Positions 1-64,000 of a DNA stretch of 64,000 nucleotides are shown piece after piece. The stretch is from positions 350,501 to 414,500 of the forward strand of contig NZ_JAYKZY010000001.1 of NCBI RefSeq assembly GCF_035818615.1, read 5' to 3'. Under the pieces are notes generated by a model. That model did not search any database and was not told where the DNA came from. It saw only the letters and a program-made list of their open reading frames with translations. The position numbers and the translations under genes were made by a program. Numbering within the stretch: position 1 is the first letter of the stretch; each line of letters opens with the position of its first letter. The stretch comes from Sphingobium sp. CR2-8. GTDB lineage: Bacteria > Pseudomonadota > Alphaproteobacteria > Sphingomonadales > Sphingomonadaceae.

Positions 1-511
1 CTGCAATCTCCATCCGCGTCGCCAGATCGCATAATATATGCGCCATGCTGGCGCGCGCATTGCGACGGCTCGCATTCAGGCCCCACTCCTGAATGAGTGC
101 GGCATTGGCCAGCGTTTCATACCACATGGCCTGGCCGACGGCCGGGTGCGACAATGCGATGGCGCGGATGGCATCGATCGGTATTAACGCGACCTCGACG
201 CTGCTCAAAGCCTGAACATTCTGATCCGCCCGCTGGAGTATCGCATTTTGCAGATCGATGAGGTCGCCTGCCATGTGCAGCGAAAAAATCTGACGCCGCC
301 CGTCGCCGGAGATTCTATGCTGGAAAGCAAAACCGGACAGCAGGAGACAAATGGAACTGGGCTGGTCGTTCTCCCGCGCGATGAACTCATGAACCCGCAT
401 TTTACGCACAATATGGGGGAGCGCCAGCACAGCAGCCTGATCGCGTGGATCGAGAGGCATTCTGAGCATGAGTTTGCTGAGCATTTGTGACAAGGACAGG
501 GAGATTTTCAC
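1..511 (-). CDS. Crp/Fnr-family transcriptional regulator, N-terminal part (runs off left edge)
   Basis: The minus strand reads openly for 170 codons from a GTG at 511 to the window edge. The product has the cyclic-nucleotide-binding beta-roll pattern of Crp/Fnr regulators: an early LPHIVRKM segment, then SICLLLSGF, then GRRQIFSLHMAGDLIDLQN, followed by the long connecting helix (LATRMEIA at the cut). The C-terminal winged helix lies outside the window. GTG 511 is preferred because GGAG lies 5 bases upstream; ATGs at 484, 469 and 460 have no ribosome-binding site. The segment after GDLI resembles sphingomonad and rhizobial regulators that sense oxygen or stress rather than cAMP, but the ligand cannot be told from this part. 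Confidence 0.8.
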   Translation of the reverse strand, partial: MKISLSLSQMLSKLMLRMPLDPRDQAAVLALPHIVRKMRVHEFIARENDQPSSICLLLSGFAFQHRISGDGRRQIFSLHMAGDLIDLQNAILQRADQNVQALSSVEVALIPIDAIRAIALSHPAVGQAMWYETLANAALIQEWGLNASRRNARASMAHILCDLATRMEIA

Positions 512-513
512 AT

Positions 514-538
514 ACGCTCCGTTCGTTGACGGGAGCGT
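514..538 (-). promoter_or_regulatory. Leader hairpin that pairs with the ribosome-binding site of the Crp/Fnr gene
   Basis: On the minus strand, ACGCTCC (538-532) can pair with GGAGCGT (520-514) over an 11-base loop. The right arm contains the GGAG that serves the GTG start at 511. A folded leader would hide that site. Structure is seen in the sequence; a regulatory role is inference, and the same arms could act as a terminator for rightward transcription because TTT follows on the plus strand. Confidence 0.35.
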
Positions 539-737
539 TTTAAATCTCTCAGCCATCGGCGGCCGGATATTGGGCCGATGATGGATATAGCTTACATCGA
601 AACGACTTACGTGTCTCTGTGTTATTCGTTTATGATGATAACATGGATCAACTGACAGCATCGTCCAATCTGCATTTCCTAGCGTCTAAATCCTTCCCTC
701 GGCTTGTCGTTAGCTTTCTATGGGTTTTGAATGGAAT

Positions 738-970
738 CAACCGATCCATCGCGTGCGCGGTCGGATCGAGAAGATGTCGACCTTTGGTCGCCTTCGGCCG
801 GGTCATGGAAGCGATGGAACGGCCTGCGCCGACTGCGTTGGCGGGGCCTCGCCAAAGGCTCTCCTGAGCGCAGTCGAAAAGTCCTTCTCGCGGCCATCGC
901 CTACAACTTCAGGCGCAGGATGAATATTCTTTCCGTGCCAGCGTTATGTGCCTTCGCCAGCAAAGCATAG
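738..970 (+). pseudogene. Worn C-terminal remnant of an IS transposase (IS5-like)
   Basis: This lies in the 527-base gap between the Crp/Fnr gene and the first acyl-CoA synthetase. In one frame the end reads GLRRLRWRGLAK, then AAIAYNFRRRMNIL, the usual tail of IS5-type transposases (RGLAK...AIAYN...R). A matching upstream piece, RVRGRIEKM, is in another frame, so the copy is frameshifted and truncated. The stretch between the two motifs, with CTGAGCGCAGTCGA at about 863-877, looks like a sphingomonad palindromic-repeat fragment. No intact transposase, terminal repeats or target duplication are visible. The rest of the gap shows no gene. Confidence 0.5.
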
Positions 971-1038
971 GCCGGATCGAACGCTCGTCGAACATCTCTG
1001 CGATGTCATAGTGCTACGACCAACCGCGCACAGCTTTC

Positions 1039-2631
1039 CTACGTGGCCGGTGTGATGGCGGCAGATCGGGTTTCGCCAATCTGCTTGCGCAGCGCCTTCT
1101 TATCGATCTTGCCGACGCTGGTCTTGGGCAGAGCGGCGACGATCAGGATGCCGTCGGGCAAAGCATAACGGCTCAGATGACCCGCTTCGCAGAACGGGCG
1201 CAGATGCGTTCGGATGTCATCAAGGCTGACGGCTGGCTGGTTCGGTCGGAGCACGATCGCGCCGAACGGTCGTTCGCCCCACTGATCGTCGGGGACGCCG
1301 ACAAAGGCTGCCTCGGCAATGGCAGGATGGCGGATCGTGTAATCCTCCAGCACGGCAGAAGACACCCATTCGCCGCCCGTCTTGATAACATCCTTGAGCC
1401 GGTCGACGATGCGGATGGCGCCATCCACATCCTGCTCCGCTATGTCCTGGGTGTGCAGCCAGCCGCCATGCCACAATTCCGCCGACGCCGCGTCGTTGCC
1501 GACATAGCCTTGGGTCAGCCATGGTGCGCGCACTTCCAGTTCGGCCGTGGTGTCGCCCCGCAATTGAACCTGCACCAGTGGGATTGGAAAACCGGCGCGG
1601 CTCGCGCCGTCCTCGACCGTTGCATTGCCAGAACGCGCCAGGGATATGACCGGCCCCGTTTCGGACATGCCATAGCCTGCAATCGCATGAATATTGTGCC
1701 GCGCGGCCCGATCCGCCAATGTCGCAGGCAGGCTGCTTCCCCCAATCACCATCGTCCATGGCGTTTTGACCGGGGTGCCCTGCAACTGATCGAGGATCAT
1801 CTGCAATATGGTTGGGACGCAATGCGAGAATGTCACGCCATGCTCCCTTTGCAGCGCGACCAGCCGGACCGGATCATAACGCGAAGGATAGATCTGCTGG
1901 GCACCCAATAGCGTCGCAACATAGGGAAGGCCCCATGCGTGCACATGAAACATGGGCGTCATCGGCATGTAGACATCGTCCGCGCGAAAAGCCTGGCCGT
2001 CCGGTTGGTTCGCCAGCGCGGTCGCGAAGGCGAGGGTGTGGAGCACGATCTGGCGATGGCTGAAAGCTACGGCTTTGGGATCGCCGGTCGTTCCGGTCGT
2101 ATGGAACGTCGTTGCAATGGCGTTTTCGTCGAAATCTTGGAAATCGAACGTCTGGTCCTGCGCGGCGAGCAATGCGTCATAGGACGGCGCGCTTCCATTT
2201 TCGGCGATCGGCACGACAATGCGCAAATCGGGCAGATCCGGACGCAATATATCGACCAGGTCGGCAAAGTCGGGATGATAGATCAGGGCGACCGCGCCGC
2301 TGTGCCGCATGGTGTAGAGGATCTGCTGGGGCGATAGTCGGACGTTGACGGTCTGTAGCACCGCGCCCATCATCGGTATCGCGAAATAACATTCGAGATA
2401 GCGGTGATCGTCCCAGTTCATGACTGCGACGGTCATGCCCGGTTCGATGCCCATTCCCGACAGCGCGTTCGCCAGTCGGCCGACACGGGCCTGAAGATCG
2501 TGGTAGCTGAATGTCTGCCCTTCGCTGACGATATGCCGGTCGCCATGCTGATCGACCCTGCTCAACAATTGGCTGATTAACAGCGGATAGCGATAGGCAT
2601 TTTCGGCTTGGTCGGCAAATTTCACCGGCAT
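1039..2631 (-). CDS. AMP-binding acyl-CoA synthetase (fatty-acyl-CoA ligase type)
   Basis: 530 residues, the usual length for medium/long-chain acyl-CoA ligases of the ANL superfamily, which activate a carboxylic acid with ATP and CoA. The P-loop-like motif is at residues 176-190 (FHTTGTTGDPK...), the adenine-contact motif is GYGMSETGP, the hinge region is IVDRLKDVIKTGGEWVSS, and the C-terminal catalytic lysine is in TSVGKIDKK. It lies 68 bases downstream of the aldehyde dehydrogenase on the same strand, so the order alcohol/aldehyde to acid to acyl-CoA is plausible. A second synthetase is at 16295-17971. The chain length or ring type of the acid cannot be read from the sequence. Confidence 0.9.
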   Translation of the reverse strand: MPVKFADQAENAYRYPLLISQLLSRVDQHGDRHIVSEGQTFSYHDLQARVGRLANALSGMGIEPGMTVAVMNWDDHRYLECYFAIPMMGAVLQTVNVRLSPQQILYTMRHSGAVALIYHPDFADLVDILRPDLPDLRIVVPIAENGSAPSYDALLAAQDQTFDFQDFDENAIATTFHTTGTTGDPKAVAFSHRQIVLHTLAFATALANQPDGQAFRADDVYMPMTPMFHVHAWGLPYVATLLGAQQIYPSRYDPVRLVALQREHGVTFSHCVPTILQMILDQLQGTPVKTPWTMVIGGSSLPATLADRAARHNIHAIAGYGMSETGPVISLARSGNATVEDGASRAGFPIPLVQVQLRGDTTAELEVRAPWLTQGYVGNDAASAELWHGGWLHTQDIAEQDVDGAIRIVDRLKDVIKTGGEWVSSAVLEDYTIRHPAIAEAAFVGVPDDQWGERPFGAIVLRPNQPAVSLDDIRTHLRPFCEAGHLSRYALPDGILIVAALPKTSVGKIDKKALRKQIGETRSAAITPAT

Positions 2632-2699
2632 CGGCAGTCATCCATAAAGGTGAACCGCCGCGGTCGAGACCCGTGGGTCGCGACCGCAGCAGCATCACG

Positions 2700-4133
2700 T
2701 CACGCCGGGGCTACGGCTTTCTTCTTGCGCACGATCGTCTGGACGCTGGTATATTCCAACAGGCCATCGAGCCCGTTCTCGGCGCCGATGCCCGATTGCT
2801 TCATTCCACCGAACGCTGCCGTCGGCGACAGATGCTGGGCCTCATTAACCCACACGGTGCCACTGGCGATCTGCTGTGCGAGTGCGAAGGCGCGATCTTC
2901 GTCCTGGCCCCACACCGATCCGCCCAAGCCGAATTCGGTCGCGTTCGCGCGTCGAACCGCTTCGTCCATGTCATCGACTTTGATGAGCGGGAGCACCGGT
3001 CCGAACTGTTCTTCCTGAACGATGCGGCTGTCTTCCGGCGGATTGTCGAGGATTGTCACCGGGATGAAATAGCCCGGCACGTCTGTATGCTCGCCGCCGG
3101 TCAGGAACGTGTATCCCTTGTCCCTGGCGTCTTGGATCAGTTCAATGACGCGGTCATATTGCCGCTTGTTCTGGATCGGGCCAAGCTGCGTTCCTTGTTC
3201 AGATCCGTCGCCGATCTTGACGGTGCGGGCATAGGCGACCAGCGCATCGCGCATCGGCTCGTATATATCCTTGTGGATATACATGCGCTTGGTCGCGACG
3301 CAGACTTGCCCGTTGTTCGTGAACGCCGCCCAGAACAGTTCCTGCGCGACCTGTTCTACATCTACGTCCGGCATGACGATCGCCGCGTCGTTGCCACCCA
3401 GTTCCAGTGTGACGCGCTTGAGCGTCGACGCGGCCGACTGCATCACGCGCTTTCCCGTTCCCGTGGAGCCAGTGAAACTGATCTTGTCGAATCCTGGGTG
3501 CTCGGTCATCCACGGCCCGAGTTCATCGCCACCGGTCACGACGTTGAGCACGCCTGGCGGCAATATCCCGGCGGCCAGTTCGGCGACCTTGATCGTGGTC
3601 AGCGGTGTGAACGGCGATGGTTTCAACACCATCGTGTTCCCGGCCATCAGCGCCGGCCCCACCTTGAACATCGCCAGGACCATTGGAAAATTCCATGGCG
3701 AGATGGCGCCGACGACGCCGATGGGCACATGGCGCGTTTCGCTATAGCGATCGTCGGAATCCTCGTTGATCGTAACCGGCAGGTCCAGCGAGGCAGTCCC
3801 CTTCAGCCACATGCCCGAACCCATCGCTTCATATTCGGATTCGCTGTGCGGCTTTCCCTGTTCCTTGGTAAGCAGCCGCTTGAAGTCGTCGGCGTGCGCA
3901 AGGATCGCGTCACCCAGCGCATTGAGTTTGGTCTTGCGTTCTTCGATCGGTGTCGCCGCCCAGCCGGGAAACGCCTTGCGCGCAGCGGCGATAGCATGAT
4001 CCAGATCGTCACGGGTCGCTTGGGGAACTTTCGCGATGACTTGCTCGGTCGCAGGGTTGACGACGTCGAACGTAGTCTTCCCCTCCACACGCTCGCCGCC
4101 AATAATCATCGCATAATCGTCATTGAAATTCAT
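2700..4133 (-). CDS. NAD(P)-dependent aldehyde dehydrogenase
   Basis: 477 residues from ATG 4133, which has GGAG 6 bases upstream; the open frame extends further upstream but overlaps the TonB receptor and lacks family sequence there. It oxidises an aldehyde to a carboxylic acid. Seen: the cofactor/oxyanion segment PWNFP (147-150), KPSPFTP, the FTGSTGTGK nucleotide-binding turn, general base Glu244 in LELGGNDA and nucleophile Cys278 in NNGQVC. It sits between the acyl-CoA synthetase and the TonB receptor on the same strand, likely one transcript from the promoter near 6.55 kb. Sequence style is close to the betaine/aliphatic aldehyde dehydrogenases; the substrate is unknown. Confidence 0.92.
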   Translation of the reverse strand: MNFNDDYAMIIGGERVEGKTTFDVVNPATEQVIAKVPQATRDDLDHAIAAARKAFPGWAATPIEERKTKLNALGDAILAHADDFKRLLTKEQGKPHSESEYEAMGSGMWLKGTASLDLPVTINEDSDDRYSETRHVPIGVVGAISPWNFPMVLAMFKVGPALMAGNTMVLKPSPFTPLTTIKVAELAAGILPPGVLNVVTGGDELGPWMTEHPGFDKISFTGSTGTGKRVMQSAASTLKRVTLELGGNDAAIVMPDVDVEQVAQELFWAAFTNNGQVCVATKRMYIHKDIYEPMRDALVAYARTVKIGDGSEQGTQLGPIQNKRQYDRVIELIQDARDKGYTFLTGGEHTDVPGYFIPVTILDNPPEDSRIVQEEQFGPVLPLIKVDDMDEAVRRANATEFGLGGSVWGQDEDRAFALAQQIASGTVWVNEAQHLSPTAAFGGMKQSGIGAENGLDGLLEYTSVQTIVRKKKAVAPA

Positions 4134-4158
4134 ATACTTCTCCATCAAATTCGAAGCG

Positions 4159-6495
4159 TCAGAAAACCACTTTAGCGCTAACGCCATAGGTTCGTGGCGA
4201 ACCGGGTGCGAAGACGCTGAATCCGGCCACACCGCGCAGCGAAACGCCGAGCGAATAATAGTCCTTGTCGAGCAAATTCTTCGCCCACACGCCAAGCTCA
4301 AGCTTTTCGTTCATCAGTTTCAGGCTCGCACTGGCATCGACCAGCCAATATCCGTTCTGAAACAGTCCGGTATTATCGACGCCAGTCACCGGATTGACGT
4401 CGGCGTTGAGGGGACTGAAAAATACCTTGCTCTGGTAATTGGCATCAGCGTGAAGCAATAGTTTGGTGCTATCCCCTTCATAGGCTGTCCAGTCGGCGGA
4501 CGGCCTGAAGGTGAACTTCGGCGCGAACGGCAAGTGGTTGCCCTTGACCGAACCACTCAGCAGCGCCCCGTTGGTCGAATATTTTCCGCTGAACAGTCCG
4601 ACTGTTGCTCCGACACGCAGCCGGTCCGTCACGACCAGTGTGGATTCGACGTCCAGACCATATATTTTGGCGGGTCCCGCGTTCGCCGCGAATGTCTGCG
4701 CCGCGACGATTTCCTGCACCTGGAGATTCTGGTAATCATAATAATAAGCGGCAAGATTCAGGCGAAGCCGCCTGTCAAGCAGTTCGCTTTTCAGGCCAAC
4801 CTCGAAAGCATCTACCTGTTCAGGCGGCAGATACGTCAATTGCGAAATAGAAAGTGGGCCAGCCGTATTGGCGCCAGCGCGATAGCCGCGCGAATAGCTG
4901 CCATAGATATTTACATCGTCGCTGACGGCATAGGCCAGTGAAGCAACGCCCGTCACCCGGTTTTCAGTATTGCGCAATCCCGGCGAAAACTGCGTTGGAT
5001 CATAGGGGCCAAATCGGGGCACTGTATTGATAGCGGGAACGATAGGACCACCTGGTACCAGGCGCAGGCCCAGATATCCTTGCACGTCCGTTATCTGCGT
5101 GATGTCATGAGTGAAGCGTGCACCCAGCGTCAGTTTGAGTTCGGGCGTGATCGAATAGATGCCCTGCGCAAAGCCGGCGAAACTTTTACGGATTTGCCGA
5201 TAGCGCAGAAATTCGTCGATGGGAGGAACGCCATTGGCCGGATCGCTTACGAAGGGAAGGGCGAACCCTATCTGTACCCGATTGAAATCCCGCATGCGAT
5301 CATAGCCGTAGAAGCCGCCGACCACCACATCGAGGTCGGTTATGCTGGTAATGCGTGCCCGAAGTTCCTGGCTATGCTGGGAGAAGCGACCGTCATGGAA
5401 GGCCCGGATGATTTCGAGCGGCGATCCGTCGATATCCTGGTTCGATGAGAATGTGCCTGACGATAGGCTGGTGATCGACGTGAGTTCGAAGCCTTCGCTC
5501 GCTTCCCACGCGACATGCAGGTCCACCCCTTGACTGTCGCCATGGACGAAACCGACGTTCGGCAATTCCTGCTGATGGAACCCCAACTGGCTTCGGTTAT
5601 AGGTCAGCCCGGCTAACGAATAGGATCCGTCGGGAGCAGTGCCCACGATCGTGCCGCCAGCTTCTCCGCTGCGGTTGCGCGAGTAATAGCCTTTAAGCCG
5701 GATATCGAGATCGGGTGTTGGCTTCACGCGCAACGTCCCTCGTACCGAAAGCGAATTCACCGCGCTCAGGTCGCCCGCACCGGCCACCACATTTTTGACG
5801 TAACCGTCTGACTTAACGAAGTTTGTGGCGACACGGATACCGACTTGGTCCTCCACGGGCGTCAGTTCGATGGCGCCTTCGGCGGCAACCCGGTCGAAGG
5901 AGCCGTACCCGCCGCTAAGATAGCCCTTGGTTCCTTGGAGTTCAGGCTTGTTGGAGATGAAGTTGATCGCCCCGCCGGTGGTGTTCTTGCCATAGAGCGT
6001 ACCCTGTGGACCGCGCAGCACTTCGATGCCGGACAGATCGTAGAGTTGTTGACCATGGGTCGTCGGTGACGACTGGTAGATGTCGTCAGTGTAGACGCCG
6101 ACAGGGGAAACCTGATTTGGTTCGAACTGATTGGCGACACCTATCCCGCGCAAGGTGAAGTTGGGCTGCGTCTCGTTCAGCGCCGACACGATTGTCAGCG
6201 TCGGCACAAACTTCACGAGGTCCTGTGTGCGGAACGCCACGGCGTTGGTGAGCGTGTCGCCTTGCAGCGCCGTGATGGATGCCGGAACATCCTGCACATT
6301 CTCGCTCCGCCGATTGGCCGTGACGATGATGTCGGCCAGCCCCACGGGACTGCCGCCCTGCGGTTCAGCCGCAGTTGCGGATTGAACTGGTCGCGCATCC
6401 GCCACGGCCGGGGTCGCCGTCTGGGCCGATGCTGCAAATGCAACCGTCGAAACGGTGATTGAGAGTGCTGCAAATGACACATGTCTTCCAGTCAT
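4159..6495 (-). CDS. TonB-dependent outer-membrane receptor
   Basis: 778 residues. A signal peptide covers the first 24 residues (ends AFAASAQ). The plug domain begins at about residue 53 with IIVTANRRSENVQDVPASI and includes VLRGPQGTLYGKNTTGGAINF, the conserved plug core of the FecA/BtuB-like group used by sphingomonads for hydrophobic or aromatic substrates. The rest is a 22-stranded beta-barrel ending in the aromatic-terminated strand VSAKVVF. The start has GGAGGGGAAG upstream. It precedes the aldehyde dehydrogenase and acyl-CoA synthetase, so it probably imports the compound this island degrades. Substrate unknown; a siderophore role is less likely from context. Confidence 0.92.
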   Translation of the reverse strand: MTGRHVSFAALSITVSTVAFAASAQTATPAVADARPVQSATAAEPQGGSPVGLADIIVTANRRSENVQDVPASITALQGDTLTNAVAFRTQDLVKFVPTLTIVSALNETQPNFTLRGIGVANQFEPNQVSPVGVYTDDIYQSSPTTHGQQLYDLSGIEVLRGPQGTLYGKNTTGGAINFISNKPELQGTKGYLSGGYGSFDRVAAEGAIELTPVEDQVGIRVATNFVKSDGYVKNVVAGAGDLSAVNSLSVRGTLRVKPTPDLDIRLKGYYSRNRSGEAGGTIVGTAPDGSYSLAGLTYNRSQLGFHQQELPNVGFVHGDSQGVDLHVAWEASEGFELTSITSLSSGTFSSNQDIDGSPLEIIRAFHDGRFSQHSQELRARITSITDLDVVVGGFYGYDRMRDFNRVQIGFALPFVSDPANGVPPIDEFLRYRQIRKSFAGFAQGIYSITPELKLTLGARFTHDITQITDVQGYLGLRLVPGGPIVPAINTVPRFGPYDPTQFSPGLRNTENRVTGVASLAYAVSDDVNIYGSYSRGYRAGANTAGPLSISQLTYLPPEQVDAFEVGLKSELLDRRLRLNLAAYYYDYQNLQVQEIVAAQTFAANAGPAKIYGLDVESTLVVTDRLRVGATVGLFSGKYSTNGALLSGSVKGNHLPFAPKFTFRPSADWTAYEGDSTKLLLHADANYQSKVFFSPLNADVNPVTGVDNTGLFQNGYWLVDASASLKLMNEKLELGVWAKNLLDKDYYSLGVSLRGVAGFSVFAPGSPRTYGVSAKVVF

Positions 6496-6511
6496 GATTT
6501 CTTCCCCTCCA

Positions 6512-6606
6512 AATATTATTTTGTTTTGTCGTTAATTATAATTATTTAATTCTTATAATGTACAATAAAGTAATTTTCATAAATTGAAGTCGCCTAACAC
6601 TATATT
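6512..6606 (-). promoter_or_regulatory. AT-rich promoter region of the TonB receptor operon
   Basis: The 227-base gap between the receptor and the upstream SDR contains a strongly AT-rich block unlike its GC-rich surroundings. It includes the perfect 12-base palindrome TAATTATAATTA (6533-6544) and several TATAAT-like stretches. A promoter for the leftward operon is likely; exact boxes cannot be assigned. None of the GTG-N6-CAC sites found at 13.8-14.5 kb is present here. Confidence 0.4.
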
Positions 6607-6722
6607 TACAGCGGACTAACGATGACGTGGCGTTGAAGTCGGCTCCAGATGATGGCGGTCACAGACATGCAAACTGATTGCTGATATTTTTGGCCGTCCC
6701 TGATGTCCGGACCCGCTTAACT

Positions 6723-7556
6723 TCAGGCCGCGGCGGGGCTACGCCGTTGCTGAACATCCGCACCCGGCGTTACCGCGGCTCCACCAGAAATCTCGCGCAT
6801 CACCGCCAACATATCTGGTTGGCCGGTATGTGCCGCCAGACCTCCATCGGCGATGATATTCGCCCCCGTGACGTAAGATGCCTGTTCGGACGCCAGAAAC
6901 GCCGCGACTTCCGCCATCTCGGCAGCGGTGCCGCTGCGGCCCATCGGAATGAGATCGTTAAAATGCTTGCGGACGGGTAGCCCCTCAAGGCCACCGGTCA
7001 GCCGGGTGTTGGCTATAAATCCTGGGCAAAAGGAATTGACCCGGATATTCTCGCGCGCATGATCGAGCGCCAACACACGCGTGTAGTTGATGACGGCTGC
7101 CTTGGATGCGTTATAGGCGCCGAACCCGTGATCGGCCGCCAGTCCTGATACGGACGCCGTGTTGACGATCGCCCCGCCGCCGGTGCGCCGCATGTGCGGG
7201 ATCGCGGCGCGGCAGGCGTACATAATCGCGGACACGTTGATTTTGAAAACGCGATCCCAATCCTCATCAGTCGTTTGCGTCACATCGCCGATCGTTCCCG
7301 TACCGGCGTTATTGAACAGCAGGTCGATATGGCCATGCGCATCCACCACCGTCTGGACCATCGCAGATACCTGACTGGATGATGTCACGTCGCACACATG
7401 GTTGCGAATATTCCGGTCACTGTGCCGCAACGCGTCGCCATCGATATCGGCGGCGAATACCACCGCGCCCTCCATGGCCAGCAGGGTTGTGATTGCGGCA
7501 CCGATGCCTGTCGCCGCCCCGGTTACGATAGCCGTCTTGCCTTCGAACCGCATCAT
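6723..7556 (-). CDS. Classical short-chain dehydrogenase/reductase (SDR)
   Basis: 277 residues, slightly longer than the usual 250 because of a polar tail after the last strand (QQRRSPAAA). It interconverts a hydroxyl and keto group with NAD(H) or NADP(H). Seen: TGAATGIG nucleotide-binding turn (12-19), NNAG at 82-85, catalytic Ser135, Tyr148 and Lys152 (YNASK), and the C-terminal VTGANIIADGG. An aspartate in AADIDG after the second strand suggests NAD preference. It is separated from the TonB operon by 227 bases, and is likely transcribed from its own promoter upstream of 7556, where a palindrome lies. ATG 7556 or 7553 both possible. Confidence 0.9.
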   Translation of the reverse strand: MMRFEGKTAIVTGAATGIGAAITTLLAMEGAVVFAADIDGDALRHSDRNIRNHVCDVTSSSQVSAMVQTVVDAHGHIDLLFNNAGTGTIGDVTQTTDEDWDRVFKINVSAIMYACRAAIPHMRRTGGGAIVNTASVSGLAADHGFGAYNASKAAVINYTRVLALDHARENIRVNSFCPGFIANTRLTGGLEGLPVRKHFNDLIPMGRSGTAAEMAEVAAFLASEQASYVTGANIIADGGLAAHTGQPDMLAVMREISGGAAVTPGADVQQRRSPAAA

Positions 7557-8032
7557 ATCACGCCTCTCTCTTTATGGTTTTTCGTTTTCTCAAGCCGCCT
7601 AATCGATCCCGAACCTCCAGACGCCTTCGCCATATCGCGATATGGAATATGGCGTTTGATGCGCGGACGGCACGCGCCTGCATCGACGTGGCGCGCTATT
7701 TTCGGAAATCGGCTGTGCGATCGAAAGCAGTACGGATCGCGCATGGCAACCAATGCCAGCATCTGCGGCCTCCCCGGAAGAGGAAAGGTTCTTATGGCCC
7801 TTCCTTCGTCTCATGGATGTACCAGACCAAGCCAATTCTAACTTGTCATTTCAGGACACATATTTGGCATTTCGCGTCTATCCCGGCCAGGTTTGCTTCC
7901 TGGCTGCCGGGCATATCGGCCTTCGTTCCCGTCATTTTTACTGTACCGAAGGCGAATAGCAGTATGGTCGAAATGCCATGATCTGCTAAGGCGAATTCCG
8001 GCATTAGTGAGATGCCGATAGGAATATTGCAT
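7557..8032. other. Intergenic region between divergent SDR and MATE genes; no gene seen
   Basis: 476 bases separating two divergent genes. Short open frames on both strands have no family-like sequence and no ribosome-binding sites. The only clear structure is the palindrome at 7628-7654. It should contain the promoters of both neighbours. Confidence 0.5.
7628..7654. promoter_or_regulatory. Nested palindrome, possible operator upstream of the SDR
   Basis: CCATATCGCGATATGG (7630-7645) is a perfect 16-base palindrome, and CGCCATAT (7628-7635) also pairs with ATATGGCG (7647-7654). It lies 72-98 bases before the SDR start, where a repressor site could be. No regulator gene is adjacent, so its partner is unknown. 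Confidence 0.35.
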
Positions 8033-9439
8033 ATGACCCTTGCGTCAAAACAGGTCGGCTTGGCTGATCTTGCGGGTTCGGTGGAAAACGCGCGCGCCAC
8101 GTCCGCGCACACCGCTTTACTGGACGGCCCCGTCGTCAAACCGCTCCTCATGCTCGCCCTGCCGACCATCACGATGATCCTGACACAAATCGGCGTCGGG
8201 GTGGCGGAGGTCTATTATATCGGACGCCTGGGCACGGCGGCGCTTGCGGGAGCTTCGCTGGTGTTTCCCTTCTACATGCTGATGTCCACGATGTCGGCTG
8301 GTGGACTGGGCAGCGGCGTGTCGTCGGCGGCGGCTCGCGCGATGGGCGCAGACCGCAGGGATGATGTCCAAAGGATATTCGCCCATGCCATCATGATGGC
8401 GCTGATCGTCGGCCTTTCGTTCACCGCGCTGATGCTGATCCTGGGTCCATGGATCTATCGCTCCCTGGCTGGATCGGGCGCCGCGCTGGATGCCGCGGTC
8501 CAATATTCGAACATCATCTTCGCCGGCATCGTCTTCATGTGGGTCAACAATCTGCTGGGTGCTGCTTTTCGCGGGATCGGCAACCCCCGACTGCCCGCGC
8601 GGATCGCGCTGGTGGGTGCGGTGATCGTGGTTCCGGCGTCGCCTGTGCTGATCTTCGGCTTGGGACCGATCCCGCCGATGGGGATCGCAGGCGCGGCCGC
8701 GGCGCTGGTTTTATACCAGATTGGAGCCATGGTCGCATTGCTCCATCGCTGGCTCACTTCGCATGGGGTGGCGTTGGACGATTTCCGGCCCCGCCGGTCG
8801 ATCATGCTCGATATCGTCAGGGTTGGCGTCCCAAGTTCTTTGAGCGCGGCACAGACCAGCCTGATGTCCGTCGTCCTGACCGGGATGGCTGCGCGATTTG
8901 GAACGGACGCGCTCGCCGCCTATGGGATCGCGTCACGGCTGGATTCGACGATGGTGCCTGTCCTGTTCGGCCTTGCCTCGGCCGTGCTTACCATGTCGGG
9001 TATGAATGCCAGTGCAGGCAGAATTGACAGGGCGCAGCGCATCGCCTGGGCAGGAGCGGGCCTGGGCATGATCGCGACAGGGCTTCCCGGCATTGTCTTC
9101 GCCATCTGGCCCCAACTCTGGCTCGGCATGTTCTCCAACGACTTGCAAGTGCTGGCGGCGGCAGCCATGTATCTGCGGATCACGGCGCCCTTCTATCCCT
9201 TGCTGGCGCTGGGCTTCGTCCTCAGCTTTGCCGCACAGGGCGCCGGGCATTCCTTGTGGCCCGCGGTCGGGGTGACGGCCAGGGTGGTTCTGACGGTCGC
9301 CGTCGGCTGGATCGCAATCGAAATGCTGGGATTTGGATTTCCCGCGCTTGGGGTCGCGGCGGTGACGGGCCTGATCGGCTATGCTGCGGTTTGCTTTGGC
9401 GCGATGCGGTCCGGCGCTGTTTGGCGGGGCCGTCGATGA
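8033..9439 (+). CDS. MATE-family multidrug/toxic compound exporter
   Basis: 468 residues from ATG 8033 (AGGA 9 bases upstream); an ATG at 8012 would add 7 residues but lacks a good ribosome-binding site. Twelve hydrophobic segments in two six-helix halves are visible, with the family pattern in the first half (PLLMLALPTITMILTQIG, then ARAMGADRRDD in the loop). It exports organic cations or metabolites in exchange for Na+ or H+ at the inner membrane. It stands alone, divergent from the SDR and convergent with the alcohol dehydrogenase. A role in removing the toxic substrate or products of the surrounding catabolic island is inference. Confidence 0.9.
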   Translation: MTLASKQVGLADLAGSVENARATSAHTALLDGPVVKPLLMLALPTITMILTQIGVGVAEVYYIGRLGTAALAGASLVFPFYMLMSTMSAGGLGSGVSSAAARAMGADRRDDVQRIFAHAIMMALIVGLSFTALMLILGPWIYRSLAGSGAALDAAVQYSNIIFAGIVFMWVNNLLGAAFRGIGNPRLPARIALVGAVIVVPASPVLIFGLGPIPPMGIAGAAAALVLYQIGAMVALLHRWLTSHGVALDDFRPRRSIMLDIVRVGVPSSLSAAQTSLMSVVLTGMAARFGTDALAAYGIASRLDSTMVPVLFGLASAVLTMSGMNASAGRIDRAQRIAWAGAGLGMIATGLPGIVFAIWPQLWLGMFSNDLQVLAAAAMYLRITAPFYPLLALGFVLSFAAQGAGHSLWPAVGVTARVVLTVAVGWIAIEMLGFGFPALGVAAVTGLIGYAAVCFGAMRSGAVWRGRR

Positions 9440-9508
9440 TGGCGCGATCATCTTTCTGACAGAGCGGTTCCGGTCGTGCCCGAAATGTGCGTGTGCGACG
9501 GGCAGATA

Positions 9509-9536
9509 CTCGCCCCAGGGCGAGAAGCCCCGGGGC
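9509..9536. terminator. Paired hairpins between convergent genes
   Basis: CTCGCC/GGCGAG (9509-9524) and the palindrome GCCCCGGGGC (9527-9536) lie in the 111-base gap between the convergent MATE and alcohol dehydrogenase genes. No strong T run follows, so transcription arrest is plausible but not certain. Confidence 0.4.
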
Positions 9537-9550
9537 AATTCGCTCTTGGG

Positions 9551-10723
9551 TTACGCCGCCATGCGAAGCAGTTCGACGACATCGGCTTCGCTCTTGATCG
9601 GTCGCGGATTGACCTTGACGAAGCGGTGCTGGATCGCAACCGATGCGATCCGATCGAAGTGGCTTTCATCGATGCCGACATCGCGCAGGGTCCGTGGCAA
9701 TCCCAGCTTCGCGACGAATGCTGCAAAGGCGTCGCCAGCGTCCTGGCCTGGCGCACGTAGCGCTTCGGCCAACCGAAGCTGGGCTTCCTCCGTAAACGCC
9801 TTATTGTAGCGTAAAACGCTGGGCATCATCACCGGCGTACAGAAATAATGGGGCACGTTCATCGTTCCGCCCAGCACATGCCCGACGCCATGGCTGGCCC
9901 CCATGGGAACGCGTGCCTGTATGCCGAACGCCGACATCCAGGATCCGAACTGCGAAATGCGACGGGCTTCGAGATCGTCGGGGTCGGCCAGCGTTCGAAG
10001 CATGCCATCATGCAGGTAGCGAATGCCCGCCAGCACCGCAGCGTCGGTCAGTGGCGTACCGAACGGCGAACATAGTGCTTCGATGCCGTGATCCATCGCG
10101 CGCGTGCCTGAACCAAGCCACAAATCCTGCGGCGTATGCAGGCTGAGTGCGGGATCGAGGATGACCGAGATAGGCATCATCAGCGGATGGAAGAAGATCT
10201 GCTTGATTTGCGTGCGTTCGTCGGTGACGAGCGAGGCTGCATTATGCTCGCCGCCGTTCAGCGTCGATGGCACCGCGATCTGGCGCACACGTGGCGCGCG
10301 GAACGGCGTTTCGGCATTACGCAGATTGACGTCAGGCGTGATGACATAGGGGTCGAAGCCGGCTTCGTCGCGAATGTCATGCTCCATCGCCATGATGACC
10401 ATCTTGGCAAGGTCCACGGCGGAACCGCCGCCGACGCAGACGACCAGATCGGCACCGGCGTCCTTTGCCTGCATGGATATGTCCGCTGTTTCGCGGCGGG
10501 TCGTGTGCTGGGCGATGCCATCGACCGTCATCGCGTGACGATCGCCAAGCGCTTCCTCGATCCGCGCGATCTCGTCGGTCTTGGTATTCAACGTGGTGCT
10601 GGCCAGGATGAACACCCGCTTCGCGCCTAGCCGCTCCGCTTCCTCGCGCAACGCAGTGGCGGCGGGGCGCCCGTAAAGCAGCCGGTCGCTGGCGGGGAAG
10701 TTGTGAAAGCCTTCGCTACGCAT
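9551..10723 (-). CDS. Iron-containing alcohol dehydrogenase (maleylacetate-reductase-like group)
   Basis: 390 residues, normal for group III alcohol dehydrogenases, which oxidise an alcohol to an aldehyde or ketone, or reduce maleylacetate. Seen: N-terminal LLYGRPAA and FILASTTL of the Rossmann-like half, the GGGSAVDLAK cofactor motif at about residues 97-106, VPSTLNGGEHN, and the metal-site histidines in AMDHGIEALCS and ASHGVGHVLGG. The start is preceded by GGAG. It is last in a leftward operon with the SDR, isomerase and thiolase, separated from the thiolase by an MFS remnant. A role as first oxidation step on an alcohol substrate is inferred from context. Confidence 0.85.
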   Translation of the reverse strand: MRSEGFHNFPASDRLLYGRPAATALREEAERLGAKRVFILASTTLNTKTDEIARIEEALGDRHAMTVDGIAQHTTRRETADISMQAKDAGADLVVCVGGGSAVDLAKMVIMAMEHDIRDEAGFDPYVITPDVNLRNAETPFRAPRVRQIAVPSTLNGGEHNAASLVTDERTQIKQIFFHPLMMPISVILDPALSLHTPQDLWLGSGTRAMDHGIEALCSPFGTPLTDAAVLAGIRYLHDGMLRTLADPDDLEARRISQFGSWMSAFGIQARVPMGASHGVGHVLGGTMNVPHYFCTPVMMPSVLRYNKAFTEEAQLRLAEALRAPGQDAGDAFAAFVAKLGLPRTLRDVGIDESHFDRIASVAIQHRFVKVNPRPIKSEADVVELLRMAA

Positions 10724-10734
10724 GTGTGGTCTCC

Positions 10735-10990
10735 ATATTGCGGAATAGGGGTTTCGGCTGAAACGGGATGAAACAGATCGGCTTGCATCGACAGGTATGC
10801 GCGCCAGTAGCAGAAGGCCGCGCTCGCCCGCCGATGCACGCCGTCAGGATCAGCGTCCAGCGCAGCCCTTCGGTCTCGCCAAGCCCCCCTGCGCCGGTCG
10901 GCACATCGTTCAGGACGCCGACGAGCAGCGGACCGCACCCATAGCCCACGAGGTTGAGCGCCACGAGCGCCATAGCCTTGCATGTTCATC
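10735..10990 (-). pseudogene. C-terminal remnant of an MFS transporter, frameshifted
   Basis: Between the thiolase and the alcohol dehydrogenase the minus strand encodes NLVGYGCGPLLVGVLND and LRWTLILTACIGG, the last transmembrane helices of MFS carriers common in sphingomonads. The following family piece, ASAAFCYWRAYLSMQADL, is in another frame; one extra base in the C run 10827-10829 would join them. The front 350 or so residues are missing. Upstream, an ideal ribosome-binding site (GGAGGAGG) and ATG at 10989 begin a different frame, as if an internal deletion had fused the gene start to its tail. It should not be functional. Confidence 0.65.
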
Positions 10991-11065
10991 CTCCTCCAAA
11001 GATGGTCCGGTACGGCTCGGCGCGCCCATTATCGGCTGTCGTCGAATCCGCCCGTTTTGTTGTCG

Positions 11066-12249
<1,184 letters not shown>

Positions 12250-12250
<1 letters not shown>

Positions 12251-12885
12251 TATGCTTCCTTTGCCTGACGTGCGTTGGCGCGTTCGATCGCTTCTTCGAC
12301 CTCCCACAACCGGTCCTTACCGAAATAGATTTCGCCATCGACGAAGAAGCTGGGCGATCCAAACACGCCACGCTCGACCGCCGCGCTCGTATTGTCGACC
12401 AGTGCCTGCTTGACTTCGGCATCCTGCACCAGCGCGGCGATCTCGTTGGCTGGCAGCCCGGAATCGTGCAATGCGTCCATCAGTACGGCGACATCGTCCA
12501 TCTTGCGATGATCACGCCACATGTAGCGATAGACTTCTTCCACATAACGTTCGAACACGCCTAGCTTCTGGGCGGCTATGGCCCCGCGCATCACCATTAG
12601 CGTGTTGATCGGAAAATCCGGATTGATCGCGAAGCCGTCAATGGCATGGCGACGGATGAAGCGCTCGATCTCCAGCCTGTCATATTCAGGCTTGTTGCGA
12701 ATATGGGCGAAGGCGGTGACCGGCGATTCATTGGATGTCGCCTTGAATATGCCGCCGAGCAGCACCGGGACATAGTCGAAATGCACGCCGGTGCGCGCCT
12801 CGATCTGGGGTATCACCCGATGGCACAGATAGGCATTGGGGCTTCCGAAATCGAAAATGAATTCAACCTTGGGCATGCTATTCAC
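12250..12885 (-). CDS. DsbA-fold isomerase, 2-hydroxychromene-2-carboxylate isomerase family
   Basis: 211 residues if started at GTG 12885, whose GTGA overlaps the upstream SDR stop and has GGAGAG 5 bases before it; ATG 12876 gives 208. The thioredoxin-fold N-terminus has [15 protein letters not shown], where the CxxC of DsbA is replaced by a serine-containing loop, as in glutathione-dependent HCCA isomerases and kappa-class transferases. The C-terminus [21 protein letters not shown] is the family hallmark. In naphthalene-type pathways such enzymes isomerise a ring-cleavage product with glutathione. Here the partners are SDR, thiolase and alcohol dehydrogenase, so a related glutathione-dependent isomerisation is inferred; the substrate is unknown. 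Confidence 0.85.
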
Positions 12886-13625
12886 CACTTCTCTCCATAA
12901 GGACGGATCTCCTGCTCGAAAGTCCACGCCGCTGGAGACTGCTGGAACAGCATCCAATAGGCTTCGGCGATGGCGGACGGCGGCATCAGACGATCCTGCG
13001 GCATCGTATCGAGCACTTCCTGGCCCTCGCGGGTCGCGATGATCTTTCGCACCCATTCGGTGTCTACGCCTGCGTCGATGACCAGATGGGTGACATGAAT
13101 ATTCTGCGGCCACAATTCGCGCGCCATCGCCTGCGCCACTGCACGAATGCCGAATTTGGCGGATGCGAAGGCTGCAAAGCCTGCGCCGCCGCGCAAGCCC
13201 GCGGTCGCGCCCGTGAAGAAGATCTTGCCCTTGCCACGCGGCAGCATGATGCGAGCGGCTTCGCGTCCGGTCACGAAACCCGCGAAACACGCCATCTCCC
13301 AGACTTTGCGGAAAACCCGGTCGGTCGTTTCAAGGATCGGAAACTGGACGTTGGCGCCCACGTTGAAAATACATAGTTCCAGCGGTGCGAGCGCTTCTGC
13401 TTCGGCAAGGAAGGCGGTCACATCGTCCGGCTCGCGCGCATCGAGCGAACGGCCACTCGCTTGGCCGCCGGCGGCGGTGATCTCGGCAATGAGCGGCGCC
13501 AGCTTATCGCCGCCGCGCCGCCCTGCATATATTGTGAAGCCCTCGGCCGCGAATTTCTTCGCAATCTCGCTGCCGATATAGTCGCCTGCGCCGATGATGG
13601 CGACGGACGCGTTGCGAGTTGACAT
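12882..13625 (-). CDS. SDR-fold oxidoreductase with Phe in place of catalytic Tyr (SDR_c10-like)
   Basis: 247 residues from ATG 13625. The Rossmann fold is clear (VAIIGAGDYIGSEIA at residues 8-22, FNVGA at 87-91). The expected YxxxK is F153-A-S-A-K157, so the catalytic tyrosine is absent while the lysine is kept; the first-strand glycine motif is GAGDYIG rather than TGxxxGIG. This matches the described SDR subgroup 10, which also has Phe at that place, so it is a family trait and not a mutation. Such proteins may bind rather than reduce, or use other chemistry. First gene of the leftward operon, 261 bases from the divergent MarR gene. Confidence 0.82.
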   Translation of the reverse strand: MSTRNASVAIIGAGDYIGSEIAKKFAAEGFTIYAGRRGGDKLAPLIAEITAAGGQASGRSLDAREPDDVTAFLAEAEALAPLELCIFNVGANVQFPILETTDRVFRKVWEMACFAGFVTGREAARIMLPRGKGKIFFTGATAGLRGGAGFAAFASAKFGIRAVAQAMARELWPQNIHVTHLVIDAGVDTEWVRKIIATREGQEVLDTMPQDRLMPPSAIAEAYWMLFQQSPAAWTFEQEIRPYGEKW

Positions 13626-13780
13626 GGTGGCGTTCCGATACTGTAAGTCTGCGACGATTTGACGAGAACGGAGCGCTGTTTCGGACCGGGTAGCCGACAC
13701 GGCTGCATGACATAAAGCCGTCCGCAACTGCCGTTCACATCCTCGCCCAAGAAGCAGCCCTGTAGACCGTCAACAGAAAT

Positions 13781-13792
13781 GTGTATCTACAC
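13781..13792. promoter_or_regulatory. MarR-type operator candidate 1 (GTGTATCTACAC)
   Basis: A near-perfect inverted repeat GTG-TATCTA-CAC in the divergent gap between the SDR operon and the marR gene. It shares the GTG-N6-CAC layout with sites at 13871 and 14456. Binding by the adjacent MarR protein is inferred from position and repetition. Confidence 0.5.
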
Positions 13793-13870
13793 TTTATCCG
13801 TAAGCGTCAATCGCTTTTCGTCGGCTGATATGGGCATCGGCACAACTTTGGTGACAAAAGGCGGAAGTAG

Positions 13871-13882
13871 GTGTATCAACAC
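13871..13882. promoter_or_regulatory. MarR-type operator candidate 2 (GTGTATCAACAC)
   Basis: Second copy of the GTG-N6-CAC palindrome, five bases before the preferred marR start at 13887. A protein bound here would block its own gene, the usual MarR autoregulation. Confidence 0.5.
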
Positions 13883-13886
13883 GCAT

Positions 13887-14369
13887 ATGGAAACGAAGCG
13901 GTTGATCCCCTATCTCGAAGAGGTGCGCTACCAGCCCCATATCTGCCTGGCAGAAGGGGTGCGGTCGGCTAACCGGGCTTTGAGCAAGATCTATGGCGAG
14001 TATCTGGACGGATGCCAGGTCAGCGCTGCGCAGGCGTCGATATTGATGCGCTTATACTATCTGCGGGAGACCACAATGCTGCAGCTCGCTAAGCATATGG
14101 AGACCGATCGCACCACCATGGCTCGCAATGTCGATCTGATGCAGCGCCTCGGCTTCGTCGAAGTGATCGAAGGAAAGGATCGCCGGTCACGAATTGTCCG
14201 CATGACGGATGCTGGCTTTGCGGCGCTTCAGGAGGCGCTGCCCAAATGGCTGGAGGCGCAGGCCGCGCTCAGGACCGTATTGGGCGATGCCATGTGGACC
14301 AATATTCTGGCGGAAACGCGCATACTTGCCAGCCTTGGAGGGCAGGACTGCGATCGTAGCGCTCGCTGA
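13887..14369 (+). CDS. MarR-family transcriptional regulator
   Basis: 160 residues from ATG 13887. The winged-helix core is visible: AAQASILMRLYYLRETTMLQLAKHM, then TDRTTMARNVDLMQRLGFVEVIEGKDRRSRIVRMTDAG, where the recognition helix and the D-R-R-S/R wing are typical MarR features. MarR proteins bind palindromes as dimers and release them on binding a small ligand, often an aromatic acid or its CoA thioester. It sits at the divergent centre of the left catabolic island with three matching palindromes around it. Earlier in-frame ATGs (13779, 13830) would place operator 2, and with ATG 13779 also operator 1, inside the gene and lack ribosome-binding sites. Confidence 0.88.
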   Translation: METKRLIPYLEEVRYQPHICLAEGVRSANRALSKIYGEYLDGCQVSAAQASILMRLYYLRETTMLQLAKHMETDRTTMARNVDLMQRLGFVEVIEGKDRRSRIVRMTDAGFAALQEALPKWLEAQAALRTVLGDAMWTNILAETRILASLGGQDCDRSAR

Positions 14370-14452
14370 GTTGCCTCTGCAATTCCGGTTGCAATATTCT
14401 CTATTCAAACACCTTTAGTCACAAAGATGTTGCGCCCCGATCCACTCCCCTA

Positions 14453-14470
14453 TATGTGCATATACACATA
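14453..14470. promoter_or_regulatory. MarR-type operator candidate 3 (TATGTGCATATACACATA)
   Basis: An 18-base palindrome (16 of 18 positions symmetric) containing GTG-CATATA-CAC, about 40 bases before the acyl-CoA dehydrogenase start. It is the third copy of the pattern seen at both ends of the marR promoter region, and would place the rightward beta-oxidation operon under the same regulator. Confidence 0.55.
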
Positions 14471-14509
14471 AAGTAAGAGACAGCGGGTTCGACCCTGTCC
14501 AGGGAGGAT

Positions 14510-16291
14510 GTGTTGACGCACTATTCTGTTCCGCTCGAGGACTACAGATTTGTCTACGATGTGCTGGGACTTGCCCGCATTGCGGATCTGCCTGGCTTTG
14601 CCGATGCCACGCCGGACCTGATCGAGCAGGTCATCGTCGAAGCGGGTCGCTACGTGACCGACATTCTGTTTCCTTTGAACCGCCAGTCGGACGAGATCGG
14701 CGCCCGTTTCGTCGATGGTGCGGTCATCACTCCGCCGGGTTTCAAGGAAGCCTATGACCGCTTTTGCGAAGGCGGCTGGCCCGCGCTGACCGGCCCGACG
14801 GCTTATGGAGGGCAGGATCTGCCCGCTTTCGTCGAATATATTCTCACCGAAATGATGGCGGCGACCTGCATGTCGTTTGCCCAATATACCGGCTTGACCC
14901 ACGGTGCGGCGATGGCGATCGCTGCGCATGCGGATGAATCGCTGAAACAACTGTATCTGCCGAAGATGATTTCAGGCGAATGGTCCGGCACGATGTGCCT
15001 GACCGAGGCCCATGCCGGAACGGATCTGGGCCTGATGCGCACCCGGGCGGTGCCGGTTTCGGACGGAGCCTATGCGATCACAGGCACGAAGATTTTCATC
15101 AGCGCCGGTGAACATGATCTGTCGGGCAACATCGTCCACCTCGTCCTCGCAAAACTGCCCGATGCTCCGCTAGGCGTGCAGGGCATCTCGCTCTTCCTGG
15201 TGCCCAAGTTCCTGCCCGACGCCGATGGCGAGCCTGGCGAACGCAATGGCGTTGCATGCGGCTCGATCGAACGCAAAATGGGTATGAAGGGCGCCGTGGC
15301 CTGCGTCATGAATTTTGACGGTGCGCTGGGCTGGATTGTCGGGGCACCGCATAAGGGCCTTCGCGCCATGTTCACGATGATGAACACCGAGCGGCTGCTG
15401 CTTTCCGCCCAAGGGCAGGGTGCTGCGGAGACGGCCTATCAATCCGCCGCCGCCTATGCCCGCGACCGGTTGCAGGGCAGGGCGGCGGGCGGCGCGAAGG
15501 CGCCACTGGAAGCAGCCGACCCGATCATCGTCCATCCCGATGTCCGCCGCATGTTGCTGACCATGAAGGCCTATGCCGAAGGTGGTCGTGCTCTGGCGCT
15601 CTGGGTGATGTCGCATGTCGACATCGCCGCTCGCCACGCCGATCCGGCCGAGCGCGCCCGTGCCGATGCGCTTGTCGCCCTCATGACCCCGGTCGTGAAG
15701 GTCTGGCTGTCGGACAATGGCTCGGAAGCGGCGAATATCGGCGTGCAGGTCTTGGGCGGTCACGGCTATATTCGCGAATGGGGCATGGAACAGCTGGTGC
15801 GTGATATCCGCATTCTGCAACTTTACGAAGGTGCAAACGGCATCCAGGCGCTAGACCTCGTCGCGCGAAAATTACCGATGGAAGGCGGGCGTATGATCCG
15901 CCATCTGACCGAACCTGTCGATAGCCTGTTGGACGCATTCACCACTGATACCGAATATGGCGAATTCATCATCCCGTTGCGCGAAAGTCGCGATCGGCTT
16001 GATCTCGCCACGCAATGGATGCGGGATCAATCGCTGGACGATGCCGATGCGCTGGGCGCCGGTTCCATGGATTATCTCAAGATTACCGGTTTTCTTGCGC
16101 AGGCCTATGTCTGGGCAATGATGGCGATCGCAGCCAAGCGCGACTATGCAAAAAACCCTGAATTCTTTGGGTCCAAGCTCGCAACCGCGCGCTTTTTCTT
16201 CGCCAAGATGCTGCCGTTTGCCGACGCGCATCTGGCCACGCTGAAAGCCGGTGCTGCGCCGCTGATGACCCTTGCTGCGGAAGAGTTCTGA
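14510..16291 (+). CDS. Acyl-CoA dehydrogenase, long form with C-terminal extension
   Basis: 593 residues, the length of the AcdA/DmdC-like group rather than the 380-residue mitochondrial type. It introduces a trans-2 double bond into an acyl-CoA using FAD. Seen: GLTHGAAMAIAAHAD, MISGEWSGTMCLTEAHAGTDL (flavin/substrate segment), IFISAGEHDL, ERKMGMKGA, and LGGHGYIREWGMEQLVRD followed by LYEGANGIQALDLV. The C-terminal 130 residues form the extra helical domain. Start is GTG 14510 or TTG 14513; TTG has better spacing from GGAGG. First gene of a rightward operon of at least five genes, behind a palindrome matching the MarR sites. Confidence 0.93.
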   Translation: MLTHYSVPLEDYRFVYDVLGLARIADLPGFADATPDLIEQVIVEAGRYVTDILFPLNRQSDEIGARFVDGAVITPPGFKEAYDRFCEGGWPALTGPTAYGGQDLPAFVEYILTEMMAATCMSFAQYTGLTHGAAMAIAAHADESLKQLYLPKMISGEWSGTMCLTEAHAGTDLGLMRTRAVPVSDGAYAITGTKIFISAGEHDLSGNIVHLVLAKLPDAPLGVQGISLFLVPKFLPDADGEPGERNGVACGSIERKMGMKGAVACVMNFDGALGWIVGAPHKGLRAMFTMMNTERLLLSAQGQGAAETAYQSAAAYARDRLQGRAAGGAKAPLEAADPIIVHPDVRRMLLTMKAYAEGGRALALWVMSHVDIAARHADPAERARADALVALMTPVVKVWLSDNGSEAANIGVQVLGGHGYIREWGMEQLVRDIRILQLYEGANGIQALDLVARKLPMEGGRMIRHLTEPVDSLLDAFTTDTEYGEFIIPLRESRDRLDLATQWMRDQSLDDADALGAGSMDYLKITGFLAQAYVWAMMAIAAKRDYAKNPEFFGSKLATARFFFAKMLPFADAHLATLKAGAAPLMTLAAEEF

Positions 16292-16294
16292 GCC

Positions 16295-17971
16295 ATGACA
16301 TTGGACGATATAGCAGCGCGCGCGCCCTTCGATGACGCGAAGAAGCCGATCCCAGGTCTGATGCAGAATTGGCCGTTGACGATCGACAAGATCATCACCC
16401 ATGCCGCAGCGGCCTATCCTCATGCCAAGATCGTCAGTCGCGGCAATGATCTGGCGCTTCGCACGACAACCTATGCTGAGATCGAACAGCAAAGTCGTCG
16501 CATCTCCTCCGCATTTGCCGCCCATGGCGTTGGTGCCGGCGATATTGTTGCGACCATTGCCTGGAATAGCGACCGGCATATCGAACTCTGGTACGGGGCG
16601 GGCGGCATCGGGGCGGTCATACATCCGCTTAACCCGCGCCTGACGCCGGAGCAGATCATCTGGATCATCCATCATGCCGGCGATTGCGCGATCTTTCTTG
16701 ATCCGGCCTTCCTGCCCCTGGTCGAAGCGATCGCGGGGTCGCTTTCATCGGTTCGACTGTTCGTGCTGCTGACCAGTGAGGTCGAAATGCCCGCGAACAC
16801 ATTCGGCGCGATCAGTCTGGAGGCTTTTCTTGCCAATGGCACACGCCCCGAAAGATGGGGCGACTTTCCCGAAGATGGCGCGTGCAGCCTGTTCTACACA
16901 TCAGGCACGACCAGCAATCCGAAGGGGGTGCTCTATTCCCATCGCTCGAATAGTCTGCATGCCATGCTGGCCGCTATGGCTTATGGCCTGACAACCGGCG
17001 ACATCATGATGCCGGTCGTGCCGATGTTCCACGCCAATTGCTGGGGTCTGGTGCATATCGCACCGATGATCGGCGCGTCGCTGGTGCTGCCAGGCCCCGC
17101 GCTGGACCCGGCCTCGCTTCATGCGTTGATCGAGAGTGAAGGGGTCACCCACGCCGCCGGCGTACCAACGATGTGGTCCGCGCTGCACCAGCATCTGATG
17201 CAGACGGGCAAGCGCGTACCGACATTACGCAGATTATTTACTGCCGGTTCGGCAGTCCCGCGCTCGCTCATCCGGCGTCTGCGCGATGACCTGGACGTCG
17301 AAATCGTGACTGCCTGGGGCATGACAGAGACAAGTCCAAGCGGAACGATCGGCGGATACCTTCCTCGGCACCTTGCCGACGACGAAGATGCGCTGTCGGC
17401 CGCCGCGCGCCAGGGAAGGATGCTCTATGGTGTCGAGATGACGATACGGGATGAGGATGGCCAGACCCTGCCACATGACGGCCGCTCGTCGGGTCGGTTG
17501 ATGGTGCGCGGCCCCGCTGTCCTTTCGGCATATTTCCGATCCGACGTGAAAATCTGCGACGAGGACGGCTATTTCGACACAGGCGATATCGGGGTGATCC
17601 ACCCCGATTCCATCATGCAGATCACGGACCGCGCCAAGGACATCGTAAAGTCGGGGGGCGAATGGATCAGTTCGCTCACGATTGAGGATGCCGTGGCGCT
17701 CCACCCGGCGATCGAGCATTGCGCGGTGATCGGCATTCCCAGCGAACGCTGGGACGAACGGCCCTTGCTGATCGTCAGGCTACGCAGCGGAACCGACATG
17801 TCGGCGGACCAGATTCGTGATTTCCTCGTCGACAAGCTTCCAAAATGGTGGCTGCCCGAAATAGTCGAGTTCATTGAGGAAATGCCGCTGGGCGCAACCG
17901 GCAAGGTCGACAAGAAACGGTTGCGCCTGATCTACGCCCCGCTGTTCGGTATGGTCGGCGCGGCGGCATGA
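16295..17971 (+). CDS. AMP-binding acyl-CoA synthetase
   Basis: 558 residues of the long-chain/alkylated fatty acid CoA ligase type. Seen: FYTSGTTSNPKGVLYSHRS (P-loop motif at about residue 200), VPMFHANCWG, AWGMTETSP (adenine motif), FDTGDIGVIHPDSIMQITDRAKDIVKSGGEWISS (hinge), and the catalytic lysine in LGATGKVDKKRL. It begins 4 bases after the acyl-CoA dehydrogenase stop, so the two are in one transcript and likely act in sequence on the same acid. It is only distantly like the synthetase at 1039, so the island may activate two different acids. Confidence 0.93.
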   Translation: MTLDDIAARAPFDDAKKPIPGLMQNWPLTIDKIITHAAAAYPHAKIVSRGNDLALRTTTYAEIEQQSRRISSAFAAHGVGAGDIVATIAWNSDRHIELWYGAGGIGAVIHPLNPRLTPEQIIWIIHHAGDCAIFLDPAFLPLVEAIAGSLSSVRLFVLLTSEVEMPANTFGAISLEAFLANGTRPERWGDFPEDGACSLFYTSGTTSNPKGVLYSHRSNSLHAMLAAMAYGLTTGDIMMPVVPMFHANCWGLVHIAPMIGASLVLPGPALDPASLHALIESEGVTHAAGVPTMWSALHQHLMQTGKRVPTLRRLFTAGSAVPRSLIRRLRDDLDVEIVTAWGMTETSPSGTIGGYLPRHLADDEDALSAAARQGRMLYGVEMTIRDEDGQTLPHDGRSSGRLMVRGPAVLSAYFRSDVKICDEDGYFDTGDIGVIHPDSIMQITDRAKDIVKSGGEWISSLTIEDAVALHPAIEHCAVIGIPSERWDERPLLIVRLRSGTDMSADQIRDFLVDKLPKWWLPEIVEFIEEMPLGATGKVDKKRLRLIYAPLFGMVGAAA

Positions 17972-17996
17972 CTGCGCATGAAATTGTAGGGAATTT

Positions 17997-19190
17997 ATGA
18001 TGAACCCGGATCCCGTCGTCATCGCCGCTGCCGTTCGCACCCCTTTGGGCGACATCAATGGGGCGTTGAGCAGTTTGTCAGGTCATGCCCTGGGCAGCCA
18101 TGCGATCTCCGCCGCGCTCGCCCGGTCGGGTGTCGAACCGGGTCATGTGGACGAAGTGCTGATGGGCTGCGTATTGCCAGCGGGGCAGGGACAGGCACCC
18201 GCGCGTCAGGCGATGCGCGGTGCTGGGTTGCCTGATGCCGTTGGCGCCACCACGATCAACAAGGTTTGTGGGTCGGGCATGAAGGCCGCGATGCTGGCGC
18301 ACGACCTGATCGCAGCGGGCAGCGGCGACATCATTGTCGCGGGCGGCATGGAATCAATGTCGAATGCGCCCTACCTGCTGAATCAGGCGCGCCGCGGCTA
18401 TCGTGCGGGCCACGCCACGACATTCGATCATATGATGCTCGATGGGCTGGAAGACGCATATGAAAAAGGCCGCGCAATGGGCGACTTCGGCGAGGTCGCG
18501 GTGGAAGCCTATCATTTCAGCCGTGCCGATCAGGACGCCTATGCCGCAGAGACGCTGACGCGCGCGCGCGACGCCATCGAACAGGGGCGGTTTCGCGCCG
18601 AGATTGCGCCGATCACACTCATGGGCAAAAGCGGGCCGACGATCGTCGATACCGACGAGCACCCGCTGCGCGTGGCACCGGAAAAAATACCGCGCCTCAA
18701 ACCTGCATTCCGTGTCGATGGTACGATTACTGCCGCCAGCGCGTCGGCCAACGCGGACGGTGCTGCGGCGCTGGTGCTGATGCGACGATCGACAGCGGTG
18801 GCAGGCCGCCACCCGATCCTGGCTGAAATTCGCGGTCACGCGACGCATAGCCAGGATCCGGCCTGGTACACGACCGCGCCGATTCCTGCGATCCGCAAGC
18901 TGCTGGACAAGGTCGGCTGGTCCATGGCCGATGTCGGCCTGTTCGAAATCAACGAAGCCTTCGCGGTCGTGGCGATGGCGGCGCAAAAGGATCTGGGCTT
19001 CGCTCGCGAACGGCTGAACGTTCATGGTGGCGCTTGCGCGCTCGGCCATCCGATCGGGGCGACGGGCGCGCGACTGATCGTGACCCTGCTCTCGGCGATG
19101 GCCCAGCGCAACGAAACGCGGGGCATCGCGGCGCTGTGCATCGGCGGCGGTGAGGCGACTGCGATCGCATTGGAACGCCCAGCCTCATGA
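17997..19190 (+). CDS. Thiolase (acetyl-CoA acetyltransferase / 3-ketoacyl-CoA thiolase)
   Basis: 397 residues. Seen: nucleophile Cys91 in NKVCGSGMKA, HGGACALGHPIGATGARL with the catalytic histidine, and ALCIGGGEATA carrying the second cysteine. It follows the synthetase by 25 bases and overlaps the enoyl-CoA hydratase frame, giving the order dehydrogenase, ligase, thiolase, hydratase. The final acyl-CoA cleavage of the beta-oxidation round is the likely job. The 3-hydroxyacyl-CoA dehydrogenase step has no dedicated gene in this operon and may be supplied by one of the SDRs. Confidence 0.93.
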   Translation: MMNPDPVVIAAAVRTPLGDINGALSSLSGHALGSHAISAALARSGVEPGHVDEVLMGCVLPAGQGQAPARQAMRGAGLPDAVGATTINKVCGSGMKAAMLAHDLIAAGSGDIIVAGGMESMSNAPYLLNQARRGYRAGHATTFDHMMLDGLEDAYEKGRAMGDFGEVAVEAYHFSRADQDAYAAETLTRARDAIEQGRFRAEIAPITLMGKSGPTIVDTDEHPLRVAPEKIPRLKPAFRVDGTITAASASANADGAAALVLMRRSTAVAGRHPILAEIRGHATHSQDPAWYTTAPIPAIRKLLDKVGWSMADVGLFEINEAFAVVAMAAQKDLGFARERLNVHGGACALGHPIGATGARLIVTLLSAMAQRNETRGIAALCIGGGEATAIALERPAS

Positions 19191-19210
19191 GATCAAAAGG
19201 AATGTTTCCA

Positions 19211-21020
<1,810 letters not shown>

Positions 21021-21034
21021 ACCGGGGAAGTCGG

Positions 21035-21062
21035 AACGGGCGTTGGCGAATGGCCGCCCGTT
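21035..21062 (+). terminator. Probable intrinsic terminator of the beta-oxidation operon
   Basis: AACGGGCG (21035-21042) pairs with CGCCCGTT (21055-21062), followed by T and then mixed sequence, 15 bases after the last stop codon. It separates the left catabolic island from the convergent MFS gene. Confidence 0.55.
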
Positions 21063-21217
21063 TCGACCAGCTCTCTTACTGCCGATCCTCCTGCTGGACC
21101 ATCAGCCCGGCCCGGCCCAAAAAGCGGCAGCGTGCGTCGTCGTCGTCCGTCCGAAATGACCCGCATCACGCTTCCTCAAAGCCGATAGCCTATCGGCGCG
21201 GGCCGGACGCGCGCGCT

Positions 21218-22498
21218 TCAGCCCAGACCCGCTTCCAGTTCCTCCAGCGACTTGCCCTCGTTGCGCGGTGCGCCCCAATAGCCGATGATGCCGCTCACCA
21301 CCAGGAAGCCGGTCAATATCCAGGCCAGATTGGTGAAGCCGGCCGCCGTCAGGATCGGCACGAAGAAGCTCCAGATGCCCAGCAATATGCGCACGACGGC
21401 GAACATCACCCCCTGCGCCGTGCTGCGCAACAGGGTCGGGAACATCTCCGAACTCCACAACTGGAAAAAGCATTGCGCGCCGAAGCCCTGGCCGAACGCC
21501 ATCAGCACGACATGCGTGATCGCCACCGGCAGTGTCAGCGGGAAAAGGGCCAGCAGCGACATGCCTATGACCTGAATGATCGCGGACACCAGGAACATCG
21601 TCCGCTGGTTCACCCGATCGGACCAGCGCATGAAGATCAGCCAGATCGACGCCATGCCGATCAGGAAGCTGCCGGCCTGGATCGCGACCGACATGGCCTG
21701 GGTCTGGTTGCCCACGGTGCGCAGGATATAGGGAAAGAAGAAACCGTTGGTGCCCGCCCACAGGTTCCAGAACACATACATGCCCGCCAGGAACCCCATG
21801 GACCGGATATGTTGGCGGGTGAACAGGTCGCGCAGCCCGACCTTGGGCTGGCCCGACGCCTTGTCGCTCGCCTGCGCATCCAGCCAGCGCTGCGATTCCT
21901 GCATCCTGGATCGCAGGAAAGTGAGCGCCACCGCCAATATCGCCAGATGAGCAAAGACGATCCGCGCGCCCAGCAAGCCCAGCGGCGACAGCGCCAGGAA
22001 CATCAGCAGCACCACGACCGGTCCCAGATACCAGAGCACCTGTGCCACGCCGCTATGCTTGCCCCGCGCGCCCTTGGGCGCCATTTCCGCGATCAGCGAC
22101 CAGGACGCGGGAATATCCGCACCCACCGCCAGACCCACCAGGAAGAAGCCTACCACGATCATCCAGGCATTCATGGCGAAAATCAGCCACAACATACCGA
22201 ACGCGTAGAACAGCATGTCATATTGGTAGATCTTCTTGCGCCCGAACATGTCGCACAGCCGTCCGCCGATGAACGCGCCGACCCCCGCCGAAATGGCATT
22301 GGGGCCAAAGGCGCCGATCATCCCGACCAGATCGTTGCTCAGCCTGTAGGTTTCGACCCACAGCGCCAGCGCGGCCGATCCCGCGACGATCGATCCCGCG
22401 TCGATATAGTTGGCGAGGCCCGCCAATATGCTATTCTTCCACGCGTCATCCGGCTGCATATCGGCCGGATGGGCATCGATGGCGGTCGTCACGGACAT
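21218..22498 (-). CDS. MFS transporter, sugar-porter-like
   Basis: 426 residues with twelve hydrophobic segments. The loop between helices 2 and 3 reads GGRLCDMFGRKKIYQ, the sugar-porter signature, and a second copy, IWLIFMRWSDRVNQR, is in the second half. It imports a sugar or polyol by proton symport at the inner membrane. It is divergent from the DUF5060/DUF4038 glycosidase and shares with it the AT-rich motif region at 22.55 kb, so it likely takes up the monosaccharide released by that enzyme. It is the left border of the glycan locus. Sugar identity not readable. Confidence 0.88.
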   Translation of the reverse strand: MSVTTAIDAHPADMQPDDAWKNSILAGLANYIDAGSIVAGSAALALWVETYRLSNDLVGMIGAFGPNAISAGVGAFIGGRLCDMFGRKKIYQYDMLFYAFGMLWLIFAMNAWMIVVGFFLVGLAVGADIPASWSLIAEMAPKGARGKHSGVAQVLWYLGPVVVLLMFLALSPLGLLGARIVFAHLAILAVALTFLRSRMQESQRWLDAQASDKASGQPKVGLRDLFTRQHIRSMGFLAGMYVFWNLWAGTNGFFFPYILRTVGNQTQAMSVAIQAGSFLIGMASIWLIFMRWSDRVNQRTMFLVSAIIQVIGMSLLALFPLTLPVAITHVVLMAFGQGFGAQCFFQLWSSEMFPTLLRSTAQGVMFAVVRILLGIWSFFVPILTAAGFTNLAWILTGFLVVSGIIGYWGAPRNEGKSLEELEAGLG

Positions 22499-22555
22499 GG
22501 CTCTCCTCCCCCACTGTCGAACCTTGTCGGTCCGCTATTTATATGACATCATTGC

Positions 22556-22574
22556 TCATATAATAATATTAAAT
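22556..22574. promoter_or_regulatory. AT-rich operator candidate E (TCATATAATAATATTAAAT)
   Basis: Lies between the divergent MFS and glycosidase genes. It resembles the AT-rich motif found before five other genes or gene pairs of the locus (26983, 27226, 35089, 45512, 57225), sharing TCATAT-A-TATTA elements. Confidence 0.4.
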
Positions 22575-22642
22575 GGCAGGCCAGCACTGAATCGGACCAA
22601 AAGGCCTTTTAAGCGCACGAAAATATGGAGAGGAGAGGTGGG

Positions 22643-24223
22643 TTGACGGTATCGCGGCGGAACATTCTGACAGGATCGATGGGTTTGGGCGCGGCGGCGA
22701 TGGCTGCGCCGTTGCAGGCGCGGGCGGATAGTCCGGCGCAGGCAGAACGGTGGGGCGTGTTCGAACTGCGCTTCGACGGCCCACGTGACGGCAATCCCTT
22801 CGACGATGTGACCTTGTCGGTCGCTTTCTCGTGCGATGGCAAGACCGTCCGGGTGCCGGGCTTCTACGATGGCGATGGCGTCTATCGCGTCCGCTTCAGC
22901 CCGCCCGATATCGGCCGCTGGCAGTGGACCAGCCAGAGCAGCGCGGCGGCGATGAACGGCAAGACCGGCAGTTTCGCCTGCACCCCGCCGTCCCAGGGCA
23001 ATCATGGTCCCGTCCGCGTCGCAGGCGGTTATCATTTCGCTTATGCGGACGGCACGCCCTTCCGCCAGGTCGGCACGACATCCTATAGCTGGGCGCTGCA
23101 AAGCGAGGCGAAATGCGCGCAGACGCTGGCGACGCTCGAGCGCGCGCCCTTCAACAAGATACGGATGCTGGTGACGCCCAACGTCGAATCGGTCGCGACC
23201 AACCCTTTCGCGCGCACCGGACCGGGCCTCAAGGACTGGGACGCCACGCGCCTGGACCCCGCCTATTTCCGCCGGTTCGAAGATCGCATCCGCAAGCTCT
23301 GCGACCTGGGCATAGAGGCGGACATCATCCTCTATCACCCCTATGATGAAAAGCGTGGCTATAACGACATGCGCCGCGCCGACGACGAACGCTATGTCCG
23401 TTATGTCGTCGCCCGCTTCAGCGCCTATCGCAATGTCTGGTGGTCGATGGCCAACGAATATGACGAGGTGAAGACCAAGACGATGGCCGACTGGGACTAT
23501 CTGCTGCAACTGGTGCAGGCGGAAGACCCGCATGACCGGCTGCGCTCCATCCATCAGATCACCATCTATTACGACAATCGCAAGCCATGGATCACCCATA
23601 GCAGCATCCAGAATGGCGCGGCCGTGCTGGACGATGTCCGCGCCCAACTGCATCGCAGCTTCGGCCTGAAACCCGTGATCTTCGATGAGGTCTGCTATGA
23701 GGGCAATTCGAAGCTGCGCTGGGGCAATCTGACCGGCGAACAGATGGTCGAACGTTTCTGGTGGGGCCTGATCGGCGGCACCTATGTCGGCCATAGCGAA
23801 ACATTCGATCCCAACCAGAATGCCGACCATTCATGGCTGGGGCAGGGCGGCAAGCTGACCGGGACCAGCCCGCCGCGCCTCGCCTTCCTGCGCAAGGTGA
23901 TGGAGGAAGGACCGACGCCGGGCATCGAGCCAATCCAGACCTGGTGGAATTATGCGATGGCGGGCAAGGAGTTCGAATATTATCTCCATTATTTCGGGTC
24001 GGACCAACCCACACAGTGGCCGGTCGTGCTGCCCGGCAAGAAGGGCCAGCCGATGAACGCCTATCGCCTCGACATCATCGACACCTGGAACATGACCGTC
24101 ACACCGGTCGACGGCGTGTTTCGCATGCAGCAGCGCGGCGACTATGATTTCTACGATCCCGCCCGGCCCAGCGTGACCTTGCCGGGGAAACCGTGGATCG
24201 CGGTGCGACTGGTGAAAGTCTGA
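22643..24223 (+). CDS. Exported glycoside hydrolase, DUF5060-DUF4038-DUF5605 architecture
   Basis: About 526 residues from TTG 22643 (GGAGAGG upstream); ATG 22625 lies within the ribosome-binding site. A twin-arginine signal, VSRRNILTGSMGLGAAAMA, ends near ARA, so it is exported folded. Residues 40-110 form a DUF5060 beta-sandwich (WGVFELRFDGPRDGNPFDD), then a DUF4038-type TIM barrel with clan GH-A glutamates in WWSMANEYDE (acid/base) and PVIFDEVCYEG (nucleophile), then a C-terminal DUF5605-like beta domain. DUF4038 relatives include GH140 apiosidases, but this architecture is not characterised, so substrate is open. The adjacent MFS carrier probably imports the product. Confidence 0.8.
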   Translation: MTVSRRNILTGSMGLGAAAMAAPLQARADSPAQAERWGVFELRFDGPRDGNPFDDVTLSVAFSCDGKTVRVPGFYDGDGVYRVRFSPPDIGRWQWTSQSSAAAMNGKTGSFACTPPSQGNHGPVRVAGGYHFAYADGTPFRQVGTTSYSWALQSEAKCAQTLATLERAPFNKIRMLVTPNVESVATNPFARTGPGLKDWDATRLDPAYFRRFEDRIRKLCDLGIEADIILYHPYDEKRGYNDMRRADDERYVRYVVARFSAYRNVWWSMANEYDEVKTKTMADWDYLLQLVQAEDPHDRLRSIHQITIYYDNRKPWITHSSIQNGAAVLDDVRAQLHRSFGLKPVIFDEVCYEGNSKLRWGNLTGEQMVERFWWGLIGGTYVGHSETFDPNQNADHSWLGQGGKLTGTSPPRLAFLRKVMEEGPTPGIEPIQTWWNYAMAGKEFEYYLHYFGSDQPTQWPVVLPGKKGQPMNAYRLDIIDTWNMTVTPVDGVFRMQQRGDYDFYDPARPSVTLPGKPWIAVRLVKV

Positions 24224-24284
24224 CAGGATAGAAAGCCCGGTGTCGTCGTCCCGCAGATGGTGCGGGGCATGAGGGCGACCTGTT

Positions 24285-24302
24285 CCCCGGCAAAGGCCGG
24301 GG
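24285..24302. repeat. Short palindromic repeat (CCCCGGC-AAAG-GCCGGGG)
   Basis: A 7-base perfect stem with a 4-base loop followed by TCCAG, in the gap between the convergent glycosidase and gntR genes. It has the layout of the common intergenic repeat of proteobacteria that reads (G)NNCCCGCAAAGGCGGGNNTCCAG, and is like the repeats at 42221 and 47631. It may also end transcription from both sides. Confidence 0.6.
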
Positions 24303-24371
24303 TCCAGTCCCCCAATCTCGACTGGCCCATTAGCCGTCGCCGCTGAACAGCAACCGGTCGGTTATTATCCG

Positions 24372-25121
24372 TCAATCCCGCTGCGTACGCGACAGGCTGC
24401 GCGATATCTTGATCGCGCCGAAATCGATGATCTCCGCCATCAAGCGGCCCGCTTCCTCGGCCGCGCCCGCTTCGATTGCGTCCACCACCCGCTCATGACG
24501 CAGCACGGTTTCCTCGTGCATATCGTCCTCCTCCAGCGGCAGCATCAGGAAGGACGCAACCAGCGCCACTTCTGTGACCGTGGAAAAGGCGTTGAGCAGA
24601 AAATTGCCCGACGACGCCCCGATCGCCTGGTGAAACGCCAGGTCCGCCTCGGCAAATTTCTGGCGCGATCCGACAGCGGCGCGCATGCCGGCAACGGCCG
24701 CACGCAATAATGCGATATCGTCGGGCGTGGCGCGATGCGCCGCCAATTCCGCCGCGCGCGACTCCACCGCTACACGGGCTTCGGCGATGCCCCGGCGGAA
24801 ATCGCTGTCCATGCCCAGGCTGACGCGCCAGGCCAGCACGTCCGCGTCGAAGAAATTCCAGTAATGCTGGTCCCGCACGCTGGTGCCGACGCGCGTCTTG
24901 GACACGATCATGCCTTTGGCGGTCAGCGTCTTGAACACTTCGCGCAACACCGTCCGGGAAATGCCAAACCGGTCTATGATTTCCTGTTCGGCGGGCATCT
25001 TGCTGCCGGGCGGATAGGTCCCCGCCAATATCTCCGCACCCAACACCTTGGCGATCTGATCATGGGTCGACGATGTCGGTTTCAGATAGGCTTCGAAGCC
25101 GGATGTCTGCTGCTTTGCCAA
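24372..25121 (-). CDS. GntR-family regulator, FadR/FCD type
   Basis: 249 residues from TTG 25121 (AAGGA upstream); ATG 25145 adds 8 residues without a ribosome-binding site. The N-terminal winged helix reads AEILAGTYPPGSKMPAEQEIIDRFGISRTVLREVFKTLTAKGMI, the GntR hallmark. The C-terminal all-helical FCD domain has the metal/ligand residues in EARVAVESRAAELA, DLAFHQAIGASSGN and HERVVDAIEAGAAEEAGRLM. FCD regulators bind sugar acids or short carboxylates and repress uronate, lactate or glycolate genes. It is the only dedicated regulator inside the glycan locus and is the best candidate to bind the recurring AT-rich motif. It lies just downstream of the D-lactate dehydrogenase. Confidence 0.9.
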   Translation of the reverse strand: MAKQQTSGFEAYLKPTSSTHDQIAKVLGAEILAGTYPPGSKMPAEQEIIDRFGISRTVLREVFKTLTAKGMIVSKTRVGTSVRDQHYWNFFDADVLAWRVSLGMDSDFRRGIAEARVAVESRAAELAAHRATPDDIALLRAAVAGMRAAVGSRQKFAEADLAFHQAIGASSGNFLLNAFSTVTEVALVASFLMLPLEEDDMHEETVLRHERVVDAIEAGAAEEAGRLMAEIIDFGAIKISRSLSRTQRD

Positions 25122-25199
25122 AAGATGTCCTTCAACCCCGATCATGGTCGCGCGATACGATCCACCCGCTGTTAGGCTATTCGCGCGTCTGAAACCAGA

Positions 25200-26966
25200 T
25201 CACAGACATGAACTTTCGGGTCCACTGTCATAATGGGAACCCATCGGCATCTGTCCGATACCCGGATTCATGCGGTTGGACGGATCAAGCGTGCGGTAGA
25301 AGTCCGCCAGCGCCGGTTTGGCCGGGTAGAGATGCCCGACATTATGTTCGGCCGGATATTCAGCGCCGCGATCGTCCAGTACGCGCAATAATTGCGCTTC
25401 GAAATCATGGACGTCCGTACCCTTGCGCACGACATAGTCCTGGTGGAAGACATGGCAGAAGAAATGGCCATAATAGAGTTTGGCGATCGCCGCCGCTTCG
25501 ATGGCGGGCGGCAATGTCTCGGTCCACACCCGGGCATTGCGGGGCAGGGCGATATCCAGCGCGACGATATCCTCCACCCTATCGCGATGCACCTCGCGAT
25601 AGCGCACCGCCGCGCCCGCGACGGCAAAGCGGTGCAGGAACGCCTTGTCCGCTTCCTCTGTTGAACATTCGAAATAATCGCCGTCCCGCCCGGCGAAACT
25701 GCCCTGCAGATAGGCGCGCATGGCGACCAGATCCTCCGCCGCCATGCGCAGCATCAGATGATGCGCATAGCGGTCGCGATAGGCCCGCATCCGCGCCGGC
25801 AGATGCTGCGGAAATAAACCGGCCAGGCGATTGAGCCAGCGATCGGTCAATCCGCGCCCGCCCAGCCCCAGCGCGTCGATCCAGCCATCCACCCGCGCCT
25901 TGGCCGCGAACAGCGCGGGCAGCCGGTCGGTCCCCAGCATGCGCACGGCCAGGAACAGATCCTTGCCATAGTCGGCGGCGATGTCGAACGCGGTACGATG
26001 CACATATTCCGCCGCGATCGGCAGGCCGCCAAAGTCGCGCAACATGTCGCGGCGCACCGTCGCCAGCAGATCGGCGTCATCGGTGCCGATGTAAAAGACG
26101 CCCGATCCGTCCTCCTTTGCAAAACTGTCCAGCCGCACGGCGAACAGCGCCAGCTTGCCCGCGCTGCCCGACGCTTCGTGCAGCTTGCGCGGATCGGCAT
26201 TGAAACGGGCAGGGGTGTCGGCATCTATGTCGCGCACATGGGTCGCATAATCATGGTCGGACGCCCGGCGACCGTCCTCGTGCATGACATCGGCGTCGGT
26301 AAAGGCGCCGCGATCCAGCCGGTTCAACATCGTTTCGGGATCATCGCCCAGCGCCACGCCCAGATGATTGACCAGCGACAGGCGGCCGTCCGCTTCCAGC
26401 CGGGCATAGAGCGCCAGTTCGGTATAGGCCGGTCCCCGCCGCACCAGCGATCCGCCGCTATTATTGCATATCCCGCCCATGACGCTTGCGCCCAGGCAGG
26501 ATGATCCGATCACGCTATGCGGTTCGCGCCCCAACGGTCGCAACCGCCGCTCCAGCGCATCCAGTGTCGCGCCGGGCAGGCAGATGACCTGTCTGCCACC
26601 GTCGATCAGGTGAATGGCCTTGATCCGCGTCGTGCTGATGATGACGACCGGCCGGTCATAGGCGTCGCCATGCGGCGTCGATCCGCCCGTCAGCCCGGTA
26701 TTGGCCGCCTGCATGATGATGGCCGCGCCGGCGTCGATGCAGGCTGCCAGCGCGTGCCATTGTTCGACCAGCGTGCCCGGCCGCACCACCGCCGCCACCT
26801 TCCCCGCTCCGAAACGATAGCCCAGACGGAAGCGCCGCGTTTGCCGATCGCGCGTCAGGACGTGCGAACCACCCACGATCCCTCGCAACCTGACCAGCAG
26901 TTCCGTCGGTTTCCCCGCCATCGCGCCGCTTTGCCCCTCCATCGGACGCATCCGATGCGTCTTCAC
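25200..26966 (-). CDS. dld: Quinone-dependent D-lactate dehydrogenase
   Basis: 588 residues (E. coli Dld has 571). It oxidises D-lactate to pyruvate and passes electrons to the quinone pool at the inner membrane. FAD-binding half: AAIIMQAANTGLTGGSTPHGD, GSSCLGASVMGGICNNSGGSLVRRGPAYTELALYA; the membrane-binding and cap part contains FECSTEEADKAFLHRF, GHFFCHVFHQDYVVRKG and AEHNVGHLYPAKPALADFYRTLDPSNRMNPGIG. Start is uncertain: GTG 26966, ATG 26951 or ATG 26942 all possible. Within this locus it may consume D-lactate made from L-fucose or L-rhamnose-type deoxy sugars, or a related 2-hydroxy acid; this is inference. Confidence 0.92.
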   Translation of the reverse strand: MKTHRMRPMEGQSGAMAGKPTELLVRLRGIVGGSHVLTRDRQTRRFRLGYRFGAGKVAAVVRPGTLVEQWHALAACIDAGAAIIMQAANTGLTGGSTPHGDAYDRPVVIISTTRIKAIHLIDGGRQVICLPGATLDALERRLRPLGREPHSVIGSSCLGASVMGGICNNSGGSLVRRGPAYTELALYARLEADGRLSLVNHLGVALGDDPETMLNRLDRGAFTDADVMHEDGRRASDHDYATHVRDIDADTPARFNADPRKLHEASGSAGKLALFAVRLDSFAKEDGSGVFYIGTDDADLLATVRRDMLRDFGGLPIAAEYVHRTAFDIAADYGKDLFLAVRMLGTDRLPALFAAKARVDGWIDALGLGGRGLTDRWLNRLAGLFPQHLPARMRAYRDRYAHHLMLRMAAEDLVAMRAYLQGSFAGRDGDYFECSTEEADKAFLHRFAVAGAAVRYREVHRDRVEDIVALDIALPRNARVWTETLPPAIEAAAIAKLYYGHFFCHVFHQDYVVRKGTDVHDFEAQLLRVLDDRGAEYPAEHNVGHLYPAKPALADFYRTLDPSNRMNPGIGQMPMGSHYDSGPESSCL

Positions 26967-26982
26967 CTGATATATCTAGGTC

Positions 26983-27000
26983 ATATCATATTACTAATTA
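26983..27000. promoter_or_regulatory. AT-rich operator candidate A (ATATCATATTACTAATTA)
   Basis: Matches the site at 45512-45529 in 16 of 18 positions although the two are 18 kb apart and lie before unrelated genes (dld and the GH127/GH42 pair). The strongest pair in the set of six motifs. Confidence 0.6.
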
Positions 27001-27225
27001 TAGAAAAGAAAAGAGGCACAGTGGGAAGGGATCACTTTTCCGCCATCATCTGGGCGGCGCGCGCCTGCCTGATGGCGCAAGCCAGGCTATGCCGCTTAGC
27101 CGTCTTGGAACTCATGCGCGAAAATGACTCCGAAATAGCATCCAGCGTCCTGCGGCGGCATCCGACATGATGTGAAGCCACTGCCCATGTCCTCGACACA
27201 TTACTCCAACAAATCGCTTGAACTC

Positions 27226-27242
27226 ATATTATAGTATTATAT
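27226..27242. promoter_or_regulatory. AT-rich operator candidate D (ATATTATAGTATTATAT)
   Basis: A nearly symmetric AT-rich 17-mer preceded by TC, 35 bases before the start of the TonB receptor. It resembles the other motifs of the locus but could also be read as the -10 region. Confidence 0.4.
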
Positions 27243-27276
27243 AACGATAGACATATAAGGTTCAGTAGGAGGGGTT

Positions 27277-29865
27277 ATGCGTTTGATTCGCCATATTCTT
27301 GCAGGCGTAACGGTTTGCGGCGTCATCGGCTTCGTGCCAAACATGGCCTATGCTCAGGATTCGGTGGGTGGCGATGCTGCCGACATCGTCGTCACCGGCA
27401 TCCGCGCCAGCCTTCAGTCCGCGCAGAATATCAAGCGTAACTCAGACAAGATCGTCGATTCCATCGTCGCCGAAGACATCGGTAAATTGCCCGACATCAA
27501 TGTGGCCGAAGCCTTGCAGCGCGTATCGGGCATTCAGGTGAGCCGCGACCGCGGCGAAGGCGGCGGCGTCGCCATTCGCGGCCTGTCGCAGGTGCTGACA
27601 ACCATGAACGGTCGTGAAATCTTCACGGCCGGTGGCGGTCGCTCTTTCAACCTTCAGGACGTGCCTTCGGAACTGCTCTCCGGCATAGACGTCTACAAGA
27701 CGCCGTCGGCCGACCTCATCGAAGGCGGCATCGGCGGTGTCATCGACCTGCGCACCCGCAAGCCGCTCGACAAGAAGGGCTTCGTTTTCAGCGCCAGCGC
27801 CCGCGCCCGCTACTCCGATCTGGCCGACGACGTGAAGCCGATGGCCTCGGTCCTCGTCAGCAATAGCTGGGACACGGACGCTGGCGAATTCGGTATATTG
27901 GTCAGCGCCGCCTATCAGGAACGCGCCTTCGCGACCGACATCGCCACCGTGGGCGCCCCCAACGGCCGCACCGACATCATCGCCGGACAGCGGGTCAACG
28001 CGCCCAACGGTTCCAACCAGCCTGCCATCAAGGGCGTGCGTCGCAGGATCGGCATCGACGCCATCGTGCAGTGGAAGCCGTCGCCGGAATGGGAAATCTA
28101 CGGCCAGGTCGGCTATCAGGATTTCAATTCGATCCAGGAGCAATATGGGCTGAATATCCCGACCAATGGTCGAGCGGCCGTGCCGGGCAGCGCAACCCTG
28201 TTCACGGGCACCACGGATATCCAATCGGTTACCTACAATAATGTCGCTTTCAACACGCTGGGTGTGGCGCGCGATACCTATGACGAGAATTTCCAATATT
28301 CCGGCGGCGTGACCTATCAGACCGACGGCATGCGCCTCAACGTCGATGCCAGCTATTCGACGTCCACCAACACGCTCTATTATTCCGAACTCGATCTCGC
28401 CGGCATTGCGCCGCGCGCGCAGCAGAATGTCAGCACGTCGGTGCCGACGATGCTGTTGAGCGGCATCGATCTCAACAATATCGCCAGCTACACAGTGGGC
28501 GCGCTGACCCGGAACGAAAATCACTTCAAAGGCGACATGTGGGCGATCAAGGCCGACTCGTCCTTCGACATCGAAAGCCCGTTCCTGAAGTCGCTGAACT
28601 TCGGCCTGCGCTGGGCCAAGCGCGGCATGGACTTCTCGCCCGTCCGCTTCTTCCAGACGCCCGGCACCGCGACCGCTCGCCTGAGCGCCGTGCCCTTCGC
28701 CGACCTGTATATGCCCAATCCGCTCAACGGCATGTTCAATGGCTCGACGAACATCAACCAGAATTTCCTGGTCGCCAACCCCGATCCCCTGCGCTCGATC
28801 GACAATTTCAACGCCATTCGCCAGCGTCTGGGCATCACGACCCCTGTGACCGTCAGCCAGCCTGGCATTTACAGCATCGATGAAACCACCCTCGCGGGCT
28901 ACGCCATGGCAAAATATGGCTTCGACATGGGCAATATCCCCGTCGACGGCAATATCGGCCTGCGTGTCATTCGCACCGGTCTCAATGTGACTGGCAACCG
29001 GCTGGACGCGGGTCAGACCGTGCCGACCCCCATCAACCAGGACAGCAATTATCTGAGCGTTCTGCCCAGCGCGAACATCCGGTTCAAGCTGAGCGACGAA
29101 ATTCAACTGCGCCTCTCTGCGTCTCAGGTTCTCACGCGGCCGGGCTTCGGCCAGCTGGCGCCGACGCTGACCTTGGTCCCGGCCCAGAATACCGGTTCTT
29201 CAGGCAACCCGGACCTGCGCCCGTTGAAGGCGGATCAGCTGGACGCGAGCCTGGAATATTATTTCTCGCCCACCGGTTCGCTCTATCTAGCCGGTTTCTA
29301 TCGCAGCGTGCAGAACTTCATCCTCACCGGCACGGTCCTGCGCAATATCGACGGCATCGAATATAGCATCTCCGCGCCAACCAACAGCAACCAGGGCAAG
29401 ATCAAGGGCGTCGAAGTGGGCGGCCAGACCTTTTTCGACTTCCTGCCGGGTCTGCTCAGCGGTTTCGGCGTCCAGGCCAACTATACGTTCGTGGACAGCT
29501 CGACCGGCACATCGATCGTGGGGCTGACCACGCCGCTGACCGACCTGTCGAAGCATAGCTACAATGCCAGCCTGATCTATGAAAAGGGTCCGCTCTCGGC
29601 CCGTCTCGCCTATAATTGGCGCGACAAGTTCCTGACCGGCCTGTTCACCAACAATGTCGTTACCGGCCTGCCGGTCTATCGCAAGGCCTATGGCTGGCTC
29701 GACGCGTCGATCAATCTGGACGTGACGAAGAATGTCACCCTGTCGCTGGAAGGCAGCAACCTTACCCGCACCAAGGCGCACACCTATTATGGCCGCGAAA
29801 CGCTGGTCGGCAACCTGGATCAGGACGATATCCAGGTGCTTGGCGGCGTTCGCGTCACCTTCTGA
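27277..29865 (+). CDS. TonB-dependent receptor, carbohydrate type
   Basis: 862 residues with a signal peptide ending at NMAYAQD. The plug starts with DIVVTGIRASLQSAQNIKRNSDKIVDSI and continues AEDIGKLPDINVAEALQRVSGIQ, the exact style of the large sphingomonad/Caulobacter receptors for oligosaccharides. GGIGGVIDLRTRKPLD closes the plug; the barrel ends with DIQVLGGVRVTF. Start has AGGAGGGG 3 bases upstream. A strong terminator follows it. It should import the oligosaccharides cut by the exported glycosidases of this locus. It stands alone between divergent dld and the SGNH hydrolase. Confidence 0.94.
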   Translation: MRLIRHILAGVTVCGVIGFVPNMAYAQDSVGGDAADIVVTGIRASLQSAQNIKRNSDKIVDSIVAEDIGKLPDINVAEALQRVSGIQVSRDRGEGGGVAIRGLSQVLTTMNGREIFTAGGGRSFNLQDVPSELLSGIDVYKTPSADLIEGGIGGVIDLRTRKPLDKKGFVFSASARARYSDLADDVKPMASVLVSNSWDTDAGEFGILVSAAYQERAFATDIATVGAPNGRTDIIAGQRVNAPNGSNQPAIKGVRRRIGIDAIVQWKPSPEWEIYGQVGYQDFNSIQEQYGLNIPTNGRAAVPGSATLFTGTTDIQSVTYNNVAFNTLGVARDTYDENFQYSGGVTYQTDGMRLNVDASYSTSTNTLYYSELDLAGIAPRAQQNVSTSVPTMLLSGIDLNNIASYTVGALTRNENHFKGDMWAIKADSSFDIESPFLKSLNFGLRWAKRGMDFSPVRFFQTPGTATARLSAVPFADLYMPNPLNGMFNGSTNINQNFLVANPDPLRSIDNFNAIRQRLGITTPVTVSQPGIYSIDETTLAGYAMAKYGFDMGNIPVDGNIGLRVIRTGLNVTGNRLDAGQTVPTPINQDSNYLSVLPSANIRFKLSDEIQLRLSASQVLTRPGFGQLAPTLTLVPAQNTGSSGNPDLRPLKADQLDASLEYYFSPTGSLYLAGFYRSVQNFILTGTVLRNIDGIEYSISAPTNSNQGKIKGVEVGGQTFFDFLPGLLSGFGVQANYTFVDSSTGTSIVGLTTPLTDLSKHSYNASLIYEKGPLSARLAYNWRDKFLTGLFTNNVVTGLPVYRKAYGWLDASINLDVTKNVTLSLEGSNLTRTKAHTYYGRETLVGNLDQDDIQVLGGVRVTF

Positions 29866-29880
29866 TCCGTTCCTCCCCCT

Positions 29881-29906
29881 GTCCCCGCGGCTGCACCCGC
29901 GGGGAC
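29881..29906 (+). terminator. Intrinsic terminator after the TonB receptor
   Basis: GTCCCCGCGG (29881-29890) pairs perfectly over 10 bases with CCGCGGGGAC (29897-29906), 6-base loop, then ATTTTTA. It sits 16 bases after the stop codon, so most transcripts of the highly expressed receptor should end before the SGNH gene. Confidence 0.85.
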
Positions 29907-29947
29907 ATTTTTATGGTTGTTTGCGCTGCCGACCTTGGAGGTGGATC

Positions 29948-30841
29948 ATGAAAGCTGTGTCAGCATGTGCAAAAGTCCTCGCGCTCCTGTCGGCTACGCT
30001 GGTCGTGCCAACCTCCGCCCAGACTATCGCGGCGCCTGACGAATCCCGTTCGACCGATGCCATCGCTTGCCCGCCCATGCCTATAGTCAGTCCATCCCGG
30101 ATGGCTCTGATCGTCGAGCCGAGGCCGCATATCGGCAAGATCGCGCCGGCGAGCCGCGAAGACCAGATGAATTATGCCAACTGGACGAAGATCGATCCCT
30201 ACGGCCTCTGCCGATACCGGGAGGAGAACCGGTCATTAGGGCGGCCCAGCGCCCGGCGCGTGGTGTTCATTGGAGACTCCATCACGGAATCATGGAAACT
30301 GGCGACCCCCTCGCTTTTCACGCGCGACGTGATTGATCGGGGCGTTTCCGGACAAACCACCGTGCAAATGCTGGCGCGCTTTCGTCAGGACGTGATCGAC
30401 CTTCATCCTGCGGTGGTCCATATCATGGGCGGCATCAATGACATCGCCAGCCCGCTTGGAACCGCGCTGACCCGATCCAACATCCAGTCGATGGTCGATC
30501 TGGCACAGGCGAACGGTATCACGGTAATCCTGGGCGAAATCACGCCCAGCGCCTTTTTCGCGGGCGCGCCTGAAACAAAGCCTGCGCCCCATATCGTCCG
30601 GCTCAATCGCTGGCTGGAAAACTATGCCAGGGAAAAGCGCCTCGTTCTCGCTAAATATCATGGCGGCCTGGCGGACAGGGACAATGGAATGCGGGATGGC
30701 TTGTCGAACGATGGCCTGCATCCCAATCGTTTGGGTTTCGACGTCATGACTCCTCTGGCTCAGGCCGCTATCGACACCGCCTTCGCACATCGGGCCGCCG
30801 CGCCTGACAGGCGCACGGCGCGGAAAACAAAGAATAACTAG
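29948..30841 (+). CDS. Exported SGNH/GDSL-family hydrolase
   Basis: 297 residues from ATG 29948 (GGAGG 6 bases upstream). Signal peptide ends near PTSAQT. SGNH blocks are in order: FIGDSITESW (block I, nucleophile Ser), GVSGQTT (block II Gly), GGINDI (block III Asn), and DGLHPNRLG (block V Asp/His). About 90 residues of an N-terminal region precede block I and contain a spacer common in sphingomonad homologues. It probably removes acetyl or other ester groups from glycans so that the glycosidases can act. No partner gene is co-transcribed; the next gene is convergent. Confidence 0.85.
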   Translation: MKAVSACAKVLALLSATLVVPTSAQTIAAPDESRSTDAIACPPMPIVSPSRMALIVEPRPHIGKIAPASREDQMNYANWTKIDPYGLCRYREENRSLGRPSARRVVFIGDSITESWKLATPSLFTRDVIDRGVSGQTTVQMLARFRQDVIDLHPAVVHIMGGINDIASPLGTALTRSNIQSMVDLAQANGITVILGEITPSAFFAGAPETKPAPHIVRLNRWLENYAREKRLVLAKYHGGLADRDNGMRDGLSNDGLHPNRLGFDVMTPLAQAAIDTAFAHRAAAPDRRTARKTKNN

Positions 30842-30879
30842 AGCATGGTCCGATCCTGTATGATCGGATTATGCTCTAG
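30838..30879. repeat. Long palindromic repeat overlapping the SGNH stop codon
   Basis: CTAGAGCATGGTCCGATC (30838-30855) pairs with GATCGGATTATGCTCTAG (30862-30879) over 18 positions with only two G-T pairs and a 6-base loop. The first arm contains the TAG stop of the SGNH gene. The CTAGAGCATGRTCCG core is known as a frequent dispersed palindrome of alphaproteobacterial genomes. Lying between convergent genes, it may also act as a bidirectional terminator although it has no T run. Confidence 0.75.
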
Positions 30880-30915
30880 CGACTGCAGGCGGGCGCTCCA
30901 TGCGCCCATTGCCTG

Positions 30916-33900
30916 TCATTTCAGCGTCACGTCTTTGGCGAATAGCAGCCGCACCGGCCCCAGCAGTCCCGAATCAAGCAGCGGCTCGTCCGCCTGGAAG
31001 AAGGTCCACGGCGTGAACGTCACGCGCCCGCCTGCCGGCTTCGCCTCTCCCTTCCTGTACCAGTCGGGCAGTTCCACGATCTTGCGCGCCATGACCGGCT
31101 GCATCTTGCCGTCCGCACCCGGCTTTTGTCCGATCGTCCAGTCGCTATTGTCGACGAACCGGCCTTCTTCGGGCAGAGCGGCGTCGCCGATCATCCGGTT
31201 CGCCCACAGGTTGGTGACGGATAGCGACAGTTGGTTGGTGCCCGCATGGACGGCATCGGTAATATCGACGCGATAGGGTTCCTTCCACACCACGCCCAGA
31301 TCCCGGCCGTTGACGCGCACGCCTGACAGCACCTCCACCCGGCCCAGGTCCAGCCATATACGCAGGCCCTGTTTCAGCGCGTGCGCAGGCACGTCGATAC
31401 TCCGTGCATAGGTGGCGGTGCCGGAAAAATGCCGCACCGCCGGATCGGCATGTTGGCTCAAGGATTGGAGCGCGGGCAAGGTGATGGACGCAGGCGCCCC
31501 ACGCCCCGGCTGCAACGCAACGGTCCATGGCCCCTCGATCGTCTGCGGCGCAGGCACGTGGGCCGTTACGCGCCGCCCGTCGCTGCTGGTATAGCGCCCG
31601 CTTTCCCAGACCTGCATGGTCAGCCGCCCATCCGCGCCCCGCGCGATCGCCGCGGGGCCGGCGTCGAACGAGGGGGTGGGCGGTCCGGCCGCCGCCGCCT
31701 TCGCGATCTCGTCGGGCGTCAGCGCGCGCGCCTCTGTCTGGAGCGGCGTGAAATTGCCTTCGAAGAAATAGGTCATGCCATTGGGCGCGGCCGGATCGGA
31801 CCCACCGGCAAAGACCGTCCGTCCGCTTTTCACGCCGGTGCGCGCCAGCGTGCCGTTGATATAGAGGCTGGGCACGCCCTTGTCATAGACCAGCGCGAAA
31901 TGGCTCCATCCCGCGATCGGCTGATGCGCCACCAGCACGGCGGGCACATCGTCCGGCGATCCCCGTTCGATCACGAACGCGCCGTTGCGCCCCACGGCCA
32001 GGCCTGCGATCGCCGTGCCTTCCCCGTGGATGTCGCGGCCCGACCGGGCGTTGACCAGATAGTTTTTCCCCGTCTCGTTGATCCGCCCCGTCGCGCTTTC
32101 CTGCGGCATCAAGCGCAGGTCCAGGTCCGGCTTGGCCCAGAGCGACAGGGTGAAGCTGTCCGAAGGCGCAGCGACGATCGGCGTGCGCAAAGCCACATCG
32201 GCAAAGCGCTCGCCGTCTTTTGCGACCCAGGCGACCGGCTTCACGCCATCCAGCGGTTCACCGAAACGCACGAAGGTCGATCCGGCGGGCGACAGCTCGA
32301 ACGCGACGCGCATGCCCTTGTCGGACGCCCCGAACAGCGCGGGGCGACGGACCGCCCCCGTTTCTGCGTCCCACAAGGATGGCGCTTTGCCCGCGACGCG
32401 GAAAGTGCAGCTTACGCGCTCCGCCCGCCGCTGCCGGTTGGCCAGGAAATAGACGTCGCCGTCGGGCAGTTTGCGGTGCAGCCATGCGATCTGCCCATCC
32501 GGCGTCGCCGTATCGCACGTGACATCGGGCGCGGTCCGCGTCGCCGCCAGCACATCGGCGATCGGGCCGCTGGCAAAGACCTTGCCCTTGCCGACCTGCC
32601 GTGGTGCGCCGTCGCCCGTCGCGCCCCACAAGGCCGCGGCATCGGCATCGAACTGCGCATCGTCCATCGCCAGCGATCGCGTGGGGCGGGGGGCCAGAAG
32701 CACCATGCCCTGTTCCACCAATGCCCGCAGCCGCGCCACCAAAGCACCGGTCAGGCTCGTCATCCCGCCGGGCAAAGCCAGCACCGCATAGCGTGCGCCA
32801 TCGGGCAGCACGACCTTGCCATCGGCCACGCTGGCGCGGGTCAGCAGCACTTCGGCGTTCACCAGATCATAGGCATGACCGGCCGGGATCAGCGGATCGA
32901 AATATTGCCCGATCCGGGGATTGGCGTCGGCCGACACATCGGGCCGGATATTTTCCGACTGGTTGGGACTGTCTTCCCCCACGAAGACGAGGATATCGGC
33001 AACATTATGCCCCTGCCGCAGCATATATTGGCTGCGCGCCAGATAATCCATCCAGGGCTTCGACTGGCCGAACCATGTATTGGTGCGGTCCAGATTGATG
33101 CCCCATGGCCCCATCACCATGCCCGGCTCCGCCAGCACATTGGGCTGGTGCGCATAACGATGGAAGAAGATCTGGTTGAACCCCTGGGCGAACATCTGGT
33201 CGCCCAGCGTCTTCATGGAATAGGGATAGTCCATCCAGCGGCTGGTCTGGGCTTCCCCGGTAAAGGCTTCGGCCGCGACCACGCTCTTGCCGTAGACACG
33301 GGCGGCGGACGCCACCATCTTGACCGTGCGGTTGTCGGTCCAGGGGGTGCGGCTCCAGAATTCGGTCATCGGCACCTGCGCCCGGCCGCTGACCTGCAAC
33401 GCGTCGAACGGGCCGGGACCATAGCCCTCGGTATAGAAACGTAGCCCCGCCGCATTGGCGTGGCGCTGCATCCGCCCATAATAATTGTTGGCCATCAGGT
33501 CCGCGAGCGTGCGGCGGAAATCGAACAACAGCTTGTCCGACCGGCTGGCGTCGCCGACGATTCGCCCGGTCAGCGTCGGCAGCCAGGGTAGCAGGCTATA
33601 CCCGTTGCGCTGCTCGAAATCGGCGATCAGGGTCGGTGTCCAATTCTGCAACCCCGCCTCATAACTGTCGATTTCCAGATTGGCGAAGGCCTTGCCCGCC
33701 AGCGGCCCGGCGGCCTTCACGACGCGACCCACACTGCTGTCGAACTGATGATCGACCGCCGCGACGCTCAACTTGTCGACCTCCAGCCCGCGTCCCGCAT
33801 CCGAAGCCGCCACATTGACCTTGCCCGTCGGCGTATGGCCCAGCCGCAGGATCGTCCAGCGCCCCGGCGGCGCGACCCAATCGATCCGCCCCTGCGCGTC

Positions 33901-34962
33901 CACCTGGGCGCTCAGGTCGATGACCGTCGCCGGATCGATCGCGTCGGGGGCGGGGGCGTCGCCCGGCCCCTTCGTCACCGCGCCCATGCGGAAACCATGT
34001 TCGCCCTTCACGTCCCAATCCGCGATGCGCGGGGTCGCATAGAGCAGGGCTTCGGCCAGCTTCACCTTGGCGGATGGCGTAATCCGAAAATAGCGGGCGG
34101 TGACGGCAGGGAAATTGATCGATCCGGGTGCTTCGATCCCACGCTCCACCGCCACGCTGACCTTCCCCACCGGCGACCAGCTTCGACCGTCGTCGGACCG
34201 TTCCAGCGTGGCGGAAAAGCCGGGCGCGTCCTTTTGCGCATAGAGTGTCAGCGCCTGCGCGGTAAAGGGCGCCTTCATCGTCACGACCAGCGGCGCGTCG
34301 GGCGCGATCTCCACGCTGCTGTGGAGGTCGCGATCGGTCAGCCGCGCGACATCCACCGCGCCGCCCGCGCGCATCGACGCAATAGCGGCGCGATAATGGC
34401 TCTCGTCGCCATCGGACGCCGGGAAGGCGATCACGGCCGCATCCCTATAGGTGTCCAGCTTAGTATAAGGCTGGGGCAGGGTGGCACGCACCCGCCTGCC
34501 GCCCACGACGGTGGTTTCGGTCCACACGATCTGCTGCATCGCCTGTTCCGGCGCAATCCACGGCCCGCCGCTCGACGACCAGCCCGGCGCATTATGCATA
34601 CCCACTTGCAGGCCGAGGCTATCGGCCTTGCCCATCATATGGGTCATCAGCCCCAGCCATTGCGGGCTGAGATAATCCACCGGTCCCTTGGGCACATCGT
34701 CGCTGCCGTCGAACACCAGCACGCCGCCCAGTCCCGCCTTGGCGATCGCATCCAGATCGGCGTCGATACCCCGTTGCGTCACATTGCCGTTCATCCAGAA
34801 ATAGAGCGTCTGGGGCCGCGCATCGGCAGGGGGATTGCGAAAGCTGTCCGCGTCCGGACTGTTCGCATCAGGCTGCGCCGCCTGCTGCGCGGCAACGGGC
34901 AGGACACCGACCGCCGCCATCGCCACGCTGCTCGCCAGCCTGGCCAAAAATGCGCGCGTCAT
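30916..34962 (-). CDS. Exported GH106-like alpha-L-rhamnosidase
   Basis: 1348 residues from ATG 34962 (GGGAGAG upstream), with a signal peptide ending at LPVAAQQ. The N-terminus FRNPPADARPQTLYFWMNGNVTQ and the barrel segment GLGGVLVFDG are typical of GH106, which release terminal L-rhamnose. Further features: WSSSGGPWIAPEQAMQQ; an F5/8-type ADP-like beta-sandwich at 250-320; a laminin-G/concanavalin-like insert near 980-1130 (LSLWAKPDLDL, WSHFALVYDKGVPSLYINGTLAR); and the C-terminal galactose-binding fold (RVEVLSGVRVNGRDLGVVWKEPYRVDIT). Rhamnose points to rhamnogalacturonan or rhamnosylated glycosides. It is divergent from the first GH42 gene. Confidence 0.87.
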   Translation of the reverse strand: MTRAFLARLASSVAMAAVGVLPVAAQQAAQPDANSPDADSFRNPPADARPQTLYFWMNGNVTQRGIDADLDAIAKAGLGGVLVFDGSDDVPKGPVDYLSPQWLGLMTHMMGKADSLGLQVGMHNAPGWSSSGGPWIAPEQAMQQIVWTETTVVGGRRVRATLPQPYTKLDTYRDAAVIAFPASDGDESHYRAAIASMRAGGAVDVARLTDRDLHSSVEIAPDAPLVVTMKAPFTAQALTLYAQKDAPGFSATLERSDDGRSWSPVGKVSVAVERGIEAPGSINFPAVTARYFRITPSAKVKLAEALLYATPRIADWDVKGEHGFRMGAVTKGPGDAPAPDAIDPATVIDLSAQVDAQGRIDWVAPPGRWTILRLGHTPTGKVNVAASDAGRGLEVDKLSVAAVDHQFDSSVGRVVKAAGPLAGKAFANLEIDSYEAGLQNWTPTLIADFEQRNGYSLLPWLPTLTGRIVGDASRSDKLLFDFRRTLADLMANNYYGRMQRHANAAGLRFYTEGYGPGPFDALQVSGRAQVPMTEFWSRTPWTDNRTVKMVASAARVYGKSVVAAEAFTGEAQTSRWMDYPYSMKTLGDQMFAQGFNQIFFHRYAHQPNVLAEPGMVMGPWGINLDRTNTWFGQSKPWMDYLARSQYMLRQGHNVADILVFVGEDSPNQSENIRPDVSADANPRIGQYFDPLIPAGHAYDLVNAEVLLTRASVADGKVVLPDGARYAVLALPGGMTSLTGALVARLRALVEQGMVLLAPRPTRSLAMDDAQFDADAAALWGATGDGAPRQVGKGKVFASGPIADVLAATRTAPDVTCDTATPDGQIAWLHRKLPDGDVYFLANRQRRAERVSCTFRVAGKAPSLWDAETGAVRRPALFGASDKGMRVAFELSPAGSTFVRFGEPLDGVKPVAWVAKDGERFADVALRTPIVAAPSDSFTLSLWAKPDLDLRLMPQESATGRINETGKNYLVNARSGRDIHGEGTAIAGLAVGRNGAFVIERGSPDDVPAVLVAHQPIAGWSHFALVYDKGVPSLYINGTLARTGVKSGRTVFAGGSDPAAPNGMTYFFEGNFTPLQTEARALTPDEIAKAAAAGPPTPSFDAGPAAIARGADGRLTMQVWESGRYTSSDGRRVTAHVPAPQTIEGPWTVALQPGRGAPASITLPALQSLSQHADPAVRHFSGTATYARSIDVPAHALKQGLRIWLDLGRVEVLSGVRVNGRDLGVVWKEPYRVDITDAVHAGTNQLSLSVTNLWANRMIGDAALPEEGRFVDNSDWTIGQKPGADGKMQPVMARKIVELPDWYRKGEAKPAGGRVTFTPWTFFQADEPLLDSGLLGPVRLLFAKDVTLK

Positions 34963-35088
34963 CCCACTCTCCCGTCCATCTTTTCCTGTCACGATCGCCT
35001 GCACCTGTCTGAAATCGCAGCGAATTGCATGCGATGCGGCGAAACCGGTTGACTCATTTTACTCATACTAATAGCCAAGGACAAGGAA

Positions 35089-35111
35089 ATATCATAAAAT
35101 AATACTAATTG
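35089..35111. promoter_or_regulatory. AT-rich operator candidate C
   Basis: ATATCATA (35089-35096) and TACTAATTG (35103-35111) are the two halves of motifs A and B, here 6 bases farther apart. They lie between the divergent GH106 and GH42 genes, 24 bases before the GH42 start. A related CATACTAATAG is at 35064-35074. Confidence 0.45.
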
Positions 35112-35134
35112 AGCTGGCGACGGATGGAGTGGGT

Positions 35135-37231
35135 ATGAAGGGGCGTTACTACAAGCCATCTTTCTGGTGGAAAGCCGCACTGGTCGCACCTGCGCTGTTG
35201 CTGGCCGCGCCTGTCCAGGCGGCCCCCGCACCGGGCGCCGCCGCCGGGAATGGCCAGAAGCAGTTCGACAAGCTTTATCTCGGTTCCGCCTGGTATCCCG
35301 AACAATGGCCCGAAGAGCGCTGGGCGGAAGATCTGCGCCTGATGAAGGCCCATGGCGCCAATGTCGCACGCATCGGCGAATTCGCCTGGAGTGCGATGGA
35401 GCCGACCGAGGGCGCCTATGACATGGGCTGGCTCGTCCGCGCGGTCCGTCTGGCGGCGAAATATGATATCAAGGTGGTGATCGGCACGCCCACCGACACC
35501 CCGCCCGCCTGGATGACGCAGAAATATCCGGAAGTTTTGCGCATCGACGGCGACGGCAAACAGATCGGCCATGGCGGTCGCCGTCAATTCTCCATCTCCG
35601 ATCCCCATTATCGCCAGCTCGCCAGCGACATCGTCGGCCGGATGGCGCAGGCCTTGGGCAAGGAACCCAATGTCATCGGCTGGCAGATCGGTAACGAATA
35701 TACCGACGAAAGCTACGATCCCGCCGCGAAATCCGGCTGGGTCGACTGGCTCAAGGCCCGCTACGGCACGCTCGACACATTGAACGACGCTTGGACCACC
35801 CGCTATTGGTCGCAAACCTATAGCGATTGGAGCCAGGTGCCGTTCAATACGGAAAAGGGCAATCCCGGCCTGATGCTGGAGCAGAAACGCTACATCACCA
35901 GCCAGTGGGTCGCCTTCCAGAAGAACCAGCTCGACGCGATCCGCGCCCATGCGTTGCCATCGCAGTTCATCACGACCAATCTCGGCGGCCTGGGCTGGGC
36001 GAACAGGTTCGACCGCTACGCCATCAACCGCGACCTCGATTTTGCCTCCTGGGACAATTATGTCGGCTCCGGCCACCTGCTCCCCTATCGCAACGGCGCG
36101 AGCCATGATCTGGTCCGCGGGTGGAAGCGCAAGAATTTCTGGGTGATGGAAATCCAGCCCGGCTTCGTCAACTGGGCGCCGGTCAGCAACATGCTCTATC
36201 CTGGCGAAACGCGCGCCATGGCGTGGCAGGCGATCGGCCATGGCGCGGACGGCATCCTCTACTGGCAATGGCGCAATGCCCTGAACGGTCAGGAAACGAT
36301 GCATGGCTCCATCCTCGGCCCTGACGGTAAGCCGCTCCCGGTCTATGCGGAAGTGACCCGGATCGGGCGCGACATGGCGAAGGCGACGCCGCTGCTGGCG
36401 GGAACGACGCCTGTGTCCCCCGTCGCCATCGTGCAGGATTATCCCAGCCGCTGGACCATCGATTTCCAGCCGCACCATAAGGATTACGACCAGATCGGCG
36501 TCCTGCTCGACTATTATGCGCCGTTGAAGGATGCGCTGGGCAGCGTCGACATCGTGGAGGCCGCCGGTCCGCTCGACCGCTACAAACTGGTGGTCGCCCC
36601 CAATCTCGCCATCCTGACGCCCGACATGACGGCAAAACTGACCGCCTTCGTCAAAGCAGGCGGCCACCTCATCCTCGGCCCGCGGTCGGGCATGCGCGAC
36701 GCCTATGACCGGCTGCAACCCCGCCGCCAGCCCGGCCCGCTCGCCGATCTGCTCGGCGGTCAGGTCGAACAATATTATGCGCTGGACGAACCCATAGAGG
36801 TCGGCACCGGCAAGGCGACGATCTGGGCCGAAGACCTGACCGTCCAATCCCCCGACACGCAGGTGCTGCTGCGCTATGGCAAGGCCAATGGCTGGCTCGA
36901 CGGCCACGCCGCCGCGTTGACGCGACAGGTTGGCAAGGGGCGTATCACCTATGTCGGCGCGCTGCTCGACAAGGATCTGATGAAGACCCTGATCGATAAT
37001 GCGCTCAGCGGCGCAGGGGTCGCGCGCGACTTCGCCGTCCCCGCCGACGTCGAACTGATGACGCGCGAAGGCGACGGCCGCGCCATCGTCATCCTTATCA
37101 ACCATGGCCGGGAAGCGCGCAGCGTTACCCTGCCCGAAACCATGACCGACATATTGGAGGGCGGCCGCAAACAGGCCGTCACGCTGGCGGCGCAAGGCGT
37201 CGCCGTCCTGCAACGGGGAGCCACCAAGTGA
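35135..37231 (+). CDS. Exported GH42 beta-galactosidase, copy 1
   Basis: 698 residues from ATG 35135 (GGAG 5 bases upstream). Signal peptide MKGRYYKPSFWWKAAL...APVQAAPA. The GH42 barrel begins YLGSAWYPEQWPEERWAEDLRLMKAHGAN; the acid/base Glu is in GWQIGNEYTD and the nucleophile Glu in FWVMEIQPGFVNWAP. A trimerisation (class-I glutamine amidotransferase-like) domain follows at about 400-600, and a short beta domain ends the protein. GH42 enzymes remove beta-D-galactose or alpha-L-arabinopyranose. Its stop overlaps the GH29 start by four bases, so fucosidase is co-translated. A paralogue lies at 45545. Confidence 0.93.
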   Translation: MKGRYYKPSFWWKAALVAPALLLAAPVQAAPAPGAAAGNGQKQFDKLYLGSAWYPEQWPEERWAEDLRLMKAHGANVARIGEFAWSAMEPTEGAYDMGWLVRAVRLAAKYDIKVVIGTPTDTPPAWMTQKYPEVLRIDGDGKQIGHGGRRQFSISDPHYRQLASDIVGRMAQALGKEPNVIGWQIGNEYTDESYDPAAKSGWVDWLKARYGTLDTLNDAWTTRYWSQTYSDWSQVPFNTEKGNPGLMLEQKRYITSQWVAFQKNQLDAIRAHALPSQFITTNLGGLGWANRFDRYAINRDLDFASWDNYVGSGHLLPYRNGASHDLVRGWKRKNFWVMEIQPGFVNWAPVSNMLYPGETRAMAWQAIGHGADGILYWQWRNALNGQETMHGSILGPDGKPLPVYAEVTRIGRDMAKATPLLAGTTPVSPVAIVQDYPSRWTIDFQPHHKDYDQIGVLLDYYAPLKDALGSVDIVEAAGPLDRYKLVVAPNLAILTPDMTAKLTAFVKAGGHLILGPRSGMRDAYDRLQPRRQPGPLADLLGGQVEQYYALDEPIEVGTGKATIWAEDLTVQSPDTQVLLRYGKANGWLDGHAAALTRQVGKGRITYVGALLDKDLMKTLIDNALSGAGVARDFAVPADVELMTREGDGRAIVILINHGREARSVTLPETMTDILEGGRKQAVTLAAQGVAVLQRGATK

Positions 37232-38838
37232 AGAAGCCTCTCATCGCCGCGCTCTGCGCGCTCACGTCCCTGACCGCTCCGGCGCTTGCCCAGAAGTCCG
37301 CGCCGCCATCGCCCTGGCCGATGGATTATCAGGCCGCGCCGGTCGAGGCGCAACTCGCCAAGGTGAAGCAGGGCGTCAACACCGGCCCCTTCCGCCCCGA
37401 CTGGGACTCCCTGCGCGCTTTCCGCACCCCCGCATGGTTTCAGGATGCGAAATTCGGCATCTTCATCCACTGGGGCGTCTATTCCGTCCCAGCCTATGCC
37501 AATGAATGGTATAGCCGGAACATGTATGTGCCGGGCAACGCGGCCTACGAACATCATCTGAAGACCTACGGCCCGCAGAACAAGTTCGGCTACAAGGATT
37601 TCATCCCGCAGTTCAAGGCGGAGAAGTTCGATCCCGCCGCCTGGGTCAGGCTCTTCTCCGACGCGGGCGCCCGCTATGTCGTGCCGGTCGCCGAACATTG
37701 CGACGGCTTCGCCATGTACCAGTCCGCCTTTACGAAGTGGGACTCGGCGGACATGGGGCCGAAACGCGACGTGACCGGCGAAATCGCGAAGGCCGCGCGC
37801 GCCCAGGGCCTGCATTTCGGCCTGTCCTCCCACCGCGCGGAACATTGGTGGTGGTATCATAAGGGCCGCACCTATGACTCCGACGTCAACGATCCGAAAA
37901 ATGCGGGCCTTTACGGTCCCGCCGCGCCCACCGGCCTGCCCGCCGACAAGCCCGACAACTGGCCCGACAGCGATCTGCTCCACAATTGGAGTCCGCCCAA
38001 CAAGCAATTTCTGAACGACTGGATGGCGCGCACGTCGGAACTGATCGACAAATATCAACCCGAACTCATCTATTTCGACTGGTGGACGTCTTCGCCCCTG
38101 TTCGAACCGCTAATGCGCGACACCGCCGCCTATTATTACAACCGCTCCGCGCAATGGAAAGCGCCCGGCATCATCGCCTACAAGGGATCGCAGTTCGCCG
38201 AGGGCAGCGCGATGTTCGACCTGGAACGCGGCAAGACCGACGCGCTCAAACTCACGCCATGGCAGTCCGACACGTCGGTCAGCATCAAAAGCTGGGGCTA
38301 TGCCCAGAATGACAGCTACCGCACGCCCAAATCGCTGGTCGCCGACCTGATCGACATCGTGTCGAAAAACGGCAACCTGCTGCTCAATGTCGGTCCCAAG
38401 GCGGACGGCACCATTCCCGAAGAGATCGCGACCGTCCTGCGCGGCATGGGCGCATGGCTCAAGGTGAATGGCGAGGCCATCTACGGCACACGCCCCTTCC
38501 TCTATTTCGGCGAAGGCCCGACCAAGTCCGGCCATGTCCGCCAGGTCGGCCAGTTCACCGAAAAGAACGTCGCCAGCTTCACGAAGGAAGATATCCGCTT
38601 CACGACGAAGGACGGCCATCTCTATGCGCTGGGGCTGGAACGCCCAGCCGACGGCGCGGTCCTCATCAAGACGCTCTACGCCAACACGCCCTATCTCGAT
38701 CGCACAATCGACCGGATAGACCTGCTCGGCACCGGCGCGGTCCAATGGCAACAGACGGCCCGGGGCCTCAACATCAGCTTGCCGCAAAGCAGCGCCGATG
38801 CGATGCCCTACGCCCTGCGCATCAGCTTCAAAGAATAA
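37228..38838 (+). CDS. Exported GH29 alpha-L-fucosidase
   Basis: 536 residues from GTG 37228 within a GTGA overlap. Signal peptide ends APALAQK. GH29 landmarks: WFQDAKFGIFIHWGVYSVPAYANEWYSRNMY, YVVPVAEHCDGFAMYQS, FGLSSHRAEHWWWY, and the nucleophile Asp in LIYFDWWTS. The C-terminal beta-sandwich has NGNLLLNVGPKADGTIPEE. It releases L-fucose with retention. With the GH42 enzyme next to it, the operon trims fucosylated galactose side chains, such as those on xyloglucan or rhamnogalacturonan II; which polymer is not decided by sequence. Confidence 0.94.
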   Translation: MKKPLIAALCALTSLTAPALAQKSAPPSPWPMDYQAAPVEAQLAKVKQGVNTGPFRPDWDSLRAFRTPAWFQDAKFGIFIHWGVYSVPAYANEWYSRNMYVPGNAAYEHHLKTYGPQNKFGYKDFIPQFKAEKFDPAAWVRLFSDAGARYVVPVAEHCDGFAMYQSAFTKWDSADMGPKRDVTGEIAKAARAQGLHFGLSSHRAEHWWWYHKGRTYDSDVNDPKNAGLYGPAAPTGLPADKPDNWPDSDLLHNWSPPNKQFLNDWMARTSELIDKYQPELIYFDWWTSSPLFEPLMRDTAAYYYNRSAQWKAPGIIAYKGSQFAEGSAMFDLERGKTDALKLTPWQSDTSVSIKSWGYAQNDSYRTPKSLVADLIDIVSKNGNLLLNVGPKADGTIPEEIATVLRGMGAWLKVNGEAIYGTRPFLYFGEGPTKSGHVRQVGQFTEKNVASFTKEDIRFTTKDGHLYALGLERPADGAVLIKTLYANTPYLDRTIDRIDLLGTGAVQWQQTARGLNISLPQSSADAMPYALRISFKE

Positions 38839-38853
38839 GACCGGAGAGACATC

Positions 38854-39531
38854 ATGCAGACATTGGCCCTGCTTCATACCAGCCCGACGCTCAGTCCTCT
38901 GTTCAACGAACTGACCGCGCGGATCGTCCCCGGCGTGCGCGTCTTGCATTTCGTGGACGAAAGCCTGATCAAGAACACGATCGCCGCGGGCAAGCTGGAA
39001 AAATCCACCATGCGTCGCCTGATCGATCTGGTCGGATCGACCTTCGACGCCGGGGCCGACGCCACGCTCGTCACCTGTTCGTCGATCGGCCCGGCCGTCG
39101 ATATCGCGGCGCAACTGCATGACAAGCCGGTCCTGCGCGTCGATCGCCCCATGGCGGAAAAGGCGGTCGCGGCCGCCGTGGCCGGGGGCGAGCGCGTCGG
39201 CGTCCTCGCGACCCTCTCCACCACGCTCGCCCCCACCGCCGCGCTCGTCCGCCGCGTCGCGGAGGAAGGCGGCCACCGGATCGAGATCGTCGAACATGTC
39301 TGCGAAGGCGCGTTCGACGCCGTCATGGCGGGTGACGGCGCGACCCATGATCGGATCGTCGGCGAAGCGCTCACCGGCCGGATGGCGGAGATGGACGCCA
39401 TCCTCTTCGCCCAGGCGTCCATGGCCCGCGCGCTCGCCGCGCTGCCACCGGGCGCCGTCGCGGCGCCGGTCTTCACCAGCCCGGAACTGGGCGTCGAGCG
39501 CGCCCGCGATATCCTCGCCAGCCTCGCATAA
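38854..39531 (+). CDS. Asp/Glu/hydantoin racemase superfamily protein with one active-site Cys
   Basis: 225 residues, SD CGGAGAG upstream. The pseudo-symmetric two-domain fold is suggested by LALLHTSPTLSPLFNEL and VGVLATLSTTLAPTAALV at the domain starts. The first catalytic cysteine is kept (TCSSIGP, Cys75), but the second position is FAQASM (185-190) instead of the usual CxGM/C. Single-cysteine members include isomerases and decarboxylases such as arylmalonate decarboxylase (which keeps the other one). A cytosolic sugar-acid epimerase or decarboxylase is therefore possible. It is between GH29 and an organic-acid MFS carrier in one transcript. Confidence 0.75.
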   Translation: MQTLALLHTSPTLSPLFNELTARIVPGVRVLHFVDESLIKNTIAAGKLEKSTMRRLIDLVGSTFDAGADATLVTCSSIGPAVDIAAQLHDKPVLRVDRPMAEKAVAAAVAGGERVGVLATLSTTLAPTAALVRRVAEEGGHRIEIVEHVCEGAFDAVMAGDGATHDRIVGEALTGRMAEMDAILFAQASMARALAALPPGAVAAPVFTSPELGVERARDILASLA

Positions 39532-39546
39532 AGGGAGAATAGGGGG

Positions 39547-40815
39547 GTGAAAAAACGTCATGCCGTCGTCGGGCTGCTCGGCATCCTGTCGGTCATCACC
39601 TTCCTTGATCGCATGGCGATCGCGGTCACCGGCCCTGCCGTGCAAAAGGAACTGGGCATCACGCCCCAGCAATGGGGCTGGGTGCTGGGCGCCTATGTGA
39701 TCGCCTATGCCGTGTTCGAAGTGCCGTCCGGCGCGCTGGGCGACAAACATGGCTATCGCAAGGAACTGACGCGGATCACGCTCTGGTGGTCCTTCTTCAC
39801 CGCCGCCACCGCGTTCGCGCGCAATTTCTGGCAGTTGGCCGGCGCGCGCTTCCTCTTCGGCCTCGGCGCGGCCGGGGCCTATCCCAATATGTCGGGCGTC
39901 CTCTACCGCTGGCTTCCCGCGCGCGAAAGGGCGCGGGGGCAGGGCGTGATCTGGGCCGCCAGTCGCCTCGGCGGCGCGCTTGCCCCGCTGCTGCTGGTGC
40001 CGCTACAGGCGCAGTTTGGCTGGCGCGCGGTTTTCCTGGCACTGGGCATCATCGGCCTGGGCTGGGCGCTCGCCTGGCGCGCCTTCTATCACGACCGCCC
40101 GTCGCAACAGCCGGGCATCACCCCGCAGGAAGTGGCCGAAATCGGCAGCGACGACCGCGTGGGCCATAGCGGCACCCCCTGGCGCAAGCTCCTCTCCCTG
40201 CCGCAACTGTGGCTGATCGCGCTCGCCTATTGCTTCTATGCCTTTGGCAGCTGGTTCTTCTTCAACTGGTTCCCCACCTGGCTGGTCAATGGCGCGCATT
40301 TCAGCGTGGCCGAAATGGGACTGTACGGCTCCATCCCCTTCCTGCTCGGCATCGTCGCCAATCTGGCGGGTGGGGTGCTCTGCGATCGGCTGGCCGACCG
40401 CATCGGCATCCGCAAGGCCTATAGCCGCATCGCCAGCGCCTGCCTCACCATCACGGCCATCCTGCTGGTGCTGATGAGCCTCGCCACCAGCAAGATCCTG
40501 ATCGTGATATTGGCGGGCGCGGCCTTCGGCGTCATGGACCTGATGCTGCCCTCCGCCTGGGCGATGTGCATGTCGATCGGTGGCCGTTACGGCGGCACCG
40601 CGAGCGGCGTCATGAACACGGCGGGCAATCTGGGCGGCTTCGTCTGCACGGTGGTGATCGGCTATATGATCGGCACGACCGGCAACTACAGTCTGCCGGT
40701 GCAGGGCGTGGCGCTCATGGTGCTGATCGCGGCTATACTGTTCTCCCGGATCGACTGCACCAAGGGCTTCGACCAGAAGAGCGGACCTGCGGCGGAACCG
40801 GTGGTGACGATCTGA
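39547..40815 (+). CDS. MFS transporter, anion:cation symporter (hexuronate/sugar acid) type
   Basis: 422 residues, GTG start with GGGAG upstream. Twelve transmembrane segments; the N-terminal half reads FLDRMAIAVTGPAVQKELGI then SGALGDKHGYRKELTRI, the ExuT/GudP/phthalate-transporter style, and ARFLFGLGAAGAYPNMSGVLYRW. These carry sugar acids or other carboxylates with protons. Last gene of the GH42-GH29-racemase operon. It probably imports the carboxylated sugar handled by the kinase and RuBisCO-like protein of the next, convergent operon; that link is inference. Confidence 0.88.
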   Translation: MKKRHAVVGLLGILSVITFLDRMAIAVTGPAVQKELGITPQQWGWVLGAYVIAYAVFEVPSGALGDKHGYRKELTRITLWWSFFTAATAFARNFWQLAGARFLFGLGAAGAYPNMSGVLYRWLPARERARGQGVIWAASRLGGALAPLLLVPLQAQFGWRAVFLALGIIGLGWALAWRAFYHDRPSQQPGITPQEVAEIGSDDRVGHSGTPWRKLLSLPQLWLIALAYCFYAFGSWFFFNWFPTWLVNGAHFSVAEMGLYGSIPFLLGIVANLAGGVLCDRLADRIGIRKAYSRIASACLTITAILLVLMSLATSKILIVILAGAAFGVMDLMLPSAWAMCMSIGGRYGGTASGVMNTAGNLGGFVCTVVIGYMIGTTGNYSLPVQGVALMVLIAAILFSRIDCTKGFDQKSGPAAEPVVTI

Positions 40816-40831
40816 AGCGAAAACCCAACCC

Positions 40832-40860
40832 CCGTTCGGGCTGAGCCTGTCGACGCCCTT
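40832..40860. repeat. Sphingomonad intergenic repeat fragment (CGTTCGGGCTGAGCCTGTCG)
   Basis: The sequence CGTTCGGGCTGAGCCTGTCG followed by ACGCCCTT, between convergent genes, matches the consensus of a widespread sphingomonad palindromic element (CGTTCG-CTGAGC-TGTCGAAG). A degenerate piece is also within the transposase remnant near 860. Recognised from memory of that consensus, not from a search. Confidence 0.55.
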
Positions 40861-40894
40861 CGCTTTTCTTCCCAGATCGCGGGGCAGGGCAGCC

Positions 40895-42199
40895 CTATCC
40901 CCCGCGCCGCACCGTCTCGAAAAAGTCCGGCGCGCCCATCTGCCCGCCCTTCAACACCAGCTCCAGCCCGTCCAGTTCCGGCTCTGCACAATAGGCGCGC
41001 ACCAGCGGCGCACCCCGTTCCAGCGGCGCGGCCCAGGCCAGCGCATCCAGCCCCATCTGCGCAACACCATGGCTGGACGTGTCCCCGCCCGCGAACAGGA
41101 TCCGCCCGATCCCGGTCTGCCGCACCACGTCCCGACTGACCCGCCCCAGCGCCGCACCAATCGCCGCGCCTGCCGCCGGGACCTCGTCCGACAACGGCCC
41201 CTCGGCCGAATGCACCACCACCCGGCCATTGTCGCGCAGCGCTGCCACGGCCGCCTGCGTCAACCGGTCCTCTTCGCCCGGACTGCCGCCCACCAAAGCG
41301 CCGACATCCGCCGCGATCGTCGCAAACCCATCCCCGCGCGCCACGCCGATCTGCGCCGCCGTCACGGGCGAACAACTGCCACTCATCACCAGCAGTCGAT
41401 CGACCGCGCCAGCGCGGGGCAGGGCGGCAGGCGGCGGCACGATCCCCTGCGCCTGCCATGCCCATATCATCGCCCGCGTGACGCCCGAACTGCCCACGGC
41501 GAAGCGGAACCGCGCGCCCTGATGCGCCAGCAAGACCTGTCCCACGGCTTGAAGGCTCGCTTCGTCCATCCCGTCGAACAGGATCGCGTCGTCGCCCTCG
41601 TCGACCGCGCGCAGGAACAGCGCCTCCGCATCCCCCGCCGCGATCCGGTCAATGGGCGCCAGCGCGATCCGCGCCTTCGTTTGCCGCGCCAGATGCAGCC
41701 GCATGTCGGCCTCGGTCATCGGCGTCACCGGATGCCGCGCCATAGTCGGATGCCGGTCGATCCGATGCACCACGCCCCCCGCCGCCGCGAACAGAGTGCC
41801 GAAGATCAGATAGCGCCCCAGATGCGGCGCGCCGATCAGGATCGGCACGATCCCGCCCAGCGCCGCCCGCCCGATCTCCAGCGCGCGCCCGATCGATCCG
41901 ACCGTGGGGCTGCTGTCGAACGTGGAACAGGTCTTGTAATGCATGATCGGCGCGCCGCCCGCGCCCAGCGCCGCAAAAGCGCCCGGCAGATGCGCATCCA
42001 TCCATGCGGGCGATTGGCTGCGCGCGTCGCCCGCCAGCCCGATCGCCCGCACATCGGGAAAGCGCGCCCGCAGCGCCTCGTCGGGCTGCCGCAGGAACAG
42101 GATCGCGGGCACTCCGCCTTCGGCCAATTGCTCCAGCACATCGGTCGACCCGGTAAAATCGTCGCCGTAAAAGGCGTAGAGCAGATCGGTCATGGCCAT
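40895..42199 (-). CDS. DUF1537 four-carbon acid sugar kinase family protein
   Basis: 434 residues. N-terminal YGDDFTGSTDVLEQL (11-25) is the hallmark of the family, with the substrate domain continuing to about 240; the C-terminal nucleotide domain has LLVMSGSCSPVTAAQI and FAGGDTSSHGVAQMGLDAL. Members phosphorylate erythronate, threonate, 3-oxo-tetronates or 3-oxo-isoapionate (OiaK). It follows the RuBisCO-like protein gene by 110 bases containing a palindromic repeat, on the same strand. The kinase + RuBisCO-like pair is characteristic of 3-oxo-isoapionate use, where the kinase makes the 4-phosphate that the RuBisCO-like protein splits. Confidence 0.9.
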   Translation of the reverse strand: MAMTDLLYAFYGDDFTGSTDVLEQLAEGGVPAILFLRQPDEALRARFPDVRAIGLAGDARSQSPAWMDAHLPGAFAALGAGGAPIMHYKTCSTFDSSPTVGSIGRALEIGRAALGGIVPILIGAPHLGRYLIFGTLFAAAGGVVHRIDRHPTMARHPVTPMTEADMRLHLARQTKARIALAPIDRIAAGDAEALFLRAVDEGDDAILFDGMDEASLQAVGQVLLAHQGARFRFAVGSSGVTRAMIWAWQAQGIVPPPAALPRAGAVDRLLVMSGSCSPVTAAQIGVARGDGFATIAADVGALVGGSPGEEDRLTQAAVAALRDNGRVVVHSAEGPLSDEVPAAGAAIGAALGRVSRDVVRQTGIGRILFAGGDTSSHGVAQMGLDALAWAAPLERGAPLVRAYCAEPELDGLELVLKGGQMGAPDFFETVRRGG

Positions 42200-42216
42200 G
42201 ATCCCGAAATATATCT

Positions 42217-42297
42217 CGTCATCCCAGCACAGGCTGGGATCTCAGGCGGCAGCGTAAAGCCCCGCAAGACCCAGCCCGCGCTGAGATGACCTAGGAT
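42217..42297. repeat. Palindromic repeat (ATCCCAGC-ACAG-GCTGGGAT) with a flanking partner
   Basis: The perfect 8-base stem is at 42221-42240 inside GTCATCCCAGC...GGGATCTCAG, with a second mirrored piece (GCTGAGATGAC) at 42279-42289. The same stem with a GAAG loop is at 47631-47650. Typical dispersed repeat of proteobacteria, here inside the RuBisCO-like/kinase operon, where it may reduce read-through to the kinase gene. Confidence 0.7.
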
Positions 42298-42309
42298 AGT
42301 GAAGGCGCG

Positions 42310-43578
42310 TCAGCCCGCAAAGGCCGCCAGCGCATCGCGCAATTCCGGGTCCTGGCTTGCCGCCTCCGCCAGGTCGACGCCCGCCATCGCCGCGTCCCAC
42401 GCCTGCCGCAGCGCGCGCACGCCCGCGCCCGGCCCACCGGGATGCGCCATGATCCCGCCGCCCGCCGCAAAGATCAGGTCGGTCGAACCCAGCGCGGCAA
42501 AGGTCGCGGGCACCTGCCGCGCCGACTGGCCGGACGAAAAGACCGGCATGATCTCGCAACCGGGATGGGGCGCAAGAAACATCGGCGTCAAACATTCGCG
42601 CGCCGACGCGATCACGCTTTCGTCGCTCTCGCAAAATTTATTGTCGATGCCGTTCACATGGGTGTGATCGATGCCCGCGAGCCGCCATAATTTCTGGAAC
42701 GCGATATAGCTCATGCCGATCGCGGGCGACCGGCCCAGCATGCCCCAGCCATTGCGATGCCCATGGATCGGCAGTTGCGCATGCGCGCGCAGCATCTTCA
42801 TCGCAGGCAGGCCGATGCTGTTCATGCTCGCCATGATGCAGGTGCCGCCTTCGCGCAGCACATGGTCGTGCCGCGCCAGCATCTCGTCCATGTCGCCGGT
42901 CAGGTTGGCGGCGAACATCACCTTCTTGCCGGTCCGCTCGGCATGATCATTGATGACCCGCATCACCGCGCTCACACGCGCGTCGAACGGGCAATGCGGC
43001 CCATCGGCCTGCAATTCGTCGTCCTTGATGAAGTCGACGCCCGCCTCCACCAGCCCACGCACCTGATCGGCGGTGGCCTCCGGCGACAGGCCCACGCTCG
43101 GCTTGATGATCGTCCCGATCATCGGCCGATGATAGACGCCCGCCAGCTTGCGCGTTCCCGCCACCCCGAATTGCGGCCCCTGATACCGGGTCAGGAAAGC
43201 GGGCGGCAAAGTCACGTCCACCAGCCGCAATCCGGAAAAGGCCTTCAGCTCCGACAGATTGCCGTTGATCGTCGCCAACAGATTGGGCAGCGAAACCCCG
43301 AAATTGGACAACGGCCAGGACAAGGTCACCTGCGCCCGCCGTCGCTTCCCATCGCCCCCGCCTTTGGGCAGGCCCGAGCCGGGTAGCGACGGCGTCGCGA
43401 CCTCGCCCAGTTCGACCAACTGCTCGACCCGCGCCGCATGCGCTTCCCGCAATGCGTCCGTTTCGCCGGGCACGCGGACGAAGGTGCCGGTCGACTGCTC
43501 GCCCGCCATGGTCGCCGCCGCCTGGCTCAGCGGAAAGGCCGTCTCGATCTCATAGGTCGCATAAACGCGGTCCGTCAT
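42310..43578 (-). CDS. RuBisCO-like protein (form IV; OiaX-type candidate)
   Basis: 422 residues. RuBisCO large-subunit fold: VYATYEIETAFPLSQAAATMAGEQSTGTFVRV, Lys159 in GTIIKPSVGL, the metal/carbamate segment VDFIKDDELQADGPHCPFDARV with Lys185, Asp187 and Glu188 kept, HGHRNGWGMLGRSP, and the phosphate-binding AGGGIMAHPGGPGAG. The loop-6 lysine region of true RuBisCO is replaced (NGIDNKFCESDESV), so carboxylation of ribulose bisphosphate is not expected. Known members with such context process 3-oxo-isoapionate 4-phosphate, giving 3-phosphoglycerate and glycolate. ATG overlaps the GH127 stop by four bases (ATGA). No Calvin-cycle genes nearby. Confidence 0.9.
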   Translation of the reverse strand: MTDRVYATYEIETAFPLSQAAATMAGEQSTGTFVRVPGETDALREAHAARVEQLVELGEVATPSLPGSGLPKGGGDGKRRRAQVTLSWPLSNFGVSLPNLLATINGNLSELKAFSGLRLVDVTLPPAFLTRYQGPQFGVAGTRKLAGVYHRPMIGTIIKPSVGLSPEATADQVRGLVEAGVDFIKDDELQADGPHCPFDARVSAVMRVINDHAERTGKKVMFAANLTGDMDEMLARHDHVLREGGTCIMASMNSIGLPAMKMLRAHAQLPIHGHRNGWGMLGRSPAIGMSYIAFQKLWRLAGIDHTHVNGIDNKFCESDESVIASARECLTPMFLAPHPGCEIMPVFSSGQSARQVPATFAALGSTDLIFAAGGGIMAHPGGPGAGVRALRQAWDAAMAGVDLAEAASQDPELRDALAAFAG

Positions 43579-45452
43579 GCGCGGGCGATCTTGAAATAGG
43601 TGTTGTAACGCTCAAGCCCGACGCTGTGATAGGGCACGAACACCAGATTGCGGCCGCCCGTCTCCATCGCATAGTTGATACCAGACCCCGGCACCGGCGC
43701 CAGGGCCGACGGCAGCGGCATCGGCTGCTGCTCCAGTCCGGTCCAGGGGTTGAGGCCGACATACATCACCGCCCCGCGCATGACGGCGGCAATGTCGGGA
43801 TTCCTGTCGTCGATGCTCAGCGTCCGCAGGGCTTGCGGCAGGGTCAGTTCCACGGTGTCGCCCGCCTTCCACGTCCGGTCGACCACGGCCAACGTCCCCG
43901 GCTGCACGCCCTGCGCCGCGCCGTTGACGCGTAATTGCGCGCCCTTCGCCCAGGCGGGAATGCGCAGCTTCATCGCGAAGCGCCCATTGCCCGGCGCGGT
44001 AACGACAAGGCGGGTGGTGTCCTCCGCCGGATAGCTGGTCTGCTGTTCCACCTGCACCGCACCACCGGGGCGATCCCATAGGACCGTGGACGGCGCGAAC
44101 ATGTTGACGACCAGCGCATCGTCGTCGTGGAAATAGAGGTTCAGCACATAATCCGCCACGCCCTGCACCAGCGTGCCCGAACAGCAGGGCCATTTCTGGT
44201 GATAATAGAGTTTCTCGGCTGCGGGACCATAGTTGGAATAATAGGGATATCCGCCGTCGCTGTCGGGCAGGCGGGTCGCCAGCATCGTGTTGTAGAGCGT
44301 CCGCTCCAGCCCGTCGCCATAGACCGGCTCGCCGGTGAAGCGCACCAGATAGCGGGCGAGCTTCATGTCGGCGAAACTGCCGCACGGCGTTTCGAAATGC
44401 GCCTTGGACGATGTCAGGCTCGCGGCGAGCTTGCCCTGGTGCAGTTCCACGAACTGCTCCTCCGGTCCCCAGCCGCCCGATGCGAAGCGCTGCGGCTCCA
44501 TATAGGTCCAGGCATTGACCAATGCCTTGCGATATTTCTCGTCGCCCATGTGCAGATAGGCCTGCGCGCCCGAACTCAGCGCGATCGTGTGGCTATAGGC
44601 GTGCTTGGTCGGCAGCACGTCCTGCCCCGCCGCCAGCGGATCGAACCATTCCTTGTTCAGCAGATAATGGATCGCCATCTTGCGATATTTCTCGTCGCCC
44701 GTGATCTCGGCGACGTGGAACAGATTTTCGGGCAGCACATAGGTTTCGTCATAGGGCGGATCGACCTTGCCTACCCGATCACGCGACACGGGCGAGATAT
44801 AGGGGCGGCATTTCTCGATCGTGATCGGCAGCAACGTCTTGGCCTGCTCGACCCCCGACAGGCGATAGGCGTCGATCAGGCCGACGACATATTTGTCCAT
44901 CGTATAGGCGGCCCATTGGTCCTGCGCCTTGGGACCGGCATAGGGGTTCTTGGTCTTGGTGATGAACTCGCCGAAACCCTGCACCAATGCGGCGACCTTG
45001 GCATGGATCGCCTTGTCGCCGGTCGTGGCGGCGATGCGCGCCAGGCCCGACATATATTGGCCGAACGCCAGGCCGGGGACGAAGCCGTCGCGGTCATACC
45101 ATCCACCCATGTCCGGGCCGGGCGCGGGCAGGCCCGCCTGCTGGCGAAAGACCTTGAGCGCCCGATCATTGTCCAACGCCAGATAATGGGCATGAATATG
45201 GTCATAATGCTGTTTGACGATGCCGCCGGTCAGCTGAACCGCGCCATAGGGAAATTCCTTGAGCACTTCCTTGCCCCGTCCGTTCGTCGCGGCGGCAAAG
45301 GCCATGCCGGACGCACCCAGCGCACCCAACGCGCCGGCCGCAGTGGTCGCGCAGGTGGCGCAATGCATGAAGCCGCGCCGCGACAGGCCCGGACCGTCCG
45401 TGGTTGCGTCCATGATCCCATGATCGTGCCCATCCTGATGCGCCTGGCTCAT
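43575..45452 (-). CDS. Exported GH127-family glycosidase (beta-L-arabinofuranosidase or aceric-acid hydrolase type)
   Basis: 625 residues. A twin-arginine signal follows an unusual His/Asp-rich leader: LSRRGFMHCATCATTAAGALGAL...AFAA. The (alpha/alpha)6 barrel shows GGWYDRDGFVPGLAFGQYMSGLARIAA, FASGGWGPEEQFVELHQGKLA, ETPCGSFADMKLARYLVRFTGEPVYGDGLERTLYNTMLA and YHQKWPCCSGTLVQGVADY. The CC pair matches the cysteine zinc cluster and nucleophile region of GH127/GH146. GH127 includes L-arabinofuranosidases and an aceric-acid hydrolase from rhamnogalacturonan II degraders. First gene of an operon with the RuBisCO-like protein, which links extracellular hydrolysis to that cytosolic route. Confidence 0.85.
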   Translation of the reverse strand: MSQAHQDGHDHGIMDATTDGPGLSRRGFMHCATCATTAAGALGALGASGMAFAAATNGRGKEVLKEFPYGAVQLTGGIVKQHYDHIHAHYLALDNDRALKVFRQQAGLPAPGPDMGGWYDRDGFVPGLAFGQYMSGLARIAATTGDKAIHAKVAALVQGFGEFITKTKNPYAGPKAQDQWAAYTMDKYVVGLIDAYRLSGVEQAKTLLPITIEKCRPYISPVSRDRVGKVDPPYDETYVLPENLFHVAEITGDEKYRKMAIHYLLNKEWFDPLAAGQDVLPTKHAYSHTIALSSGAQAYLHMGDEKYRKALVNAWTYMEPQRFASGGWGPEEQFVELHQGKLAASLTSSKAHFETPCGSFADMKLARYLVRFTGEPVYGDGLERTLYNTMLATRLPDSDGGYPYYSNYGPAAEKLYYHQKWPCCSGTLVQGVADYVLNLYFHDDDALVVNMFAPSTVLWDRPGGAVQVEQQTSYPAEDTTRLVVTAPGNGRFAMKLRIPAWAKGAQLRVNGAAQGVQPGTLAVVDRTWKAGDTVELTLPQALRTLSIDDRNPDIAAVMRGAVMYVGLNPWTGLEQQPMPLPSALAPVPGSGINYAMETGGRNLVFVPYHSVGLERYNTYFKIARA

Positions 45453-45511
45453 CCTGTCCCCGATTCTGCTTTGCTAAACTACGCTGTCTTGCGCTATGGA
45501 TCGATTTAACA

Positions 45512-45529
45512 ATATCATATGACTAATTG
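45512..45529. promoter_or_regulatory. AT-rich operator candidate B (ATATCATATGACTAATTG)
   Basis: 16 of 18 bases match site A at 26983. It lies between the divergent GH127 operon and second GH42 gene, directly before the GH42 ribosome-binding site (AGAGGAGGG at 45532), where a bound repressor would block transcription. Confidence 0.6.
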
Positions 45530-45544
45530 CAAGAGGAGGGAATG

Positions 45545-47614
45545 ATGGTGAAGGGTTTTTGGGCGGCGTCGCTGATCTGTCTGGCCGTCGCGACCCCCGC
45601 TCTTCCTGCAAAAACGCAGACCTATCAATCCCGCGCCACCCAATTTGCGGACAAACCGGCCGTCGCCGTTGGCGTCTCCTGGTATCCCGAACAATGGCCC
45701 GAAGCGCGTTGGGACACCGACCTGACGCTCATGAAGGCGACCGGCTTCAACACCGTGCGTATCGGCGAATTCGCCTGGAGCGCGATGGAGCCGACCGAGG
45801 GCCAGTTCGACTTTAGCTGGATGGACCGCGCCATCGCCGCCGCCAAGCGCCATGGCTTCATGATCGTCATCGGCACGCCCAGCGCCGCGCCGCCCGCTTG
45901 GCTCACGCAAAAATACCCCGACACGCTGCGCGTCGATGAAAATGGCACACGCGCGGGCCATGGCGGCCGCCGCCATTTCTCCTTCGCCAGCGCGCGCTAT
46001 CGCGACCTGTCCCGCCGCATCGCCGTCGAAATGGCGAAACGCTATGGCAAGGACCCGGCCGTCGTCGGCTGGCAGATCGACAATGAAGTCGGCCCGCCGT
46101 CCTTCGACCCCGAATCTATCGCCGCCTGGCACATATTCCTGAAAGCGCGCTACGGCACGATCGACAAGCTCAACCAACGCTGGACCACCCAATATTGGAG
46201 CCAGCATTATAACGATTTCGCCCAGATTCCCCTGCACGCCACCGGGCAGCAAAATCCCGGCCTGCTGCTCGATTTCAAACATTTCACCAGCGCCACCTGG
46301 ACCGACTATGTCCAGAATCAGGCGCGGGCGATCCGCCCGCTGATCGACAGCCGCGCCTTCATCACCACCAACACCATGTTCTGGAACGCAGGCTTCGACC
46401 ATTTCCAGATGCATCGCGATCTCGATATCGCCGCCTGGGACAATTATATTCAGGAAGGGCGGCCCGACTGGATCGCCAACGGCGCGAACCACGATCTGGT
46501 GCGCGGCTACAAGCGGCGCAATTTCTGGCTGATGGAAACGCAGCCCGGCCGCGTCGACTGGGCGTCGGTCAACCGCTCGCTCGATCCGGGGCAGACGCGC
46601 GAAATGGCGTGGCAGGCGGTGTCGCACGGCGCGGACGCGGTCCTCTACTGGCAATGGCGCTCGCCTGCCAACGGGCAGGAAGTCTATCATGGCGCGGTGC
46701 TCGGGCAGGACGGCCAACCCAACCCGATCCGCGACGAAATCGCCCGGACCGCCGGGGAACTGACCACCGCCGTACCGCTGCTGGCCGACACCCAGCCGGT
46801 GGGCAAGGTCGGCATGCTCTTTTCCTACGACAGCCGCTGGGCTATCGACCTGCAACGGCACAACAGGAATTTCGACCCGATCAAGGCGTTCACCGACACC
46901 TATCGTCCGCTGCGCACCGGGTCGCAGGGCGTGCATATCCTGTCGGCGGACGATGACCTGTCCGCCTATCCGCTCATCGTCGCGCCCAACCTCAATGTCA
47001 TCACCCAGAAGCAGGCCGACCGCCTCGCCGCCTATGTCCGCGGCGGCGGCCAGCTTCTGCTCGGCGCGCGATCGGGCATGAAGGACGACGCCAACGCGCT
47101 CTGGCCCCAACGCCAGCCGGGACCGCTGGCCGACCTGCTGGGCGCACAGGTCGACCAATATTATGCGCTGGACGAAGCGGTCGGGGTGAAGGGCGCCGTC
47201 ACCGGCACCGCCTCCGTCTGGGCGGAGGAGATCAAGCCGATCGCGCGCGATGTCGACGTGCTGGCCACCTACGACAATCCGAACGGCTGGCTCGACGGCA
47301 AGCCTGCGCTGGTGACGCGCAAAGTCGGGAAGGGTCGCATCACCTATCTCGGCGCATGGCTCGATCCCGCCGCGATGCAGCAACTGGCCGACCGCCTGCT
47401 GGGTGAGGCGAAGGTCGCGCCCTTGGTGCCCGGTGCCCATCCCGACCTCGAAATCAGCGAGCGGGCAGGGAAGGGCAAGCGCCTGATGATCGTCATCAAC
47501 CACGGGAGCGAGGCCCGCCCGCTCACCCCACCGACCGGCGCGACATTGGCGCAAGGGCAATGGGCGAACGGCCAGATCCCCCCGCACGGCGTGGCGCTGT
47601 TTGAACTTCGCTGA
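45545..47614 (+). CDS. Exported GH42 beta-galactosidase, copy 2
   Basis: 689 residues from ATG 45545 (GAGGAGG 5 bases upstream; ATG 45542 adjacent). Signal peptide ends ATPALPAKT. The barrel begins VAVGVSWYPEQWPEARWDTDLTLMKATGFNTVRIGEFAWSAMEPTEG, nearly the same as copy 1; acid/base Glu is in VGWQIDNEVGPPS and nucleophile in FWLMETQPGRVDWAS. Clear paralogue of the enzyme at 35135 with conserved domain order but different loops after the acid/base (DNEVGP versus GNEYTD), so linkage or aglycone preference may differ. Followed by a palindromic repeat; transcribed alone, divergent from GH127. Confidence 0.92.
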   Translation: MVKGFWAASLICLAVATPALPAKTQTYQSRATQFADKPAVAVGVSWYPEQWPEARWDTDLTLMKATGFNTVRIGEFAWSAMEPTEGQFDFSWMDRAIAAAKRHGFMIVIGTPSAAPPAWLTQKYPDTLRVDENGTRAGHGGRRHFSFASARYRDLSRRIAVEMAKRYGKDPAVVGWQIDNEVGPPSFDPESIAAWHIFLKARYGTIDKLNQRWTTQYWSQHYNDFAQIPLHATGQQNPGLLLDFKHFTSATWTDYVQNQARAIRPLIDSRAFITTNTMFWNAGFDHFQMHRDLDIAAWDNYIQEGRPDWIANGANHDLVRGYKRRNFWLMETQPGRVDWASVNRSLDPGQTREMAWQAVSHGADAVLYWQWRSPANGQEVYHGAVLGQDGQPNPIRDEIARTAGELTTAVPLLADTQPVGKVGMLFSYDSRWAIDLQRHNRNFDPIKAFTDTYRPLRTGSQGVHILSADDDLSAYPLIVAPNLNVITQKQADRLAAYVRGGGQLLLGARSGMKDDANALWPQRQPGPLADLLGAQVDQYYALDEAVGVKGAVTGTASVWAEEIKPIARDVDVLATYDNPNGWLDGKPALVTRKVGKGRITYLGAWLDPAAMQQLADRLLGEAKVAPLVPGAHPDLEISERAGKGKRLMIVINHGSEARPLTPPTGATLAQGQWANGQIPPHGVALFELR

Positions 47615-47627
47615 ACAGCCTCAATCC

Positions 47628-47655
47628 GTCATCCCAGCGAAGGCTGGGATCTTGG
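47628..47655. repeat. Palindromic repeat (ATCCCAGC-GAAG-GCTGGGAT)
   Basis: Same stem as the element at 42221-42240 with a different loop; both are embedded in GTCATCCCAGC...GGGATCT. It follows the second GH42 gene by 16 bases. The remaining 200 bases to the next, convergent gene show no gene and no clear signal. Confidence 0.7.
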
Positions 47656-47860
47656 GCCATAACGCGCCAGACCCACCACGATCCCGGCGTCGACGTTGGA
47701 GCCGTGGGGGTCCGGCTCAATCTGTCCTACCCCTCATCCAGCCGCTACAATCGCTTCCACTCTTTCCGGCAACCCCCATTCTCGAAGACAGAAAATATCC
47801 TACCCCCGCAAGTTCATGTCAAAACCAGCGGGAAATGTGCGAAGTTAAGCGCGGCTTCTC

Positions 47861-48928
47861 TTACCAGGGCATCGACCGCGCCACGCTGATCCCGCGCACA
47901 TCATGGGGCCATGTGCCGCTCACCGCGCAATAATGATGGTACAGCGCGCCCTTGGCATAGACGATCGACGGCTTGTGCGCGAATTTCTCGTCCACCGATC
48001 CCGGCGGCCCGGCGTCGACCAATATGGCGTCCACCTTGCGGAAATCGGTCAGGCTGTCCCCGACCGCCAGCAGATCCCGCGCTTTCCCATCGGTCGACAG
48101 GCCGAAATAGAACATCGCCCATTGTCCGCCATGCCGCAGCACCACCGGATCGCTGGCGAAGCGATCGTCCCACGCCCCCTTCGCTCCATTGCGCAGCAAC
48201 GGGCTGGCCGGATGCCGCGTCCATGTCTTTAAGTCGCTGGATGTCGCCAGGCCCGTCTGCTCATGCCATGGCTCGCCCTTGGTCTTGGCGTTGTAGAACA
48301 GGTAATAGGTACGTCCGACCTTCATCAGATAGGGCTTGTAAAGCCCCCCTTCCTCCCACGGCGCGCCGCCATCGGGAAACAGGATCGGCGGCGTCTTTTC
48401 CCAGTGCATCAAGTCCTTGCTATAGGCCAGCCCGATCACCGCCGGCCCCGCCTCATACCCGGTGCCGGGATAGGCGTGCCAGGCGCACACATAATGGCCG
48501 TCCACCTTGATCAGCCGTCCCGGCGACATCAGGTCATTCTCGCGCAGGATCGACGCCGTCGCGATATTGTAGCGGGTGATCGGATCGTCGGGATCGCGCG
48601 CCAGGATGATCCCCTTGCGCCGCCAGTGGACCAGATCGTCGGACTCGGCCAGCCCCGTCTGATAGCCGGTCCCGTCCCAGCCGACATAGGTCATGCAGAA
48701 CCGGCCCTCGTGGAAAAAGACGAACGGGCAATCGACCAGCTTCTCGTCGAACGTCCCTTTGACGCCCGATCCCGCCAGCACCAGCCGGGGATATTTATAG
48801 GGTGTGCGATAGGGCGCGATCGGGTCTTCCCCCACACCCTTCGCCAACGCGCGCTTGGTCGCCAGGCCACCCAGTCCCACCGTCGCCGCGCCGATAAAAT
48901 GCCGTCGATTCACAGCCCCATCCTTCAT
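47861..48928 (-). CDS. Exported five-bladed beta-propeller glycosidase (GH43/GH130-like)
   Basis: 355 residues from ATG 48928; GTG 48913 with AAGGA upstream is an alternative that trims 5. A twin-arginine signal, NRRHFIGAATVGLGGLATKRALA, marks export. Propeller repeats are visible: DEKLVDCPFVFFHEGRFCMTYVGWDG, YQTGLAESDDLVHWRRKG, IGLAYSKDLMHWEK, YYLFYNAKTKGEPWHEQTGLATSSDLKTW and DDRFASDPVVLRHGGQWAMFYFG. Such proteins belong to the GH32/43/68/130 group; subfamily and substrate are not decided, though pectin side-chain arabinan or galactan is common. Last gene of a nine-gene leftward operon that starts with CaiB at 57206. Confidence 0.75.
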   Translation of the reverse strand: MKDGAVNRRHFIGAATVGLGGLATKRALAKGVGEDPIAPYRTPYKYPRLVLAGSGVKGTFDEKLVDCPFVFFHEGRFCMTYVGWDGTGYQTGLAESDDLVHWRRKGIILARDPDDPITRYNIATASILRENDLMSPGRLIKVDGHYVCAWHAYPGTGYEAGPAVIGLAYSKDLMHWEKTPPILFPDGGAPWEEGGLYKPYLMKVGRTYYLFYNAKTKGEPWHEQTGLATSSDLKTWTRHPASPLLRNGAKGAWDDRFASDPVVLRHGGQWAMFYFGLSTDGKARDLLAVGDSLTDFRKVDAILVDAGPPGSVDEKFAHKPSIVYAKGALYHHYCAVSGTWPHDVRGISVARSMPW

Positions 48929-48974
48929 TGGCCGGACGCCCGTTGCGCCAGCCCGCTCAGAAAAGTCGCCATCG

Positions 48975-49703
48975 TCAGATCGTCCAGCCGCCGTCGATAT
49001 TGTGGATCTGCCCGGTCGTGTAGGTCGCGCCCGCCAGATAGACGACCAGGTCGGCGATCTCCTCGGCGCGCCCCAGCCGCCCGATCGGCTGCCGCGCGAC
49101 GAAGGCGGACCGCGTCGCCGCATAATCTCCCTGCGCCGCCAGCCGGGCGTTGAGCGAGGGCGTATCCACCGTGCCGGGGCAGATGGCGTTGCACCGCACG
49201 CCCTGCGCCACATGATCCGCCGCCACCGCCTTGGTCAGGCCGATGACCGCCGCCTTGGTCACGCCATAGACGAAGCGGTTCGGCACGCCCTTCACGCTGG
49301 ATGCGACCGACGCCATGTTGATGATCGCCCCGTCGCCGCGCGCGATCATGCCGGGCAGAACGGCGCGGACCATCCGCGTCATCGCCTTGACGTTCAGCGC
49401 ATAGGCGAAGTCCAGATCCTCGTCCGACGCCTCCAGCACCGTGCCGCCATGCACCACCCCCGCACAGTTGAAGAGGATATCGGCCCGCCCGGTCAGGGCG
49501 GCCGCCGCATCTATGGCGTCCTTGCTCAACACGTCCAGCCGCGCCGTCTCGACCCGCTCGCCCGCCAGGTCGGCCAGCGCGCCTTCATCGATGTCCGTCG
49601 CGATGACATGCGCCCCGGCCTCCATCAGCGCCAGCACGGACGCGCGCCCGATGCCATGGGCGGCGGCGGTCACGAGGGCGGTCTTGCCCGACAGGTCGAT
49701 CAT
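48975..49703 (-). CDS. SDR, BDH2-like (2-keto-3-deoxy-L-fuconate dehydrogenase candidate)
   Basis: 242 residues, AAGGAG 6 bases before ATG 49703. The sequence follows the BDH2/DHRS6 subgroup closely: LVTAAAHGIGRA, NCAGVVHGGTVLEA, NMASVASSVKGVPNRFVYGVTKAAVIGLTKAVAAD, RCNAICPGTVDTPSLNARL and a final NIDGGWTI. Catalytic Tyr and Lys are in YGVTK. Bacterial members of this subgroup include the dehydrogenase that oxidises 2-keto-3-deoxy-L-fuconate in the non-phosphorylated L-fucose route. With a fucosidase and rhamnosidase in the locus a deoxy-sugar-acid substrate fits, but the earlier enzymes of that route were not seen here. Confidence 0.85.
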   Translation of the reverse strand: MIDLSGKTALVTAAAHGIGRASVLALMEAGAHVIATDIDEGALADLAGERVETARLDVLSKDAIDAAAALTGRADILFNCAGVVHGGTVLEASDEDLDFAYALNVKAMTRMVRAVLPGMIARGDGAIINMASVASSVKGVPNRFVYGVTKAAVIGLTKAVAADHVAQGVRCNAICPGTVDTPSLNARLAAQGDYAATRSAFVARQPIGRLGRAEEIADLVVYLAGATYTTGQIHNIDGGWTI

Positions 49704-49727
49704 ATGTTTCTCCTTAAACCCTTGGCC

Positions 49728-50777
49728 TTAAACCCCTGGCAGCGCCGTGCCGGGCTGCATGTTGGACTGGTAACAGGCCTCGACCAGCGCCATGGTGCGC
49801 CATGCGTCCTCGACATGGGTGGCAAGCTGCGCATCCTCCCCCGCCGCGAAGCGCTGCACATTCGCCATCGGCCCGATGAACGCGTCGGGGAACCACGCAC
49901 CGGTCAGCGGCACCTGTTCCCACGGACCCCCGCTCTTCGCGATCCACAATGCATCCGGCTCGCCGGTCGGATAGTCGAGCAGCAGGCCCAGCTTCACCAT
50001 CGCCGCGCCCTTCGTTCCTTCGACGCGGAACGACGCATCCTGAAACTGCCGTCCGAAATCATGATGATGGTTGATCGACAGCGTCACCCGCAACGTCGAC
50101 CCATAATCCAGTATCGCGCTGGTCCGCGTATCCGCCAGGACACTGGATGGATGCCCATAACTGCGCGCGAACACCCCCTTGGGATCGCCGACCAGCGCCC
50201 GGATCATGTCCAGATAATGGATCGAATGGGACACGATCTCCACCCGCGCATTGTCGTTGAGATGCGGAAAGAGATGCCAGGGCGTCACCAGATTGAGATG
50301 CACCTCGATTTCCACCAGTTCGCCCAGATCGCCGCGCGCCACGGCGTCCGCCACCGCCAGCATCATCGGCGCATAACGTAATTGGAAATTGACCGCCGCG
50401 ATCAGGCCACGTGCCCGGCACATCGCCCGGATCGCGCTCGCCTCCTCCAAATTCAGCCCCATCGGCTTTTGCAGCAGCACGCTTGCTCCTTCGGGCAAGG
50501 CCGCCAATATCGCCCGATGCGCGACCGGCGGCGCGGCGACATCGAACACGGCGTCCTGCGCGGCGGCCTCGTCCAACGACCTGAACACGCGCGGAATGTC
50601 CCACGCCTCCGCCAACGCCTTCGCCCGCCCTGCATCGGTGTCGAACAGCCCGGCCACGGCAAAACCCGCCTTGCGATAGGCGGGCAGATGCGCGTCCTTC
50701 ACGATCCCGCCCGCGCCGATGATGACGATGGGCCGGGGAGCGGACGGCATCGCCCAGCTTTGCCGCAGCGCCCTCAC
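49728..50777 (-). CDS. Gfo/Idh/MocA-family sugar dehydrogenase
   Basis: 349 residues from GTG 50777 inside a GTGA overlap with the upstream binding-protein-like gene. Rossmann half: IVIIGAGGIVKDAHLPAYRKAGFAVAGLFD; the family EKP motif is QKP (VLLQKPMGLNLEEA), so the first residue is changed but the catalytic lysine is kept. The second half contains HSIHYLDMIRALVGDP with the usual histidine. Members oxidise sugars or inositols with NAD(P). D-apiose dehydrogenase is in this family; given the RuBisCO-like protein and DUF1537 kinase, that is a testable assignment, not an established one. Confidence 0.85.
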   Translation of the reverse strand: MRALRQSWAMPSAPRPIVIIGAGGIVKDAHLPAYRKAGFAVAGLFDTDAGRAKALAEAWDIPRVFRSLDEAAAQDAVFDVAAPPVAHRAILAALPEGASVLLQKPMGLNLEEASAIRAMCRARGLIAAVNFQLRYAPMMLAVADAVARGDLGELVEIEVHLNLVTPWHLFPHLNDNARVEIVSHSIHYLDMIRALVGDPKGVFARSYGHPSSVLADTRTSAILDYGSTLRVTLSINHHHDFGRQFQDASFRVEGTKGAAMVKLGLLLDYPTGEPDALWIAKSGGPWEQVPLTGAWFPDAFIGPMANVQRFAAGEDAQLATHVEDAWRTMALVEACYQSNMQPGTALPGV

Positions 50778-51967
50778 AGGATCGCCTCCGCCGCAGTTTG
50801 CGCCTGCGCCAGCAATGCGCCGGTCGGCACGTCGCTGGTCATCGCCTTGCCCAGCATATCGTCCACCACATGACTGATCGCGGCCAGATGCGGCGTCGGC
50901 GGCATCGTGCGGGCATGCGCATGCAGCCAGTCGAGCTTGTGATAATAGGGGATCGTCGCATTGATGTCCGGATCGTTCCAGCTCGACCGCCGCACCCCGA
51001 TAGCGCCCTCCGTCGTGGTCAGCTTGTCCATCGGCGCGCTCGCCAGATGGCGCAGGAAATTCCAGGCCAGCGCCTTGTTGCGCGATCCCGACCCGATCCC
51101 CAGCACCCAGAAGACGTTCAGCGACACGCTCGTCCCGCCGGGGCCGGCGGGCAGGGGGGCAACGTCGACCAGGCCGCGAACCTTGCTGTCCTCCGCCGTA
51201 TCGGCATAGGCGGCAAAGCCGAACCAGTTCGCCATCATCGCGACCTTGCCCTGCGCGAACAACATGCCCGACGCCACGCTGTCCGTCTCGCGCGCACCCG
51301 GGGCGACCGCGCGCGCATCCCCCGCCAGCGCCCGCAGATAGTCCAGCGCCGCATGGGCCTGCGTTGACAGGAAATCCGGCCGTCCCCCTGCATCGAACGG
51401 CTCGCCGCCGCGCGACCAGATATGGATGCAGAAATCGTAGAATCCGTTATGCCCATCGGGAAACTGCGCCAGCACCGTGCCGTAGCGTTCCTCTTCCGGC
51501 CGATGCAGCACACGGGCGGCGGTATGAAAATCCGCCCATGTCTGCGGCACGGCCAATCCCGCCTCGGCCAGCAGATCCTTGCGATAGACCAGGCATTCCG
51601 GCCCGTCATGGTAGGGCATCCCCCAATAGCCCCCGGCAAAGTGCTGCATCGTCGTCAACGACGGCGACCAGGCGTTGGGAAAATCGGCGATCGGCGCGCG
51701 CGCCATGAGTGGCGTCAGATCCTCCAGCAGCCCTTCGCCTTGCGCCTGCGCCAGCCAGTCGGTCGCCATGAAGGCGATGTCCCATTCGCCGGTCGCCAGT
51801 CCCCGCCGCGCGATGATCGCGTCATGCAGCGGATTGAGGTCCATCGCGACCGGCTCGATATCGGCCTCTATCCCGGCGGTCGCGCGGAAATCCGCGAACT
51901 GCTTGACGATGGCGCTCTCGAACGGCCCGAACCGCCGTACCGCAATGCGCAGGGTGGGCCTGCTCAT
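50774..51967 (-). CDS. Solute-binding-protein (family 1) homologue without a signal peptide
   Basis: 397 residues. The chain begins directly with the first strand of a family-1 binding protein (TLRIAVRRFGPFESAIVKQFADF) and has no hydrophobic leader, lipobox or Tat motif. Family traits: DIAFMATDWLAQAQGEGLLEDLTPLM, GGYWGMPYHDGPECLVYRKDLLAEAGL, VPQTWADF, GKVAMMANWFGFAAY, and the C-terminal helical part. The permeases normally paired with family-1 proteins (MalF/MalG type) are absent. Start overlaps the RbsC stop (ATGA) and its stop overlaps the Gfo/Idh start, so it is fixed in the operon. A cytosolic ligand sensor, chaperone or enzyme role is inferred. A second such gene is at 57312. Confidence 0.8.
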   Translation of the reverse strand: MSRPTLRIAVRRFGPFESAIVKQFADFRATAGIEADIEPVAMDLNPLHDAIIARRGLATGEWDIAFMATDWLAQAQGEGLLEDLTPLMARAPIADFPNAWSPSLTTMQHFAGGYWGMPYHDGPECLVYRKDLLAEAGLAVPQTWADFHTAARVLHRPEEERYGTVLAQFPDGHNGFYDFCIHIWSRGGEPFDAGGRPDFLSTQAHAALDYLRALAGDARAVAPGARETDSVASGMLFAQGKVAMMANWFGFAAYADTAEDSKVRGLVDVAPLPAGPGGTSVSLNVFWVLGIGSGSRNKALAWNFLRHLASAPMDKLTTTEGAIGVRRSSWNDPDINATIPYYHKLDWLHAHARTMPPTPHLAAISHVVDDMLGKAMTSDVPTGALLAQAQTAAEAIL

Positions 51968-53085
51968 GCCGCGCCTCCCTTGGGCCGCCGCGCCCGTCCT
52001 GCGCCCACCGTATAGATGGCCGCCGCCGCGATCACGACCACGCCCTCGATCAGCCCCTGATAATTGGCGCCCAGATTGAGGATGTTGAATCCATTGGTCA
52101 GCGTGAACAGCAGCAGCGCGCCGACCACCGTCTTCACCACGCTCCCGGCCCCGCCGAACAGCGATGTGCCGCCCAATATCGCTGCGGCGATCACCGTCAG
52201 TTCCGCCCCCTGCAAGGCGGTCGGATTGATCGCGCCCAGTCGGCAGGCGAAGAGGATACCGGCAAAGCCCGCTGCCACGCTCGACAGGACGAACGCGCCG
52301 ATCCGATAGGCGTTGACGTTGATGCCCGACAGCCGCGCCGCCTCCGCATTGCCGCCGACTGCATAGACCCGCCGCCCGACCACGGTGAAGCGCAGCACGA
52401 ACCCGATGACGCCCGCAAAGATCGCCAGATAGACAACCGGCGCGGCGACGCTCACCTCACGCCCCGCCAGCAGCGCGCCGACGACCAGGGCAACGCCGCC
52501 GATCGCAGACGGCGTCCGCCGCCATGTCGCCGCCAGTCCCAGCAAGCCCAGCCCCACGACCAGCATCGGCCAGAACAGCGGCATCCGCCCGCTTTCGAAC
52601 GCCAGCATCTGCGCCAGCACATCGGGCCGGTCCACCATCAGCGATCGGCCGTCCGTCAGGATCAGCACCAGCCCGCGCACCGCCGTCAGCGTCCCCAGCG
52701 TCACGATGAACGCGTTGATCCCGACAAACTGCACGATCGCGCCATTGAGCAGCCCGATTGCGCCCGCCGTACATAGCGCCGCAACCGCCGCCGCCGGAAA
52801 GCCGATCTGCCCGGCCAGCGCGATCAGCACGGCCGCGGCAAGGGCGGCCACCGACGCCACCGACAGGTCGAACGCGCCGGTGATCAGCATCACCGTCATG
52901 GCGACCCCCATGATGCCGACCAGCGACGCCTGATAGGCGATGTTCCCCAGATTCTGCCCCGAAATATAGGGCGGCAGGCCCCGGCTGGCCGCGATCCCCG
53001 CCAGCACCGCGACCAGCAGCGCCAGCGCATAATAGACGCCCGCCTCGCGCAGGCCGAAAATGCGCCGCATAGTCTGCGCGTTCAT
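51964..53085 (-). CDS. ABC transporter permease, RbsC/ribose-type
   Basis: 373 residues with about ten hydrophobic segments. Landmarks of the RbsC family: GAFDLSVASVAALAA (core helix), FIVTLGTLTAVRGL, AVGGNAEAARLSGINV (the loop contacting the ATPase) and GGTSLFGGAGSVVKTVVGALLLFTLTNGFNIL. It forms the inner-membrane channel of the transporter completed by the ATPase at 53082 and binding protein at 54568. ATG overlaps the corrected ATPase stop as ATGA, and its own stop overlaps the next start likewise. Confidence 0.93.
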   Translation of the reverse strand: MNAQTMRRIFGLREAGVYYALALLVAVLAGIAASRGLPPYISGQNLGNIAYQASLVGIMGVAMTVMLITGAFDLSVASVAALAAAVLIALAGQIGFPAAAVAALCTAGAIGLLNGAIVQFVGINAFIVTLGTLTAVRGLVLILTDGRSLMVDRPDVLAQMLAFESGRMPLFWPMLVVGLGLLGLAATWRRTPSAIGGVALVVGALLAGREVSVAAPVVYLAIFAGVIGFVLRFTVVGRRVYAVGGNAEAARLSGINVNAYRIGAFVLSSVAAGFAGILFACRLGAINPTALQGAELTVIAAAILGGTSLFGGAGSVVKTVVGALLLFTLTNGFNILNLGANYQGLIEGVVVIAAAAIYTVGAGRARRPKGGAA

Positions 53086-54568
53086 GCGGATACTCCTTGG
53101 GAAACATCCGCCCGGCTTCCCCGGCGGCCAGAATGAGGTCGGTCTTGCTGATCTGCGCCGGATCGACCTGCGTCACCACGCGCCCGTCGCGCATCACCAG
53201 GATGCGATCGCAAATGGCGATCAGTTCCTCGAACTCGGACGACACCAGCAGGACCGGCAATCCGTCGTCGGCCAGCGCGCGCACCAGCCGCAGGATGTCG
53301 GTCCGCGCGCCGATGTCGATGCCTGCGGTCGGCTCGTCCAGCATCAGCACACGGGTCCGGGCTTTCAGCCATTTGGCGATCACCACCTTCTGCGCATTGC
53401 CGCCCGACAGTTCCGATGGCAGCGCATCGACGCCCGGCGTCTTGATCGACAGGCGTTCGATCGCCGCCTGCGCTTCCGCGCGCTCCCGATCCTGGGCCCG
53501 CAACAGCCCCAGATCGTCGCCCAGCGCGATATTGTCGCTGATCGACAACAACGGCGCATAGCCCTGTTTCGCCCGATCCTCCGGCACCAGCGCCAACCCG
53601 GCCATCACCGCCTCGTCGGTCCGCCGCGCCACCGGCTGTCCATTCAGCAGGACCACCCCACGCGCCTGCCGGTCCGCGCCGAAAATCGCATGCAACAATG
53701 CACTGCGCCCCGACCCCAGCAGCCCGGCGATCCCGACGATCTCGCCCGTCCGCACCGTCAGGTCGGTCGGCGCCAATCCGGCAGACGCCAATCCCCGCAC
53801 CTCCAGCACGGCCTCGCCAAAGTGCCGGTCCCGCCCATCGCGATGCAGCGCCGCGACCGATCGTCCGGCAATGGCGTCGGCGATATCCGTTTCGGTAAGG
53901 TCCGCCGTGCGCGCGTCCAGCACCGCCCGTCCATCGCGCAGCACAGTCACGCTGTCGGTCAGCGCCACGATCTCGTCGATGAAATGCGAAATGAACAGCA
54001 CCGTCCGCCCCTCCGCCTTCAGTCGCCGGATCGTCGCATAAACAGTGTCCCGCTCATGCCCGGCCAGCGATGCGGTCGGTTCGTCCATGATGATCAGTTG
54101 CGCGTCCGCCGTCAGCGCGGCCACGATGGCGATCATCTGCCGCTTGCCGATGGGCAGATCCTCGACCAGCGCATCCAGCGGGAAGGGATCGCCCAGATCG
54201 GCGACGATCGCCTGCACCTTCGCCCGCACCGCCCGGTCGTTGCGCCATAGTCCGCCAGCATCCAGCAGGATATTCTCCATCGCCGACAGCGTCGGCACCA
54301 GCGGGACATGCTGATAGAGGGTCGCGATTCCCGCCGCTCTCGGCGCGGCCGGACCGGTCCAGGCGCGCGGCTCGCCCCGCCATGCGATCGCCCCGCCACT
54401 GGGCTGCAACGCGCCTGCCAATATCTTGATCAGTGTCGATTTGCCTGCGCCGTTCGCGCCCAGCAGGCCATGCACCGTCCCGGCCTCGATCGACAGATCC
54501 ACGCCCTTCAGCGCCGTGGTGCCGTTGGGAAAGGTCTTCGCAATCCCCTCTAGTGCCAGGACAGGCAT
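53082..54568 (-). CDS. ABC transporter ATPase, RbsA-type (3' end frameshifted in this sequence)
   Basis: Two ABC domains in one chain, 495 residues after correction: Walker A GANGAGKSTLI, signature DLPIGKRQMI and Walker B LIIMDEPTASL in the first half; degenerate second half with GLLGSGRSALLH, LSGGNAQKVVIAKWL and VLMLDEPTAGID, as in RbsA. From ATG 54568 the frame as printed has no stop near the permease start and would run 625 bases out of frame into it, to 52457. One extra base in the C runs 53108-53122 gives an end at 53082 within an ATGA overlap with the permease. It powers sugar uptake. Confidence 0.88.
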
Positions 54569-55583
54569 CACCACTGCCCCACGCACGCATCGACATTGGT
54601 CCGCGTAACGGCAGGAATGGGATAGGTCTGGAAGCGCGCGCCTGCTTTCCCCCTTGCGCCGCGCGATGCAGCGCCGCGAACGCCAGCGCGCCGAGCGCCT
54701 CGGGCTTGAAACAGACCGTGCCGTCCACCGCCCCCGCCTTGATCGACGCGATGGCCAGCCGCGATCCGCCCACGCCGATCAGCCGCGCTTTTGATCCCGC
54801 TGCCCGCACCGCCCGCGCGCAGCCGACCACCATGTCGTCGGCTTCGTTGAAGAACAGGTCGACCTGCGGCTGCGCGCTCAAAATATTCTGGCACGCCGCC
54901 TCACCTCCTTCGGCCGACCAGTTGCCCGGCTGCGACGCCACGATCCGATAGCGCACGCCCGCCGCGTCCAATGCCCGCATAAAGCCCCGCGCGCGCTGTT
55001 CGACTTCGGGATAGCCCGCTGCGCCCTCGATCACGGCGATCCGCGCCGCGCGCGCCTTGGGCAACAAGGTCGCCGCCAGTCGCCCGGCCGCTTCGCCCGC
55101 CGTCACCTCATCCTGCGATACCAGCGCGGTCAGCCCGGGATAGACGTCGCGCACGTCGCGCGTGCGCGGATCGCCGATCAGCGCCGCCACCGACGCTACC
55201 GCTATGCCACGCCGCCCGATCCGGTCGACCCAGCCCTGCGCCACCATGCTGTCGATCGGCATGATCGCGATGCCCTTGACCTGTTGCGCGACCAGATCGT
55301 CGATATCATTGGCCTGTTTCTGCACGCCGCCCTTCGCGTCCAGCACCACCGCGACGGCGCCCGCTTGCGCCGCCGCGTCGCTGAATCCCTTGGCGATGGC
55401 CGCCGCGAAGGGATAGCTCAGCCCCACGGTCGACAACCCATAGCGATCGCCGCCCACAGGCAGGGCAGGGGCGGGCGACCGTCCCGCCATGACCGCCTGC
55501 CGCACACTCAGCAGGGAAGCCGCCGCAACCAGCACGGTCACGATCGACAATCCGGTCAAGATATGGCGGCTGCGCAGGATCAT
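54568..55583 (-). CDS. ABC transporter sugar-binding protein, RbsB-type (3' end frameshifted in this sequence)
   Basis: 338 residues after correction. N-terminal membrane segment ILTGLSIVTVLVAAASLL serves as export signal or anchor. Periplasmic-binding type I fold: YGLSTVGLSYPFAAAIAKGFSDAA, AKGGVQKQANDIDDLVAQQVKGIAIMPID, VIEGAAGYPEVEQRARGFMRAL, FFNEADDMVVGCARAV. At about 54650 the printed frame leaves the family sequence and would run 514 bases into the ATPase gene. One extra C in the run 54649-54653 gives the expected tail, FQTYPIPAVTRTNVDACVG, and a stop at 54568 overlapping the ATPase ATG (TGATG). It captures the sugar for the RbsA/RbsC pair. Confidence 0.87.
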
Positions 55584-55587
55584 GGGT

Positions 55588-56034
55588 TCAGGCGTGCCGC
55601 CGCGTCACCAGATAGAGATGCTCGCACGCCAGCACGGTTTCGTCGCGCTGGTTGCGGATGTCGACCGCTTCGGTGACGATGCCATGGCCGGCGCGTTTGG
55701 GATGATCGCGCATGTCGGCGATGCGGGTGATGGTGCGGATCGTGTCGCCGATATGCACCGGCCGGATGAAGCGCAGCCGGTCATAGCCGTACGACATGGC
55801 GTGCGGATTGATGGTCGTCGCGGTCAGGCCGATGCCGATGCTGAATATCAACGTGCCATGGGCGATACGCTGCCCGAAATCCTGCGTCGCGCACCAGTGC
55901 GCGTCCATATGATGGGGGAAAAAGTCGCCGGTATGCCCGGCATGGACCACGAAGTCGGTTTCCGTGATGGTCCGGCCGAAACTCTGCCGTTCCGACCCGA
56001 TGACATAGTCCTCAAAATACTGCTCGACGATCAT
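55588..56034 (-). CDS. MaoC-like acyl-CoA hydratase/dehydratase (hot-dog fold)
   Basis: 148 residues, single hot-dog domain. [33 protein letters not shown] leads to the hydratase-2 region [15 protein letters not shown], where Asp and the second His match the catalytic pair; the usual Asn before Pro is Phe. [20 protein letters not shown] is the typical second half. It adds or removes water on a CoA thioester. ATG overlaps the stop of the CaiB gene (ATGA), so a CoA-transferase product is its probable substrate. MaoC-CaiB pairs occur in itaconate and mesaconate use, but here both lie in a sugar operon. Confidence 0.88.
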
Positions 56035-57206
56035 GGGGCACCTGTCAGTTCGGATTGGATGGCGGATCTGTCCGCGCCCAGACGGGGGGCGGCCCTGTCA
56101 TTCTTGATGATTTGCCCGTCGATCCGGATCGGGCAGCGGGTCAGAGCCAGCGTTTCGCCGTCGGGCGATCGCACCTGCTGCACCGCGTCCAGCGCGCCGA
56201 AGCCCGGATCGTTGGTCAGCGTCGGCCAGTCCTGCACCGGCGCGGCCCATATGCCCGCCGGTTCCAGCAGCGACAGCCAATGCGCGGTGGTGTCCGCGCG
56301 CAGATGATCGCGCAGCACGGCCTTGATCGCGTCGCGGCGGCTGAACCACTGTTCCGCCGGGAAAGCTGCCAATGCCGCACAGTCGATCAGCGCGCCCAGG
56401 CGATCCACAGGAGCCATGGCGATCGCGATATAACCGTCCGCCGTTCCATAAATGCCATAGGGCGCGGCCAGATAGAGATTGGCGTTGGCGATATCGCTCC
56501 GCTCCGGCATGGTGCCGCGTCGATTGAGATAGACCGCCAGATGCTCGAACTGCAAATCGATCGCCGTTTCGATCAGGCTGACGTCGACGCGCCCGCCTTC
56601 GCCGGTCACGCCCCGCCGCACCAGCAGCGCCAATATGCCCTGCACCAGTTGCGCACCGGCCATCATGTCGGTGATGGACAGCCCGGCGGGCACCGGCGGC
56701 CCGTCGCCATCGCCCGACAGCCAGGCGATGCCCGACAGCGATTGCACCAGCAGATCCTGCCCCGGCTTGTCGCGCCACGGACCTGTCGGCCCATAGCCGC
56801 TCACCCCGGCATAGACGATGCGCGGATGGATCGCCCGCACGTCATCCCACCCCAAGCCCAGCCGGTCCATGATGCCGGGTCGGAAATTGTGGATCAGCAC
56901 ATCCGCCCGCGCGATCAGTTGCTTAACCAGCGCCAGATCGTCGGCGTGCTTCAAATCGGCAGTCAGGCTTTGCTTGCCGCGATTGATCGCGTGGAACAGG
57001 GCGCTGTCCTGGTCGAACGGCAGGTCGGCCAGATACAGGCTCCGGCTTGCGTCACCACCATCGGGCCGTTCCACCTTGATGACCCGCGCGCCCAGGTCGC
57101 CCAGCCGCAGGGCGGCCGAAGGACCGGCCAGGAACTGGCTGAAATCCAGCACCGTCAGCCCGGTCAGGGGCAGCAGCGGCTTTCGATCCCTGGCATCAAA
57201 CGGCAA
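56031..57206 (-). CDS. CaiB/BaiF-family (class III) CoA-transferase, copy 1
   Basis: 391 residues. Class III signature: [48 protein letters not shown], and the catalytic Asp151 in PGQDLLVQ, with [18 protein letters not shown] later. It moves CoA between carboxylic acids. It begins the nine-gene leftward operon (CaiB, MaoC, RbsB, RbsA, RbsC, binding-protein-like, Gfo/Idh, SDR, beta-propeller glycosidase) and is divergent from the second binding-protein-like gene and second CaiB. The shared AT-rich motif F lies just upstream of the start. It shares long runs with copy 2, so duplication or a heteromer is likely. Confidence 0.92.
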
Positions 57207-57224
57207 CGGACACCCTCTCCGTGA

Positions 57225-57246
57225 TAATTATCATTTAATATGATAT
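57225..57246. promoter_or_regulatory. AT-rich operator candidate F (minus strand begins ATATCATATTA)
   Basis: Read on the minus strand, ATATCATATTA (57246-57236) equals the first 11 bases of motif A, followed 4 bases on by ATAATTA. It lies in the divergent gap between the two CoA-transferase transcripts, tying them to the glycosidase genes that carry the same motif. Confidence 0.55.
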
Positions 57247-57311
57247 TTTCTCAGGCTATGGAGATGCATAGAATGAGTCAACCTAATTGTCCGACTAACT
57301 GGGGGCGCGCG

Positions 57312-58427
57312 ATGCGAGGCATGACATGGGACCATCCGCGTGGCGTCGATCCGCTGCTGGCCGCCTCGCGCGCCTGGTACAACCGCACGGGGCAGGAAAT
57401 CGTCTGGGACCGCCGCTCGCTCCAGGATTTCGAAACCTATCCGGTCGAGGAACTGGCGCGCCAATATGACCTGATCGTCATCGACCATCCCCATGTCGGA
57501 CAAGTGGCCGACGCGGGATGCCTCGCGCCGCTCGATACGCTCTGCACTGCTACGGCTTTGGCGGAGATCGAGGCGGGCAGCGTCGGCCTCTCCTATCCCA
57601 GCTACCGATGGAAAGGGCGTCAATGGGCGCTGCCGATCGACGCCGCGACGCAGGTGCAGGCGTGGGTGCCCGGTCGTCTGGCCGCGCCGCTGCGAAACTG
57701 GGACGATGTCGTCGCGCTCGCGCGTGCCGGTGCGCTGGCGCTGCCGCTGCGCGCGCCGCACAGCCTGATGACGCTTTTCTCGCTGTGCGGCCTGGACGCT
57801 GTGCCCCTCAATGTCGATGGTCCGCACCTCTTCCCGGCGCAGGCCGCGACCGCCTATGACCGTCTGGCGCAATTGGCCGACCTGATCGACCCGATCGCCT
57901 ATGATCAAGATCCCATCGCCGTGCTGGAGGTGATGGGCAGCGCGCATTCTGCCCTTGCCGCATCGCCCTTCATCTACGGCTATGTCAGCTATGCGCAGGA
58001 TGGGTTCCGCCCGACGCGCATCGCCTTCCACGATCTGCCCGTCACCGGCGCGGCCGGTCCCGCCGGTTCGGCGCTGGGCGGCACCGGCCTCGCCATTTCC
58101 GCCAGCAGCGCCTGCCTGGCGGACGCCGCCGCCTTCGCCCAATGGGTCGCCAGCGGTCCGGTCCAGACCAACCTTTTTGCGCCCTCGGGCGGCCAGCCGG
58201 GGCATGCCCAGGCCTGGGAAGATGACGGCATCAACGGCCTGACCGCCGACTTCTACCGGGCCACCCGGGCCACGCTGGATCGCGCGTGGCTCCGTCCCCG
58301 CCATACCGGCTATATGGCCTTCCAGCAGCAGGCATCCGATCGCCTGAACCAGGCGTTGCGCACGCGCGAGGATGCGGCGTCCGCGATCGTCGCCCTCAAC
58401 ACGCTGTTCGCCCGGAGTTTCGGATGA
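57312..58427 (+). CDS. Second solute-binding-protein homologue without a signal peptide
   Basis: 371 residues from ATG 57312 (GGGGG 6 bases upstream). The mature-protein fold starts at once: MRGMTWDHPRGVDPLLAAS, WYNRTGQEIVWDRRSLQDFE, VEELARQYDLIVIDHPHVGQVADAGCLAPLD. A G-Q-D-like central region (PSYRWKGRQWALPIDAATQVQAW) and a C-terminal segment with GLTADFYRATRATLDRAWLRPRH follow. No leader, lipobox or Tat motif is present with any start. Its stop overlaps the start of CaiB copy 2 (ATGA). Homologues next to CaiB genes are known to me from other proteobacteria but have no assigned function. Confidence 0.78.
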   Translation: MRGMTWDHPRGVDPLLAASRAWYNRTGQEIVWDRRSLQDFETYPVEELARQYDLIVIDHPHVGQVADAGCLAPLDTLCTATALAEIEAGSVGLSYPSYRWKGRQWALPIDAATQVQAWVPGRLAAPLRNWDDVVALARAGALALPLRAPHSLMTLFSLCGLDAVPLNVDGPHLFPAQAATAYDRLAQLADLIDPIAYDQDPIAVLEVMGSAHSALAASPFIYGYVSYAQDGFRPTRIAFHDLPVTGAAGPAGSALGGTGLAISASSACLADAAAFAQWVASGPVQTNLFAPSGGQPGHAQAWEDDGINGLTADFYRATRATLDRAWLRPRHTGYMAFQQQASDRLNQALRTREDAASAIVALNTLFARSFG

Positions 58428-59551
58428 CCGACGATCGCCCCCTCGGCGGCCTGCTTGTGCTGGACATGGCGCAATTCCTCTCCGGCCCCTCCGCCGCGCT
58501 GCGCCTGGGCGACCTTGGCGCGCGGGTGATCAAGGTCGAACGGCCCGGGGCAGGCGATATCTGTCGCAGCCTCTATCTGACGGACACCGACATAGGCGGC
58601 GATTCCACCCTGTTCCACGCCATCAACCGGAACAAGGAAAGCATCGCGCTCGACTACAGGGACGAAGCCGATCGAGACATGCTCTACCGCCTCGCCGATC
58701 GCGCCGACGTGGTGATCCAGAATTTCCGCCCCGGCGTCGCCGATCGCCTGGGCGTCGGCCCGGACCAGTTGCGCGCCCGCAACCCCCGGTTGATCGTCGG
58801 CACCATTTCGGGCTATGGCGACGATGGCCCATGGGCCGGTTGGCCGGGACAGGATCTGCTGGCGCAGGCGCTTTCCGGCGCGATGTGGCTCAGCGGCAGC
58901 GCCGAAGACGGCCCGGTCCCCTTCGGCCTGTCCATCGCCGACATGTTGTCGGGCCATTTGCTGACCGAAGGGATATTGGCCGCCTTGGTCCGTCGCGGGA
59001 TCAAGGGGGTGGGCGCCCATGTCGAAACCAGCCTGCTCGAAGCGATGGTCGACCTCCAGTTCGAAGTGCTCACCACCCATCTCAACGACGGCGGCCGCCT
59101 GCCGCGCCGGGCACAGGTCCGCAACGCTCATGCCTATCTTGCCGCGCCCTATGGCGTCTATCGCACGGCGGACGGCTGGCTGGCATTAGCCATGACGCCG
59201 CTGCCCAAGCTGGCGCCCTTGCTCGACGTCGCCCTGGATGGCGACGCCTTCATCGACCGGGATCGGCTCCAGTCCGTGATCGCGCACCGGATCGCGCAGC
59301 AGGATACGGCCAGCTGGCTCGTCCTTCTACGCGCGCAGGACATCTGGTGCGCGGAGATATTGCACTGGCCCGACCTCCTGGCGTCGGAGGCATTCCGCCG
59401 CCTCGACCTGCTGCAAACCATTCCCTCGCGCGACAGGCCGGTGGTGACGACCAGAAGCGCGATCCGGATCGACGGTCGCCGGTCAGACCGCCCCGCCGGC
59501 GCGCCGCACGTCGATCAGCAGGGCAGCGCGATCAGGGCGGAATTTGCCTGA
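58424..59551 (+). CDS. CaiB/BaiF-family (class III) CoA-transferase, copy 2
   Basis: 375 residues from ATG 58424. [52 protein letters not shown], and catalytic Asp144 in PGQDLLAQ. It matches copy 1 across nearly the whole length. Both copies keep the catalytic aspartate, so neither is a dead subunit by that test. Being co-translated with a binding-protein-like gene on one side while copy 1 is co-translated with MaoC on the other suggests a two-part system acting on one acid or on a donor/acceptor pair. Inference. Confidence 0.92.
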   Translation: MTDDRPLGGLLVLDMAQFLSGPSAALRLGDLGARVIKVERPGAGDICRSLYLTDTDIGGDSTLFHAINRNKESIALDYRDEADRDMLYRLADRADVVIQNFRPGVADRLGVGPDQLRARNPRLIVGTISGYGDDGPWAGWPGQDLLAQALSGAMWLSGSAEDGPVPFGLSIADMLSGHLLTEGILAALVRRGIKGVGAHVETSLLEAMVDLQFEVLTTHLNDGGRLPRRAQVRNAHAYLAAPYGVYRTADGWLALAMTPLPKLAPLLDVALDGDAFIDRDRLQSVIAHRIAQQDTASWLVLLRAQDIWCAEILHWPDLLASEAFRRLDLLQTIPSRDRPVVTTRSAIRIDGRRSDRPAGAPHVDQQGSAIRAEFA

Positions 59552-59766
59552 CGACCGGCGCGCAGGCTGAAAGCGCACGCGCGCGCCGTCGGCTAAAAGA
59601 CCCTCCACCGTTGCTCGACACGCGTCCGGAAATCGATAGCGATCTTGGGTGTGACCGGTCGGAAATACAGGGCGGCCCGACCGGTAACGCACCGTGCGCC
59701 CTTGGCAAAGCGCCGCATACGGTGGACTATCGCCGCTCCACAAACGATCATCATGGAGGCCAGTTC
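59552..59766. other. Intergenic region before the small protein; no gene seen
   Basis: 215 bases with short unconvincing frames. It ends with a clear ribosome-binding site (GGAGG) for the small gene at 59767. No AT-rich motif of the locus is present. Confidence 0.4.
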
Positions 59767-59954
59767 ATGACCATCGAAACCAGATTGCAGACGCTTAAAT
59801 CGCGTCTTTCCGCAATATTGAACGATGACCTGCGCTACGCCGTGGCGGAAAAATCCGCGATCTCGGCTATATCGACCTGCGCGATTTCTTCCAGGCCAGG
59901 CCGGTTCCGGCGCATGTCACCGCGCTGGAAAAAATGCTGGGCGCACCGGCCTGA
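59767..59954 (+). pseudogene. Small 62-residue protein, frameshifted in this sequence
   Basis: ATG 59767 has GGAGG 7 bases upstream. The first frame gives a charged helical start, MTIETRLQTLKSRLSAIL then NDDLRYAVAEK; the continuation that looks like protein, IRDLGYIDLRDFFQARPVP and ALEKMLGAPA with a stop at 59954, is one frame over. One extra A in the A run 59849-59853 joins them into 62 residues. A terminator follows 17 bases later, which supports a real gene. I do not recognise the family. It could be a small helical regulator or an accessory protein of the locus; no function is assigned. Confidence 0.55.
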
Positions 59955-59971
59955 ACGGACGGCCTGAACGG

Positions 59972-59998
59972 ACGGGCGGTCAGTCTCTGACCGCCCGT
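59972..59998. terminator. Strong hairpin between convergent genes
   Basis: ACGGGCGGTCAG (59972-59983) pairs perfectly over 12 bases with CTGACCGCCCGT (59987-59998). It lies between the small gene and the convergent Lrp gene, so it can serve both. The flanking T runs are weak. Confidence 0.7.
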
Positions 59999-60011
59999 TC
60001 CTCTCCTCCCA

Positions 60012-60475
60012 CTAAGCCTTGCCGCGCCGCGGACGCAGCCCATCGCGCATCGCGATATTGGAATTGATCCGCGTTACCCCGGGCAGGCGCGACAAAATCT
60101 CGCTATGCAGCCGCTCATAGGCGTCGACGCTGTCCGCCTCCACGCGCAGCCAATAATCGACCGCGCCGGTCATCAGGAAGCATTCGCGTATCTCGGGACA
60201 TTGCCGCACCGCATGCTCGAAACGCGCGAGATAATCCTCCGTCTGGCGATCCAGCGTCACCTGCACCAGAACATTGACCATCGCGCTGTCGTCGCGCCCG
60301 CCTGCGATCAGGGTGTAGCCGCGAATATAGCCCCGCGCTTCCAACTGCCTGATGCGCCGGTGGCAGGCGGAGGGGACAGGCCGACCTCCACTGCTATGTC
60401 GGCGTTGGACCGACGCGCATTGAGTTTCAGCAGGCGCAGGATAGCGCGATCGGGATCGTCGAGTCCATTGGTCAT
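60012..60475 (-). pseudogene. Lrp/AsnC-family regulator, frameshifted in this sequence
   Basis: From ATG 60475 the helix-turn-helix reads GLDDPDRAILRLLKLNARRSNADIAVEVGLS; the frame then breaks, and the remaining RRIRQLEARGYIRGYTLIAG and the RAM ligand domain (VNVLVQVTLDRQTEDYLARFEHAV, MTGAVDYWLRVEADS, INSNIAMRDGL) are in another frame. One extra base in the G run 60372-60375 gives LSPSACHRRI and an ordinary 154-residue protein. It is divergent from the alanine racemase/dadA operon, where such regulators sense alanine. If the shift is real, the regulator is lost. Confidence 0.8.
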
Positions 60476-60595
60476 TCCTGCCAATCCTTAGGATGATTCT
60501 TCACATCTATGCCATAAGTAGCAAAAATCGCCCGAATTTTGCACGCCTATTCGAAGAAGCGTTGGATATCTTGGTTCTATCGGAAGGGGATCGGC

Positions 60596-61720
60596 ATGCA
60601 TTTCGGGACGGCGGCGACATTGCGCATCGATCTGGCGGCGCTGGTCGCCAATTACCAGCATATAGCGCGCCACGTGTCCCCGGCGAAAGTGGCAGGCGTA
60701 GTGAAGGCCGACGCCTATGGCCTTGGCGCGATCGCCGTGTCGCGCGCCCTGCTGGATGCCGGTTGCCGCCATTTCTTCGTGGCGCATTTGTGCGAAGCGG
60801 CGGCATTGAAACCTCACCTGCCGCCTGACGCGACCCTCTACATCCTCAATGGATTGCGTCCGGGCGCGGAGGCGGATTGCGTGGCGGTCGGCGCCGTGCC
60901 GATCCTGAACGCGCTGGCGCAGATCGATGCATGGTCCGCCATAGCGCGCGCATCGGGGCGCGATCTGCCGGGCGTCATCCAGGTCGATACCGGCATGTCG
61001 CGCCTGGGCCTGAGCATGGAGGAATTGTCGGCACTGCGCGATCGACCGGATCGGCTGACCGGAATCGATGTCCGACTGGTTATGAGCCATCTCGCCTGTG
61101 CCGACCACCCCGAAGACGAGGCCAACCGGGACCAGCGCGCACTGTTCGATGCCATCGCCCGCCAGTTTCCCGGCGTTCCGCGATCGATCGACAATTCGGG
61201 CGGTGCCCTCGCGCCCGACGTGCAGCATGGCGACATCGTACGCGCGGGCATCGCGCTCTATGGCGGCGCGCCGCATGGCGATCCCAATCCGATGCGCGCC
61301 GTCGTCGCGCTCGACGCCTATATCGTGCAGTCGCGCCGGGTGCCTGCGGGGGCAGGGGTGGGCTATGGCCTCACCCATCGCTGCACGCGCCCATCGCATA
61401 TCGCCACCATCTCCGTCGGTTACGCCGATGGCTGGCCGCGCCATCTCAGCAATCGCGGCAGCGCCTATATCGGCGGCATCCGCGTGCCCGTCGTCGGCCG
61501 AGTGTCGATGGACAGCATGGCGCTCGACGTCACCGATCTGCCCGACGACCTGCTCCAGCCCGGCGCGCCGGTCGAACTGATCGGCCCGCACCAGACGATC
61601 GATGATGTCGCCGCGCAGGCGGACACCATCAGCTACGAAATATTGACCCGCCTCGGCCACCGCTACGCGCGGGACTATCTGGCCGCGCCGGTCGCAGACA
61701 AGGAAAGCGGCAGGTCATGA
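60596..61720 (+). CDS. alr: Alanine racemase (catabolic, DadX-like)
   Basis: 374 residues from ATG 60596 (AGGGG 6 bases upstream). PLP enzyme that interconverts L- and D-alanine. Seen: [17 protein letters not shown], the PLP lysine Lys37 in [53 protein letters not shown], and the second-base Tyr in [26 protein letters not shown] near the end. Its stop overlaps dadA by four bases (ATGA), which marks the catabolic rather than the cell-wall isoform. Divergent from the Lrp/AsnC regulator. Confidence 0.93.
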
Positions 61721-62973
61721 AGATCGTCATTCTGGGCGGCGGCGTGATCGGCGTCACGTCCGCCTGGTATCTGTCGCAGGCGGGGCACGAGGTGGTCGTG
61801 GTCGACCGCCAGACCCGCGTGGCGCAGGAAACCAGCTTCGCCAATGCGGGCGAGATTTCGCCCGGCTATGCCTCGCCCTGGGCCGCGCCCGGCATCCCGG
61901 CCAAGGCGCTGCGCTGGCTGTTCATGCAGCATGCGCCGTTGATCCTGCGGCCAAAGGTCGACATGGCCATGTTGCGCTGGCTGGTGGCGATGCTGGGCAA
62001 TTGCAACGCGGCCGACTATCGCATCAACAAGGGGCGCATGGTCCGGCTGGCGGAACATAGCCGCGACCGCCTGATCGCGCTGCGCGCCGAGACGGGCATA
62101 GCCTATGACGAGCGCAGCCAGGGCACGCTCCAGCTGTTCCGCGAACAAAAGCAGCTCGACGGCATCGCCAAGGATATTGAGGTGCTGCGCGCCGACCATG
62201 TCCCTTTCGAAGTCCTCGACCGCGCAGGCTGCCTGGCCGCCGAACCGGGCCTTGCCGCCAGCGCCGCGACAATCGTGGGCGGCCTGCGCCTGCCCCAGGA
62301 CGAAACGGGCGACTGTTTCAAATTTACCAACGCGCTGGCGGACATGGCCCGGGCGCGCGGCGTCCAGTTCCTGATGGGGCGTCAGATCACCGGCCTTGCG
62401 CGCGAAGCCGGACGCATCAGCCATGTCGTCACGGATCAGGGACCGGTCAGCGGCGACGCCTATCTCGTCGCCATGGGCAGCTTCTCTCCCCTGATCGTCG
62501 CGCCGCTTGGCCTGCGCCTGCCGGTCTATCCGGTGAAGGGCTATTCGATCACCGTGCCGATCGTGCGGGAGGAAGGCGCGCCCGTATCGACCCTGCTGGA
62601 CGAAAGCTACAAGGTCGCGATCACACGGCTGGGCGATCGCATCCGGGTGGGCGGCATGGCCGAACTGTCGGGCTACACCAACGACCTGCCGCAGGCGCGT
62701 CGCGACACGCTGGACCATAGCGTAGGCACCTTGTTCCCGGGCGCTGGCGATCTGTCCCGCGCGACCTTCTGGAGCGGACTGCGGCCGATGACGCCGGATT
62801 CGACGCCGGTCGTGGGCGCGACCGCCATCGACAATCTGTTCCTCAACACCGGCCATGGCACGCTGGGCTGGACCATGGCCTGCGGTTCGGGCCATGTCAT
62901 CGCCGACATCATCAGCGACCGCCCGCCCGCCATCGAAACCGCCGACCTGGCGCTGTCGCGCTATCGGCGCTGA
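61717..62973 (+). CDS. dadA: D-amino-acid dehydrogenase (DadA)
   Basis: 418 residues. FAD enzyme that oxidises D-alanine and other D-amino acids to keto acids and passes electrons to quinone. Dinucleotide-binding start [31 protein letters not shown], then [24 protein letters not shown], typical of DadA, and the C-terminal [19 protein letters not shown], which closes the FAD site. Length equals the family norm. Co-translated with the racemase. Confidence 0.95.
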
Positions 62974-62992
62974 TCTTCCAAGGAGACAAGCC

Positions 62993-63340
62993 ATGACCAT
63001 CACCCGCATCGAAACCGGCCCGCGCATGAGCGAAGCCGTCATCCACGGCGACACCGTCTATCTCGCTGGCCAGATCGGCGCACCCGGCGAAAGCGTGACG
63101 GTGCAGACCCAGGCGGCGCTGGAAGAAATCGACCGCCTGCTGGGCCTGGCGGGCAGCAGCAAGGCGCATATCCTGCGGGCCACCATCTGGCTGGCGGACA
63201 TGGCGGATTTTGCCGAAATGAACCTGGTCTGGGACGCCTGGATCGCGAGCGTACCCGCGCCGACCCGCGCCACCGGCGAAGCCAAACTGGCGACCCCGGA
63301 CTATAAGGTGGAAATCATCATCACCGCCGCGCGCGCCTGA
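62993..63340 (+). CDS. RidA-family enamine/imine deaminase
   Basis: 115 residues from ATG 62993 (AAGGAG upstream). YjgF/YER057c/UK114 fold: TVYLAGQIGAPGESVTVQTQAALEEIDRLLGLAGSSKAHILRATIWLADMADFAEMNLVWDAWI, then the conserved RAT in APTRATGEAKLATPDYKVEI with the arginine that binds the carboxylate. It hydrolyses the reactive 2-imino acids formed by DadA. Position directly after dadA fits that job. It belongs to the shorter RidA-like subgroup common in such operons. Confidence 0.92.
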   Translation: MTITRIETGPRMSEAVIHGDTVYLAGQIGAPGESVTVQTQAALEEIDRLLGLAGSSKAHILRATIWLADMADFAEMNLVWDAWIASVPAPTRATGEAKLATPDYKVEIIITAARA

Positions 63341-63400
63341 TTGCGCATCGACGGCGGCATCATTCTGGCGGAACGACGATCGGCCGGTTAAGCACCGGGG

Positions 63401-64000
63401 ATGCACGACACTCCACCCTATCGCCGGATCGGCATCATCGGCACCGGCCGCGTCGCGCAGGCGATGGCATTGGCCCTGCACGCGCATTCGGTCGATCCGA
63501 TGCTGGTCTGGGGCCGCACCCCGACCCGCCGCGACGCGATCACAGCCCGCATCGGCCATTCCGCCCCGGCGCAGGACCTGGCGCAGATCGCGTCCGCCTG
63601 CGACCTCATCCTGATCGCCGTATCGGATGACGCCATCGCGCCCATCGTGGCGGCGTTGGCAGAGCAACGCCCTACCGGCGCGCCACTGATCCTTCACCTG
63701 AGCGGGCGAAGCGGCGCGGCGATCCTGACGCCCCTGGCGCAGCGCGGCGCCCTGACGGCGGCCGTCCATCCGGCCATGACCTTCACCGGCGACCCAGACC
63801 GGGAAGTCGCCCGCATGATCGGCGCGCGTTTCGTCGTCACAGGCAGCACCCGCCCGGCGACCGGCGCGGCCGAAAGGCTCGTCGCCCTGATCGGCGGCGT
63901 GGTGGAACATGTGGCCGAGGCACAGCGCGCGCTTTATCATGCCGCGCTCTGCCATGCGGCCAATCATCTCGTGACGCTGATGGCCGGATCATGCGACGCG
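63401..64000 (+). CDS. DUF2520/Rossmann-like protein, N-terminal part (runs off right edge)
   Basis: 200 codons from ATG 63401 to the window edge. The start RRIGIIGTGRVAQAMALALHAH is a dinucleotide-binding turn; CDLILIAVSDDAIAPIVAAL, LHLSGRSGAAILTPL and AVHPAMTFTGDP are typical of the DUF2520/F420-reductase-like Rossmann group often found near pantothenate genes. The last part, ALYHAALCHAANHL, leads into the helical C-terminal domain. Function unknown; ketopantoate-reductase-like chemistry has been proposed for relatives. It is 60 bases after ridA and may be a separate unit. Confidence 0.75.
   Translation, partial: MHDTPPYRRIGIIGTGRVAQAMALALHAHSVDPMLVWGRTPTRRDAITARIGHSAPAQDLAQIASACDLILIAVSDDAIAPIVAALAEQRPTGAPLILHLSGRSGAAILTPLAQRGALTAAVHPAMTFTGDPDREVARMIGARFVVTGSTRPATGAAERLVALIGGVVEHVAEAQRALYHAALCHAANHLVTLMAGSCDA

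Follow-up and report, generated by a model that had tools for sequence, protein, structure and literature searches.

A conserved CoA-transferase, hydratase and leaderless binding-protein module in a sugar cluster of Sphingobium sp. CR2-8, a candidate for CoA-dependent sugar-acid dehydration

The window analysed here is a 64-kb stretch (64,000 nucleotides) of the Sphingobium sp. CR2-8 genome. An earlier note had placed in a single operon two CaiB/BaiF CoA-transferases, a MaoC hydratase, two substrate-binding proteins (SBPs) without export signals, an RbsABC-type sugar transporter, a Gfo/Idh dehydrogenase and an SDR. Pfam matches bear out this gene set, but the genes form two divergent units instead. 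On the forward strand lie SBP_B (57312..58427), a leaderless homologue of MalE-like sugar-binding proteins, and CaiB2 (58424..59551; PF02515, 4e-91). On the reverse strand, CaiB1 (56031..57206; PF02515, 2e-98) is followed by the MaoC-type protein (55588..56034; PF01575, 5e-20), an RbsB-like exported binding protein with a hydrophobic N-terminus (54562..55583; PF13407, 2e-42), an RbsA-like ATPase with two PF00005 stretches (53082..54568), an RbsC-like permease (51964..53085; PF02653, 5e-34), the second leaderless SBP homologue, SBP_A (50774..51967; PF01547, 2e-32, and also PF13416), a Gfo/Idh protein that is probably an aldose 1-dehydrogenase (49728..50777; PF01408, 2e-15) and finally an SDR dehydrogenase (48975..49703; PF13561, 4e-48).

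As for the four-base overlaps reported between neighbouring genes, they were found for CaiB1/MaoC, RbsC/SBP_A, SBP_A/Gfo and SBP_B/CaiB2; MaoC/RbsB and Gfo/SDR are separated by gaps of 4 and 24 bases, respectively. Both rbsB and rbsA have the orthologous C-terminus in another frame near the 3' end, an apparent frameshift reflecting either a sequencing error or a real lesion, and the RbsA/RbsC overlap is present solely in the shifted frame. The SBP_B reading frame reaches back to 57240, a start at about 57312 being likelier (the database entry P0003 has 371 aa). The inter-unit region (57207..57311), a possible promoter/operator, contains an ATCAT-N5-ATGAT inverted repeat, which visual inspection picks out in some, but not all, of the regions compared among relatives, as well as the palindrome TGATAATTATCA at 57222-57233. 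The latter has one exact copy in the window and is given little weight as an operator, since matches with two mismatches also occur in 46 of 100 window shuffles.

Concerning the two SBPs, the claimed lack of an export signal agrees with their N-terminal hydrophobicity, which stays under the threshold reached by 14 of 21 exported SBPs. Across three lists of 120 proteins each, SBP_A and SBP_B included, none of the 360 family members reaches this threshold, the score for the SBP_A family being 0/120; the test is one of hydrophobicity over the first 40 residues. The window SBP seems, from its sequence, to remain inside the cell. SBP_B is predicted to have a complete MalE-like sugar-SBP fold, from its structure model, a fold search and Pfam. 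The fold search covered SBP_B alone, the AF2 model of SBP_A being too weak (pLDDT 77); SBP_A, 30% identical to the exported SBP of an S. meliloti cluster, is assigned as an SBP from Pfam alone. Compared with MalE-like ABC transporter SBPs (LpqY, SmoF, TMBP), the window family lacks the hydrophobic N-terminus, is coupled to CaiB instead of a permease, and shows strong conservation in two stretches, WDHPRG and IDHPHVG.

The paralogues CaiB1 and CaiB2 share 50% identity and are predicted family III CoA-transferases (CaiB/BaiF), PF02515 spanning the full length of both. The catalytic-type Asp173 of CaiB2, also present in CaiB1, is invariant in 9/9 aligned CaiBs and corresponds to the catalytic Asp169 of formyl-CoA transferase. 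CaiB2 matches the crotonobetainyl-CoA:carnitine CoA-transferase 1xk6 at 1e-17, formyl/oxalate-type transferases being closer in sequence. MaoC, Gfo/Idh, the SBPs and both CaiBs all scored below the cut-offs of the NCBIfam models; the best ones for the CaiBs, succinate-glutarate and succinyl-CoA:mesaconate transferases, all fell far under it. In the tree, the 52 CaiBs of SBP loci form one group (98/69), in which CaiB2 is found and whose sole extra member is the CaiB of an SBP-less type-2 cluster. The window MaoC, near PDB 4ffu, is a predicted (R)-hydratase with its Asp and His intact; these two residues, which form the Asp-x4-His motif of PhaJ, are kept in 21/21 close MaoC relatives within the 48 loci described below. 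In relatives of the second Labrenzia MaoC, the motif His is replaced by Val (10/10).

Gene linkage was analysed at 48 loci of the leaderless SBP family, chosen without regard to CaiB and including related genomes, so that they are not independent. The genome searches scored the best few candidates per genome, and the set omits one truncated locus (G025), one weak locus (G037) and all plasmid and genome_contigs loci. A CaiB gene lies within 1.5 kb of the SBP gene in 39 of the 48 loci, and 37 have the two on the same strand, overlapping or at most 4 bases apart. All 39 CaiB-bearing loci encode a MaoC or crotonase hydratase within 6 kb (MaoC in 24, crotonase in 14, both in 1), i.e. CaiB and hydratase are encoded together, as in the carnitine-type system. 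The earlier link to sugars is also supported: far from always occurring without sugar genes, the homologues have sugar-catabolic markers within 6 kb in 38 of these 39 loci. Since the six genomes counted hold just 4-12 CaiB matches each, the 39/48 linkage exceeds chance, and a chance neighbourhood is ruled out by these figures together with the control CaiB loci, where the same models found a hydratase in 3 of 17 (these loci representing 20 of the 28 non-module CaiB rows, with the remaining 8 outside the set). The hydratase models were built from module members (E ≤1e-10), and distant hydratases may escape them in both sets.

Three architectures were distinguished: Gfo/Idh with MaoC, SDR/DUF4432 with crotonase, and ALDH with crotonase. 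Two unrelated hydratase folds thus occupy one slot, which points to acyl-CoA hydration or dehydration as the common chemistry, and the order proposed earlier (import, oxidation, CoA activation, then hydration or dehydration) is partly supported, in that it fits the conserved neighbourhoods of all three. The tie between SBP and CaiB is not absolute, since no CaiB was found in the stretches read at four distant SBP-family loci (G254, G410b, G408 and G197) and a type-2 cluster (G468) has CaiB and crotonase without an SBP. A Microvirga sugar-acid cluster (L062) also has a family member with no CaiB annotated, in an annotation that is perhaps incomplete. At locus L055, a 663-aa ORF gave no family match.

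L-fucose, or a sugar related to it, is a possible import substrate, because the window Gfo/Idh, MaoC and SDR are 61, 66 and 68% identical to proteins of a fucose-type S. meliloti cluster, and the matching rhizobial clusters (60-68% identity range) carry an annotated L-fuconate dehydratase. The S. meliloti pSymB cluster (SMb21103-21113) is reportedly linked to L-fucose through mutant fitness; the SBP gene of S. meliloti 1021 lies at pSymB 732468-733580. The assignment of the cluster to L-fucose is in doubt because a different S. meliloti locus (SMc02773/02775) is annotated as a putative L-fucose transporter and dehydrogenase (PMC12542648), and the orthologue of a CUT2 binding protein is reported as fucose-induced (PMC6421345). 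The window also holds a GH29 fucosidase (37228-38838), GH106, GH127 and OiaX/OiaK-like apiose genes, the apiose-family matches being under curated cut-offs. Apiose, suggested by the OiaX/OiaK-like neighbours, is disfavoured as the substrate, as relatives of the module accompany fucose-type genes.

No L-fuconate dehydratase (FucD) was found in the window's genome, the best match reaching 30% over 129 residues; the same search in a comparison genome (G035) returned 77% over the full length. The best FAH match in the window's genome (58%) is at another locus. Of the 15 type-1 genomes, 9 (among them that of the window) lack a FucD orthologue, and the other 6 have FucD elsewhere in the genome. Four dehydratase models found no conventional aldonate dehydratase inside the type-2 operons (16 loci) or in the window. 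In 6 of these 16 loci, an MR/MLE gene is divergent from the operon, and two further type-2 loci have downstream MR/MLE genes, which in one case share the operon's strand at a distance of about 10 kb. Conventional dehydratases do accompany other clusters: Labrenzia and Shinella combine an annotated L-fuconate dehydratase with CaiB, SBP and MaoC, four clusters (G414, G284, G1136 and G1101) include a galactarate/altronate-type dehydratase, and an IlvD/EDD adjoins a further one (G410). In S. meliloti ml66, CaiB-SBP and an L-fuconate dehydratase gene lie on one plasmid about 23 kb apart, with IS elements between them. Replacement of fuconate dehydratase by the module everywhere is thereby ruled out; and, since a conventional sugar-acid dehydratase is encoded in or near the same clusters, the CoA branch is not simply the only route in those relatives and may use another acid.

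We infer from the genes, their linkage and motifs, the predicted fold of SBP_B and the missing leaders, with a probability of about 40%, that an aldonate is dehydrated as a CoA thioester, following the logic of carnitine dehydration, in a cluster for a 6-deoxyhexose. The sugar, probably L-fucose or a close relative freed from plant polysaccharide, would be imported, oxidised by Gfo/Idh to a lactone, and opened by a lactonase to the aldonate. CaiB would place CoA on the aldonate, MaoC would eliminate water from the acyl-CoA, and CaiB would hand the CoA on to the next aldonate, the net reaction being a CoA-catalysed sugar-acid dehydration; the SDR would then oxidise the resulting deoxy-keto acid. 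The leaderless SBP would be CaiB's ligand-binding partner in the cytosol, capturing either the sugar acid or the corresponding CoA ester. In a wider and rather doubtful form, the module would be an undescribed CoA-dependent sugar-acid dehydratase. It would consist of a CaiB-type transferase, a former ABC sugar-binding protein recruited in the cytosol to capture the substrate as a subunit of that transferase, and a hydratase for which the hotdog and crotonase folds are interchangeable; it would be portable among sugar clusters of the L-fucose, pentose and other types, and would replace the enolase-superfamily aldonate dehydratase in sphingomonads. No description of it was found in the literature searched, most subscription papers lying outside its reach.

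The coexistence of a conventional dehydratase with the CoA module in related clusters would also be accounted for if the substrate of the CoA branch were a different or modified sugar acid, e.g. 2-O-methylated or epimeric, beyond the reach of the normal dehydratase, its product entering the ordinary fucose or pentose route. Rhamnogalacturonan-II contains 2-O-methyl-fucose and 2-O-methyl-xylose, and the GH106, GH29, GH127 and OiaX/OiaK-like set of the window would suit this polymer. Type 1 accompanies a 6-deoxyhexose-type route, and the type-2 FAH of Pseudosulfitobacter is nearest to PDB 9kkt, then to 2-keto-3-deoxy-D-arabinonate dehydratase, which indicates a pentose-type route. However, no methylated-sugar-specific gene was identified, ether removal is not obvious for a hydratase, and the below-cut-off apiose matches weaken the polymer argument, so that we regard this explanation as somewhat unlikely.

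A reading in which the substrate of CaiB and the hydratase is a small acid or acyl group split off a decorated sugar, or else a non-sugar acid of the same plant source, with the sugar genes as co-regulated neighbours, seems unlikely given the near-constant sugar-catabolic markers and the sugar-SBP fold predicted for SBP_B, even though the best CaiB models are the small-acid transferases mentioned above and TRAP transporters, ALDH or an AMP-binding enzyme lie near some distant loci. The same predicted fold would suit leaderless SBPs that sense or store a sugar acid inside the cell, regulating the cluster with no direct part in CoA chemistry, as would the family members in the sugar-acid clusters read without CaiB, including that of Microvirga. 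Such a role is distinctly unlikely, the SBP and CaiB genes being so tightly joined in 37 of 48 loci and IclR, the sole regulator family counted, lying within 6 kb in just 18 of 48.

Among known systems, carnitine dehydration pairs the CoA-transferase CaiB with the crotonase CaiD on a hydroxy acid. The window likewise combines a family III CoA-transferase with an acyl-CoA hydratase, but adds sugar genes, leaderless SBPs and a second CaiB paralogue, and in type 1 MaoC replaces the crotonase. The oxidative L-fucose pathway runs through a dehydrogenase, a lactonase, a fuconate dehydratase, an SDR and an FAH hydrolase. Its clusters share Gfo/Idh, SDR and a sugar ABC transporter with the window, which differs by its CaiB, MaoC and SBPs and by a genome without a fuconate dehydratase orthologue; some of the pathway steps are given in PMC11378808. 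In the proposed route a sugar-derived acid would be a CoA thioester, as in deoxyribonate oxidation, whose enzymes and chemistry differ from those of the module and in which we know of no leaderless SBP. According to PMC9007349, deoxyribonate oxidation includes a glyceryl-CoA step, a precedent for CoA chemistry on a sugar acid, and the earlier statement that such chemistry falls outside the usual sugar-acid routes is weaker than it was put.

If the CoA-thioester reading is true, CoA chemistry could dehydrate sugar acids where textbook routes use metal-dependent dehydratases, and a fold of periplasmic receptors would have moved to the cytoplasm in the service of an enzyme. Steps of fucose and pentose breakdown in plant-associated bacteria would become testable, and a large family of leaderless SBPs would be misnamed: it counts 3536 matches at E ≤0.001 among 7997 scored candidates, and most of its named members appear there as 'extracellular' or 'sugar-transport' binding proteins.

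All ten genes that the earlier note had assigned to the operon region are present in the window, each with the expected Pfam domain. CaiB1, MaoC, RbsB, RbsA, RbsC, SBP_A, Gfo/Idh and SDR lie on the minus strand, with SBP_B and CaiB2 divergent from them on the plus strand. The four-base overlaps said to tie these genes together were recovered at CaiB1/MaoC, RbsC/SBP_A, SBP_A/Gfo and SBP_B/CaiB2; short gaps were found instead at MaoC/RbsB and Gfo/SDR. Apparent 3' frameshifts in rbsB (54540-54720) and rbsA (53060-53180), where the tails matching orthologues sit in another frame than the gene bodies, may be sequencing errors, and affect the transporter, not the enzymes. An inverted repeat, ATCAT-N5-ATGAT (57222-57245), separates the divergent units and was also seen by eye in some relatives.

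Loci of the SBP_B family were collected by genome searches at four sampling levels, without requiring a CaiB. The family occurs in 9 of 61 relatives' genomes, and in 9/387, 13/397 and 21/397 genomes at the class, order and phylum levels, respectively, these samples being overlapping and the last three scored on the best few candidates per genome. Once the weak or truncated loci of G025 and G037 in the relatives' set were removed, 48 loci in 42 genomes were retained, a count which excludes plasmid and genome_contigs loci and in which many loci come from related genomes and are thus not independent. A CaiB gene lies within 1.5 kb of the SBP_B-family gene in 39 of the 48 loci, and all 39 possess a hydratase within 6 kb (MaoC in 24, crotonase in 14, both in one), 38 a sugar-catabolic marker and 24 a sugar-type ABC ATPase or permease. 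CaiB and SBP share a strand, overlapping or at most 4 bases apart, in 37 of the 48 loci, some overlaps being inflated by the longest-ORF rule. As for the nine loci with no CaiB within 6 kb, it is found ca. 14 and 10 kb from the SBP in G708 and G1129, and together with a crotonase at ca. 6-9 kb in G856b, G1043b and G852b, while none was seen in the stretches read around the SBP in G254, G410b, G408 and G197. Among 17 control CaiB loci from six of the same genomes (covering 20 of 28 CaiB matches outside the module), three have a hydratase, three a sugar-type ABC component and none an SBP_B-family gene; the six genomes counted hold 4-12 CaiB matches each. Each protein family is known, and no description of their recurring combination as a module with a cytosolic SBP was found in the literature searched.

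A tree built from 70 CaiB sequences places all 52 that come from SBP loci in one cluster, with a support of 98/69, high in one of the two values; some deep joins depend on long branches. One further CaiB joins them, from genome G468, where it belongs to a DUF4432-SDR-CaiB-crotonase cluster of type 2 (see below) with no SBP, including between CaiB and crotonase (locus L174, 9720-13840).

Type 1 clusters, present in sphingomonads, rhizobia and others, combine Gfo/Idh, MaoC, CaiB, SBP_B and usually SDR with a transporter of CUT2 or CUT1 type; the form seen in sphingomonads has an additional CaiB1 and SBP_A. Type 2 comprises DUF4432, SDR, CaiB, SBP and crotonase, often with a 2-hydroxyacid dehydrogenase and an FAH protein, whose nearest PDB entry in Pseudosulfitobacter is 9kkt, followed by 2-keto-3-deoxy-D-arabinonate dehydratase. 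A third form (SBP, two CaiBs, crotonase, ALDH) was found in G973 and G950, two genomes from other classes of the phylum. In Methylobacterium nodulans (L061, 6486-14723), MaoC-CaiB-SBP adjoins a four-carbon acid sugar kinase, PdxA and an AMP-binding enzyme, and in genome G006 CaiB1 (L027, 6870-8470) is broken by ca. 1.6 kb of DNA without a match.

The position next to CaiB and SBP is filled by either of two unrelated acyl-CoA hydratase folds, and these clusters also encode a dehydrogenase that would form an acid. CoA activation of this acid followed by its (de)hydration would be the simplest chemistry common to both folds, and linkage and fold suggest that the SBP may be a substrate-capturing partner. 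A search for MR/MLE, IlvD, UxuA and galactarate-type dehydratases found none in the 64-kb window or inside the type 2 operons (16 loci, in two of which the sequence starts or stops close to the edge of a contig); a divergent MR/MLE gene lies near six of the 16, and the two Sinorhizobium loci have downstream MR/MLE genes, in one case divergent and in the other co-oriented ca. 10 kb away. FucD is absent from 9 of the 15 type 1 genomes tested. That the CoA branch acts on a different substrate than a conventional dehydratase is nevertheless a serious rival, because other type 1 clusters hold FucD, a galactarate-type dehydratase or IlvD. Concerning the hydratase itself, the motif His is kept in 21/21 close relatives of the window's MaoC, whereas a second Labrenzia MaoC beside CaiB (L035, 10256-10822) has Val at the expected catalytic His, as do 10/10 of its relatives (both counts from the 48 loci); this second type is perhaps a non-catalytic partner.

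Our best guess for the substrate is L-fucose or a relative. The window's Gfo/Idh, MaoC and SDR share 61, 66 and 68% identity with proteins of an S. meliloti cluster annotated with L-fuconate dehydratase, L-rhamnose mutarotase, FAH family and amidohydrolase genes; its FAH protein reaches 424 bits with the model for 2,4-didehydro-3-deoxy-L-rhamnonate hydrolase, below the cut-off of 500. Labrenzia and Shinella clusters resemble it, and the Croceibacterium cluster, near an alpha-L-fucosidase, shares the gene order of the window except for the SDR. L-fucose supports S. meliloti growth (PMC4207669), but two points count against certainty on this sugar: a chromosomal locus carries annotations of a putative fucose transporter and dehydrogenase (PMC12542648), and a fucose-induced CUT2 system has been reported in this species (PMC6421345). 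Unlike that system, the transporter of the S. meliloti pSymB cluster is of CUT1 type.

The carbohydrate genes of the window include GH29, GH106, two GH42, GH127 and OiaX/OiaK-like genes. Between 27277 and 49213, a polysaccharide-degradation set (TonB receptor, GDSL esterase, these glycoside hydrolases and a GH32/43/130-like protein) could, in our judgement, fit rhamnogalacturonan-II or a similar pectin. At 40895-43578, a kinase (458 bits) and a RuBisCO-like protein (454 bits) are nearest to OiaK and OiaX of the apiose route, both scoring under the curated cut-off of 700. Finally, an FCD-type regulator adjoins a membrane D-lactate dehydrogenase at 24372-26966, and a like-named pair lies near the Croceibacterium copy of the module.
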